Below, one piece after another: positions 1 to 64,000 of a DNA stretch of 64,000 nucleotides (position 1 is the first letter of the stretch; each line of letters opens with the position of its first letter). The notes below the pieces were generated by a model. The model had not been told where the DNA came from, ran no database searches, and saw only the letters and a list, made by a program, of their open reading frames with translations. Source of the stretch: Nymphaea colorata. Lineage: Eukaryota; Streptophyta; Magnoliopsida; Nymphaeales; Nymphaeaceae. The position numbers were made by a program, and so were the translations under genes. Location: positions 22,663,934 through 22,727,933 of the forward strand of contig NC_045138.2 in the NCBI RefSeq assembly GCF_008831285.2, in the 5' to 3' direction.

Positions 1-1843
1 CATAAATCCAGATTTTGATGGAACATAGTCTTCTGTAGTGAGTACTTATTTTGCAAAAACAATGCTATGTTCATGTAGAAGTGCACTATTTTTTTATTTA
101 CGTGGCTCAGAGAAACACATATTGTGCTTAGTAGTAATTTGCTAAGAAGACATTGCACCAACCCCAACTCACAGGTTGTGCAAAAGGATGGAGAGATTTT
201 CTTTACTATCCTTTTTGTCTCATGTTTGTCTTCTGAAGTGTATTTGGTTCTTTATGTCTGTTATTTTTTAAACATGTTTTCTATTCTTATTGTTCTATTT
301 GTTCCAAACATTATTTGTATCATTAACTCGTATTTAATTTCAATAGTTCCTATTTCAGATAATATCTCTTGCAATTATAGATTGCACTTGTAAAACCTTC
401 TTGACCCCTATCCCACCAGACCCTTCTAATTCCTAGTATAGCCCCATAACTGGTGGATGTGGCATCAGTTATGGATGATAAACAAGCATTGCTCCAGATA
501 GTAGGCCCTACCCACATAAAGTACGTAGAAAACGTCAATTTGGACATCCAAATTCCTCTCTATTGCTTTTCTTCTATGATATATAGTTTATATCTATTTT
601 GTGTTTTTCATCAGACGTTTGTAGATATTAATTCAAAGAGTTATTGGACTTTGAAAATATCACAAACTAACATATGAATATTCATGAAAGGAAGCAAAAA
701 GAATGAAACTTACCAAAGTATTGTAGATACACTTATCCTCATTATGCATAACGTAAATGCAAAGAACAAAATATGAATAACATAATGAACACTATCTCAA
801 ATAAACATGAATCACTTAAGCAAGGACCATCAAAGTAAATTTGGTGAATCTTCAAAATCCTCGTGTTGCTGAAAGAATCATCATCATTGACTTGTTTGCT
901 TGTTACAGCATTAATCCATGTCATCAGTTAGGCCCTCTTAATATTAAAACAGCTACAACCAACAGGAATGCAGATTTTCATGCAACAAAGTCGTTTGTAG
1001 CGAGTGTTTGTTTTGTGGAAACAATGCAATCCTCATGTAGAAGTCATCTGTATTTTTGTTTACACAGCTCAATGAAACACATTATAAATATTAGTAGGGG
1101 TGCTCTGCTGAGAGGACATTGCACTGACTCCAACTCCCAAGTTGTGCCAAAGAATGGAGAGATTTTCTATAATGTCGTTTTTGTCTCATGTTTGTCTCAT
1201 GTGTTGTTTATTCTGTTCATTATGTATGTTCTTTTTGGCATTTGTTTTCTCTTCTTACTATTCTATTTGTTTCATCCAGTGTTTGTGTCATTAACTCGTA
1301 GTTAATTTCAATAGTTCATGTTTCAGATAGTGCCTTTAACAATTACAAACTGCACTTGTAAAGCTCCCTAACCCCTATCCCATCAAACCCACTATGATTC
1401 CTGGTACAGCCCCCTCACCAAGTTGATGCGACATCAGTTAATAAACAAGCACTGCTCCATGTAGCAAGCCCGACCCACATAAAGTATGTAGGCCAATTCA
1501 ATTAGGACATGCAAATTCCTCACTATTGTTTTTCCTCTACAGTTTTGTATATTTCGGCAAACATTCGTAGATATTAATTCAAAGAGTTGTTGGATTTTGA
1601 AAATATGACAAACTAACACTTTACATTCATGAAGGGCAACAAAAAGAAGGAAACTAGCCAAAGTATTGTAGACACACTTGTGTTCATTATGTATAACATA
1701 AATGTAAATAACAAAACTATAATAACATAATGAACCCTTTCTCAAATCAATATGAGTCACTTAAGTAGGGTCCAAAGTAAATTCGGTGAATCTTCAGAAT
1801 CCTCATGTTGCTGAAAGAATCATTGTCATAGACCTACCTCGCT
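1..1843. repeat. Large tandem duplication, unit about 0.95 kb, two diverged copies
   Basis: The stretch from the window start to about 901 recurs at about 960-1843. Matching blocks include the one around 103-240 with 1066-1200 (sharing GAAACACAT, GACATTGCAC and GGAGAGATTTTCT), the block around 440-560 with 1425-1540, and 832-901 with 1772-1843 (sharing GTTGCTGAAAGAATCAT). The offset is about 943-962 bases, so small indels have accumulated, and base differences are frequent. The left copy may start before the window. No conserved protein is visible; the ORFs inside are short and differ between copies. Origin is unknown; it could be part of an older repeat family or a local segmental duplication. 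Confidence 0.8.
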
Positions 1844-3166
1844 TGAGAATGAAGAGATTAGGAACATCAGTGTAGCTGGCATGTCATTCTTGTTGTTAAA
1901 ATTAGAAAACATTGAAAGCTATTGAAACTCGCTATTTAATTTGGAAGACGTGTTAACCTACTGAATTTCTTAAAAAAACACAAAAAGGTATATGTTGGAC
2001 TTCTTGGCCCCCAATGGAAGAGAAATATTTACAGATAACACATCATCTAACATTTTCCCAACGAGAACCAAAAAAGGGAAAATAACTACCTACAATGGTA
2101 ACCACAAACTTCAACATACAAATGTTATCGCCTGCGATATGACCAATATAAGTCCACATGAAGAAAGACGAAGAAGAAGAAATGTTCTATAAAATATTCA
2201 AGGGAAATCTATGCATTAGAGTTCTCATCCTTGAAATTTCATCGAAAAAGACAAGAGAAACAAAAAAAGAATCAAACTTCTGTAGGGCGAAGGAAAAATC
2301 AATCAGGCATTTCGACGAACCAATTGACTTCTCATAGGGTATACTTGAACATTAGCGAATAATTGATCAATGAAGGGTGGTCGTTGAATATCAACAAACA
2401 ATATCACCTAGGGTATAGCAACAGGGTGGGCGACATGGCGTACAATGGATGGAGCACCTGCACCACCGCAGTGAGATGTCTACAACTACATGATTGGTAT
2501 CCGGTGATGACCTCCCTCTAACGTGGGGCTCGTAGGAAGTCAATTCAAACACTACACAAAGCAAAAGCAAAGGGCTACGGGCTTGACATGCATCTTCATA
2601 GACCTTAGGCTCATGAAGTCGTGCATGTCCTTCTATATATATATATATATATATAATGAAAAGCCAAGGCTGCCTAGTGAGCATGGAGCCATGACATGCT
2701 TGACATGGCCAGTGAGGATGGTTGACCGTCTCCATCACTACCGGTCAAGCACTAGGTGGACATAAAGGAGCTGCTTGGGAACAGTTTGAAGCATTTGCCC
2801 CAAAAAGTTGGCCTACTTATGGAACAGACTTTCTAAAGTATCTAATAATTCTAGATAAATTTTGTATTTATGGAACACTTTATAAAGTATTTAATAGATC
2901 TAAATAAATTTTGTATTAGATGCACCAGACAATAACATAAATAATGTTACTCTTCCCAAACGTCCCCAAAGGATCCCATAGAAGCAAGGCACACAAAAGA
3001 AACTTATTCCGTTTATTGGATCCAACAACATGGACATAGAGAGAGATAAAGATTCTCGTTTACACTTATCCAACAATATTCGGATCCAAACAGATGGGAG
3101 TTGGGCTCCCTTCCCATTCAATGCCAACTTATCCAACAATATTCATGTGTACATAAAACACCAGTG
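1844..3166. other. Intergenic, no gene recognised
   Basis: AT-rich sequence with short ORFs lacking family resemblance. It holds a (TA)n microsatellite at about 2633-2655. Two near-repeats of a TTTGTATT-containing segment occur at about 2860-2920. No promoter or RNA gene could be supported. Confidence 0.5.
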
Positions 3167-3553
3167 TAGGGAAGTCAACAGATCAGATTTAAATTGGATT
3201 TATTCTTAATGGATCTGCACATATTCAGATTCAATTTTGGATTTGAATATGAAAGAAGAAAAGTCATATTCCAATGCAAATCCGTTTCTCACAAACTAAG
3301 TCTGATCCAAGTCCGATTTTTAAAAGTCATATATGAATCTGAATCCAAATTTCAAACCAAATACCAACCACATTATTACTATATGTTATGAACCGATTTT
3401 CAAAATGTAAGGACATCAAAATTAGGATCTTTATTTAGAACTAATTCCAATCTGAATCCGACTGGCTATTTATGTAAATCCAAATCTGAATCCATATCTG
3501 GTCGGATGCTATTTTTCATATTCAAATCTGATCCAAATTTATTGACATCCCTA
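3167..3553. mobile_element. hAT-type MITE with 8-bp target-site duplication
   Basis: A 387-bp element begins TAGGGAAGTCAACAGATC and ends ATTGACATCCCTA, giving imperfect terminal inverted repeats of the TAGGGATGTCAA type that is widespread in plant hAT MITEs. It is flanked by CACCAGTG (3159-3166) and GACCAGTG (3554-3561), an 8-bp target-site duplication with one mismatch, the length expected of hAT transposition. The interior is a low-complexity mix of TCTGAATCC and CCAAAT words, common in this class. It has no coding capacity, so it was mobilised by a transposase in trans. Confidence 0.8.
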
Positions 3554-4023
3554 GACCAGTGGAGAACGACAAAGCTTAGTCTGATACATGCGTCAATCAC
3601 AATCGTAAACACAAAAGAAGTGTGCATGTAATCTAAGTTTGATATCTTGCAATCTTTCTAGTTATAAGCCTACGAAGTTGTTATTGTAACGCTGTTGGTA
3701 TTTTGATTACCAAAAAGATTTATATGTATTGATTTCCTACTCGCTGTGCGTGTCGATAAAGTGTTCTTTTTTTTCATTCTCCTGTCAGAGATGTGAACTT
3801 AACAGTGATTTGATGAGAAACAGGTATTAAGTTATTTTTTCAATTTAGTAATGTTTTTTAATAACTAGAAAATAATGGCTCTCACAACATCAGCATTTTA
3901 ATAGTTGAAAAATCAAAATTTTTACAAAAATGAATTTATAAATTAAAATATGACTTTTGTTATATTAGTGTTTACAAACACATTAGCCCATGATTTATGG
4001 TGCGGGTTTTAGTGATAACTTAT

Positions 4024-4025
<2 letters not shown>

Positions 4026-4103
<78 letters not shown>
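4026..4103. repeat. (TA)n(GA)n compound microsatellite
   Basis: About 24 TA dinucleotides run directly into about 14 GA dinucleotides. It is likely polymorphic. It sits just left of the LINE remnant; no functional role is visible. Confidence 0.95.
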
Positions 4104-4107
<4 letters not shown>

Positions 4108-4181
4108 TGGGGAGAGAGAGATCCTCTCGGGTTTAATAACTAGCTCCCATCTTCTCCCTACTGTGTATCATATCTAGTGAG

Positions 4182-4920
4182 GTGGTTTTCTCCACAGGGT
4201 CACCCACAGAGACGCGATTGGAAGGAAACCGCTTACATAATCTTTATCAATCTGTTACTAAGAACTCCTACGCGATTGTTCAGTATGCTAACCTGCTTGA
4301 CGATTGTGACCCTTTTACCTGGTCAAATAGGGGAAGTGGTCTGAGTCTCATCCAAAGCAAAATCGATAAATGTTTTATAAACAGTTTTTTGGCAGCACCA
4401 GTTTGAGGGAATTAATCACTTACGTGTGGTAAGCAGGCATACTCAGATCACTCAACTCTAATATTCTCTTTTGCAAGCATGAAAGAATTTAGAATGAGAT
4501 GGAAAAAGGGGTTGTTTAGGTATTTTTCAAGTACTGGGAAAGTAAACCCACGTGCAACACAATTATTTCCAGAGTCTGGGCGAAGGAGATGAGAGGAATT
4601 GGAACAAACTTGCTGTTGAAAAAATAGATGTGAAAGTTCTGCGCCTGCAAACATAATTGGACGACCTGCAATAAAATGATGATATTGGGTCAGTTGCAAG
4701 GAATATTGAAGAGGCCAAAATCAGAGTAGATCTGCTTGAAGCGCTCAGGGATGAAGAAGTGTATTGGAGTCGGAAAGTAAGAGTGCTTTAGCTCAAAAAA
4801 GGGGACGGCAACACACAATTTTTCTCATTGCGGATTGAAGAAAAGAGAGGCAAAAAATAGCATCACTAACCTGGAAACTGAGGAAGGCTTTTGAGAGGAT
4901 CTAGATCAGATTCGCGCTAC
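4182..4920 (+). pseudogene. Decayed LINE (L1-type non-LTR retrotransposon) fragment, endonuclease end and linker
   Basis: The reading frame at 4182-4406 contains DPFTWSNRGSG followed by SKIDKCF, matching the C-terminal end of the apurinic-type endonuclease of plant L1 LINEs (typically FTWSN...SRLDRFL). After frame changes, about 4750-4900 reads EEVYWSRKVRV, then KKGDGNTQFFH and KKREAKNSITNLE. That is the segment preceding the reverse transcriptase in L1 elements, usually EE..W.Q.SR..WL..GD.NT.FFH. Several frameshifts and stops interrupt it and no reverse transcriptase core follows. The order is as in a full element, so this is a truncated or deleted relic on the plus strand. Exact ends are unknown and no poly-A tail was located. 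Confidence 0.75.
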
Positions 4921-6698
4921 GCTGCGGTTTCAGATATTTTCAGAATACGTATAAGAAGCCTCATAGATGAAAATCGTCTGAAAAAACATATGACAGCATG
5001 ACAATAAAGATGAAGAATTATGGACAAACCATTCTTGCAAGAATGTCGTAGCCCATGGCTTGAAGTATCATTAGCAGGCTTTCCAAGAAAGTTCCAGCAA
5101 CATTGCCCTCCTATTTTGTTAATCTAATAAATTGGAGAGGAAATGTAATGGACTGAAGTTGATGTTGCACCCCCAAGGCAGATCAGACTGCGGCAGTTTT
5201 ATGGTTCAAAGAGGTAACCAAGTGAAGTCTTTATACATTGCAGTGCAGCAAGAAACTGGCGTGCTCAATCCAATTGGACAGAGGAAACTACAACACAAGT
5301 CAAATGGGACCAATACTCCAGCCAAAATGGGCAAGTCATCTCAATCTTTACATTTTTTAAACGGCATTTTGCAGACGTCAACACAAAGTTTTCTGTACAT
5401 GATGGACAGAGGATGTAGTCTGCACGAAATGTGGAATATTATCATTCATCGCATCCATGGGCACCAAACCTTGCGTCTTGACAATACAGAAATTGAACTT
5501 GACCTGCTATCTGCTAGTCACAAAGTGTGCTCCAACGTATGACTTTCTGGGGTCAGGAGTTCACACACAGGATGAGTCTTTCCATGGATAACTATCCATG
5601 CTTGCTATGAATGTTATGCGCATCAAGAACAGCATCAATCCGAATTTCTGTCTTTGACTTCACTCAACTGATCAAACTGCTTCAGATTTCTAGGACCATA
5701 TAGAATCCTCTTCGTTCTCCCATGTACTAGTAGAAGCATCAATTTTGGTGGTAGAAAGTTCTCATTTATGTGCAAACACGTTGCATTGACCAGTCACGGA
5801 ATACGCTTTGACTAGTCTCTTCTTGGATTCATAATTGCAATCTTTACAAGACCATATAGAGTCCAGTATTTAGAACAAGGACAGCCATGTAGGTACAGGT
5901 GCAAGGGCTGCAATATAGCAATTTAGAAAAATATGGAACTAGGCATGCAGGTGGAGTAAACAGGCAGATATACAGTAGATAAGTGCCCATCCAAAAAGAT
6001 GGGGAACTCACACTCTCAATTGACAATCTTTACGTAATATATCGTTCTACCTTTTCCTAGTTTCTGAACCTACTTTCTGGTAATTCCTAGTTCCACCCAT
6101 TAACTTTAAGAATTAATCGGGCCCTACAATAAGCTCAATCTTTTTTGTCTGTAACTATACAACATTCTGTTCAGTAGTACCATACATTCCTCCATAAGCA
6201 AAGATTTATGTAATGAAGATGACAAAGGACTTAAATAAAATAGGATAGGGAGTAGAAGGACTACACAACAAAATAGGATAGGGAGTAGAAGGACTACACG
6301 AAGGACTAGAAAAGAAGACAATGAACAACGATATGTACTAATGTTGAGCGGCCGAGAGAAGTGCCAGGAAAATGAAAAGACGGTGGGAATAGGAAGGTGA
6401 TATTCGTCAGCCATCATGCCTATTGGTACCGACCTGTTTGCAGTAGCTTCGAAGGACTAATTTAGACAGGCAAGTTTCATGACCCTCCCGCCACTATCTA
6501 TGGTGAAAGGTTAAAAGAGGATAGCGTTCAGTATGCATTCTTAGTTTCTTACTTGGTACCCTACTAGAAGTTAACATGTTGTCAGAGGATTCACACTCAA
6601 ATACATAACACTCATCTCAGAAAATAGCATTTGAAGCAAAAAATGAATATGAGGAAATCTAAAGAACGAAGGCCACCTTAGGAGAGTTAGGAGATTCT
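4921..6698. other. Intergenic and 3' flank of the PPR gene; no gene recognised
   Basis: A 136-codon ORF at 5132-5542 has no recognisable domain and no supporting context. A 32-bp direct duplication (AAAATAGGATAGGGAGTAGA core) occurs at about 6236-6300. The segment nearest 6698 lies downstream of the minus-strand PPR gene and probably includes its 3' UTR. Confidence 0.5.
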
Positions 6699-8171
6699 TT
6701 AATCGTTCAAAGGTTCTTTGATCAAAAGGTTCATTTTCTCCATAAGAAATTCAAGTACGTCTTCTCTTCCTTCCTTCAAGAGCAACTTCCTCAACCTCTT
6801 GACAGTCGGACCAGATGGTCGGATGCCCTTTTCAATCATTTCTTCTAACAAAACACATGCCTTGTCCAGTTCACCGTTTTCACAAAGACCATTGATGAGC
6901 ACGGAGAATGTGTGCATGCTAGGAATAAACTGTTTGAGGCCCATGTATTTCCAAACCTTCAGTGCCATCTCCAACTTATCCATGTCGCAGAACATTTTTA
7001 TCATCATAGTGTACGTGTCTGAATCAGGATCGCAACACTTAATCATCCTCCTGAAAACACGATACGCCTCATCATTTTCCCTAGCATCAATAAGGCTATT
7101 CAAAAGTATATTAAAAGTTCTACAATTTGGAGAAACACCCTTGTTCTCCATCTCTTGCAAAACCCTGAAAACGTTCTTAAACTTCCTCACCTTACAGAAT
7201 GCACCAACCAAGGCATTATACACTGCAACATCAGCTCGTATCCCATTCCTTTCCATCTCTAGGAACGTTTCAACTGCATCGCCAATACGCCTCTCAGTAC
7301 CATACTGATGAACGAGAATGCTGTAGATGAATGAATTCGGCATACAGTTCCTACTTCTCATCTCTGCCATGACCTCCACTGCCTCCTCCATGCGGCCAGC
7401 TTTACAGAGTATGTCCACCATAATCGAGTAAGTAACGATATCTGGTTCACATCCATTCTCGACCATATCTCTGTAAACCTCCCTGGCTTTCGGCAGATTG
7501 GGCTCTCTGCCCCAACCCTCCAAAAGTATGCTATACGTTTTCGAATCGGGAACAAAGCGATCCTTCATCGAGTCGAAGATCTCCTGGGCCTTCCTGACAT
7601 TCTTAGACTTACAAAAGGCACCAAGCAAGCTATTGAACGCTGCTAAGTTCGGTGTCACTCCAAATTTATCCATGACATTGAAGGTATATATGGCTTCATC
7701 CACCTTCTGCGCCCTCGCGTACCTTCTCGTCATCACAGAGAATGTCTCAACGTTCAAGAGGCTCTTTCGGCGCATATCATTAACCAGATCCCACATCAAC
7801 TGATATTGCCTAATCTTGGCCAAGGAGCCTATCACCAAATGGTATGCTTTCACAGTGTGTATGTAGCTTCTCTGCTTCTCTGCCCATCGGAAAAACCGGT
7901 AGACTTGCATTCCGGCATTCTCGAATCGCTCGATTACCCTCTCAACCACATCAGGGGACGGCCTGATCCCACTTTCATCGAGCATCTTCTCTAGAACCAA
8001 TTTCGGTGAAGACATCATAATCTTGCAGACCCTCTCCGTAGGGTCTGTTGATTCAAGCGAATTCTCAGATTGGTGGTAGCTTCTCACCAGAACAGTAGAT
8101 TCTAAAGCATATGTTGGGCATTGCCGCATCAAAGTTTTGAGCTCATTGAGACTTAACAAATTCCTCATCAT
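6699..8171 (-). CDS. APPR6: P-class pentatricopeptide repeat protein, APPR6/MPPR6-like, probably mitochondrial
   Basis: An intronless frame of 490 residues starts at the ATG at 8171-8169; the frame stays open upstream only through a non-ATG extension. PPR proteins bind single-stranded organellar RNA, one base per 35-residue helix-turn-helix. The N-terminus (MMRNLLSLNELK...) is basic and weakly amphipathic, consistent with mitochondrial import. From about residue 150 there are roughly ten tandem P-type motifs, shown by VVTYSIMVDILCKAGRMEEA-type segments such as TFSVMTRRYARAQKVDEA, TYSILLEGWGREPNLPKA and TFSVLINGLCENGELDKA. No E or DYW domain follows. The sequence recalls Arabidopsis At1g77360 (APPR6) along its length, including the ending EKMN...EPL.D. 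The maize homologue MPPR6 acts in 5' maturation and translation initiation of mitochondrial rps3 mRNA; applying that role here is inference by homology. Confidence 0.9.
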   Translation of the reverse strand: MMRNLLSLNELKTLMRQCPTYALESTVLVRSYHQSENSLESTDPTERVCKIMMSSPKLVLEKMLDESGIRPSPDVVERVIERFENAGMQVYRFFRWAEKQRSYIHTVKAYHLVIGSLAKIRQYQLMWDLVNDMRRKSLLNVETFSVMTRRYARAQKVDEAIYTFNVMDKFGVTPNLAAFNSLLGAFCKSKNVRKAQEIFDSMKDRFVPDSKTYSILLEGWGREPNLPKAREVYRDMVENGCEPDIVTYSIMVDILCKAGRMEEAVEVMAEMRSRNCMPNSFIYSILVHQYGTERRIGDAVETFLEMERNGIRADVAVYNALVGAFCKVRKFKNVFRVLQEMENKGVSPNCRTFNILLNSLIDARENDEAYRVFRRMIKCCDPDSDTYTMMIKMFCDMDKLEMALKVWKYMGLKQFIPSMHTFSVLINGLCENGELDKACVLLEEMIEKGIRPSGPTVKRLRKLLLKEGREDVLEFLMEKMNLLIKEPLND

Positions 8172-8928
8172 TTTTTGGAGCAAAATAACAAAAGGAGGAG
8201 GTCTCACGAAGAACTAGGTGAAATCTGTATCAACCCACACACGAAGCAAACTAAGCACGATGAGCAGAGGACAAGAGAACATACAACAGAAGCTCCCCCT
8301 CGATTCATCTTCCTCTCCTTTCGTCGACGAAATAGGGTTTAGCGTTCAATTTCCGCTGGGGAAGCGGGGATGAACCAAAGCGAGAAAACGGGAATTTTCT
8401 TCGTAAAATGGCGGAAAACAGAATTCCCTTCGTGCCACTTAGCCGAACGACACCGGTTCGATCATTGCGGCAATATCACGGCCACGGGCGCCCACTTTGC
8501 GGTTAACCCTGAGGCGGACGGTGTCAAAGAACGCCTATATAATGAAGTGAATAAATATTTGAATGCAATTTTGAATCCGAATTTGAAGCAAATCTGAAAT
8601 CTAATTAAGAATTCGGACGATGAATGTCAAAATTTCATACCAGAAGCTAGTTGGGGCACATACATATTGACGTGCAATGTTGTTTGATTTCCTTGTTCAA
8701 ATGACAGAATTTGGTCCGACTGCATTTTGGATCTGAACTAGGTCCAACAAAATAGAGTTGAATTCAAATCTAAAACGTCTATTTATAACAATAAAATGGA
8801 TTGCAACTTTAATGCATTTACAAGACGAGGGTTGGACCCATTTATAAGAAGTCAAGCTCGGGTTGGCTCGACCATCAAAACCCAAGCATGTCTGGCTGCC
8901 GTCACTTGTTGACGTAGAAGTAGAGGGG
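8172..8928. other. 5' flank of the PPR gene
   Basis: The sequence immediately upstream of the PPR start (8172-8540, read on the minus strand) is more GC-rich than its surroundings and probably contains the promoter and 5' UTR; no defined motif was supported. From about 8560 it becomes AT-rich with AAATCTGAA-type words like those in hAT MITEs, suggesting old element debris. A short ORF at 8370-8597 on the plus strand has no family resemblance. Confidence 0.4.
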
Positions 8929-9387
8929 TAGGGGTGAACACGAGTCAATTCGAACCTGAATTCAGTAAGCTCGAGCTCGACTTAACAGTTACATGTTGAG
9001 CTCAAGTTCGACTCAATTAAAGCTCGACAAGCTCATTTGAATAGAATTGATATTCATCGTTACATGTTGAGCTTGAACTCGACTCAATAAAGACTCAACA
9101 AACTCTTTTAAACAAAATTGATATTCATCGTTACGTGTTGAGTTCGACCTCGAGCTCGAATTAATTAAGGCTCGACAAACTCGTAACTTGTTTGGATATG
9201 TCGACTTGATTAAGGCTCAACAAACTCAATTAAGGCTCGAACTCGACTCGGCAATTACGTGTTGACTTTGAACTTAACTCGATTATTTGAACGAGTTGAC
9301 TCATGAATTCGAGCTTGACTTATTAAACAAATGACTTGACTCGAACTTATTCACGAGTCAGCCTGCTGGACTCGTTGTTCACCCCTA
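8929..9387. mobile_element. hAT-like non-autonomous element rich in GAGCTCGAACTCGACT words
   Basis: The element starts TAGGGGTGAACA and ends TGTTCACCCCTA, a perfect 12-bp inverted repeat of the hAT type. The 459-bp interior is built from imperfect repeats of AGCTCGACTCAATTAA-like words. About four degenerate tandem units around 8965-9260 share TACGTGTTGAGCTC, with spacing near 75-85 bp. No convincing 8-bp target-site duplication was found (flanks TAGAGGGG and CAAATGAG), so the insertion is old or the ends have shifted. There is no coding capacity. Confidence 0.7.
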
Positions 9388-11172
9388 CAAATGAGTAAAA
9401 GACTCTTGTAATAATTGATTAGGGCGTCACATGACGTAGAATCAAACAATGTGGAGTGAGTGCTTCTCGTGCTAGAAGAATTGACATATCTTGTACATAT
9501 AGATTATGAGCACCTGATGAAAATGGTTTCGGCCTAGCCACGGCCAGAGCATTTTGGGAAGTTTTGCTTAAACTATGTTGGTGTTATATCTATCCATAAA
9601 AATCTTTTATGGAAGATTAACTCACAATGATAAATTTATTTTAGCCAAAGATGAAGTTATAAAAAATGCATATCATTTAATTATCAACATTCATGAATGC
9701 CTTTTTGTTTTGAAGAAGATGTTGTATGTTATCGCCGCTACGTGGCTAGTAGATGTAGCCCGTGTCTCGTAGAGTCAGAAATTTTGGTTGAAAAAGTACT
9801 AATCCAACACTTCCATACCTAAAGGGATACCAAGATATATAAATAGTTAAATGTTTGAATGCATTATAAAAATAAAGTTATTTTCAGGGGTTGCTGTGGG
9901 CAATTGCTTACACTGGACTATATGCTGCTCCGCCACATTAAATGAGGTTGTAAAACCTTATGTCTCTAGTTTTCTTATAAAATTATCTTATTTTCCAAAT
10001 TATATTCTCACCTGCCATGTTCTCGGTTATATTAAGCTAAAACAAATGAAGAAATGTGTTTTGTAAAACAAACCAAAAATATTAAAATAAAAGCATGACA
10101 GATTGCCGGCATATATATTGTGTGGGTGTGATAGCTTTTAGGTTGTATTTGTTTTACTATGGATTTGAGATCCACGGTAATATCCGAAATCCATAGATTT
10201 CAGGTGGGACCCGCCCTCTCTAATTCAACTTTAAATTCATAGTTTTTAGCTAAGTTACATTGGCATGAGTACTGAAATATAGGTACAGACACGATAATTT
10301 AAAAAAATGTGAATACATGATATGGCAGGATATATGTATGTATATATGCAACATAAAAAAACGTCAAAATGAAAGCAACATTTTAATAAATAAGTGATAT
10401 AAATAAAAATATTATAAGTTAATAAACAATAACTATAAGAATAAAATGAAAAGTAAAGTAAAAAAATTAAATTAAAGTAAAATTAAGTCGTTTGGATATA
10501 AATGTACTGGATATAAATGTATCAAAGTATGTTTAAGTACCCATTTTGAGTACTGATATGATGGGCCACATGAGAACATGAACCTTACTAAAGTATCCAT
10601 GTAACTTAGGTTTTTAATAATGTAGCATTAATTTAAACTCTAACCATACCCATGTAACTTAGGTTTTTAATAATGTAGCATTAATTTAAACTCTAACCAG
10701 TAAGATCTCGTACTATAAACACAACCTTATGGTCTGACTTAGCATGTATTTTGGCTCGCGATCAAGTTTGGCCTTCGTGTTCGACTGCGTTGGCCATGGT
10801 GAGATAAACCTTCTAGAAGTTATTTTAATGCTCTACCATAGCGTAAATGACCAAAAAACCAGCCTGAAGATCTACCGCGAGGAAAAAATGGGCAGATTTC
10901 ATTCTCAAAATCTCATATTCTCAAATCCTCTTCCAGCAACAGAACTGCCGGCCGTTATGGCGTTTCTGTAATTTAAATATTTTCCAATGGTATTTCCGAC
11001 ATTCGGTTCAGAGCGTGGCCCACATTGATGCGTTTCGACACGGATAAGAGAGAAGTCCGACAGGTGGTACCGAGGATAACAGAAAAAAAAAGAGGATTTC
11101 GAAAAATTTCGACAGTTCCTGTCCTCGTTGTCGTGGTTGGAGACGAGTGAGGGCGAGTGGGCGGACGGCCGC
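9388..11172. other. Intergenic, ending in the LHCB7 5' flank
   Basis: AT-rich, no gene recognised. It contains the 53-bp tandem duplication described separately. The last ~170 bases before 11173 are GC-richer and probably hold the LHCB7 5' UTR and core promoter. No TATA box or light-responsive element could be assigned with confidence. Confidence 0.45.
10594..10699. repeat. Tandem duplication of a 53-bp unit, nearly identical copies
   Basis: The unit CCATGTAACTTAGGTTTTTA...TTTAAACTCTAACCA occurs at 10594-10646 and again at 10647-10699 with a single visible base difference near the start. Such identity implies a recent slippage or unequal-exchange event, about 475 bp upstream of the LHCB7 start. 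Confidence 0.9.
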
Positions 11173-14100
11173 ATGGGGACGACGATCTCGCCTACGTCGC
11201 TTCTCCTCTGCAACTCATTCAAGGGACTCCCGGTCACTCCCCGTTCCTCGTTTCAGGCGAGGAACCGCTGCCCCAGGCTCCCAGGGACGGTACGAGCTTC
11301 CTGGCAAGAGGTCTGTGGAGTTCCATATTTCTCTCTTTCCTCCTCTCATTACACGGAGCTTGCTTTTTCTATGCATTTTGAAACTGTTTCTGATTTCCTG
11401 TTCTTCTCTCTAAAATTGGAGGTTGCCGGTGTTATAGTTTTCTCCGCGTTTCCGTTCACCGTCGTGAAGGCGATCGCTAATAGCTCTCTGGGAGCTGCCC
11501 TCCAGGAGAGGATGCAGGCGACTAAAGCGGCTGATGTGGCGAATTACTCTAAGAAGAGAGCCTTAGCAGAGAGGGTTCGGGCAGAGAGGTGAGTCCAAGT
11601 GCACAACTTTTTGTTGAGTTTCCTTTCTTTTTTAAAGTATTTCTCTGATTCGAATGATTCAGTGCGTGCATTCTATTTTTGACGGTTCATCTCTATGATG
11701 AGGGAACTTTTCATGTTTCGTTGGATTTGCATTTTTTGGGTGGCTGTTGAAAGGAATTTCAACTGCCCTTTGTTTGATACCACTGACTGTGGTACATTTC
11801 TACTTGATAAGACAGAACTTATCTTCCATTAGCGGCTTTTTTAGGTGGATGAAAAGGCTTGATAACATGGTCGCCTACAGTGATTAGCGTTCTCATTCTC
11901 GCGGCTGAAGTAAGTTAGGACTTCCACATTCTGACTGCAATAAATAATCAAATATTAACGATGGAGCTTGAGAGAATATCACTGTTCAAGGCTTTCAACT
12001 TTAGACGGTAATCTGCAACGAAGTATGAATATGCTATTCAGAAACGAATTTTATTTGTCTTTTATTTTCAACTGGTGGAAATCTCGTCGGTTTCTTTTCC
12101 TGCTTGAAAAGAAATGACCACAAAAGATTTATTTCTTGGAAATGGAAACCTGAAAATGCACAACTGCTTGCAGGAGATGAGTTGCTTGAGGAAAAACTTG
12201 CGATCTTTTCTGTTGATGCATATTTCTGATCTTCATTTTCATTAATGCTAGATTTTGGGCTGTCTAACAAGGACAGGAAAAATGAAGCAGCACCATAGGA
12301 ACGCAAATATTGATCAGGAAATTCAAAACTAACATCTAAAACAATCACAATCTGCTTCAATATTCTGGACAATTTTGTGATTGTTTTAGGTTTCTGGTTA
12401 TGTTTCATCAGCTGTCCTGTTATTTCTTATAGGTTCATTAAAATTTTAAAAACTTAGGTTAATGCCGCTTCCATGATAAGAAGCTTTATAGGCCGCAGAC
12501 TCAATGGTATTTCTTTTAGGTTATTTATAATTTCAGATACGAACAGACACACACACACACGTAGATCACAGTCACAAATGCAGGTGTTATTTACATTTTT
12601 GGGGAGGCGAAAACGAACTCCATTAGCAGTCTTTTAATGTATCTTCAGAAAGTCTGAGTAAATCTTGGCATCTACAGTGATGAAAAGAATGGGAAAAGGA
12701 AATTAAAGGGAAAGCTATTTGTTAACTAAATAAAAATAGGAAACATAACAGGAAAATAGTGAAATTATGGTTTTTATACATATTTTGTTACAAGAATGTT
12801 ATTAAATGTTTAAATAATTATCAAAATGTCAAAATAAATTGCAAAAAACTTAAAAGATTAACTTTTAAAAATCTCAAGATTATTGCATATTTACACAAGA
12901 AACTGAAATTGGTAATATTTTAAAAACACTGAGAACTTTCAAACAATTGAAAAAGAATCTTAAAAGTTAGATAAAAGATAAATCTTAAAATACATTCGTT
13001 GTGTTTGTTGTATCAGATAAAGGATTACTGCATGTTTACAAATCCCTTATGATTTTCTAATTTCTTGTTTCTTCTTCTTTCACCAAAATGTAGGTATCAA
13101 TCTTTGTTAGATAAATGTCATTGTTTATCAACTATAAACTCATGAATAATGCACAAATATATTCTCCATCGCTTCTAGCTGAAGCTTCTGTAATGTTTGT
13201 TACGCTTGTCCTCACTGAAAAATCTGTGTACATTTCATTTTGCCCCCAAAGTGCACCTATGTTCTTCTTGCAGTACAAGTATTTGTTTTTCCCAATAAGA
13301 GAAAGCTAAAAGATGTAGCATTACTTGCCTTGTTTCTCTCATCAGGTCCCATGGAGTAACTTTGTAATGTCCGTTTAGTTAGTGAAATTCTTTCTGTTTG
13401 TTGTATACTTGATGATTTCAGTGGTTTCTTTGTAGTTTCTGGTATGGTGAAGAGCGTCCCCGTTGGCTTGGTCCACTCTTGTATGATTATCCTCGGTATC
13501 TGACTGGAGAACTGCCAGGTGATTATGGCTTTGACATTGCAGGACTAAGTAAGGAACAGGTGGCTTTGGAGAAATATTTCAAGTAGGTATCATGCTGCCC
13601 TTCTAGTTGCCTCCACCTGATTTAACAGTTTATGTTTATAAGTTATAACACTAAGGAATTTCCCTCTACAGTTTCTTTGAATCCAAGATGATTATATGAT
13701 ATTGCACTAACAGATTAGGTACATGTTCAAAAGAATCATAATTAAAAGACTGAGTTGAATTGCTACTTGTTAGACTCTATTTAGGATGAAAAATGGTTGG
13801 TTTGGGTTCCATCTGGGTGTAGTATCACCTTTGACTCATTTGACGTGTAGTAATTGGATTCAAGCTTGGATTTGCACTTGCATAAAAATACTTGAACTGG
13901 ACCTGTCCAACCTTTAAATGATAACCTGCAATCCGAAACAAATCAATTCTGCCCAAAAGTGCAGTTCCTGCTCTTGGTGATTGTGAGACTTTAGGTCCCT
14001 GGAGTTGCATCAGTTAACAGGTTGCTGGTGGTTGCTTTATGTTTCTTAAAGGTATTTTCCGCCGCACATCCTTGTTTCAGATTTCAAGAAGGATCTTACT

Positions 14101-17100
14101 GGATTGTTCTCATACTTGAATCCAACTACTATGGTTCAGTTTGATATGGCAAATTTCAAACCAAAAATTAGTTTAAAAACCAAATTCAAAATTTTCTTAC
14201 GAAAACTCGACTAAATGATTTACCTTGAACTATTAACATTCCTAATTACGTGATTGGATCTCCATAGTATGTTCCATAGTCACACATATCATTAAGCGAT
14301 TTTAAATGTTCAAATTTTCCTAGGGTATTTTTCAGCAAAGCCGAAAATATAAGACCTCCATTTCTGAACGCATTTATTAGATGTGTTTACATTTATTTCC
14401 CTAGAATTACGTTGCTCACTTATATGGGTCTAGATGCTCAGAGGTAGAGCATGGAGCAGTTTTGTGTAGGTTTGATTGGAATGAAAATCAGATATGTATA
14501 TTTCAAATTATAATAAATTTATCAAGAGGGACATGAATGTCATCAAGTGATAAGACAATGGTAAGATAGTGAATTTACCTTACAGGAAATGAAGGAAATT
14601 TTTGAAATTGTTAGGATAAAATCTAGCAACATTACTTGTATGGCGAGAAATTTGAAGTGTGCACAGGCCATAGGAGTCTCAAATATGTATTTTCTTAGAA
14701 AGAGTTAAACATGAGACATCGACGATGGATGGAATACCTAAAGGGCTATGATTTTGAAATTCTTTACCATCCAGGTTGTGGTTGATGCTTTGAGTCGTAA
14801 GGAAAAAGGAACAGTAAGTTGAATGTTAACTCAACAATGGAAACTAATTGAGGACTTCATAGCTTGGAAACCTTTCATAGTTGTTGAGTCTGTGATTGTT
14901 TTGAAGGGACTACTTGTCAAGCCAGACATTCTAAATGAGATCCAAGGTAAACAAAAAGAAGATTCAGATTATGAACACCTAAAAAGCAGATCAAAAAACG
15001 AAAAATCAGGTATGTCTACAAATGAGAATTTTAACAATTTGGTTTAGAAAGCGTCTGTGGGTGTAGACGTTGATAAGTTGTGCAAGGTTATATTGGATGA
15101 GGCTGACAAGTCTAGGCACATTATTCATCTTGGCAATACAAAGATGTATCATGATTTGCATCAAAACTTCTGGTGCGAAAGTATGAAGAAAGACATTGCT
15201 GAGTGTGTTTTTAAATGTTTGACCTATCAATAAGTCAAGATTGAACATCAACGTCTAGGAGGTTTGATGCAGCACATTGACATACCACAGTAGAAATGAG
15301 AAGATATCACCATAGATTTTATTATAGGATTTTCAACGAACCGTAAATAGCACGATGTGATATGGTTAATTGTGGAAGGCTAACCAAATCTGCTCACTTT
15401 CTTCCTATTTGCACCAATTAGTCCTTAGAAAGTCTTGGAGATTTGTACATGGAGGAGATAGTAAGACTTTATGGTGTGCCACAATTGATAATTTCAAATA
15501 GAGATTTGCGATTTACTACAAAATTTTGGAGGCAGTTGCAACAAGCCTTGGGTACACGTTTGAAATTCAACACAGTCCTTCACCCTCAAATTGATAGTCA
15601 ATCAAAACGCACTATTCAAATTTCAAACATTGGAAGATATATTACGTGCATGTGTACTTGATTGGAAAGGCAAATGGGATAAACATATTAATTGGCAGAA
15701 TTTGTCTAACAGTTATCATGCAAGCATCGATATGACATCATACGAGGCATTATATGGGTGACCATGCCGATCACCTATTTACTGATCTGATATTGGTACC
15801 AAAAGCATTGATGTACCTATAGTGATTCAACATTTCTCCGAGCAAGAACAAAAGATTAGACAACGATTCTTGGCAACACAACACCGATAGAAGAGTTATG
15901 CCAACAACCATTGCGAGAGTTTGCTATTGATGTTGGCGAACACGTTTTCCTTAAGGTTTCAAAAGACATTTTTTGTTTTCGAAAGAAAGGTAAACTCAAC
16001 CTGTGATATATCAGACTATTCGAGATTTTGGATAAAATTAGTGCTACTGCTTATAGATTAGTTCTACCGCCACAACTTGAGCACGTTCACAATATGTTTT
16101 GTATTTCAATGCTGAAGAAGTATGTCGATGACCCAAGACATGTGATCAATCATGAAGCCATCACGATAAAAGAATACCTAACTTCTAAATAAATACCTAT
16201 AGAGATTGTAGATCATCTCATTAGCATTTCACCAAGAAAAAGATTCCCATGGTGAAAGTTCGATGGTTACACCATGGATTTGAAGAATGTACATAAAAAC
16301 TAGAGGGCACGATGAAGAGGCAATATTTTACCCTATTTAGTAACTAGTTTTCTTTAGATTTTGCGGACAAAATTTCTATAGGGAGAGGGTAATTGTAAAA
16401 GTTCTATTTCTGAACACATCTATTACATATGTTTACATTTATTTCCTTAGAATTATGTTGCTCACGTATAAGAGTTGTTCAGAGGTACAACATGGAGCGT
16501 GCTTCATGCAGATTCGATCGAAATAAAAATGAAACATGTATATTTCAAATCATAATAAATTTATCAAGAGGGATGTGAATGTCATTAAGGGCCCGTTTGA
16601 TTGTCAAGTGAAATTTAACGTGGTAAATTTACCATGGTAAATTTTTCTGGAAAAATTTACAGGATGAAATTTCTCCTTCTTCCAATATGAGGCCCTGTTT
16701 GATGCACAGGAAGAGTTTAACATGGTAAAACGACTGATCTTTCCAGTTGAATACGAGGCGAGCAGAATCTACAAGCCCAAGCGCAATGTACATTTTCATA
16801 ATGGAATTACATAATACTGAATCCAACTCATGCCCAAGTTTCATCCCGTGGCAATGAATCGACCTGCCAATCTCAGGAAACCCACAATGACCAGAGCCAG
16901 CTGTAATGCTCACTCAGCTGCTCAAATTGGGCCTCAAATCACCCATCAACAGACTATTAAAAATCGCAAGCGCCACATTGAACTCACCAACTTTGCAGTA
17001 ACCATCAATCATCGCATTCCATGAGACGATGCTTCTTTTGGGCATTTTATCGAACACCTTGTGAGCAAGCTGTTTGTTACCAGTTATCCCGTACAGATGG

Positions 17101-20100
17101 TGGAGTATTGAATCACCCATCTCATTCTGTGGACAATAACAGATGGTGGAGTATCTGGGGACAATCATCGCATTTTATCAAATCATCGCATCGCATTCTG
17201 TGGACAATAACAGATGGTGGAGTATTGTTCATGCCCAAACTTCATCCCGTGGCAATGCATCGCATTCTGCCAATCTCAGGAAACCCACACTGACCAAAGC
17301 CAACTGTAATGCTCACTAAGCTGCTCAAATTGGGCCATGGGATGAAGTTTGGGCATGAAATTTTGGAAGGATTTCCAAAATTGGGGGAAGAGCAAATGCA
17401 ATCTTCTGTTTATCATATAACTAACAAAAATATTCAAGACGAAATGGAGGAAATCCTTCTGACGCACCTGAGGTTCAGAAAGGGAGGGAGAAATTTGTTC
17501 TCTTAGCGTGCCGGGAGTCTCCGTCCGCCGCCGAGATGGAGTTGAGGATCGCCGTGGTCGGGATGGGGCAACTGTGGCAATGGCTGATGCTGCCCTGTTT
17601 CTGCGTCCCTCTTCCCTGCCGGTGAGAGCGGCGACGCCTCTGGTGGGACGGTGAGAAGGCAGAATGCGAGGGAGGAGGAGAGGTGCGACGGTGAGAGCCT
17701 TCCCTTTTGAGCGGGTGAAATTTCACCCGCTCCTTTTTTGCATTAAACGGGTGAAGTTTCACCCCGTTTGATGCGTTTTCAGTCGGGCGGGTGAAATTTC
17801 ACCCGCCCGTACACATTTCACCCTCCCACCATATTTCACCCGACAATCAAACGGGCCCTAAGTGAAAAGAAGGGTAAGATAGTAATTTTATCTTAGGGGA
17901 CATAAAGGAAATTTTTGAAATTGTCGGGTAAAAAAAATTTCAAAAGATGCAGGGACATGATTGAAATTTCATAAATTGATAAGGGCACTTTGGTCCAAGT
18001 AAAAGATTAGGATCTAAACACTAATTAAGGTAATTTAAACATGTTTTTATTAAGGTAAACAAGTTTAATTAAAGTTAAGCTTAATTAAGAATAAATTATA
18101 ATAAAATATAATAGAATAATAATAATATATAATATATTTAAGATAAGCATGAGAGAGCACCGTTCCTTTAAGAGGAAGTGCCCTTTACGTGTGCAGAAAG
18201 GAAAGAAAAGAGAGGAGGAGAGAAAGAGAGAAGAGAGAAAGAGAAAAAGAAGAGAGAGAAAAAGGAAGATAGCATATCTCCAATGGATCATCACCATGCA
18301 GACGCCTTGTAGCTCAGGTGATTTTAACGTGCCACAATAGTGAGCAAGGGAGATCTTAGAAGATCTGATAGTTTTGGTCTGTGGACATCTATGCAATCGT
18401 TATTTTGACTTTTGTACATATTTATGTAGTTTGTAGCTCTATAACTAGTCTAGGATGGTTGGTGGGACCTTTGATATGTAAATTGTAAAGTTGATAAATA
18501 TAAAACTGCATAAATAAATCATCAATAAATTACTGATGAAGTTACTCGCACCACCACAAAGCAACACTAGAGAGTAATCTAAGGCTGGGGCCTGCATGTA
18601 CATCTATGCACAAAACACCATTTCGTGGCTCACTAGCTCATTGCTCTGAGACCGTTTAAAAGTTAAAACATCCTGAAAAGAATACTCTGCAAAGTGCTTT
18701 TCTTATCGCTGGAATTTATGCTCATACTATGTTCAATTCTGGAGCTACTCATTCGTTTACTTCTAGTAAGTTTGATGAGTTGTTGCCATTGTGAGGTGAA
18801 ACTGTGGGATTTACTTTGGGTAATGCATTCAACTTTAGGAGTTGAGACTATTTGCCACTTTTGTTTACCTCATGTTGAAGTTTTCATTGTTGACCAGAAC
18901 TTTCATGAAAATTTAATTGTGTTAGATACGGATAATTATGATATGATTTTGGGCATTGGTTGGTTGTGTGAGCATTATGTTTCTCTAAATTATCATGATC
19001 GAAAGATTTTATTTGCTCCACCCAGTTAATTGGCATTGGAATACCACTTGGGTTTGAAATGCCAATTCGAGATACTATATCTGCTATGAATGCCTAAAGG
19101 TGTATTGAAAATGGTGCTACAGTATCCATTCCAAGTATTGTTTGGTCGGAGGATTTGCCAAAAACACTGGCAGACACTAAAGTTGTGAAAGACCTCCCAG
19201 ATGTCTTTCCGAAAGATTTGTCAGCCCTACTGCCAACCAGAGAAATAGACTTTGTTATTGACATTCTCCCTAGGACGACCCATGTTTCTATGGCTCCTTA
19301 CAGGCTGGCCCCAACTAAATTGGCAAAGTTGAAGAAGCAATTACAAGAATTACTAGGCAAAGGGTTCGTTAAACCAGCATCTCACCTTGGGGAGCACCAA
19401 TATTATTCATGAAGAAGAAGGATGGATCATCTGGTTGTGTATTGATTACAGACTTCTTAGCCAAGTGACCATAAAAACTAAGTATCCTTTGCCCAGAATT
19501 GGTGATTTATTTGACCATTTATGCAGAGCTGGTCTATTTTTGAAGATTGATTTGAGATCCAATTACCATCAAAGAGAAAGAGAGAGAGAGAGAAGAGAGA
19601 GAAAAAGGAAAATAGCATACCTTCAATGGAGCAAAGACAGCGCGGACGCCTTGTAGCTTAAGTGATTTTGGCGTGCCACAATAGTGACCAATGGAGATCT
19701 CAGTAGATCTGACAGTTTTGGCCTGTGGACTTCTATGCGCCCGTTATTTTGACTTTTGTACAGATTTGTGTAGTTTGTGACTTTATAACTAGCCCAAAAC
19801 GGTTGGTGGAACCTTTATATGTAAATTATAAAGTTGGTCTAGATTGGTATGGGTTTAAGCACATGAATTTTATTTTTAACCACACTATCGATGAATGTGA
19901 ACCTGGTCCTTAGACTAATTAGAGTCATTAATTACCTAGGACAGGTCGACGCTCTAAGACATATCAAACCTATGCCAACTACACAGGTTATGTGATTGTG
20001 GATGTTGCGCTACCCACAAAAAAATATTGGAGTACTTTTTGAGATGTTACTACTCTTAAATGGTATCAGAAGGGTGAGCTAGTGAGCCATGGAATGGTGT

Positions 20101-23100
20101 TTTGTGCATATGCAAGTCCAGGCCTCTGATTACTCACCAATCTTGCTTTGTGGTGGTGCGAGTAACTTAATCAGTACTTTATATTAATGATTGATTTATG
20201 TGGTTCTATATTTATTAACTTTATAATTTACATATTGAAGGTCTTATCAACCGCTATGGGCTAGTTATAGAGCTGCAAACCACTCAAATATGTACAAAAG
20301 TCAAAATAACGGTCGCATAAATGTCTGCAGGCCAAAACTGTCAGATCTACTAAGATCTACCTTGCTCACTGTTGTAGTATGCCAAAATCATCTGAGTTGT
20401 TGGGCGTCCGTGCGATCTTCGGTCCATTAAAGGTATGCTATCTTCTTTTTTCTCTCTCTTCTTTCTTTTCTTCTCTCTCTCTCTCCCCTTCCTTCTCTTC
20501 TTTCCTTTCTTCACATGTAAAGGGCACTTCCTCTTAAAAGGACGGTGCTCACTCATTCTTATCTTAAATATATAACAATATATTATATTATATTCTTAAT
20601 TAAGCTTAACTTTAATTAAAAATTTTTAGCTTAATAAAAACATGTTTAGATTACCTTAATTAGTGTTTAGACCATAATTTTTTACTTGGACCAACATGCC
20701 TTTGTTAATTTATGAAATTCCAATAATGTCCCTACATTTTTTGAAATTTCAGTTTTACCCTCACAATTTCAAAAATTATCCTAATGTGAATTACTGTCTT
20801 ACCCTTGTCATATCATTTTATGACATTCATATCCCTCTTGATAAATTTATTATAATTTTAAATATACATGTTTGATTTTCAAACTGATCGAACCTACACG
20901 AAGCATGCTCCATGCTCTACTTCTAAGTATTTAAACTCTTATAGGTGAGTAATGTAATTCTAAGGAAATGAATGTAAATACATTTAATAGATGTGTTTAG
21001 AAATGGAGGTCATACAATTATCCTCCCCCTAAAGAAATATCGTCTATGAAATTTAGGGCGTATTTGGCAGGCGAGGATTCCACTGTTTTAGTGGGATCCC
21101 TATCTAGGTTTTTACAAAATTTGCTTGGTGTGCTGAACGTTGGACACTAGTCTTGGTTTTGAGAGGCAAAATTAGGATTGGTTTCCATGGATTATGATCC
21201 CACCATGGAAAAAAAAAGTGTCTCCAACTCTCCAAGGTAAGCCTAAAAAATAAGCTAACATATTTAGAGTGAAAAGAAGACAGTAACACTAACTGGAGAC
21301 ACCAAAAAATCTTGGACTCTTGGTTACAACCGTTCCATAATCAGGCCGATTAGGAACAAGGCTGCTAAGGGCTGGCCTGTAGGCATTCGACGGCAGTGTT
21401 AGGCAATTCGGGGGCACCATGGATGGAGCTCCGGCCTTTGTGAGCACCCAAGTTAGGCCTGTTGCTGGAAGGAGAGAACATGAAGAATGAAGAGAAGCAG
21501 TAGAAATGGCAGGTTCTGAACGGCCTCACTCCTGCTCCTCTTTGTGTGTGGCTGTGTAGAGAGAGATGGAGAGAGGCACTAGGGTTGCAATTGGGAGGTT
21601 GGCCGCACGGTGAAGGAGGTTTTTAAACAGACAGAAATAGCTGGTGATATTTTCGATAGTTTGGTTTTCTCAATTAGAGATTGGGTAAATAAAAAAAAAG
21701 AGTCAAATGGTTTGGTGGAGGAGGAAGAAGGCTGATTCTGGTGAGTAGGAGGAAAGGGTTTTCCTGCAAGCTTTCGATTAGATTAAAGTTAGAAATTGGG
21801 TATCTCACATTTTTCTCCATGAGAGGCAACAAACATTGGAATGGGATCCATGAGATTAAAATACCTATCAACCAAACACACATGCTTTCTAGAATGCGAA
21901 TGCAATTCATTCGTTAGCTGGTTCTATGATTAAAATCCTGGGATTTTGATCCCAAGATTCTAATCCTGGTGCTGCCAAACACTACTTGTTACCAAATAAG
22001 GTAGGGGCATTGCCTCTTCATCTCATCCTTTGGTTCCCATATACATTCTTCAATTTCATGGTGTAACTATCGAAGAGAATCTCTTTGTTTCATAGCTTCC
22101 TGGTGAGATGATCAACAATCTTTAGAGGCATTTCTTCAGAAGTTAGTTCTTCTTTTATTGTGACGTCTTCATGACTGATCACATGCTTTGGGTCATGGGC
22201 ATACTTTTTTTTTTTTTGTACATGTCATGGGCATAGTTTCTTAGCATTGGAACATGGAACACGTTGTAAGCAGTAGCACCAATTTTCTCCAAAATCTCGA
22301 ATGGTCTGATATATCACGGGCTGAGTTTTCCTTTCTTTTCGAAACGAAAAATGCCTTTGTTTGAGAAACCATAAGGAAAGCGTGTTGGCCAACGTCAATG
22401 GCAAGCTCTCAATGATGGTTATCGGAGTAATTCTTTTGTTAGTCATGTGCTGCCAAGAGTCGTTATCTGAACTTTTGTACTTGCTCAGAGTAATGTTGGA
22501 TCGCCATAGGTCCATCAATGTTCTTGGCTCTAATATCAGACCAGTAAATAGATGATCGTCATGGTCACCAATATAATGCCTTGTATGGTGCCACATCGAT
22601 GCTTGCATGATAACTATTGTCATAGGCAAATTCTACCAATTTAATATGTTTATTCCATTTGCCTTTCCCATCAGGTGTACACGCTTCCAATGTTTGAATA
22701 GTGTGTTTTGATTAACCATCAGTTTGAGGGTGCATTTGCAGTAAACCGCAGATCTCTGTCTGAAAGTATTGATTGTGGCGCACCATAAAGTCTAACTGTC
22801 TCCTTAATGTACAAATCTTCAAGACTCTGGAAGGACTGATTGGTGCGAATAGGAAGAAAATGAGCAGATTTGGTGAAGTCTGTCCACAATTACCCATATC
22901 GCATCGTGTTGTTTACAGGTCCTTGAAAGTTTTACAATAAAATCTATAATGATATCTTCTCATTTCCACTGCCTTATGTCAATGTGTTGCATCAAGCCTT
23001 CTGAATGTTGATGTTCAAATTTTACTTGTTGACAGGTCAAACATTTAGAAATATACTCAGCAATATATTTCTTCATACCTTCCCACCAAAAGTTCTGATG

Positions 23101-26100
23101 CAAATCATGATACATCTTTGTATTGCCAAGATGAGTAATGTGCCTAGACTTGTGAACTTCATCTAGTATAACCTGCAACTTATCAACGTTTGGCACCCAT
23201 AAATGCTTTTTGTACCACGTTACTCAATTCTCATCTATAAACATACCTGATTTTTCGTTTTTTGATCTAGCTTTTAGGCGCTGATAATCTGACTCTTCTT
23301 TTTGTTTACCTTGAATCTCATTTAGAATGTCTGGCTTGACAAGAAGTCCCTTCAAAACAAGCGTAGACTCAACATCTACGAAAGGTTTCCAAGCTATGAA
23401 GTCCTCAAACAGTTTCTATTGTTGAGTTAACATTCAACTTAATGTTCATTTTTCCTTACGACTCAAAGCATCTGCCACAACATTAGCCTTACCTGGATGA
23501 TAAATAATTACAAAATCATAGTCCTTTAGGTATTCCATCCATCGCCGATGTCTCATGTTTAATTCTTTATGAAAAAATACATATTTGAAACTCCTATGGT
23601 CTGTGTACACTTCAAATTTCTCGCATTACAAGTAATGTCGCTAGATTTTACTCCAACAATTTCAAAAATTTCCTTCATTTCCCTAAGGTAAATTTACTAT
23701 CTTACCATTGTCTTATCGCTTGATGACATTCATGTCCATCTTGATAAATTTATTATAATTTGAAATATACATGTCTGATTTTTATTCCGATTGAACGTAC
23801 ACGTAGCACGCTTCATGTTTTGCCTCTGAGCATCTACACTCTTATAGGTAAGCAATGATATTCTAGGGAAATAAATGTAAACACATCTAATAGATGCGTT
23901 CAGAAATGGAGGTCTTACAGAAAATCTTGGGAAAAATCACAATTTTTTTAGGAAAATAAATAAATCCTAAAACTTATGAAAAAAATAAAATAAATGAAAA
24001 GGTAACGAGAAAACATAAAAATAACTTGATAGAATGATAAAATTGATGTTTTAGTAATGGTAGAAATGAAGATAAATAATTTAACTTAAGGTTTAAACTT
24101 TAAGCACAAAAAATGTAAAAATAATGATAAAAAGTGCAATAAAAATGTGAAAAAATCATTTTAGATTTTTTTTTTTCAAAAAAAAAAAGAAAACGATGGT
24201 TTTTTTTCATTATTTTAATGTTTTATTAGGTTTTTTTTCAAAAAAGATGGGTTTTTGTGACTATTTTATGTTCTTTGACTTTAGAAAGTTCTTTAGACGA
24301 TGTTCCAATCAGAAATTGCTGGGAGATAGGCTCCTGACCATTTATTGCTAATGAACTAATATGTACAACCGTACGAAAGAAAAGGAAAAAGAATCAGCAA
24401 CTGTACAAGTTCTCGATGGATGTTGTGCATTGTTAATTTGTTTAATGTTCATTCTTCTCTTGCCATAATCTATCAGTAGATTGACCTTATGCCAATTGAA
24501 GGTATTTATTATTTAAGACACCAGGGTCTGTAGTATCAAGCAATAATCTTGCACAGTTCAGGAAGGAAAAGTTTCTGTACAACCTTATAATCTAACATTA
24601 TATTTGGCAAACACTGGTCAGCTCGATGGTGATTCTACAGCTTTATTTTTTTGTTTTTTAATCATAGTCTGCCTTTTGACAATATATTTACTTTGTATGC
24701 ATTGGAGAAAGTGTTTTTCTGTGTGTATACATACTGTGGAAATTTTGCTATGTCCACTGTTCTTTTTTTTTTTTAATGTTCAGAAATAAGTGTTAACAAT
24801 AAATAAAAACTTGTTTACTTTTCTATTGTTCTGACTAGTTTGACAGTTGATCATCCTGCTGGCCATCACTACCTTGCTTAGGAGCCTGATTCTTAGTGGT
24901 AACTTGCACTTTTAAACTACCTATGGTTTATTCCTATAGATTAACATATGGAAATCACATTAGCTGTATACTATAGTGTACACTATGGGTCCTTGTTACA
25001 AATCTCGACATTCTTTTCTAGGAACATGGACAAACAGGAAAACAAGGAAGAAAGCAAAATTGTGATGTTTTGAAAATATTGCCAAAATGAAAATATCATG
25101 TTTCTATTCGGCATTATTTCCCTTCTTCAGAAAAAACTAACTTTTAAGTTTTGACAAACCTTTTGATCTTTATTTTAATATTTTAATAACTATTTTGATC
25201 TTTGACCTATGTTTTTGTAACAAAAATGGTGAAAAAATCAACTTTCATAATCTTTTCTTTTTTAGTTTATTGAATTCTTGAATTTTTCCCAAGAAAAACA
25301 AATATTTTGTTTACTGTCGAGAAAAACCGTGCCAATGGAGACCTGATGACAATATTTGCGACAATTGTATGAATTAATTTTTGATGTTTCTTACCATTTT
25401 TGATCGATATGTTTGTCCATCTGTAATATTATTTGTGAAACATGATAGAAAATAAAGAGGTAAGGCGGTAATTTTTTGTTTCAGCAAAAGAAAAAACGAG
25501 AAATTTAGGAGACTTGTTGGTGTTGTTATTTTTTTATCCTATCCTTTCCAGTGTAGAGTCTAAAGGACTGCATCTTCTGTCCTCTGTTTAAAAACACGAC
25601 AAGTTGAGAATAGTTCTTCACCCTGAAAAAGGAAAACAAAGGAACCAAAAAAGCAAAAGGTGCAAGGAAGCTGAACAACAAACCCACAACACATTTAAAC
25701 CACGACATCTCTTAAAAGTAGCTCTCAACTTGAGTGTCTCTTTAAATTGAATGTGATGTTCTAAAATTTGCTAACATATCACGGCTGAACCGTATGTTGT
25801 AGGTTAACATCCTCCTGCTTCTCCAATATTTTTCATCACATTCTTGCTAGTGATGACTTTTGAGCATGTCTGTTGGTTCATTTGAGGTCACGACTTTGAG
25901 CTTGTAAGGACAGTGATATAATTGGCAAATCTGGTGAGAATGGGAGAGTAACAACTAGATAAAATTGGAAGGATCAAGTTATTTGAGACCAAACAAGAGA
26001 ATTGTTGGAAAAAATGAAAGCAAAAGTGAATTGCCTTCCACCATGAATGTGGTTTATTTCCAAATCCAATAATTTGCTTTATGTAATTTTTATCATATAT

Positions 26101-29100
26101 AATTAAGCTGGCTGAGTAGCAGACCGGTTTGATGGTTTCTTCATGTTAGTCCAATCCCCTAGATGTGATGCTTTGCTTCTCAAGTAAACAAGTATCACAC
26201 ACACATCATGCTGGACTGTATGGTTTGGGTGGGAACGCCTGTTTTCTATGTATATGCTGATGCAGTTGAGCCTTTATAATATGCTATGATACAGTCTCTT
26301 ACCAACCATTCAGCCCATATCTCTTAGAGCAATTTGAGAAAAGTATGTAGTCTGATCATGGTGCACTGATCTTCACAGCTGCTTCTTTTCTGCTTTTCTT
26401 GAAGCTTTGAAGTACTCCATGCACGTTGGGCTATGCTTGCATCTCTTGGAGTTTTGATTCCAGAGCTGCTAGACCATTTTGGTCTTGTCCACTTTGTAGA
26501 GCCTGTTTGGTGGAAAGTTGGCTATGCAAAGCTCAAGGCAAGTTGCTACTGTTCTAATCCTTTAAATGACTATTAACCATGTTAGTGAATAAGTTTAATA
26601 TAAAAAATGACTGTTGAGGTCGAGCTCATGATAAAGCAAATGGAAACGTCCTTTTTGCATCATTTTGAATAATCGAGAGCAACTTAAGCTTTAAATGTGG
26701 TGCATTTTCTTTTTTAATGGATAATACAGCATACAGGGTCAATGAGGTGTCAATCGCGCACTATATATGTATGCTATTGTGTATACATAGATACTCATTT
26801 CTGCATGAGTACCTTCTCTTCTCGCTCTGTATTTCAGTGTAATCTGTATTGTCCAATCATTTGAAGTAAGTGTAGTTTATGTAGGCTGGTTAGGTTCACT
26901 TCCAAGTGAATATTTTTCTTATCAAGCCAATACATAAGCATGTTTTAAATGTATTTTGCAATCTATTGTTCAATAGTTGATTTTATCTCGTCCATCTTAT
27001 CATGTTTTTGAAACGTAAGATTGACGCAATGAGTAGCAGATGAGTCCCAAGAATGATCTGTACTATGAAGCCAACAATCTGTCCATAGCTGTATAGTTTG
27101 CTGCATTGTCTGTGGTGAAGTCTACAATGTTCTCAGGTTCAATTTCTTTCAACAACGATATCAGATTACAGATATATGAAATAGAACATTAGTAGTCTTT
27201 TGGAGTATTTGGCAAATTAACAGACTTCAAGAACATAATACCTTTTAAGACAGTGTATAAGAAATTTATCAATGTTCTTGTCATTGTATCAATCCATCCT
27301 TCTATTATGATACTGCATCCTGCATTCATCCAACTTAATCTCAATTCATCATAATTTCTTACCTCTTTAACATGTAGCAACAATTTTGCCTCTCAGTTGA
27401 TAATAACAAGACATTGTGTATCCAAGGTCTGTATAAATAATTGCATTTGCCATAACTTGAAAGTGAAATGAGTTGGCCATATTAAATGCACATGCGAATA
27501 TGTGCATCATAGAACCATCACCCAACTGCATTATTTGCCTATTTTATCATATCATTGAGAGTCATAGCTATTTGAATGTCCGTTTAAGAACTAAAATAGT
27601 ATAAAAAGCAAAAAGTCTTTTGATTTAGGCAGAAGCATTCAACCTGCTACTAGGTGCTTTACCACAAAACTTACCACCTGATCAATCTCTTCTCTTTCTA
27701 TTGGAACTACCTCCTGCATGCATCACTCTGTTTCCTTTTGCCCTTGAACTACCCACTATCTGATTTTCACTAACATCAATGGGATAAAAGAGAGGAAGCT
27801 CCATGCCATCCTCAATGATCTCATCGTCCACTTCCCAAGGCTCAACATGGCTCATTTTTACTGCCAGCATGTCTTTTTCTAATGTTTTTTGCTTTTAGAG
27901 CATTAATCATGTCCATGCATTGCTTTGGCACAAATGATGGCAATTCTTTATCCAGGCATGAAGTCACATTGTCATGCATGTTGGTTAAATGGTGTTTTAG
28001 GTGAGAGGTTCATACTGAGAAGTCCTTTTACAATACCTATAAATAATTTTCAAGCAATCGTTTTCCTTCACCTGTGTGCACCGTTATCATGTGAATTTTT
28101 CAAGCCATATCTTCAAAAGTAGCGGTCGATTTTTATACATTTCAAACAGTAAAAATTGGAATCTCATTTTCTTCTATTGCAAATCAATCTCCCATGTGCA
28201 ATTTTAGCTCCGAGTCAATACTTTCTTCCTCAAAATGGCAAAATCTTGCTAACACAACTTTTTTAAGAAAATCTAGGAGTTAGGTTTGAGAGTTTTTTTA
28301 ATGTCCAATACTGAAATTTAGGGCTTCAGGCGTCTATTTCTTTCCTCTGCCTCTCCTGTACTGTACAGTAGGAGGTGTACAACACCGTGTCATATGATAG
28401 GGCCCTGTATCTATGATATCAATGTGACGTGCGGTGCACCCTTGTAGCTGGTGACAAGGGTATAATTGATCCTCCAAAAGTTATGATGTGTATCTTATGT
28501 GCAACACACTATTAGGTATATATGAGGTCCTTTCCTGACTTAACAAAAGAAGGGGCTTGAAATGAAAAGTTCCTTTTCATAATAAATCCATGTGACGGCC
28601 CATAAAATTTGAGTACATCCTGATAGGTTAGTAGCATCCAATTTGTAGCACAAATTCTACCTCCAAGCCTATCTCACTAGGAGATATATATGGGAGTGGC
28701 AGAAAAGTTGTGATGTATGGTGCCTGCTGAATTTAGCCTCCTATTAATCGTACCGAGCTTCAATCTCAAGTGTTGAGATGTAGGTATTTGCTGTATGCAG
28801 CACAGATTATTTGATTGACCTTTTGTCCTTGCTGATTGTTTCCTTCTAACTAGGCTATTTTTGTACCTATGAATATTTGTGTAGTAGTTGATCTGTTAAG
28901 TTCTTCCTTCTATGAGAGGTTCGTTATTGGGATATTGGATGCCAATTTCCAACTACTTGGAGCCAGGGAATCAGCTGGCAACACACACACAGAGAGAGAG
29001 AGAGGTCTTTGTTCCTCAATTGTTTTCTCAATCACTCTTTTGACTTTTCTCATGTTAGGCTAAAATATATATTCCTTCAAACAAATATATTTAAAGCTTA

Positions 29101-29674
29101 CCTTTAAAGATTTTGTAGTCTTCTACACTTTTATTTTAGTAAATAAGTGATTAATGCCTCAATGGAATAATTTTCTTTCCCTTTTTTTCTTTTTTGCAGG
29201 GGGACACTCTAGACTACCTTGGGATTCCTGGCCTGCATATAGCTGGAGGTCAAGGAATCATCATTATTGCCATATGTCAAGCTCTTCTTATGGTGATTGA
29301 CCTATTCTTGCAATTTTCCAGGACTGATTCAGCATTTCTATTTGTGGATCCGTAACCGCTGATGTGTTTCTCAGGTTGGGCCTGAGTATGCAAGGTATTG
29401 TGGCATAGAAGCTCTGGAACCTCTAGGCATCTATCTACCAGGGGATATCAATTATCCAGGTGGGGTTCTTTTTGATCCGCTGGGCCTCTCTGAGAATCCT
29501 ACGAATTTCGAGGAATTAAAGGTGAAGGAGATTAAAAATGGACGCCTAGCAATGGTTGCATGGCTCGGATTTTTTCTTCAAGCAGCCGTTACAGGTAAAG
29601 GGCCAGTTGAAAACCTTCTGGACCACCTCTCTGATCCTCTTCACAACAACTTGTTTTCCTTAATCAACCGTTAG
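11173..29674 (+). CDS. LHCB7: LHCB7, chlorophyll a/b-binding antenna protein (six exons)
   Basis: Exons: 11173-11310, 11422-11588, 13436-13582, 26405-26537, 29200-29292 and 29375-29674. Phases agree at every junction and give 325 residues. LHCB7 is a rarely expressed member of the light-harvesting family of thylakoid pigment proteins. The ATG at 11173 opens a Ser/Arg-rich plastid transit peptide. Exon 2 adds a hydrophobic segment ([19 protein letters not shown]), a probable extra membrane span. Exon 3 has [13 protein letters not shown] and the LHC signature [10 protein letters not shown]. Exon 4 carries helix one ([10 protein letters not shown], with the Glu/Arg pair). Exons 5-6 carry helix two ([17 protein letters not shown]). 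The last exon carries helix three ([16 protein letters not shown]). Length and order fit the family. Intron 1 is 111 nt with no frame effect, intron 3 is 12.8 kb of mostly transposons, and intron 4 has a GC donor (AAG|GCAAGT). The reading frame is intact. Confidence 0.93.
16629..17168 (-). pseudogene. Captured PPR gene fragment (PLS-type) inside the Harbinger-like element
   Basis: Reading the minus strand from 17168, the frame shows [20 protein letters not shown], then [20 protein letters not shown]. After a stop codon at 16914-16916 it continues in the same frame with [20 protein letters not shown], then [20 protein letters not shown]. These are consecutive PPR motifs of the PLS subfamily (the VSWNAMI.GY and AD.V.N..M.MY words), unlike the P-class gene at 6699-8171. 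The fragment starts and ends inside the repeats of the element, has one internal stop and no start context, so it is a transduplicated piece and not a working gene. The parent gene is not in this window. Confidence 0.85.
17228..17336 (-). repeat. Second, partial copy of the captured PPR segment
   Basis: About 108 bases here repeat 16829-16937 in the same orientation (shared CATGCCCAA.TTCATCCCGTGG and GCTCAAATTGGGCC). They encode the same minus-strand PPR segment with a few changes. Nearby, ACAGATGGTGGAGTAT occurs at about 17093, 17140 and 17212. These arrays show that the captured DNA was rearranged by local duplication within the element. Confidence 0.8.
18694..19566 (+). pseudogene. Ty3/gypsy protease and N-terminal reverse transcriptase remnant
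   Basis: Around 18725-18790, frames with shifts read a gypsy aspartic protease start (NSGATHSF is visible in one frame), followed by [12 protein letters not shown] and [10 protein letters not shown], the usual protease tail. At 19155-19412 comes the pre-RT/RT start ([20 protein letters not shown], then [20 protein letters not shown], then GFVKPA). At 19430-19570 comes [18 protein letters not shown] followed by [14 protein letters not shown]. The RT stops abruptly there, before the YxDD motif, where an LTR-like segment begins. Frameshifts and stops make it non-functional. It is on the plus strand like copy A and could be the missing front half of a related element. Confidence 0.8.
19571..19835 (+). 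repeat. LTR fragment of the same gypsy family, third copy
   Basis: This segment matches 18230-18495 in the same orientation (GA-rich run, then ATAGCATA, GACGCCTTGTAGCT, GTGATTTT, GTGCCACAATAGTGA, GTTATTTTGACTTTTGTACA). It also matches the complement of 20240-20460. It abuts the truncated RT on its left and an unrelated stretch on its right, so both of its ends are deletion junctions. Confidence 0.8.
19836..20060. other. Short segment between LTR fragments, unrecognised
   Basis: About 225 bases without a resemblance to the LTRs or pol segments around it. It is bounded on the right by TGGTATCAGA at 20061-20070, which looks like a primer-binding site complementary to initiator tRNA-Met. It may be leader or LTR-end sequence of a deleted element; its identity is open. 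Confidence 0.4.
21056..21985. mobile_element. Non-autonomous DNA element inserted in gypsy copy B
   Basis: Copy A continues uninterrupted where copy B carries about 930 extra bases. The insert begins GGGCGTATTTGGCAGGCG and ends GGTGCTGCCAAACACTAC, an imperfect inverted repeat around TTTGGCAG. Near both ends, GGGATCCC/GGATTCC-like and GGATTTTGATCCC words form further inverted repeats. No target-site duplication could be fixed because both flanks are diverged, so the superfamily is undetermined (Harbinger or hAT are possible). Nothing coding was recognised within. Confidence 0.65.
22960..23196 (-). pseudogene. Gypsy integrase zinc-binding domain fragment
   Basis: The open stretch holds an H2C2 zinc finger: [24 protein letters not shown], then [12 protein letters not shown]. 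Spacing of the two His and two Cys fits the N-terminal HHCC domain of Ty3/gypsy integrases. The copy A counterpart at 15089-15285 has lost its second zinc Cys (a tyrosine is read there) and has a stop, so copy B is the better preserved. Sequence before and after is out of frame. Confidence 0.85.
23920..26404. other. Remainder of LHCB7 intron 3
   Basis: AT-rich intron DNA with long A and T runs (about 24160-24245), no ORF with family resemblance and no defined repeat ends. It closes with a pyrimidine-rich stretch and the acceptor CTTGAAG before exon 4 at 26405. Together with the gypsy block it makes a 12,822-bp intron (13583-26404). Confidence 0.6.
27000..28130 (-). pseudogene. hAT-family transposase relic (BED zinc finger and DUF659) in LHCB7 intron 4
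   Basis: On the minus strand, about 27990-27900 reads [16 protein letters not shown] with [11 protein letters not shown], matching the histidine end of a BED finger and its linker. At 27870-27682 is an acidic linker ([12 protein letters not shown]). At 27383-27189 is the DUF659 core: [20 protein letters not shown] followed by [18 protein letters not shown] (family form: TGCSIMSDGWTD..RTLINFLV). At about 27135-27075 is [17 protein letters not shown]. The order is that of plant hAT-like DUF659 proteins. Stops and frame changes separate the pieces, the catalytic remainder and the C-terminal dimerisation domain are missing, and the upstream half of the finger is eroded. It lies antisense to LHCB7. 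Confidence 0.8.
28979..29006. repeat. (CA)n(GA)n microsatellite
   Basis: Short run of CA followed by GA dinucleotides in LHCB7 intron 4. Confidence 0.85.
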
Positions 29675-30527
29675 AAGCGAAAACGAAAAATTTGTTCATG
29701 TACATTGGAACTCTACCTATACATGTTTTTCTCTGTATACTACAATGATTAACCATACCATCAGTCATAGTAGAAACTATCTTCTCTGTTGTGCTTGTTT
29801 GTCTTAGAGACAATTGCTACCTTGTCTAGATTGTAGCATGAATGACACTAATTTCACACATGATGTAAATTGTATATTGAATCTGAATATAAAGGAAGGA
29901 TCATCTACTGTCAGTACATTCTTGTTGTGTCATTCTTTGAAAGCTTCAATTCCAATCCGCCCCCTCAAGCTCAAGCCTTGTGGAAGACTTTGCTGCTTTC
30001 TTTTGCAACGCCAGAAGCAGCATTCCCCCTCTATGAACCCCCCGTTTGTTTGTCAAGATTAAGAAATGACGTTGCTGCATACTTTTGTTAATCGTTAAGT
30101 CAGGTCGAATGAGATCCCTGGTGTTCCTTTCGTTTCTAAATGGTAGTAACTGGCTTTCAGCTGGAACGAACAATATTTGAAGGCACAAGCTTGTAAATTG
30201 TTGAAAATTACAGCCGCTGGTGTCATGTAGCAGTTGTCGACAAACGCCTGAATGTTGAGATTCGGAAAGGCCCTTCGTGCCAACTTTTATTAGTTGTTAA
30301 CTGTTGAACACGTAGGTAGGCTACATGACATGTCCGTTCTCATGCTTGTCATTGGTGAGCAGTTGTTAACAAAAGTCTAACCCATGTTAAAAGAAATTAA
30401 AAAAAGTGAATCATGTGAGAAATTTTCATTTGAAAATTTCGGTTCTTGTTGCATGGAGCAGAAGGGGAGATGAACAACGCAGCTGTTTATCATCCTTAGA
30501 GCAGGTGGCGGGACAAAAAAGTGGTTA

Positions 30528-32017
30528 AAGTAACTAACCAAATAGGTGGCGGTTTGTGGGAGGCGAAGTCAACCCTTTTTTTTCTATGCTCTCAAGGTTC
30601 AGGCCTCTTGCAGCCATTACCCATTCCGGACTGGATTTTGGGAATATATTTCAATGAATTTTATAGAAGGCTTACCTACGTCCCGTGAAAAATCAGCCAT
30701 ACTAATAGTGGTGGATCGTTTGTCTAAAGATGCTCAATTCGTAGCTCTAGCTCATCTATTTACCGCCAAGATGGTTGCTAAAGCATTTCATGATTGCATG
30801 GGAAAGCTTCACGGAAAGCCTCGGTCGATAGTCAGTGATAGAGACTCCCTATTTCTCAACTCATTTTGGAAAGAATGCTTCCAAATACAGGACACCAAAC
30901 TTCAAATGTCCGCAGCTTACCATCCTCAGTTAGATGGTCAGACGAGATAGTAAACAAGAGTCTTGAAATTTACCTCCGTTGCTTCACGGGACAGCACTTG
31001 AAATTGTGTGCATAATATGCATACAACACGGGCTGACACTCCTCAAGGGGGATCACACCCTTCGAAGTTGTGTATGGGACCTCCCCACCTGACCTAAGGA
31101 GGCATCAGCCAGGCACAGCTAGCTAGAGAAGAACAAGTGGATGTACAGCTCATATGCAAGGACACAGTCCTCAAGCATTTAAAACAGCATCTCGCAGCAG
31201 CCAGAAATAAGATGGTAATCCAATACAATAGGAAGCACAGGGATTTACAGCTGCAAATAGGGGACTGAGTCTTCCTTTGACGTCCTCCCCATGGACTAGG
31301 TCCACCACTTAAAAAGAGAACTGCTAAACTAGCACCAAGGTTCGTTGGCCCTTATTAAATCAAGAGGAGAGTAGGGACAGTGGCTTATGAATTAAACCTA
31401 CTGGAAGGGAGTTTGATTCACCCTATGTTCCACGTTTCCAAGTTAAAGTGTTGCTTCAGTCCTCCCACAATAAAAGAGAGAAATGCAGGCAGCCCCCATA
31501 TTAGTTGTGCCAGCAGAGCTGTATCCTTATCAAAGGCTGGGCACGCCAGGGAAAAAATCCTCATGCCGAATGGCTCATCGAATCGAATACTTATGAAGAT
31601 CTACCACCCACTTGGGAGGCCGCAGAGGAGATACAAACTCGATTCCCTGATTTCACACCTTGGACAAGATGTAATTGTAAGGGAGGACTGTTGTTATGTG
31701 TGGAGTTATTGAGTCCATAGAGTCAGGTCAGCAGAGGCAAGATCTGCCCTGCGTGAAGTCAGTTGGGAACTGGGTCGGGTGGATGGTAGGTCTCAATAAA
31801 CCCACCCCATGTTATCAGATTGCAGTATATAAGGTCGTTAAGGGAGTTAACCCTAATTAGCAATATAATTACCAACCTTAAGGTGTGAAGGCTGGGCTTT
31901 CGCAAGAGTAGTGTGCGTGAGTAATTGCCCTCTATTAGCAGAACAGTAACTAACCACATGGGTGGCAATTTGTGAGAGGCCAAGTCAACCCCTTTTTTCT
32001 ATGCTTCCAAGGTTTAG
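30528..32017 (+). mobile_element. Ty3/gypsy remnant of a second family: LTR tail, integrase, 3' LTR
   Basis: The tail of an LTR at 30528-30597 (GTAACTAACC, GGAGGCGAAGTCAACCC, TCTATGCT) recurs at about 31945-32015 at the end of the 3' LTR. The 3' LTR begins TGTTATGTGTGG at 31692, just after a polypurine tract (AAGGGAGGACTG). Between them lie integrase core and C-terminal remnants. As in copies A and B, the 5' LTR remnant is followed directly by late pol sequence, so gag, protease, RT and most of the 5' LTR are gone. The LTR sequence differs from that family. Confidence 0.7.
30610..31720 (+). pseudogene. Gypsy integrase core and chromodomain-like tail, broken
   Basis: At 30650-30950: MNFIEGLPTSREKSAILIVV, then DRLSKDAQF (in functional family members the Asp of this DRLSK motif is catalytic), then SIVSDRDSLFLNSFWKECF with the second Asp, then SAAYHPQLDGQTR. 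A stop follows. At 31380-31480 is the C-terminal segment ending HPMFHVSKLK, and at about 31560-31690 in another frame AEWLIESNTYEDLPPTWEAA with IQTRFPDF and KGG. The latter resembles the chromodomain-like tail of plant gypsy integrases (W...TWE....I...FP.F). At least three frame changes make it non-functional. Confidence 0.8.
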
Positions 32018-32839
32018 AACTGATTCGAGACCTAAGTGGTTCTAGGTTGCACCCTTCAACTCGAAACGTTATGCATGTTACTATTTTGTAGTTGAAAAAG
32101 TAGCATCAATGGGAATCAACATTCATACCAACCAGTTAACTAGTGAGAAAGGATCAAAGTACATTGGTTTTTCACAATGAAATGAGTATGACTATAATTG
32201 GAAAACATCGTGGAAATATTAATGACTTTCTGGTCTCAAAATCGTCCACGTCTGCAGGGAGGGAGCAACCAATAGTCATGATCACATCACACCGCACTGG
32301 TTGCTGACAATTATGATTTTTACCATATGAATGAAATCACTGATGGTGTGATTCTAAAAGACACTTTCTATCATAAGCGCTCCAAACCGTTCTTTGAAAC
32401 AGTAACCAGCTTCTTGTATAAATCTAGTGTGGCAAAGTTGGGCGGATGTGCAACAAATGAAGCAACCAAATTTGGCTCCACAATTTGCACATGGTCATAT
32501 GTGAGCTCTGAATTTTGGTCGGCGCATCTCAAAAGTTCAACTCATGTACTGAACTCAGTCTGGCCCGAAGCTCTTGCCAGCAGTCCAAGCCCGGCCCGTT
32601 TAGGTATCAGACTGGGCTCGACCATAAACTTCATACACATCGGGTGCCCGGTTCGATGTCTACTCTTATTTGAAAACTTTGACATTTCATTTTTTAATAT
32701 CCCAAAAATATTTGATGATATATCAAGAGTTTTTAAGAAAGTCATCAGCGACACACAGAGTTTTTAAGGGAACCATTGGCGGACACACAAAGAGTTTTTA
32801 AGGAAGCCATCGGCGATGCACCAAAAGTTTGTATGTCAG

Positions 32840-32871
<32 letters not shown>

Positions 32872-33000
32872 ATAAAGAGAGAAAGAAAAAGAAAAAGATA
32901 ATAAAAAAATGTGGGGAGATGAATTTTAAATATATATATTGCACCAAGTGGGCCCTCAACACTACTCGGGCCAGCAGCCCCATCTGATACCTGTCTGTTG
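32018..33000. other. Intergenic with a hAT-like repeat fragment
   Basis: At about 32540-32680 is a GC-rich segment (GCCCGAAGCTCTTGCCAGCAG, then CCATAAACTTCATACAC, GTGCCCGGTTCGATGTCTAC and CTCTTA). It is the reverse complement of parts of the element at 33774-34642 and so a second copy of that family. A degenerate triplicated word, AGAGTTTTTAAG.AAGCCATCGGCGA, occurs at about 32726-32815. A (TA)n tract lies at about 32838-32871. A plus-strand ORF at 32327-32767 covers this composite and has no recognisable domain. Confidence 0.5.
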
Positions 33001-33565
33001 TTACTTGAGGCGATCAAAACTTGCATCTCTTCCAACTTTCTGCATCTAACAACAAGTGTATCTCCCACATCCAATCTTTGAAACGGCATATGAACGAAAT
33101 CTGGATCCTTCAAGCTAATGCAATTGAAAAATATTTATAGCCTTAAGTTTTATGATTGGCATCAACGTCTAGATGTTGATTATGGTTTTAACGCCTTTGG
33201 TGTTCTACGTGAAAGAAGAACATTACGTACGTTAGCCCAGACTTCTAGGAATATTTTGAAAGAAGAACATTACATACGTGAAAGTAATTAAATATATGTA
33301 ATGTTCTGTGATGGGCAGGACATGTTGTATGTTCTATTTCGATGGACAAACCTCTTAACTTTCATGTAGAACACCAAAGGAGTTAAAACCGTAATGGTAT
33401 GTTATGCCAATCATAAAACCTAAGGCTATAAATATTTTTCAATTGCATTAGCTTGAGGAATCCAGATTTTGTTCATATGCCATTGCAAAGATTGGATGTG
33501 GGCGATAGGCTTGTTGCTAGACGGAGAAAGTTGGAAAAGATGCACGTTTTGTTCGCCTCAGGTAA
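33001..33565. repeat. Inverted duplication (hairpin), arms ~210 nt, built from a gene fragment
   Basis: Positions 33001-33214 are the reverse complement of 33359-33565 with scattered differences, separated by a 144-nt loop that itself contains AGAACATTAC and GTAATGTTCT. The outer part of each arm is coding-like: arm one on the minus strand reads DPDFVHMPFQRLDVGDTLV, arm two on the plus strand NPDFVHMPLQRLDVGDRLV. Each continues with a basic RKLE.M..L.AS stretch. In arm two the frame ends at a good donor-like CCTCAG|GTAAGG. The inner part of the arms is non-coding. I do not recognise the protein family. A transcript through this locus would fold into a long, imperfect stem. Confidence 0.8.
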
Positions 33566-33773
33566 GGGTGGACAACATGATTGGTATCGGATGGGTAATT
33601 AGATACTTGGCCTATGATGGGTCAGGCTTGGGTTGAATATTTGACTTTCGGGTTGACCTGATAAAAAAAATTGTCAGGTTGGGCTGGCCCGAATAGAGTG
33701 TTGGGGGCCTGATCGCTGCAATATATATATATTTTTGAGATATTAAATAATAAAATGTCAAAGGTTTGAAATA

Positions 33774-34642
33774 AAGGTAGACATCAAACCAGACACCCGA
33801 TGGGTATGAAGTTTATGGACGAGCCCGGTTTGATAACTAAATGGTTCGGGTCGCTAGCTATGTCACAATGGTACGAGTACCAGGTACTGGTATCGTAAAT
33901 CTTGGTACGGGTACAACAACTATTATATATTATTAATATAATTAATTCAAAAATTTGAAAAAACCAAATGAAACCATAGATAATGGTCTCACCAGTCATA
34001 ACAAAAAAACATAAAATGTCATAGATAATCTCATAAAACATACAATATTCTTTCCATGAATCCATAGATCAAAAAAACATAGAATGTTCCTTTCATCAAT
34101 CCATGAAAAAGATGATGAGCAGGAAATTTTGCCAGAATGTGCCATCGATGTTGGGAAACTAGAATGAAGAACAAATCTCGCAACATTGAAGCATATCGGA
34201 AGTCGGGAACCCTAAAAATCAAAAGGGAAAAACACAAAAACTAACAAACGAAAAACCTGCCATCGCCCACTCACCATCCGTCACCGTTTTCCGTCCGTCG
34301 CCGGTTGCCGGCTGCCGTTCGTCACCGGTCTGCAGCTGCCCAAACGCCCACCGAAGACCTTCTGTTGAAAGTCGAGAGGGAGGAGGAGAGGGGCGTCGAA
34401 GGGTTTTTGGTTGTTTAAACGTTGTTTGGATCCAGTTCTGACCTGGATCCGGATTTGACGTACCGCCCCATACCGCCATGCCCGTTTTGCCATACCAGCA
34501 TACCGGTACAGGTACACGATTCATTTTGGCATACCGCTGTGACATAGACTGCTGGCAAGAGCTTCGGGCCAGACTGAGCTCGGGTTTGTTAAGTCTTGGG
34601 CTGCTTTGGCCTGGCCTGGCCCGACTCAATGCCCAGCCTTAA
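33774..34642 (+). mobile_element. hAT-like non-autonomous element, split by another element
   Basis: The outer element starts TAAAGGTAGACATC and ends near ATGCCCAGCCTTA, weak inverted repeats of the TAAGGxTGGACAT kind. Its sequence outside the nested insert (33774-33857 and 34548-34642) is about 180 bp and matches 32540-32680 in reverse orientation, including TATGAAGTTTATGG and CTGCTGGCAAGAGCTTCGGG. No target-site duplication was found for the outer element. Confidence 0.5.
33858..34547. mobile_element. Nested TIR element, CTATGTCAC family, with GC-rich interior
   Basis: The element begins CTATGTCACAATGGTACG and ends CCGCTGTGACATAG. The related outer-element copy at 32540-32680 lacks it, marking both ends. 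Flanking octamers GTCGCTAG and ACTGCTGG agree at half their positions and differ only by transitions, fitting a decayed 8-bp target-site duplication. The left part is AT-rich; 34230-34480 is GC-rich with repeated CCGTC/CGCCGG words and a minus-strand ORF, possibly captured host DNA. It shares its terminal motif with the 351-bp element at 42959-43309. Confidence 0.65.
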
Positions 34643-35288
34643 CCACACGAGAGTCATATAAAAGAGGAGGCAAGGCCAGTGTCAACTAACGGCTGTGCAA
34701 GGCAAGGTTGTAGAGGGAGAGGACCAGATTAGGCATGGAAAACAAAGAAGAGAGATCGGAGGAGAGAAAAGAGGTTGCCTTACTCTTTGCCGGAAAATTA
34801 AGGCGTATATATGTTAACGAGGGGGACATTGGGTGGATATACGTTAGCAGGGCATTGTAGTCATTCAATCTTTTTTAACTTGTGTTAAGTAGTCAGTATA
34901 AGCATCCACCACGTATGAGTGGATGTTACTTAGGCTTCTAATTGAGAACTCTTAAAAGTTAAGCATGTTCGTGTAATATTATAAAAAGAATGGGCATGGA
35001 TTTGTAAAGTTTTATTTTCTGAATCTCTCTTCAGACGCTGACGTGTTCAATTTCAATTTGGCGGATGGAATTCAGCATCCAAGCATTTTTTGGGTCCTAC
35101 GGCCGAGATGACGATGTGGCGGCCACGCCTTTCCCGCCTCCTCCCTCCTCGTTCCCTTCACAATCCAAGGTAGCCCGGAAAAGCCAGAAAACTCAGACGA
35201 CAGGTTTCGTCAGCTTCTTCATTCCTGAATCCTGCTCGAATCCCTTTGTTTCAGGCACAGAACTCCTCCCGTGGTTGAAGTTCGTAGC
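34643..35288. other. LDAH 5' flank
   Basis: Upstream of the LDAH start. An ATG at 35065 opens a frame of 110 codons that overlaps the LDAH start in another frame, so it would act as an upstream ORF if transcription begins before it. A possible 5' UTR intron (donor CCAAG|GTAGCC near 35168, acceptor TTTCAG near 35254) would remove part of it. No TATA box could be fixed. Confidence 0.45.
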
Positions 35289-35624
35289 ATGGATCCTCGA
35301 TTCGGTCCGAGGAGGCACGCCGATTTCCGGATTTGCAGCGTCTCTGGGTGAGATTTCTTTCCTTTCATTTCGCGAATCATTTTTCATGTTATATTAGGAT
35401 ATTTCGGACTTTGGGCTCACGGAGTATCAAGAATGCCGTTAATCTAGTGTCATATTGGTCTCTTTATCATATTTGATATTTTTCTTTTTCTGTTTGGGTA
35501 TCTACAGTTTCAAAACGGAGGTGCTTGAGTTGCGGGCAAGGAATCCTTCTGTTTGTGTGTTGGTGATCCCGGGAAATCCAGGTTTCTGTCTTTTAGGATA
35601 TTCAGCTGAGTGAATTTTGGAGTC

Positions 35625-35676
<52 letters not shown>

Positions 35677-38600
35677 AATTTTTAGCCGAATAATGATCGG
35701 GATGTGATAATTATGAGGAAATTGATGGTTTTCAGAATGAGGTGGCTTTGATCTCTTTAATTTGATTTTCTTCGGTCGGTTACACTTCCGGACAATTTAT
35801 AAACTTTGGCGGACTTGTTTGTTCAGGTGTTGTTTCCTTCTACAGGGATTTCGTTGAAGCAATCTACGAAATGCTTGATGAAAATGCTTCAGTCATAGGC
35901 GAGTCTCTAGCACATTTTCCTTTCTCATTTCTTCTTTTTCTTTTTCTGTTTCTCCTCCTCGTCCTGATTTATGTTTCTTTTCTCTATGTTAATTTGTGGT
36001 TTCTTTTCTGTGACTCTGCAAGCTACGAGCAGCGGTTGGACATATTGGCCATACTCAAAAGGTAGCGTGCAGTGGGTGTCAGCGTTCTTTTCTTGAGAAG
36101 AATCGATATGCATATGAAATGAAATGCTAATTCTTTCGGTCAGTTAAATTTACTTAAACAGAATAGCTTTTCGGTAAGCAGCTGGTTTTCGTACCATAAG
36201 GCATTAACTTGATGCTCTCAATGTGGTTCTGAGTAACGCGGTTTGGACAGAGCCGACGATTTCACTCAGCCGACTCATGAGTTAGACGACCACACCTAGT
36301 TGAGACGAGTTAAGAACATTAAATATCGTCTGTCATGATGTCTTCTGTCCTTATGTGTGGAGATAGGCGACAGGCAGCTCAACATTTATGGCTCACGGTT
36401 ACATGACTAGCTAGATGCAATCTACTTGGTTGATGGGAATTTTTCCGTGATGCCTCGCTATCTGATATTGGCAAGTGGACGCCTTTTTTTTTTTTCTTTC
36501 TTTCTTTCTCTCTTCTTGGTCAAGTTTTCCAACAAAAGAGGTTGCTTCCAGTTTTATGCGCATCGCTTAGTCACTGAATCTTCTGAATCTGGACGTTCTT
36601 TTTACAGGTACTGTGGAGTTCCTTTAGTTTCAATCAATAACCAGTAAATGGTTTCTGGCCACCACCCATTTTCCACATTGTATTTGAATCTCTTCTTTTT
36701 TTCTTTATACTAAGTTGTCTCAATTATACTTTCCTATTCCTACGAGCCATCTAATACCTGAATTGTTTTATTATGCCTATTAATCAATCTTGCATAATAT
36801 GGTGCATTTATCTTTCACGCTTTCTGCTGATAAAAGTACCTTAAGTGATCTATTCCCGATTGCAGAACTGGGAAAGAGGAAGGTTGTTTACGCTCCAGGA
36901 TCAAATCAAACATAAGGTGTCCAGCTATTGACCAGTTTTGCTTATTTGGGTAGTCAAACGTGGCAGTTTCTGAGCAAGTATAATTACTGTCATATCCATT
37001 GTGTGGCAACGTCAAATTCTTTAGCTGATTGATTAGGAATAGATTGTGTGACACAGGATCTATTTATCTGAAGAACTTATCAGCTTGGGTGCATTGCAAC
37101 TCATTTAATATTCTATATGCTATACAAGGGTTTCTGTTACTTTTTTTTTTCCTAGTTTCCATGGGATCATATTACTTCTCTGGTGAAGTTCTTCTTTTAT
37201 TTTCTTATTCATCCTCTTCTCTTTGCCAGATAGACTTTGTAAATCAAGAGCTTCAAAGTACCAGAACTCCGATAGTGTTGGTACGTTTATGTTTGAAGTC
37301 TAAGAATGATTGCTCTTGTTGTCTAAATGCTTGATTTTTTTTTTTTTTGGTCTCGATAATTTTCTTAAATTTAACTATCTTGTTTACTGAGTGCCTTTTG
37401 GCTCTCTCTGATGATGGTGTTACTCTTCGAGCTGCTTGGTTTGTTCTTTGACTTGTATTAATGGATGATACTTTTTGGTTTTTGCTTTTGTTGAAGACCT
37501 ATAGATTACATTTTGGTGCAGATAGCAAACTGATATTTTCTTAAGAAAAGTTGAACACGTGTTTTATCAAGGGTCAATAGTGTAAGAATCTTTGCTTATT
37601 CACGTCTCTCCGTCTAAAATCAGGTAGAATGAGAAGAAGAAATAGAAGAGAAGACAAATGAAGGAAGAGAGTCACACGCGTTAACAGCCGTGTGATCCTT
37701 AATCTATATTAAAGAATTAACCTAATCAGGTTATAACAAAATGTACACAAATTATATAACATTTACAGAAGTGCCACCGCCTAGTATGTTTAGGCGTGTG
37801 GATTAGAAAACAAGTGGATCGGGTCTGAATAGACCCGAGCCAACATACGCACAAAACTTAACAGCCCCCCTCAAGTTGTGCATGAGATTTGACCATGCAT
37901 AACTTGTTCTTCAATTCCCAAAAGTGCTGCCCTGTGAGTCCTTTAGTAAAGATATCAGCTATCTGTTCACTGGTGGATATATAAGTAGGCAAAATCTCGG
38001 CTTCTTCAACCTTCTGACGGATGAAGTGTTGATCAATCTCTATGTGTTTGGTACGATGATGCAGAATGAGATTGAAGGCAATTTTTATTGCACTTTGATT
38101 GTCACATAGTAATGATGACTGGGCAATAGGAAGATTAAGCTCTCCAAGCAAATGTCGTAACCATGATGCTTCAGCTGTCCCTGCAGCCATTGCTCTGTAC
38201 TCTGCCTCAGTGCTGGATCGTGTAACAGCACGCTGCTTTTTACTGCTCCAACAAATGAGATTAGAATCAAGAAAGACAGAAACCTGAAACTGATCGTCGA
38301 TCATCGGGATCGCCTGCCCAGTCTGCATCAGTATATGTATATATGCTATGTCCAAGAGAAACATTTGAGCATTTTGTGTAGACTAGTCCATCTCCAAGAG
38401 AAGCTTTGAGATACCGCAATATCCGCTTAGCGGCATCCATATGTCATTCTGTGGGGGCATGCATGAACTGAAAAATCTGATTTACAGCATATACTATGTC
38501 TGGGCGAGTAAAAGTGAGGTATTGTAACATACCAACAATACTGCGATAGAATGTAGGATCGGAGTATGCTGCAGTTCCATCAGATGAAGTCAACTTAGTG

Positions 38601-41600
38601 TTTAGAACACTAGGAGTAGTTATGGGTTTGCAATTAGTCATGCCTGCCTTGTCCAAAACATCAAGGGTATACTTGTGCTGCGTAAGAGTCAATCTATCAT
38701 TTGTCCTGTCAAGCTCAACACCAAAAAAATATCGTAATTCGCCGAGATCCTTCATCTTGAATTCTTGCTTCAACATATCTTTAACATAGGATATATGTGA
38801 TGCCGAGTTCCTAGTGATAACAATATCATCAACATATATAAGCAACCAAGTGGTAGCTTCTCCGGAATGATAGATAAACAAAGAGTGATCGAGAGAGCTT
38901 CGGAGAAAACCAACTTGTTGTATATGATGAGAAAAACGATCGAACCATGATCTAGAAGCTTGCTTCAACCCATATAGAGATTTTTGTAATTTACAAACTC
39001 ATTGTTGAGGATCATGAGTAGTATAGCCAGGAGGTTGCTCCATGTAAACCTCTTCCTTAAGAATCCCATGAAGGAATGCATTTTTAACATCTAACTGATA
39101 AAGAGGCCATCCATATGAGACTGCAAGAGAAATAACCACGCGTATTGTTCCCATCTTGATGACTGGACTGAATGTTTCATCATAATCTTCCCCATATTGC
39201 TGAGTGAACCCGCGTGCCACAAGACGCGCTTTATGTCGATCAATGCTACCATCTGGCTTATATTTCAGCTTGTAAACCCACTTGGAACCCACAACATTCT
39301 TATCATTTGGACGAGGAACAATCTGCCAAGTTTGACATTCATGCAAGGCTGTCATTTCCTCATTCATAGCTTCAACCCAACATTTTTCCTTACTCGCATG
39401 GTGATAAGATTTTGGTTCCACCTTTTTGTTGACTTCTGTCATAAACAACTGAAAATCCAAAGAAAAAGTATTATAGCTCACCCATCTATCAATAGGATGT
39501 CTCACGCGTTGTGACTGGCGTGGAACTGCGGGTGGATCTGTCGTAGGAACTGATCGCCTAGAATACACCAGGCCTGAGAACCGATTATATGTAGGTGGAT
39601 CATTGGGCTGAGGAAATGGAGGCACGCTGTCCAAGGAGCTACTTATAGGTGTTTCGGGTTCATTAACAACTTGCTCCTTGTGTTCATTCAACTTTTCCGC
39701 CCCTTGTCTTAAGATTTCAGCATGTAACCAAGTATCATAAAACTCATTTTTGTCCTTGAGTGTCAGAGAAGTTGCCTTGGAGTCTTGTAACCTGCTTTCA
39801 TAAAAAATAACATGCCGTGAAATATGTACACGCCCAGTTTTAGGGTTGTAACATCTATAACCCTTGTAATTTTCTGCATACCCTATAAATCTGCACAAAA
39901 CAGCACGATCTTGAAATTTGTTTCCTAAGGAAACATCAACATGCACATAGCACACACATCCAAAAACACGTAAATCTTCATAACACGGCTGTTCTTGATG
40001 TAATAGAAAAAATGGAGATTTTCCATCAAGCAAAGCCAATGGCAGTCGATTTATAGCATGAACAGCTGTATGAAAAGCCTCGGTCCACAATGTCATAGGT
40101 AAGTCTGTGTCATGCATCATGCTAAGGGCGCTTTCAACAATATGCCTATGTTTCCTTTCAGCAATTCCGTTTTGCTGAGGTGTATGGGGGCATGAAGTTT
40201 GTCTAGTGATCCCATTATCTAGTAGATACTCAGTAAATTCACTAGAAATAAATTCACCACCACCATCACATTGAAAATGCACAATATTGCTGGAATATTT
40301 ATTTTGAACCAAAGCATGAAATTGAGTGAACAGGCGGAAGACTTCTGATTTGTGTTTCATGAAATGAATCCAAGTATATCGGGAATATGAATCAATAAAA
40401 ATAACATAATATCTACTCCCAGAAGAAGAAGGAATTGGAGCAGGCCCCCAAACATCGGAATGTATAGTGTCAAAAGCCTTTGAAGCTCTTTTATTTATTA
40501 ATTGAAAAGGAAGGGCATGGCTCTTACAGATATGACAACTCGAGCACATGCTGGACTCACTGACTGAACTCAGACTGGACTTATCTAAGAGCCCGTCTGC
40601 AACAAGACTTCGAACAAAAGACTGACTACAATGAGCTAACCGACCATGCCAAATGGATGGCTTATTATATTCTGCGACATTGATTTCACTATGAATTGAA
40701 AAGGATTGATCTGAAGGGTGAGATTTTGACAACTTTGGAGCTTCTTCAAGAACATACATGTCGCCTTTGCGAGTGCCCTCAGCGAACGTCCTCTTGGTTC
40801 GAGCATCCTTGACATAAACAGAAGACGGTGTGAATTCAACAGAGGAGTGAGTATCATCAATCAGTTTGGACACTGAGATAATATTTTTCTTGACACTTGG
40901 AACAACAAGGACATTCTTTAATGGAATGGAAGAGGAACCCATAGATATTTGTGCATTTCCAATGTGCGATATTGTGTGATGGGAACCATCTCCCGTGACA
41001 ACTGAGCCTTGATCTAAATAAGGGAAAACACTAGATAAAGTACTTGTGTCACCAGTAACATGGGCTGCTGCTCCAGAGTCCACATACCACTCTCCTTGCT
41101 CATTTTGCTTCAAGTGGAGCTTAGATAAGGCTGTCATAAGAAGTTGTTGCACCTCCGATGAAACATTTGATGTTGGATTTGAGCTAGATGAGGATGAAAC
41201 TGACCCTACTGCTGCCTTGTTTTCACGCCTGACTTGATTATTTTTATTCTGAGGATTGTGCCAACATTCTGATTTCACATGTCCCCTCTTATTACAATAG
41301 AAGCAAGTCGGAACCCTTCTAGATGTGGCGGCAGTAGTATTCATGCCTGGTGGTGTCGGGAGAATCCCTCTTCCCATTCCTGCCTGAGGAGTCCAATGGC
41401 GAGTACGATTCCCTTGCAATGCATGTGTTCCTGTAATCAATACATTGTGGCTGTTGGGAGAAATCAAATTCTGTCGCTGCACACGACTAGCTTCGTGTTG
41501 AAATAACTTGGCTTTCATATCTTCAAAAGATGGAAGGACAGGTAAAACCTCCAAGGCTGTGCAAAAAATATCAAACTCTGTTCCCAGGCCACTCAAGGCT

Positions 41601-44600
41601 TGTTGCACTTTGTCTTTATCGCTGACAGGATGTCCAATGGCAGCAAATTGATCACTTACGTTTTTGATTTCATTCAGATATTCCAAAACTGTACGCGTCC
41701 CACGCTTGATATCTTGAAATTGTCTTCTTAATTGCAGAAACCGTGCTTCCGATACTTGAGAGTACGTTGTGGCAAGGGTAGACCACAATTCTAAAGTTGT
41801 TAAATCATTATCAATGCCTCTTAATACCTCCTCTGACAAGGTAGAAGTAATATATGCGACAAGTGACTGGTCGTGGGCCAGCCAAACATCATATTCAGGA
41901 TTACTTGCCGTAAGAGTATCATATTCAATGCTAGTTTCACTTCCAGCCGAAGCCCCAGTAGCTTGATCTCCCACTACGGTCTTCTTCACTTCACGGTAAA
42001 TATATTTTGGAGGTGAGTAGTGCCATCGATATGCCCATAGAGTCTATGACTTTTAATAAATGGAACAATTTGGCGTTTCCAAGTCAAATAGTTACTATGA
42101 TTCAGTTTTTGGGAGATAAGTTGGGAGAGAAAGCTGGAGGATAGAAGAGAGGGCGTCGGCTGATCCATGACTGAAGAAAGATGATTAGGGCAGACAACCT
42201 GAGGCAGAAAACTGGGCAAATTGGGGCAGCAACAGAATTAGGGCAAAAACGAACCGAAATTAGGGCAAATTGATTAGGGCAAATCAATTTAGGGCAAACG
42301 ATGAGAGTAAATCACACAAGATTCAAGGCAGAAACCGAAATGAGGGATATCCACGCCAGAAATGAGTACTTAGGGCAGATTAGGGATAATCACGTCAAAC
42401 TGAAACCACTCACCGGAGGACGAGGTAACCTGGCTCTGATACCATGTAAGAATCTTTGCTTATTCACGTCTCTTCGTCTGAAATCAGGTAGAATGAGAAG
42501 AAGAAATAGAAGAGAAGACAAATGAAGGAAGAGAGTCACACGCATTAACAACCGTGTGATCCTTAATCTATATTAAAGAATTAACCTAATCAGGTTATAA
42601 CAAAATGTACACAAATTATATAACATTTACAGAAGTGCCACCGCCTAGTATGTTTAGGCGTGTGGATTAGAAAACAAGTGGATCGGGTCTGAATAGACCC
42701 GAGCCTCCATACGCACAAAACTTAACAAATAGTGTGCAGCCTAACCTAAATATAGAGTGGTTCATTCCCCTTCTCCCTAGACCCTCACTTCACAATGCAT
42801 CAAGGAAAACAGGAAGACCTTTTGCTACAAGCATCTGATGGCCTCTTTTAGTTCTTTGGATATTGTGAACAACCAGTACGAATTGCGCTCCCAAGTTTCA
42901 ATCTTGTGGCTGCATCACTGGTTAGGGCCCTTAAGACATTTCCTTCTACAGGTTTGACCTAAGTCACACGGGTGCGCCAAATATGGTGGTGCACCTGTGT
43001 CAACTCGGGTGCGGGTGCGACCTGACACGGTGCTGCTGACCACATCCGTTCTTATTTTCTCTTGTTTTTTTTCCTTCTCCTATCTTTCCCTCTTCTCTCT
43101 CTCCTCTTCCATGTTATTGAATAAAATTTTGAATTTTGTATGAGATTAAGGTAACCTTGATAGAAAAAAGTTTTAATATAGACAAATAAAATTACTTACA
43201 TATATATACATATATATATATATATGTCCTCACCACACCCGCATCTAATTTTTTTTGGATCTTGCCGCATCCCGCACCAGCAACCACACCCCGCACCCGT
43301 GTGACATAGGGTTTGACAAGAGCATGCTACTGGCTGAATGGTATAAAAGATGTTAAGCCTAACTAGTCAAGCAAATCATGGTAACCTTTTCTATGGCTTG
43401 AAGTGTTGAATGGAACTTTTTGGATTGGGTAATTTTAGTAGCCTCCACAATTTGATGATGAGTATTTACTCCTAGTTTCAATGGTGCAAGTTGCAACTTC
43501 TTTTGGTTACCAATGTGGGAGACTAATAGTGATGTACTTAGGTGATAAGTCCACTAACCCAGTACAATTTCTGGCATCTAAATTCTTTTCTTTTACCCTT
43601 TATTTTGCAGGTTGGTCACTCTATCGGTGCATACATATCATTACAAATTTTTAAGCAAATTTCTTCTCAGGTTAGTTGGCAATGTCAGTCACTTAGGCAA
43701 ATCATTACTCCATATCCTTGTCATTAAAAGTTGTTCCTGTTGTCACATGCTGTAGGTTCAATTTACTATAGGCTTATATCCATTTTTAACTCTGAACAAG
43801 AAATCATTGCAACAGTCAATAATAAGGATCATTACGAGGTAAATTTCTTTTCTTTTAATGAAAGATTCTTGTTGTTCGTGTTGTATGAATTTGCTTATTC
43901 TTTTCTCTCCTTTTCATTTCTAAATGATTTTAGAAATAGAGCTTGATAATAGTTAAAGCTAGCACCATGGGCATCATATCAAAATTTTCAACTATATCTG
44001 GGTTGTTTATGAGTAAGACCTATAGTTAGTTAGTTGGGCCTATTTTTTCCATATAATCCGGGTTTCCTGTTGAATTTTGTACATGTTATTATCTGTTTGC
44101 ACCTGACTAATCAACATTCTTATAGAGTACTAAGTGTACATTGAGTTTTTCTGTTTAATATTCTGTATATGTGTTTTTGGCCTTTTGGCTTAGATACATT
44201 GGTTCCCTTATTGAATTATGTGCATGATAATCTCTATTCGCACATCTATTTATTCACGTTAGTATATTGTCAAATGCATTGCACTGTAGCTAAAGATCTA
44301 ATGCAAGAAGAATTAAGATTAACTAATCTTAATCCAACTGCACTCACAACTAAACTAATACTAAACTTGAACTAACTAAAAACTCAAGCAAAGATCAAAC
44401 GAACAAGAACATAAGAAAACTAACAAACACTTCATTTCTTTCAACTTTTTGATTGTCTTTACAAAATGAACCATCGTCCCTTTATATAGAGAAAGGGATG
44501 GATTGTGGACCTGGATCCATTTATAAGTACTGAAAACCTAACTAGATCCAATTACAAGATTTGGTTATGCTTTCATCTTGCATCAGACTCCCCTAGTTGG

Positions 44601-47600
44601 AAAAGAGTCATCCTCGACGAGTTTAAATCTTTCATTCTGCCAAAATAGTTCTTCACCTTAGAGAGTTTGGACAAGGTTTGGATCTACTGAACAAAAGGTT
44701 CCACCACTCATATGTTAAAGTGGTGGTCTGCTCACTATCTTCTGATGATGATCAAGGTGGTGGCTTCGGCGGTGGCTTTAGAGAAGGAACCTGAGCTTGG
44801 ACATGATTTATGGGCATCCCCAAATCAAATCCAGTCTTAAATGATGGAACGAACTGGTTTGGATCTAGATTCAAACCTTTATACCTGTGAATTGGGCGAT
44901 ACGGGTCCGAACTGGATCCAAAAACCGGTTCAGGTTGAACCGGTCCCAAAAGGGACCGACCCAAACCCTCGAGCGCCTCAAGCGGTAACTCGAGGAGCTG
45001 CTCGAGTTTCCCTCTTTCCGCCTCAAACAGAGGCGGAAGGGGCAAACCAGAGGGTGGAATCAGCGCACCTCGCCCAACCATCCCGTCTGAGGGCAGAAGG
45101 CGGAAAGGTGAAGGTTTCGCTCTGATACCAATTAATGCAAGAAGCATTATGATTAACTGATCTTAATCCAACTGCACTCACAACTAAACTAAAACTAAAC
45201 TTGAACTAACTAAAAGCTCAAGCAAAGATCAAACGAACAAGAACATAAGAAAACTAACAAACACTTCATTTCTTTCAACTTTTTGACTGTCTTTACAAAA
45301 TGAACCATCGTCCATATAGAGAAAGGGATGGATTGTGGACCTGGATCCATTTATAAGTACTGAAAATCTAACTAGATCCAATTACAAAATTTGGTTATGC
45401 TTTCATCTTGCATCAAGATCTCAGCCAAAAGTGACGTTTGCAAAGCATTCGTCTCCATGTCATGATAAAACCTATGAATGGCCATACAAATCATGCTTTT
45501 GATGAATTGGCAGGGTTTTTTATGCTTAAAAGGTTCAGACTGCTAATTTCAAATCTTTACAAAAACAGATATAAATTCTACAAAGTGAGAAAACATGATT
45601 AATCCTAGTTTTGATATATGGATATAACATTCTTGTACTTAGTTTAACAAAAATACACTCAGTACTGTTATATTTAGAACACATTCCATTTGAATGTACA
45701 TGATAATTTTCATATATATTTGAAATGCTGGGTTAGGCAGACATCCAACTAGATTGCATGCAAGCAACATAGCATAGGTATCAAATGTTTGGCCTCCTTC
45801 AACTTGATGGTTTCAAGCGAATCCACATGACCCATAATTGAAGCTTTAGTTGACAAGAAAAATTGAATCTTAGAAAACCTCACGGAAGTAAGAAGAGAAA
45901 GGTGCATTTTGTGTGAATATATGTATATCCCTTTAAAAATCCTTATTTAATCATTAAAGGTGTCCAGATTTGTCCTTATATTAATAGTTTGTAGGAGATT
46001 ATTTTAAGGGAAGTGCCAAACCATCATATTTATAGCATCTAAATGTGTGAATATATACTTCATAGTAACTGAGCCCCTGAAGAGCTACATTTTTCAGATC
46101 AGCTGTCCTATCGACTTTTTTGAGCACTACTGCTGCAGTATTGGGATTAATTCCAAGCTTTGCATCCAAGGTTCTCGTCAGAATAAGTATGGGCAAGCAA
46201 TGGTCTACTACAGCTGTTGAAGCTACATGCAGTCATCTACTGCAAGTAAATTTCATTCTCTGCACAACTAATAGATGGAGAGTTGGTTGGTCATTCTTCA
46301 TGTTGTCAATTGACAAGTGTCTCACCTACATTCAGCCAGACTTTTCCTGTGAATGCACGTGGTCGGTCAGTTTATGGAGGCTAGACATGATTAATCTATG
46401 CTATTAATAAGGTTCATTTTGTGTGCTGGAGGCTGTGCATTCTGAGTGATTATTTCTTCAGCTTATTTATTCTCTTATGATGTCAGGACACAATTTCAAT
46501 ACACATTGCCGCTTATTTATATGAATGATGATATAGTAAGAAACATTGTCCCTATTTGACACCAGTGTGGCAGTGTGGTGATATAAAACAAAGTGCCTTG
46601 ATAGGATGGGCACAAATGGTGCTGTGATATGTTAAGATCACAAAATTATGATGTATGCCAATTAAAATTCTTTTCATTCAGAAGGAATTGTTCATTAAAC
46701 ATGGGATATGTTGCTTGTCTGCTGATGGATCATTAACCTTTGTTAAGCACTTAAGTTTTTGCAATTGCACTTCTACCATTTTCCTTAGATGCTATATATG
46801 GTTCTGTAGATGAAAGCATTAATTTTATTTTCATTTCAATATTGCTATTTTTTTACTAGTCTGTAATGCATTTCTAAAACCTACTCAAGTCTTGCATTTT
46901 CTTTTGGTACCCTCTTCTCTCGCTCCCCCATACACAAAACACACAATATATCTGATTTTTGGGTTATACAGTCTGGAAGTGATTTTTTACATGCACTCTG
47001 GCATTTTTAGGTTCTTCTTTTTCCTTATACATGAATTTGGGATATCCAAGAATGTATAAGGTAAAAAATTATGATTTTTGATGATTAAATCGGATTTTAT
47101 GGGGTGATAAACCTAAGACCATTTGATTTTAAAACATCTATAAAAAACTGATTGACAGGTGAATTATCATGATTTTTTACTCCTATAGCTTTGAACATTT
47201 AGAATCCATCATATTGTTGGATTCATTGAAAATATCTCCAAAACATATGGAAGGTTATGTGTGTGTGTGTGTGTTAGTTTTGCATGTGTGTGATGAGTTT
47301 CTCTTAGCCTTGCAGTTCTAGCCTATTGTATAGCTGACATGCTTAAACTTGCATCAATTTGCAGTACAATGCAGTGCGAAATATGTGCTTTATGGCAATG
47401 ACGGAATTTGAAAAGGTAGTGAAGGCAATTGCAGTTCCTTTATTTTTACGTTTCTAGGAATCACAACATTTAAATTCAAAGTATCTCTTCCATTTTCGCC
47501 CCTGGTGATGCAAGCAAGTAGACCATTGGTAACTAGCTTCTGGGTTAGTTAAATCTTATTTTGTGGACACAAACTTGTTCAATTGATGAATTTTAGCATA

Positions 47601-50084
47601 GTGGGATAACTAAATGGTTATTTTTTATTATGGCTGTTTTTATTCCTTATGGACTTTTCTGCCTGCTAGAAGTGTCTTCAATCATTTCTGGCTTTTTTGC
47701 CGAAAGAAGTCCATTGCACGTTAACTTTCCTTTCTTGGTTTTAAGTTAACAATCCATCTATCAATTCCTGTGTTCTATTGTTGTCTTCTCCATTTTCATC
47801 CCTACCATATGGTCTATTGACATATTTCTCTTCTTCATTTTCATGCTTATCTTATGTTCTATTTAACATATTTATTTCTATCTTGTGGTCTTTAAATCCA
47901 ACCCTGCCTTGTATTTAAGAATTGCAAACTAGTTTTAAGGTTCATTTTCTTAAAAATGATTTTCCTTCTAATCAAATGATATAAATACAGTTGGGACTGG
48001 GAAGAAAAGAATGAATTGCTGGTGTTGAAAAGTACTTTTCATGTGGATGAAAGGATGGGTTTTTATTAGAAGTGCAAATGGATCTGTTAATCACAATAAG
48101 GCAGGGATGAATTTACGAAATCCAAAAATTAGGGATGAATTGAGAGAAAATCCCTTTTATTTATTTCTTCTGTTGTGTCCTTTATTTTTCAAGATTTTGG
48201 GCATGTTTGAAGGTTATTTGAAGATACACTTAGTGGGAGTGTCCTGAGAACAATCTGTTATGACTATGGTCTGAATCTAACAATTTGTTGCAGTCTGTTC
48301 CCAATTGAAAAGAACTTCCTCCAAGCAAGTTGAGCTTTCCATCTTGTTTATCCAGCAAATATTTTTCTTGCCTGCGTCGCTCCCACTGAACAAGAAGAAA
48401 CTTGTACATGGACTGAATTTTGATGCCTGACAGAATCTGTCTTTTTAAGGATAGCGTTGACTGCTAACATGATCAATTAGGCATGGAATTAAAAAAGGAG
48501 GGAGTAAGTGAGATGATCTTTATATTTCTTCACTTTACTTAAATGAAGTTGCTGCACCTAGGAAGGTAAAACCCTGGCTTTTTGAGACCATTGATGACCT
48601 CCTATGTCTTTTGTTTTGCTTCCTGTTGTTGCAGCATGTGATGATGGGAATGAGTTGTATCAAGAAGCCCATGAACCAGAACTATAACTAGCTAAACAAA
48701 ATTCTCTTCTTGAGTTTCTGCTTCCTAATTAAATCATGGTTACCAGTATATTTTATAAGGTTCTAATTTTATTTATAACCTGGTGGGTTTGAGAAATTAT
48801 GTTATCTAGTCAACAGCTATCTGATGTCATGATGGTGGGATGCATTAATATGTATGTGTCGGTTTGATAAAATGCCTTATCTGTTAGTTTCTTTTGTCCG
48901 CAGCCCGTTTCTTGGTGCCGCTTTTTGCACTTTGTGAAGTCATAATATTATTTTCTTTTTCATCACCATCTGCGACATGGATTAGTTTTCAGAAGAAGGA
49001 GATTGGGAGTTCGTAAGAGAGAAGCAGGATCAAATTGCATTCTTATTTGGTACTGATGATCACTGGGGACCACTCTCATTGTTTGAAGAGGTATGTATTA
49101 CAACGGGTATGATTTTCCAGTGTAGGCAGTTACATTGACAAGTTGGATTCGTTTAGGTAATATCTATAGGTGAACCAACCAAATTGCACGGGGATCCTCT
49201 GATCTATGTTTGGGCTTGGAAAGCTCCTTGCTGGATGAGAACTCATGTAGCTTTTACCCTTGTCATAGTAGAAGTTTTCAGTTTAGAAATTCTTTATGTT
49301 TGCTTCTTTCAATGGTTTAGTTGAATTTAGCTTTCATAAATCGTTACATAGATAATTAACCTCACCATGCAGATTCGTTCATCCTACAACTGGCAACCAT
49401 TTGCCTCAATCTCCAGAAGCATTTAGAACGACTGCTTTACACACTGGGATACACTTTTTTGTTTTACTATTGGTAAATTTGGTCTTCACTTGAACAAAAA
49501 TATGTGCAGACAAACCTTTCATTTCCGTGTAAACTAGAAAAAACATTTTCTAACATTTTAGTCTTCCCAGTTAGATATCGGTTCTGAGCCAAAAAAACAG
49601 TTTTCAAAGTTTCTAACAAACTCCTATCGACAGAAATTACTTGTTTAGGTTCTGCATTTTCTGGTCTCATCTTATTTTATTTCTCCTAGAGTATTGTATG
49701 GACTTTAGAAAAAAGAATTCGTTGGAATGATTAGAACCATCATTTCCTTGTTCATGTTATGGTTTTTGACTTCAAGTTCCACAAACCTCACTTGGTGCAA
49801 TATTGTCTTTTCCAGAAACCAAATGCGAGTTCTCTCGTTTCTTTTTTCCCCATCAGAAATCAATCAATACGGAGTCATTTAATATTGATCTGCGGACAGT
49901 ATTTTATGGTAGTCTTTTCAAAGTTCATAAGTAATCCCTATGTTGCCCTTATTTGCAGATCTCTGGACATGTTCCAAATGTTTCCTTGTCAATTGAAAGG
50001 GAGGGCCATAAGCATGCGTTTTGTTGTACAAAAGCTGGATCTGTATGGGCTGCTCAGTTCGTAGCAACCCGTGTCAAACACTAA
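35289..50084 (+). CDS. LDAH: LDAH, lipid-droplet-associated alpha/beta hydrolase (twelve exons)
   Basis: Exons: 35289-35347, 35508-35581, 35827-35898, 36033-36061, 36866-36916, 37230-37280, 43611-43670, 43756-43838, 46098-46245, 47365-47415, 48986-49090 and 49959-50084. All phases match and give 302 residues ending FVATRVKH. The family hydrolyses esters at the lipid-droplet surface; the native plant substrate is not settled. Motifs in order: [11 protein letters not shown] (oxyanion-side loop), [35 protein letters not shown], the nucleophile elbow [11 protein letters not shown] (Ser in GHSIG), [46 protein letters not shown] (acid Asp), and EREGHKHAF (catalytic His). The triad is complete and length is normal. 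The start [20 protein letters not shown] fits the exon 1 join. Intron 3 appears to use a GC donor (ATAG|GCGAGT). Introns 6 and 8 contain a complete copia and a miniature LTR element, respectively. Confidence 0.92.
35627..35670. repeat. (CT)22 microsatellite in LDAH intron 2
   Basis: An uninterrupted CT dinucleotide run on the transcribed sense strand, likely length-variable between individuals. Confidence 0.95.
37581..37863 (-). repeat. Copia 3' LTR
   Basis: 283 bp; on the plus strand it begins TGTAAGAATC and ends AACTTAACA. It differs from its partner at six positions, three of them (AAC against TCC region and neighbours) near the right end. Confidence 0.97.
37858..42168 (-). pseudogene. 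Copia gag-pol polyprotein gene with four disruptions
   Basis: The start is an ATG at 42168 (MDQPTPSLL). Domains on the minus strand: UBN2-type gag; a zinc knuckle [14 protein letters not shown] (C-x2-C-x4-H-x4-C, about 41310-41270); protease [12 protein letters not shown] (about 41090-41050); integrase WHGRLAH...CSSCHICK, then the DDE core with [12 protein letters not shown]; reverse transcriptase from [20 protein letters not shown] to YVDDIVIT; RNase H with [19 protein letters not shown]. Breaks: a frameshift near 42010 in gag, an in-frame stop at 39001-38999 after DPQQ, an in-frame stop near 38446-38444 after HAPTE, and a frameshift near 38280. The long central frame (38999-41989) remains open. 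The copy is therefore not self-sufficient, although its LTRs are nearly identical. Confidence 0.93.
37864..37876 (-). other. Copia polypurine tract
   Basis: On the minus strand, CTTGAGGGGGGC directly precedes the 3' LTR. This is the plus-strand priming site for reverse transcription. Confidence 0.85.
42431..42444 (-). other. Copia primer-binding site, initiator tRNA-Met type
   Basis: On the minus strand, TGGTATCAGAGCCA follows the 5' LTR with no spacer. It is complementary to the 3' end of plant initiator methionine tRNA, the usual primer for plant copia elements. Confidence 0.93.
42445..42727 (-). repeat. Copia 5' LTR
   Basis: 283 bp, nearly identical to 37581-37863. It carries the element promoter, which on the minus strand would read toward gag and antisense to LDAH. 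Confidence 0.97.
42959..43309. mobile_element. Small TIR element, CTAAGTCAC/CTATGTCAC family, in LDAH intron 6
   Basis: 351 bp, from CTAAGTCACACGGGTGCG to CGCACCCGTGTGACATAG, with a perfect 8-bp target-site duplication GGTTTGAC (42951-42958 and 43310-43317). The 8-bp duplication suggests hAT. The interior has GTGCGGGTGCG words at the left, a pyrimidine-rich stretch and a (TA)n tract at about 43199-43225. It has no coding capacity. Confidence 0.88.
44299..45415 (-). mobile_element. Complete miniature LTR retrotransposon (TRIM/SMART-like) in LDAH intron 8
   Basis: 1117 bp, flanked by the 5-bp duplication AGATC (44294-44298 and 45416-45420). The LTRs are 44299-44585 and 45133-45415. They differ by about eight substitutions and one 4-bp indel by eye. 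In plus-strand terms they begin TAATGCAAG and end CTTGCATCA. On the minus strand the 5' LTR (45415-45133) is followed after two bases by TGGTATCAGAGC (45130-45119), the tRNA-iMet primer site, and the 3' LTR is preceded by AACTAGGGGAGTC, a polypurine tract. The LTR contains CTTTATATAGA. The 547-bp interior has no pol gene, so retrotransposition needed proteins in trans. Confidence 0.92.
44752..45147 (-). other. 131-codon ORF within the miniature LTR element, function unknown
   Basis: The frame runs from the primer-binding region through most of the interior. It is Pro/Leu/Gly-rich (for example [20 protein letters not shown]) and ends in a PPPKPPP-type tail. The stretch is more GC-rich than its surroundings. 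It does not look like gag, which would be expected to show a zinc knuckle. It may be captured host coding sequence or a chance frame. No ribosome-access or expression evidence exists in the sequence. Confidence 0.35.
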
Positions 50085-50648
50085 GGAGATAGAGCTTGGC
50101 TTCAGGTAGTACGTAGTAATCTCATCCCTTGGTGCTCGATGTTCCGGCTGAGCGAGAGGCCGGCAACCCAGTGCCTGGATAAGTCATAAGAGCCCAGTGG
50201 CTGCCCCCATTCCTTCTTGCCTCCAACTTTCTGGGCTGCTTCTGTTCGATGTTAATGACGATATGTTTTACTCTACGTTCCTATTTCAAAAATATGGAGA
50301 GTATACAGATTGGTGGAAACTGTACCATATGATTCATGAGAACAGTAGAGATCTCCAATTAAATTATAATCTTCTTTTTTGGGTTGGCAAGCACGAAATG
50401 TTACTTTAGCTTTCACTGGGAAGCGATTGGGACATTTGCAAGTGAATTTTGCGTAAATGTTACAAGTTGTTAAGAGATCTTCATGATACAATAGGTTTTG
50501 TGTTTGGGATATGTCGTGTTCTAACTATCTTCGCCGATAAAAACCTTATGTGAGAAACCGTAAAAATGGAAGGCTTCGCGTATGAGAAGAAAAAGAAGAA
50601 GGCTTTGAGATAGCAAACAGTATGGATCTGGTGCAGCTAAAGATTTGA
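50085..50648. other. LDAH 3' flank
   Basis: Probable 3' UTR and downstream sequence. No clear polyadenylation motif set could be assigned, and no other gene was recognised. Confidence 0.4.
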
Positions 50649-50751
50649 GTAAGGTGCATATGCTCTAGAAGGAGAAATTTATCAGTAAGGTGCATATGCT
50701 CTACAAGGAGAAATTTATCAGTAAGGTGCATATGCTCTACAAGGAGAAATT
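50649..50751. repeat. 36-bp minisatellite, about 2.9 copies
   Basis: The unit GTAAGGTGCATATGCTCTAC plus AAGGAGAAATTTATCA occurs at 50649-50684, 50685-50720 and 50721-50751. There is one G/C difference in the first copy and a truncated third copy. Confidence 0.95.
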
Positions 50752-53732
50752 ACCGTCATTTTTCATGAAAAAGAGAAGAAAGCCTGTGATGCTGTCGTGT
50801 GCTGCCGTATGTCATAAACACACACGCTCTCTCTCTCTCTAGTTGAATTCAAATTGAATTTTGAAAAATAAAGTAGAATCTGATTAAGTTTGAATTCGAG
50901 CAAAGATGAGCCCAACACAAAGCTGTACCATTTACATCATAAACCTATGGTCCAAATGCAGGGTCCCAATCTTCGAAAACATTTCGTGCTCACTAATCAT
51001 TCGTTAGGAAGTGTACATTTCTTTTACTGTTCGGAGAAAATTTTTAATCTTCAAGCAAGCCAATTTTTTAAATATTAAACATTCACACTCATTTTTCATT
51101 TCTCACATTAAATAGTTTTTTTGGGCGGAACGTTTCCATCGTTATATCATAAATTGAATTGGAGCAGGAGATGACACCACTTTTTTCGCCGACGATCTTT
51201 ATTGTCCTTCTATACGAGTTATTGTAAATGTCGTCAGGCCCTTGTGGGCAGTTGCCCATGTGGGCCTGCAGGTGGGCATAGGACCTGGTCTGGCCCTGCC
51301 CCCAGCCCGACCACCAAGCTCCAGGCTTACGTCTGGCCAATTCGACTCGAACCAATTTTTTCATATGCATTTAATCTATAAACATATATTTATAATAAAA
51401 AATATAATAAAAATAATTGTATACATATACAATTTTTCAGGTCTGACCCACAAAATTGTGGGCTAGCCCAGAGCTCTTTTTTACCTAACCCATGCTAAAT
51501 ACCCACAAAAAACTGTTATGTACCCGGCTCGATGTCCACTCTTAGTTTTTGAAAAAGAGGGTATCAATGTCTTTGTGTGTGGAGTTGTCCCTTACTAAAT
51601 CCGGGTTTGGATCTTTTATGCCCTGAACGAGAAATTCTTGGCTCTGCCAATTAATGTCATATCTCATATATTAAGATCACCACGTATAAAGTTATATTAA
51701 AACAAAACAATAGAGGAAATTATGCATTTTAAAATGTTTGAATTCTTTTTTCTTTTTTTCTTTTTTAACATATGTTTTCTACAAGTTAAAATATAATGGG
51801 GATGCCACTTCAAAACACCTAAAGCAAACCTAGTATTACGGGGAGATGGAATGGAATTAAGCATGATTAAATTTTTTTAGTTTTTCATTATTTTTATTTA
51901 ATAAAATATATTATTATTATTAAAAATATATTTATATTCAAAATTTTTATTTATATTTAAAAAATATTTTTTTATTTTAATCAAGTCGGGCCCAAACTCA
52001 GGTTTCGTGCGTCGGACCAACCTGGGCCGACTCTTATCAGGTCAGGCCGGGCTGGGTCGAGTCAGTTCGGCCGGCCCCATGCTTAGATTGAGTCAGACCC
52101 ACGTACGGAGCTCATTTTGTCAAAGCTTAAAAGATATAGTCTCAGATAAACTTGGTTCACTGTGCTGTGATCAAAATTTTTTAACTACGTAATGGCAATA
52201 GTAAAAGATTCGGCTCTCGTGCGGTAAAATACTACTCTTCCTTACTCATACATGAACAAAAAAAATATGATGTAAACTGAAGGCAGTACACTGCGGACGC
52301 GTTATTCTGCGTGCGCCTCTATGATTGCCTGCAGTGAAGATCAGATATCTATGGGCCTTTTCAAATGCCCTATGGATCTACGAGATTCCACCAGCTTCTG
52401 CTGGATCAATTAAACGACCATAGATTTATATAAAACATGCAAAAATACAGAAAATGGAAAGGAAATGTTCATATTTTCTCGCTGTTCGGATGGGTTTTCA
52501 TGTGCCAATAGTGATGAAATTGTTTATTTTAAAATCCTTATCAAACTTGGAAATATGCATAAACACGGATCTTTTTTGTATAGTTCGACATATTTTGTAC
52601 CATATGAAATGTGTCCGCATGGTCAGATTTGTGAAGAACAGTACACGAGGACCAAGAGGACAAAGCGGAGCCCCCACGTAAAAATAAATATAAGCACCGG
52701 CTGCGGGTCATATACATGGACGGTGGATCTCATTGAGAATTTGGAACTTCAACGGTCGTCAACTCATAATTGTTAAGAAATTGGCTACGAGATAAGTTTG
52801 GCCCGACTCGCCGCAACTCACACCTGACTCATCCGGGCTTGGCTCCAACTCACCCAATTAGTTATAGTGGTTCACATTATGGTAATTTAAAAAAACGACC
52901 GAGTCAACTCGCTCACTTTGATTATCTACCGTTCCGAGTCCGAGTCACGAATTTGCCAATTATGCATCCGCTACTCCACCTAACACTCAGGTGGGTGGGA
53001 GGCATGCAGACAAAGGAGGGAGGGGATCGCTGCCTTCCCACAAACCCCAGCTTTTCTTTCCCACAGCCTCAACACCTCATCGTCTCGTCATAATGAACCC
53101 ATAATATATGCACATATTATGTGTTCACTATGCATATTCACATAATCGGTCACTTTTAAAGAGAGACAAAAGGAGAAAGGCAAATTAAACTGCGAATATT
53201 GGTAAGATAGTTTATCATGAAATACTTCTTAAAGAAGGAAATAAATGAGTTTCCTTAATAGAGAACCTTTTCTGCTTTTTTCATGGTATTTCAATATCTT
53301 CAAAATAAAGTTTCGCTTTTTTTTTTTCAACTTATTCTCTGTCTTTTGATCCCATGAAAATTAATGACCCAGGTGATTCCCATTAGGTCTAGCATGTGAA
53401 TGGTTGGTAGTTGAACTCTACAACTTAATATATATATATATACACACATGTATGGTTTGGTTTAGATCTGTTCTCCACTTCACAGATCACATAAGACGGA
53501 TCATAACTCGTGAAAATTCAAGCCCAACTGCTATTCGCTTGAGGGGGTGTGGTGGGGGTGAAATGTGACATCATATCATATGAAATGTGACAAAAAAAAG
53601 TATATAATATGACAGAAGCACGGTCCGCATGCTTCTCCATGCACGTCTAACCTGTCATTGCGCGGTCCGCGCATGCTAATGCTGACGTATTTGCATGCAT
53701 TACCGTCTTTGATGTTGAGGATTCATCGCTAA

Positions 53733-53777
<45 letters not shown>

Positions 53778-56700
53778 GGATGACGGAAAATACAGTTTTT
53801 CTGGGACCATTGAACATGCTGAAAGCAACCAGAGTCCCTCAGGCTTTGTTCATGGAGCGGCTTCACGTTTCCTGTCTTCCTAATTTTCAAAGCCAAACCT
53901 CCACTTTTCCCTCAACCATTACGATTAAGAAACTATACTGGCAAATTTAGAATAAAAAACCAGTATTGGCCTTACTTGAGAAATGGTTTTAAAAATTGTA
54001 GGTTTTCTTTCAAAACTTAAGAGGGCATTTCGTAACAGAAACATTGTGTCTTTTGGTAAGCAATGTTCTATGAATGCGCCATGATCTATTCTAAAGAATA
54101 TGTAGTTTCTATTACGAAATGCTTTTTAATTGTACAATTATGATGTTTGAGGGGTATAACATAGTTGGTTAGACCGACTGATTGGTAGAAGTACGATTGA
54201 TTGTTAGTTCAATTTCGGTAGGCATTATTTTTCTATACTACAAATGATGCATGAAGAACACTCTAGTTGATGGGTATATCGCCCTGGACCACAAGGCAGG
54301 GGGAGGGACTTTAATTTTGAGATATCTCTCATGTTTTTTGTGTAAAGAAACTTAAAGTTCAAAGAGAAAAACATATTTTTTCTATATATAAACAAATTCT
54401 TTTGAAATTTAAAAAAAAAGTTGGTGCCCACACCTTTTTGTGTGTGTGTGTGTGCTTGTCAAACCTTATTTGTACATTGAAAAAAGAAAAGAAAAAGTTA
54501 TTTCCCTATGTTTTTGACCATCAAAATTGCTCCACACAAGTCGGAGCATGGAAAACCATTAAGAGGTCCTTTGATAAATAGGAACACATGTACTTTTCAT
54601 GAATTTAACTTAAAAATTAAAAATTAAAGCAGATTTGTTGACGTCTAATTTTAATGTTTCATGAATCTATTCTGATCTTTACAATAAATTTATACAACAC
54701 TCACATAGTATTCCAACTACCAAGCTACCTTTAAAGGATCAAATTTGACATGTGGTTGAGAACAGCTTCAACCGACAATTGACGTGTCTAGCTTTTACCT
54801 CAATAGCCCTTTTAGATAGAGGGCATCTCATTTTGCCCTCACTAAACTTAGTAAGCCTCTGTTATTATGTACTATAGAGACAGAAAGTGCCCTTACATCC
54901 AAGAAATGGATTTGGGAGGCTTGAAAATTAGGAATTTTAGTTGAATATGGGAAATAGCTACATGAGAATGAACGGATTATTATGGAAAGAACTCTTGCTA
55001 CAGTATGTGTGAGATATATATATATCTTGTTACCTACCTACCATTCAATAAAATATTAAGTGACTCCGATTTTTTTTTTTTTTTTTTGACTATATATGAT
55101 GTGCACGGGCTACCTCTTGGTCTATGTCTCTTCTTTCAAACAAATTGCAGCCGATTTATAAAACTTGAATTGCCATTAGATATTTTATGTCCTTGATTTC
55201 ATGACGCTATGTTCCCTTTCCCTTTTCTTCTCTTTTTAAAGTAAGTGAGAAGCACGCTAGACTTGACCTCTCTCTCATTGCTCCAAATTCCACCCTCAGG
55301 GGAAGCACGAAAGTATTTTCTCTACCGTCAGCCCCATGTATCTTTATTCCATCTCCCGGTTTTCATCAATATTTCGATTTTATAAATTGGAAATGACCTC
55401 ATGGATGAGAGCAACTAGGGTTGAATCCTCATGACATTTTTTGCAAGCGCCGCACGTAAACATTAGTTACTTGTGCAAATTTAAAATAAAGATCAAGTAC
55501 TTCATAAAAATATGGTTCATTGGTCCGTTTATATTTATATATACGATACAAAATTGTATTGAGTTCATCAACAAAGGCACTAGGGGAGTCGGCAACTTTG
55601 GCTGGTGGGCACTAATTCAATAACTTTAATATTTTAAAAGAGACCAAACGAAATTCAGGCCTATTAAAAATTATTATTAACGTGCTTTTATGCAATCTAA
55701 CTTTGTACATATGATCTTAAAAGTGATTGGATGAGAAAACAAGTATTAGGTTAACCATTTTTATTTTAATTATGCTTTTTAATAATAAAAAATGAACACC
55801 ACTCTTATAGCATCCAAATTTTGATAATAAAAAAAAAAATCAGATTTTCTTCCAAAATAACTTGAATTAAAACATTATTTGAATTTTTGGTTATGAACAT
55901 GTTAGGTTGTTCACATTTTGTTTACAATATTTTTTAAACACAAATTTAAGAGTGAATAGTTTTAATCTCTTACTTTAGTGGTCACTCGGGTATTGACCAA
56001 TTTCTTTCTCTATCTTCCTTTTATTATATATATATATATGTAAATATATATAAGATTATTATTTTTGTTAACGGGTGGAAAGCTGTAGATTGTAAAAATG
56101 GTTCAAAAATAGTAGACACAACAATCCTATAAAAATTCAAAGCGGAAAGATCAATTTATATATATATAGTAAGTACGAGTGCGATATAACGTTTGATAAG
56201 ATATAATTATCAGAAGATGTGACGCATTTTCAAAGCAGATGATATTTAAGAGAGTTGTCTCTCGGTCGATAGGTACACATGGTGATGGGACAACCGCTCC
56301 TGAAAATATCATCTGACAAAAAAAGCCCGCGATAGTTTCAATCCGTGGGCGACCTCTGTTTTCGGGACTCAGAAAACAACAAATCGCTACGATAAAAAAG
56401 AGGTATATTCGCTTTAATATTCGGACCTGCTCCCCTTCCCTTTTTTCCTTTTCGCCCACCGCTCTATTGCCCGTTGGGTTGTGGGGACGAAGTTTGATGC
56501 ACCAAGAATCAGGAATTGTCACCAAACTACTTCCTCCTTCAATATGCAGGCTGATGCCTGCTTTCTAAGCAACACACCTTCATCTCTTGACTCTCAGGTG
56601 AAATTGCACATACGCCTTTATATATATATATATATATTACTTGTTCAAGCCAAAATATGTGATATTGACCTTTTCAAAATGAACTTAACCATGCAATTCA

Positions 56701-58905
56701 ATGAGCTAATTTTAAAGAGGAGGTGTTACTTACAACTTGGGGGAACTTCACAAATGCGGAGTATATATTAATCTTGTAGTATCCGCGCACATTAAATTAA
56801 TGCCAAAACATTGGTGCGTATCAATTGTTTATTTCATAGTGTGTTTAGTATGAAGTAGAAAATGTGCAAAAAGCAATGCAACCGTGTTCACTACAACTAT
56901 TGTATAAACCGTGTTCATTGGTAGGGTGCTAATGAATCATCTTGGTCGTTGATCTTTTTTTTTTTTAAATGCATAGTTGAAAGAAAAAAAACAAAGAACA
57001 AAATTTACCAATTAATGTTAGATGACCGGTATGCTGACGTCCCTTTCAACTTTCAAGTCTCAATCAGGCAACAAAAAGAAGAATCAACCGCATACATAGT
57101 TGATACTTATTGCATTTGCCATACAACACAAGACAAGCTTATACTGTTTATTTTTCAGTTATAAATTAATCCCAAACAAAACATCCAAAGCATTCAATAG
57201 CCCAATAAATAAGAATAAGAAAGAGCTCATGCAAACATATAAGAACCCGCTTTTCCTTTTGTCGATCCATGTGTTCTTCTGCATTGAGATTACTGGACCG
57301 CCAGGCGGCGCTACCATACCAAGATCCGAAATATATGCAGTCGACTGCACGTAACTGTCTAGGCAACCTTGCCTACTCCAAAAAAAAAAATTGTAGAATT
57401 TTATATTAGATTATAACACAGGAAAATTTGTAATTATAATTCTACATAATGTTTGGAAGATACAATATGATAAGTATGGTGAGTTTGAAAGAAACAAAAA
57501 AAATATGATAAATTTTAAAACTTAAAATAAAAAATAATAACACAAACATCAAAAAAATAATTAAATTTACAACAAATAAGAGATAAATAATAAAAAAAAC
57601 TGTTTGATGTTAAAAAAACTGAAAAAATGAAAAAAGTAAAAAAAAAAAACGCATTAAAAACATGTTTTCTTCGTTTTTATGTTTTTTAAAAAAACGTTTT
57701 TCTAAGTTTTAAATAAAAAAGTAAAAAAATCACATTAGAAACATGTTTTTTTTTTTTTAATGTTTTTCTACAAAACGTGTTTTAAAATTTTAAATGGTCA
57801 TTTAATTTACTTTTTTTATTTTTTCAAAAAAAACACGTTTTCTGTGATTATGTTGGTAATCGTCTGCCCCAAAGAACAAATGATTTTTGCTATATCAGCA
57901 ATTCTAGAAATAACGTTCAAATTTTAGTTAAGAATAACTAGTTAAATTTTATAGATGCACTACCATTACCAAAGTTAAAATTTTTTATCAGTTAAACACA
58001 AGTTTTATTTTTTTTTGTATAAAACAAATATATATTTTTCAAATGTAGATACAAATTTTATTAGAAGAGGTAGGACCGAAGAAAGGACAAAGACAAAGAA
58101 GAGCGGTTTTATCGAATCGCCGCAACTACGAACAGATCCAAATTTAGAATTGCAACACCTGTTAAGGCATCTGCCCGATAAAGCCGAGCAGCCACCGTCC
58201 GTCACCAACGCAACGCACGCAATCCAATGTCCAAATGGTATTTTAGAACCAAATAATAAAAAAAAACCAAAAACCTTTCAAGCACATCGATTTTTTCCTT
58301 TTTCTCTCGAACCGTCGAACACTTATTAATTAATCAAAAAAAATGGTCGATGATCTTTAAAAAAAAGCTTCCATAGGGCATAACTGAAGAAGGAAAAGAT
58401 TAAGCACGTAGATGGAAATATCGAGAATATGAAGGAGCTTAAATAAAAAAAGGGGCCGCCTTCAATGATTCGGAGAGGGATAAGGACGAAGCTTGGGGCG
58501 CCACGCACCCAAACCAACGCGTGGCCATCTCCGTGGGTTCGGTCGCAGTTCGTTGGGCGCCTCGCCCCATAGATCCACTTCCCCCTCTCTCTCTTCATTT
58601 CATTTTTTTAATTTTAATGGAAAACAAAATAAAATAAAATAAAAGTAGTAAAAGCCCGTTGGTTGGGTAGGTGACGACGCCGAGGGGGGGTTTTCCTTTT
58701 TATTTTATTTTTTTATTTTATGTTTTCTGTTTTGGGGTTTGCCCTCCCGTGGTTTTTTTTATGAGCGCCCCCTTTCTTATTGTTCCCCGCCTGCTCCCTT
58801 CTCTTTCATCGCAGGGGGACACTCACAGTCACAGTGTGGGTTGGGGTGCGTCGCCGAAAGGAGTGAAGAAAGGAGAGTGTTAGTGTTCCGCAAGAGAGGA
58901 GACGG
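50752..58905. other. Intergenic, LDAH to PFP-alpha; repeat debris, no gene recognised
   Basis: GC-rich family words (GGGCC, GGCCCGAC) at about 51235-51350, 51440-51550 and 51985-52090 resemble ends of hAT-like elements; the second ends CGATGTCCACTCTTA, like the fragment at 32680. Between them is AT-rich filler. Another such patch lies at 52800-52960. A 38-base poly-T run lies at 53737-53774, and an extremely A/T-rich zone with AAAACATGTTTT and AAAAACGTTTTT palindromes at about 57370-57850. Short ORFs throughout lack family resemblance. The stretch from about 58480 to 58905 is GC-richer and probably contains the PFP-alpha promoter and 5' UTR. Confidence 0.5.
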
Positions 58906-61900
58906 ATGGATTTCGGAATCCCCAGGGAGCTTTCAGATCTGCAGAAGCAGCGTCTGCTCTATCAGCCCGAGCTCCCTCCTTGCCTCCAGGTTTGCCCTCC
59001 CTCTCTCTGTGGGTTTGCGAACTTTGCGAGTTTGGTGTTAGGCTTTCTGGCGCGTCTTTGATGCTTGGTTTTTTTTTTTTTTCTGGGATCGGAGATTCGT
59101 TTCTTGATTTTTCTCTTGATTTTGGTGAGAGTATGTTCGAAAAGCGTTGCGGATTCGTCGATCAGGTTCCCGTTTCGGGATTTCTAGTGGGGTTCTGCGC
59201 GCACGTTGCTGTGGCTGAGAGTTCCTTGGATCGCAGTGAGGTTTTAAGTTTTTCTGTGAAGGCGCTCGTAAAAATGAGGTTTTTGAGATGGGATGCTCTC
59301 TGTGCTGCTGGATCTTTCCGTTTTTCTGCATTTGGAGTCTTTTGGATTGTGATTTGGGACGCTTAAAGGAAACACGAGATTCTTCTAAAGAGCAATAATT
59401 TTGTTGTGCTTTTTTTTTTGTTCGTGCTTTGATGTTAATCCATGTCATGTTTTTCGTGATTGTTTTTTCTCAGAACCAATAGTTTTTAAGCATTGTTTTC
59501 GGATATCATCGGGAAAGAAACATTGGATCTTGCTTGCTTACAAAGTGTCGTCCGGAAGGATTTTTCTCTCATCGCTAAAACGATTTTGCTGCGACTACTA
59601 ATGGATTTTTCTTTTTTTTTTGGAAAAAGAATTCCAGAAACAGTTTCATAGCCTCTATGCTACTATCTTCATGCAGGGAAATACCTGTTTAGTTACTGTC
59701 TAGACCTTGCGTGTGCTTGGTTGCAGGCCTGCGTCTGTTGTGTATGGCGCCGAATAATTTCAAAATATGATGCCATCTTTGAAGGAATAAACATGGAGGC
59801 GGTTTCACATATCTCGCAAATGTCACCGATTGTATCGTCCAATATAGCTTGTGTAATGGGTCGCTTTTTTTTTTTTCGAGGTTTCAACTGCAAAAGACTT
59901 TATTAAATTCTTTGTTGATTTTAATTCTCTATTTTCTAAAAATTATTTCCGCGAAAGCATCTTTGGATTCAGATCACTTATATTCCATTTTCCCGACTAT
60001 TCTTTCATCTCTTTTCCAGATTTGTGGCAGAATTCTGCCCATAATTAATTATTATTTGTTGAGCTTTTCCTTGTTAAAGGTTTGGTGTATATTTATGAAC
60101 TTGTGTTAACCCATTGTCTGATAATCGTTGTCTACAGGGAACTGAAGTTAGGGTTGAGTTTGGCGATTCTACCACTGCTGGAGACACATCTGCTGCTAGT
60201 GCAGTTAGTCGCTACTTTCCTCTTACGTATGGACAGCCGTTGGTTCATTTCTTAAGGGCGACGGCGAAGGTCCCTGATGCTCATATCATTACGGAGCATC
60301 CTGCAATTAGGTAAAATCTTCTTGGAGGCGGAAATTTCCAAGGCATCCGGAATTCATAATGAGTAGCATATTATTGAATCTGCGTTTGCTTATGTTTGTG
60401 AAATAGATATATATTTTTTTAAATTTTTTATTTTTGGTCAACTTTCCTCATATTTCTTCCCCATTTACGTCGCGGAGTTGTATATACAATTTGTTTGTGT
60501 TTGACCTTCAGTTGTATAATATTTGTACGACCTGTGGACATGGTTGAGATGACATTTGGCTCCTTTCTTTATTGCAGGGTCGGGGTTGTCTTTTCTGGAC
60601 GACAATCTCCAGGAGGACACAATGTAATTTGGGGTCTTTATGATGCGCTTAAGTTGCATAACCCACAAAATGTCTTGCTGGGTTTCGTGGGTAAGTTTTT
60701 TTCTTTTCTGTCTTCCCGAGCTTCTTCCACAGCACAGATATTAACGATGTTTTGAAAATATCGGGTTTTTATCTTCAAAAGGAACAAAGTACTTTATCAG
60801 GAAAATATCACTATGTTTGCAAACTTGTAAAAAAGTATCGTAATCATGTTGGATATTTGGAAAAATTCCCTTGTTTATATATATTTTCAGTGTATATTTT
60901 CCACTTTTTGTTTCTTTTTGATTTTTGACAACCATTTTGAATGTTCTTCAAAATTTTTAGTAAAGTTAGTATAAAACTACAATCATTAAGATTTTCTACT
61001 ATTCTTTAGGATTTTTAGAATTTTCCTAAAATTAGTAAAGTTAGGATTTCCTAAAATTTTCCGTAGATACAACAATTTTATTAAAAAAAACCTTCCAAGA
61101 AGAACCTGTCCAAGGAACCCCGGGAACAGTTTCTGTAAGTATTGTTTTTCTAATACTGGATTCTTATACATCAACGTTTTCATAGTTTATTTTTAGTTCA
61201 GGGACCAATTTGTTTCATGCTCATACTTGGACAATGCATACTGAAGCCCTTTTCATTTTGGGCACTTTCTAACAGGTGGTACGGAAGGTTTGTTTGCTCA
61301 GAGGACTCTGGAAATCACAGAAGATGTATTGTCCAGCTACAAAAACCAAGGTCTTACTTTAGTTGCATATTTCTTGTGCACAGTATGCTTGATTTCAGGG
61401 ACAATCTATTGATGCCATGTCCTTTTATGTCTTCTTCCTTTTCCTGTTTTGGGATTGTTTTGAGAAAGGGGTTCATTACAACTATTTCTTCTTCACTTGG
61501 ACTTTATACCTGCTGGAGTTCTTATTTAAATAACTTTTCAAGTAATGGAAGAACTATTCCAGGGAGGCATGCATTCTCGATTTTTTCTTCTTCCCTTGGG
61601 CCTTGACCTCTGTTGTAAGTTTTGTAAAAACCCAATGGCTTGCATGGACTAGCTTGAATGCTATTGGACTGTAATTTTCATTAAAGGTATCAGAAGTATA
61701 TTTCTTCATAGCCACTTGATTGAAGTTTCTGAAACAAGGATTCCGAAAACAGGGCAATTTCAAGGCATCCTAATGGTGGATCACATATCGCATTTGGGAA
61801 AGTTCTTGGCATTTATGAAACCTATTTTGCCGATCAATATGAGGAACTATTGAAGTTCATATTTTCTAAGTTGGAGAAATCCACACGTTGCTGCCATCAA

Positions 61901-63435
61901 GTGAGGCAGACTATTGGAAAATAGCTGAACGGGAAGGCTGCAGTTGAAGGCGGCATTTGCACACCTTTTTAGATCTCTTATTCCTTTGGTGTTCCATAGA
62001 TGTCCTGCTTCTCCTTTCTGATGCAAAACCATTCAATCAAGTCCTCATTTTGCAATGTCATATGGCCGTTAGGGATGAATGGTAGCTGTTCCACTAACGT
62101 TTGCCTCTGCTGCGACCATTTTGGACGCCTAATGTAGTTTTCTATCATCTCAACTTGCTTTTTCTTGGATTAATTACCAAAAAGTATGTGCCATTCATGT
62201 GGTGTCAAAGGTATTTTCCCGCAGGGTGTAAGAGAGTAGATGATATAAAAAGTCTTAGCTATTTTTGGGTGAAAATGAAGCCAAACATAAGACTTAAAAA
62301 GTCAGGCTACTAAAGCCTAGGAACATGTGCCATGCCGTGTCTTCAGTGATGGATCTAAAATCTCCCTCAGTATTTGAATGCTTTTGCTTTGCTGTTGAAT
62401 GAAACATCATAGGGTTTATCTTTGATACCTTCCTTTTTTGCATCATCTGCATGTGCAGGTGGCTTTGACATGCTAGGACGGTCTGTTGATCAAATAAGGA
62501 CAACTGAGCAAGTGAATGCTGCACTGACAACATGCCAAAATTTGAAGTTGGATGGGCTTGTTATTATTGGAGGTAAAATATTCATCGGCAGATGGTCTGC
62601 AGTTTGAGGAATCAGGTGACTTTGTGGATTAATGGTTTTTTTATTTGAAGGTGTGACTTCCAACTCCGATGCTGCTACACTTGCTGAGACATTTGCTGAT
62701 GCAAAATGTCCTACAAAGGTAGCTATGTGAAAGATTTTATTTTTTTCATTGTTTGGGAAACCTTGAACTGTTGTCTGTAATTTGTGGTATCTTGTGCGAG
62801 AGATTAGTCATTGGATCTGTAACTAATGGGCAACTCTGATTTCATTCTTTTGTTGTTCAGGTAGTGGGAGTTCCTGTTAGTTTGTATGGTGACTTGAAGA
62901 ATCAATTTGTGGAGGCAAATGTTGGTTTTGATACAATCTGCAAGGTAAGCAGTGGGTAAATTTGTAGGCAGCTATTACTGATATTTGGTTGCTCCATGTT
63001 TTAACTTTTGTGAACAACAAAGAAAACAGGTGTTTGACTTTTTTCTTCAACTTCTGGACTGAAAAAATATGGTTTACATTATCATATGTTTTTGAAATGA
63101 TCAGTTTTGTGCTTAATAGGTGAAGCCTGTTTTGGCTGGACACCTGTTAAAGACCCTGTTTGAATGCCTTGAGTCAAATTTGTTATTAAATTCCTATTGA
63201 ATGAGAAAAATTCACACTGTGGTAGCTTCTTTTTGTCCTAAATTGCAAAAGCTTTTCAGTTTTTGTCTTGAGGACTTTATAATTTGGTTTCTGTTGTAAT
63301 ATATCTTGGTAATATATCTCTAGGTTTGGATTTACAGGCGGTAGCTTATCCAATTTTTTACTTTCTTTCCCCCATGTACAGGTTAACTCTCAGCTAATCA
63401 GTAATGTCTGTACAGATGCACTTTCTGCTGAGAAG
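58906..63435 (+). CDS. PFP-ALPHA: PFP-alpha: alpha subunit of pyrophosphate-fructose-6-phosphate 1-phosphotransferase, 5' part
   Basis: Exons: 58906-58989, 60138-60310, 60578-60690, 61276-61350, 62459-62572, 62651-62718, 62861-62944 and 63382-63435. Phases match and yield 255 codons; the gene continues past the window (family length is about 615). PFP converts fructose 6-phosphate and pyrophosphate to fructose 1,6-bisphosphate in the cytosol, reversibly. The alpha subunit is regulatory and mediates fructose 2,6-bisphosphate activation of the beta subunit. The start [14 protein letters not shown] and TEVRVEFGD are alpha-type. [17 protein letters not shown] and [15 protein letters not shown] follow; the beta subunit has GGDDSN there, so the catalytic loop is altered as expected. 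[15 protein letters not shown] replaces the beta PKTIDGD. The last exon reads [17 protein letters not shown]. All junctions are GT-AG. Confidence 0.94.
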
Positions 63436-64000
63436 GTAACTGTTTTCGTCCATCATTGCTGCGTGCCATGAACTTGTACACCGTGCTGCTCTTTTGTCGT
63501 TTTCTCTCATGCCTTTCCCTTCTAGGCTTATTGCTGAAGTTTTCATCATGCCTAATAGGGTATTAAAAATTTTGAGGCTAAAAAGGGTAGCCATGTACGA
63601 AGGAAATCTGTGAGATATCTGGCAACTTTATCTGGACAATATGGATAAAACTTCTGGAAATAGCATTCTGAAATTCAGTATATGTTTTTTTTTTAATATC
63701 TTTTGCAAGTTGACGAGAAAAATTTCTGAGAAGTGGATTTCATTATTAAGAGATCGATATTTTATTTGTACTCTTAGGATTTTCTTTCCCTAATTTTTAT
63801 GTAGCTATATTATTCTGGAGTTCGTCAATTGTGTCTGTAGAGACTCCGAACAACATGGTTTCTAGTATCAATTTCATGAAACTGTCGCAGCACGAGTCCT
63901 GTACTAATGGCAACGTACTGAAATGTAAATTATGTCTGAAACCTTTACTGTGTTTCAGGCCATTCGGCTTGGAATGTCAAATCCACCTTAGAACGGAGGA
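63436..64000 (+). other. PFP-alpha intron 8 (partial)
   Basis: Begins at the donor AAG|GTAACT and runs to the window edge. The next expected exon would start with the YYYFIRLMGR segment, and no such reading is found, so it lies outside. The TTTCAGGCC near 63960 resembles an acceptor but is followed by a frame that does not match the family. Confidence 0.7.

Follow-up and report, generated by a model that had tools for sequence, protein, structure and literature searches.

Within the 64-kb window (the whole stretch of DNA analysed), a 1,270-bp element at 16589-17858 is bracketed by inverted ends and a TAA duplication. Judging from its sequence, and at a probability that we put near 80%, it is a Pack-type PIF/Harbinger transposon, non-autonomous and carrying a partly re-copied PLS-type PPR piece. 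An earlier sequence-only reading had proposed a Harbinger-like Pack element here, and the TAA duplication, the PIF-like ends, the PPR cargo and the empty copies of the insertion site agree with it. The features are as follows, with strand where one applies.

16586..16588: left target-site duplication, TAA
16589..16605 (+): left terminal inverted repeat (TIR), 17 bp, perfect
16606..16742: subterminal region of the left end, containing degenerate palindromes; approximate where it meets the captured part
16691..16705 (+): internal end-like word GGCCCTGTTTGATGC, in left-end orientation
16743..17110 (-): captured PLS-type PPR coding fragment, colinear, with one in-frame TGA
17111..17360: scrambled block, mostly short stretches copied again from the captured fragment, with overlaps where they join
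17229..17336 (-): second, incomplete copy of 16828-16933 (90% in an alignment of 108 nt)
17334..17359 (+): inverted re-copy of 17228-17253, 26 nt, one mismatch
17481..17705: GC-rich block (63% GC) holding an ATG frame that starts at 17536
17710..17809: three near-perfect palindromes based on GGGTGAAATTTCACCC
17740..17774: the middle palindrome, in which two more end-like words stand back to back, one minus at 17742-17751 and one plus at 17763-17772
17842..17858 (-): right TIR, 17 bp, perfect
17859..17861: right target-site duplication, TAA

Ends, insertion site and superfamily

Both ends carry the identical 17-bp TIR sequence GGGCCCGTTTGATTGTC, and the similarity of left and right ends fades beyond about 30 bp from the tip. 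At up to 3 mismatches GGGCCCGTTTGATTGTC has two matches in the window, which are the two ends themselves (shuffles gave a mean of 0.07), and no second element with these ends was found in the 64 kb. The unit with perfect ends and TAA duplication was located as first read, and it exceeds chance expectation: in 40 Markov-simulated 64-kb sequences, inverted ends 11 bp or longer flanked by a duplicated TAA or TTA turned up 0.15 times per sequence on average, the longest being 11 bp, against 17 bp in the element.

Around the TAA target lies a gypsy-derived repeat, and both sit in an intron of a gene, probably LHCB7, for a chlorophyll a/b-binding protein; the PPR piece is antisense to this gene. The element has jumped into an older mobile element lying in an intron. 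Both levels of the nesting claimed earlier stand, the repeat being an LTR only putatively. Three other copies of the surrounding repeat occur in the window, all without the insert and (as paralogous copies in the same window) 81-82% identical to the left flank of the element. Two of the three are exact to the base, their left and right matches overlapping by three bases at the site; the third is inexact, with a gap of about 10 bases there. The element sequence, PPR included, found no match in the three empty copies at E <=1e-5. Since three copies lack the insert, the PPR sequence arrived together with the element; a PPR part extending past the TIRs, which was to count against the first reading, finds no support in these copies.

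The duplication is the 3-bp TTA/TAA type of PIF/Harbinger elements, with TAA on both sides, and the 17-bp ends fall among the short TIRs of the superfamily, which in autonomous plant elements measure 14-25 bp and are of the GGG/GGC...GTTTG type. As in Pack-TYPE elements, host gene sequence (the PPR piece) lies inside TIRs and, by the empty copies, moved with them as a unit, and transposase is absent: none of the 16 scanned element frames of at least 30 codons has a Pfam match to one. Pack-MULEs have long TIRs and duplicate about 9 bp of target; here the ends are 17 bp and perfect and the duplication is 3 bp. Against the assignment weigh the lack of a transposase match in the scanned frames, the lack of a second element with these ends in the window and the inexact third empty copy.

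Two alternatives would deny this assignment. That Mutator-like elements are the best-known gene capturers favours placing the element outside PIF/Harbinger, for example in Mutator, hAT or CACTA, but we think this very unlikely given a 3-bp TAA duplication and a short end whose first bases are not CACTA. Duplications are 8 nt for hAT, 5 nt for CACTA and TA for Mariner, whereas most PIF elements have TTA/TAA (52.4% in rice, 81.2% in maize; PMC8903248). Less probable still, to the point of being negligible, is that no unit transposed and that a pre-existing PPR pseudogene became flanked by two separate chance insertions: two empty copies join with a three-base overlap and the third with a small gap, they show no match to PPR or other element sequence, and the element ends are perfect and matched. 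Nothing in favour of this reading was found.

The PPR cargo, its re-copied pieces and the internal end-like words

The cargo had been described as about 540 bp of PLS-type PPR coding sequence; its PPR identity holds, but the colinear stretch is about 370 bp, the order being scrambled from 17111 onward. The frame at 16914-17174 (-) matches the Pfam families PPR_2 (1.2e-11) and PPR (2.7e-11), and that at 16629-16913 (-) matches PPR_2 weakly (E 0.08). With X written for the stop, the two pieces joined align gaplessly over 119 residues with a synthetic PPR-DYW protein of solved structure, at 1.3e-56 for the full chain and 4.9e-18 for the best-matching stretch. No complete gene is present among the listed element frames, and most likely no PPR protein is made from the element. 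A PPR gene at 6702-8213 in the window was considered as the parent and rejected: it is about 27% identical, over no more than 74 residues.

Exact 10-mers from 16589-17110 cover 182 of the 250 bases of the scrambled block; in 500 Markov-resampled sequences they covered 3.4 bases on average and never more than 34. The internal re-duplication proposed earlier is borne out by the partial second PPR copy at 17229-17336, which has a sense codon at the position of the TGA in the first copy. Comparison of the two copies, leaving out a small gapped place near 17263-17266, gives 7 differences in 104 ungapped sites, a JC distance of 0.071. Five of the seven junctions in the block show overlaps of 3-6 bases and two show none, where 6.1% of random junctions have an overlap of at least 3; the segment borders were set after the matches were seen, which biases these counts towards overlaps.

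The suggestion that a second gene was sampled at the GC-rich block found no support, in that none of the frames scanned there against Pfam or NCBIfam matched a family above its cut-off. The frame 17425-17625 (+), containing the ATG at 17536, had no Pfam match at E <=1 and no match in NCBIfam, a library built for prokaryotes; the plus frames 17472-17651 and 17588-17707 and two minus frames over the block had no Pfam match. The longest frame of the element, 17279-17722 (-), with 148 codons from stop to stop, reached Pfam DUF3861 at E 0.16, under the cut-off, and had no NCBIfam match. One 12-base inverted match between the scrambled and GC-rich blocks, equalled in 4 of 259 control windows, is suggestive only of a link between them. 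At the other end of the element, the frame 16668-16811 (+) reached Pfam FYRN at E 0.0022 (18 bits; cut-off 24), and had no PDB sequence match at E <=10 and no NCBIfam match. PPR codons on the opposite strand are exactly complementary to about half of the FYRN-matched stretch (16749-16787), and we take the match as probably due to chance, 16 frames having been scanned. No Rfam family matched within 16400-18100 at gathering score.

CCYGTTTRAT words occur five times in the 64-kb window, all within the element (0.66 expected per window): the two outer ends and three internal words. We considered an inner element at 16691-17751, which is flanked by TGA on both sides, yet its ends begin at unequal bases; because of this, and because TGA is not a PIF target, we attribute it to chance.

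Comparison with known elements

Capture by Harbinger-like elements had been called little described, which was an overstatement given grapevine PIF elements in 2008 (PMC2528002) and maize Pack-PIF elements in 2022 (PMC8903248). The maize elements resemble ours in being non-autonomous, in duplications that are mostly TAA/TTA and in the short coding pieces that they have captured; cluster 18 comprises 72 Pack elements averaging 535 bp with a 163-bp gene piece (PMC8903248, Gisby and Catoni 2022). Ours differs in its re-copied, partly inverted cargo and its internal end-like words, and the main text of that study nowhere uses the words template, filler, microhomology or PPR (PMC8903248). Grapevine Pifvine-3 elements are likewise PIF elements with captured genic sequence, but hold it in a long 5' region of up to 3.5 kb (PMC2528002). 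Turmoil-1 of C. elegans is also a Harbinger element with captured coding pieces; these lie in its long ITRs, and it encodes a transposase (PMC2572040).

Two further plant families resemble the element in its ends. The TIR tip of melon AndroPIF, GGGCCCGTTTG, equals the first 11 bases of our element, and the AndroPIF SANT1 protein binds AndroPIF ends; AndroPIF differs in encoding SANT1 and a nuclease, and the available text mentions no captured gene (PMC11161486). Medicago MtPH-E starts with GGGCCTGTTTG, similar to the end here. The MtPH elements have PIF/Harbinger ends, their internal rearrangements and proliferation were ascribed to abortive gap repair, and that study, too, takes empty sites as evidence; in contrast to our element, captured gene pieces are not mentioned in the portion available (PMC2213677).

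Outside the superfamily, multiple-TIR MULEs, including a Pack-MULE, combine extra internal ends with a gene fragment as here, but belong to Mutator and have long TIRs, which in 48 of 61 cases are arranged in tandem at each end (PMC3310237). For animal Pack-TIRs, template switching at microhomology (gap filling or FoSTeST) has been proposed for capture; the text available makes no mention of cargo being copied again and again, though the FB4 elements do carry tandem duplications (PMC8277862).

Assembly of the cargo and its significance

Movement of the element would have been by cut and paste, with the transposase and its DNA-binding partner protein supplied by an autonomous relative. There is about an even chance, we think, that the PPR piece and its scrambled copies came from repair synthesis switching template at short matches, for instance during abortive gap repair following excision. 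The three internal end-like words suggest that terminal sequences were also duplicated, through the same repair or through fusion of neighbouring insertions. The scrambling could also be older than the capture, having arisen in a decaying parent locus. Today the element would be decaying as an intron insertion.

The alternative of fusion, in which at least two related PIF insertions flanked the PPR piece and, once their inner ends had decayed, the outer pair mobilised the whole, follows what has been proposed for Pack-CACTA and Pack-TYPE elements (PMC8903248). It would account for internal end-like words, three of which are present, and the back-to-back words at 17742-17772 resemble a two-element junction, after which 96 bp lead up to the outer right end. 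Against it, the word at 16691 is oriented as the outer left end, which would not be expected from a simple two-element model; the sequence beside the internal words shows no TAA/TTA duplication; and fusion alone leaves the scrambled PPR copies unexplained. We regard it as somewhat unlikely. A different proposal, that the element works as a gene or regulator by donating a PPR exon or small RNAs acting on PPR genes, gains from its intronic position with the PPR piece antisense, and from grapevine, where a PPR coding piece captured in opposite orientation, but by a CACTA element, was proposed to yield antisense transcripts (PMC2528002). With an in-frame stop, listed frames lacking a complete gene and no Rfam match at gathering score, it appears quite improbable.

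Returning to template switching, a bolder version that we offer tentatively, as a possibility below even odds, is that a gap-repair polymerase hopped among the element's own ends, the PPR gene and a second, GC-rich locus at 3-6-base matches. If so, hopping repair made the scrambled cargo as well as the extra end modules, and would be a second plant capture route beside fusion of neighbouring insertions. A 2026 review describes such fusion and, in its available text, allows for an undiscovered second mechanism (PMC13317346).

The element is a clear, decayed example of an already known process, and a single one when taken alone; it is mildly unusual for apparent template switching and repeated end modules to be recorded in one Pack-PIF. 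The uptake of host genes by plant DNA transposons is still partly open, and cargo with preserved copy junctions could, given parent genes and sister copies, help to separate the two capture mechanisms.

Insertion of the element into an intronic repeat

The 17-base ends of the element (16589-17858, 1,270 bp, a putative non-autonomous PIF/Harbinger of Pack type) are perfect inverted repeats and the sole two matches in the 64 kb when up to three mismatches are allowed; TAA flanks the element on both left and right. In 40 simulated 64-kb sequences that keep the nearest-neighbour make-up of the window, inverted ends that measured 11 bp or more and had a TAA/TTA duplication arose at 0.15 per sequence and reached a maximum of 11 bp, far short of the 17-bp repeats that the sequence-only reading had reported and that stand. 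The same scan of the real window returned one further TAA-flanked pair of 15 bp at 18133-20572, within the gypsy-derived inverted arms, along with a handful of TTA-flanked pairs of 11-13 bp, including a TA run. Their ends do not resemble those of the element, whose own left and right ends lose their likeness past about base 30.

Three further copies of the surrounding repeat occur in the window.

Further copies of the surrounding repeat (similarity within the window)
14350-14621, plus strand, copy without the element
20753-21044, minus strand, copy without the element
23646-23919, minus strand, copy without the element

On the left flank each of the three is 81-82% identical to the repeat around the element. 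At 14350-14621 and 23646-23919 the left-flank and right-flank matches share three bases at the insertion site, as expected from a 3-bp duplication; the copy at 20753-21044 spans the site too, albeit with a roughly 10-base gap and a weaker right side (71% over 65 alignment columns, from base 12 of the flank piece). None of the three matched the element sequence at E up to 1e-5, and thus the PPR piece (16743-17110, minus strand) arrived with the element and stops within its ends, rather than predating the terminal repeats and reaching past them.

Protein remains near the repeat, RVP_2 at 18667-19026 and Integrase_H2C2 at 22963-23223 (both by Pfam), presumably point to a Ty3/gypsy origin, in agreement with the proposed nesting in gypsy-derived sequence, putatively an LTR; four further frames near it that look retroviral by eye matched no Pfam family (E up to 0.01). 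The repeat stands in two large arms of opposite orientation within one intron (14350-18687 versus 20030-23917, larger pieces 74-86% identical), and RNA transcribed from the intron could pair into one long duplex.

Chlorophyll a/b-binding protein gene: matched segments
13437-13541, plus strand, profile positions 2-17 (E 0.18, weak)
26403-26546, plus strand, profile positions 33-75 (E 5.1e-9)
29363-29671, plus strand, profile positions 97-161 (E 1.2e-17)

Because these pieces, all on the plus strand, stand in profile order around the element, it sits in an intron of this gene (roughly 12.8 kb, splice borders approximate) with the PPR piece antisense. An intron location had been proposed; the gene is putatively LHCB7.

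Other repeats in the window include a Copia element (37581-42727, 283-bp end repeats 97.9% identical), whose long ORF (39002-42043, minus strand) has gag, integrase and reverse transcriptase domains, the last running on in a separate ORF (38447-38998); a large foldback (32590-33850) with 122-bp arms, 85% complementary, enclosing a 617-bp imperfect palindrome; a pair of direct repeats, each about 285 bp long (44299-45415, 96% identical, starts 834 bp apart); and two adjoining copies of about 0.9 kb (5-1833, 78% identical).

The PPR cargo and its re-copied pieces

The PLS-type PPR stretch reads colinearly from 17110 to 16743 on the minus strand. Its first part passes the Pfam cut-off for PPR_2 (45 bits), PPR (43.4) and PPR_1 (31.4), while the second part is weak (PPR_2, E 0.08); the whole aligns with zero gaps to a synthetic PPR-DYW protein (119 residues) and to a PLS9-PPR design (107 residues). 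The suggested coding fragment is therefore real, as is its second partial copy (17229-17336), which differs at 7 of 104 sites in the ungapped parts and has a leucine codon in place of the single in-frame TGA that splits the first. The window also has an open PPR gene of 504 codons (6702-8213, minus strand) that matches PPR_2 at ten places; it lies some 5 kb from the first recognised light-harvesting exon and was rejected as the parent of the cargo.

A second sampled gene, also proposed, found no backing: in a Pfam scan of sixteen frames of the element (E up to 1), only two frames outside the two PPR frames gave any line, both below cut-off. Neither is taken as a gene here. One is a DUF3861 line (E 0.16, frame 17279-17722, minus strand); the other, an FYRN-like match at 16713-16787 (plus strand, E 0.0022, frame 16668-16811), is complementary to PPR codons over part of its length, had no PDB match and is probably chance.

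The scrambled block beside the cargo (17111-17360) consists mostly of re-copied pieces: exact 10-mers from 16589-17110 cover 182 of its 250 bases, where 500 Markov-resampled sequences averaged 3.4 and peaked at 34. The chain of pieces, from which 17111-17121 and 17139-17154 were left out, has eight neighbouring pairs, seven once a copy described twice is dropped. Five of these seven junctions overlap by 3-6 bases and two lie one base apart; random junctions overlap by at least 3 bases in 6.1% of draws, a figure that is not a clean probability since borders were picked from best matches. The final piece (17334-17359) runs in the inverted orientation. One 10-base word, CATCGCATTC, lies at 17010, 17189 and 17258, so two template switches may have reused it. 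The block looks like the product of repair synthesis, whose switching between templates would have generated the re-copied pieces.

Internal end-like words and palindromes

All five occurrences of CCYGTTTRAT in the window lie inside the element.

Occurrences of CCYGTTTRAT (motif search of the window) and palindromes
Outer left and right ends of the element, both ends
16694, plus strand, internal
17742, minus strand, internal
17763, plus strand, internal
17710-17732, 17740-17774 and 17784-17809, palindromes with a common core and differing outer arms

Chance would give 0.66 in the whole window, and none of 100 shuffles reached five; three internal copies would arise at random with a probability of about 4e-7, a figure that ignores the derivation of the motif from the element itself. 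The three near-perfect palindromes occupy the right part of the element (DNA folding z-score -8.7). Their outer arms differ from one palindrome to the next, yet each is nearly self-complementary, as if from snap-back copying.

The internal ends fit either of two origins: fusion of neighbouring insertions, a capture model in excerpts of PMC8903248, or duplication of the termini through slippage or acquisition, discussed in excerpts of PMC3310237 for MULEs with multiple TIRs, which the element resembles in its extra internal ends.

Place among Harbinger-like elements

The target duplication, end length and end sequence are consistent with PIF/Harbinger, upholding the Harbinger-like identity first suggested. 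The ends resemble the melon AndroPIF TIR, GGGCCCGTTTG, which excerpts of PMC11161486 describe as bound by a SANT1 protein, and the start of Medicago MtPH-E, GGGCCTGTTTG (PMC2213677, in excerpt); AndroPIF and MtPH were the plant Harbinger cases among the matches listed in a literature pattern search. Capture by such elements is less novel than had been thought: as excerpted, PMC8903248 describes Pack-PIFs in maize, and PMC2528002 reports grapevine PIF elements with captured genic sequence as well as a PPR piece captured by a CACTA element. The term Pack-PIF itself occurred in one paper of the literature searched, which included few subscription journals and was covered mostly at listing depth; a Pack-PIF with template-switched cargo was not found there. 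The element thus belongs to an already known kind, and it is its internal structure that is instructive.
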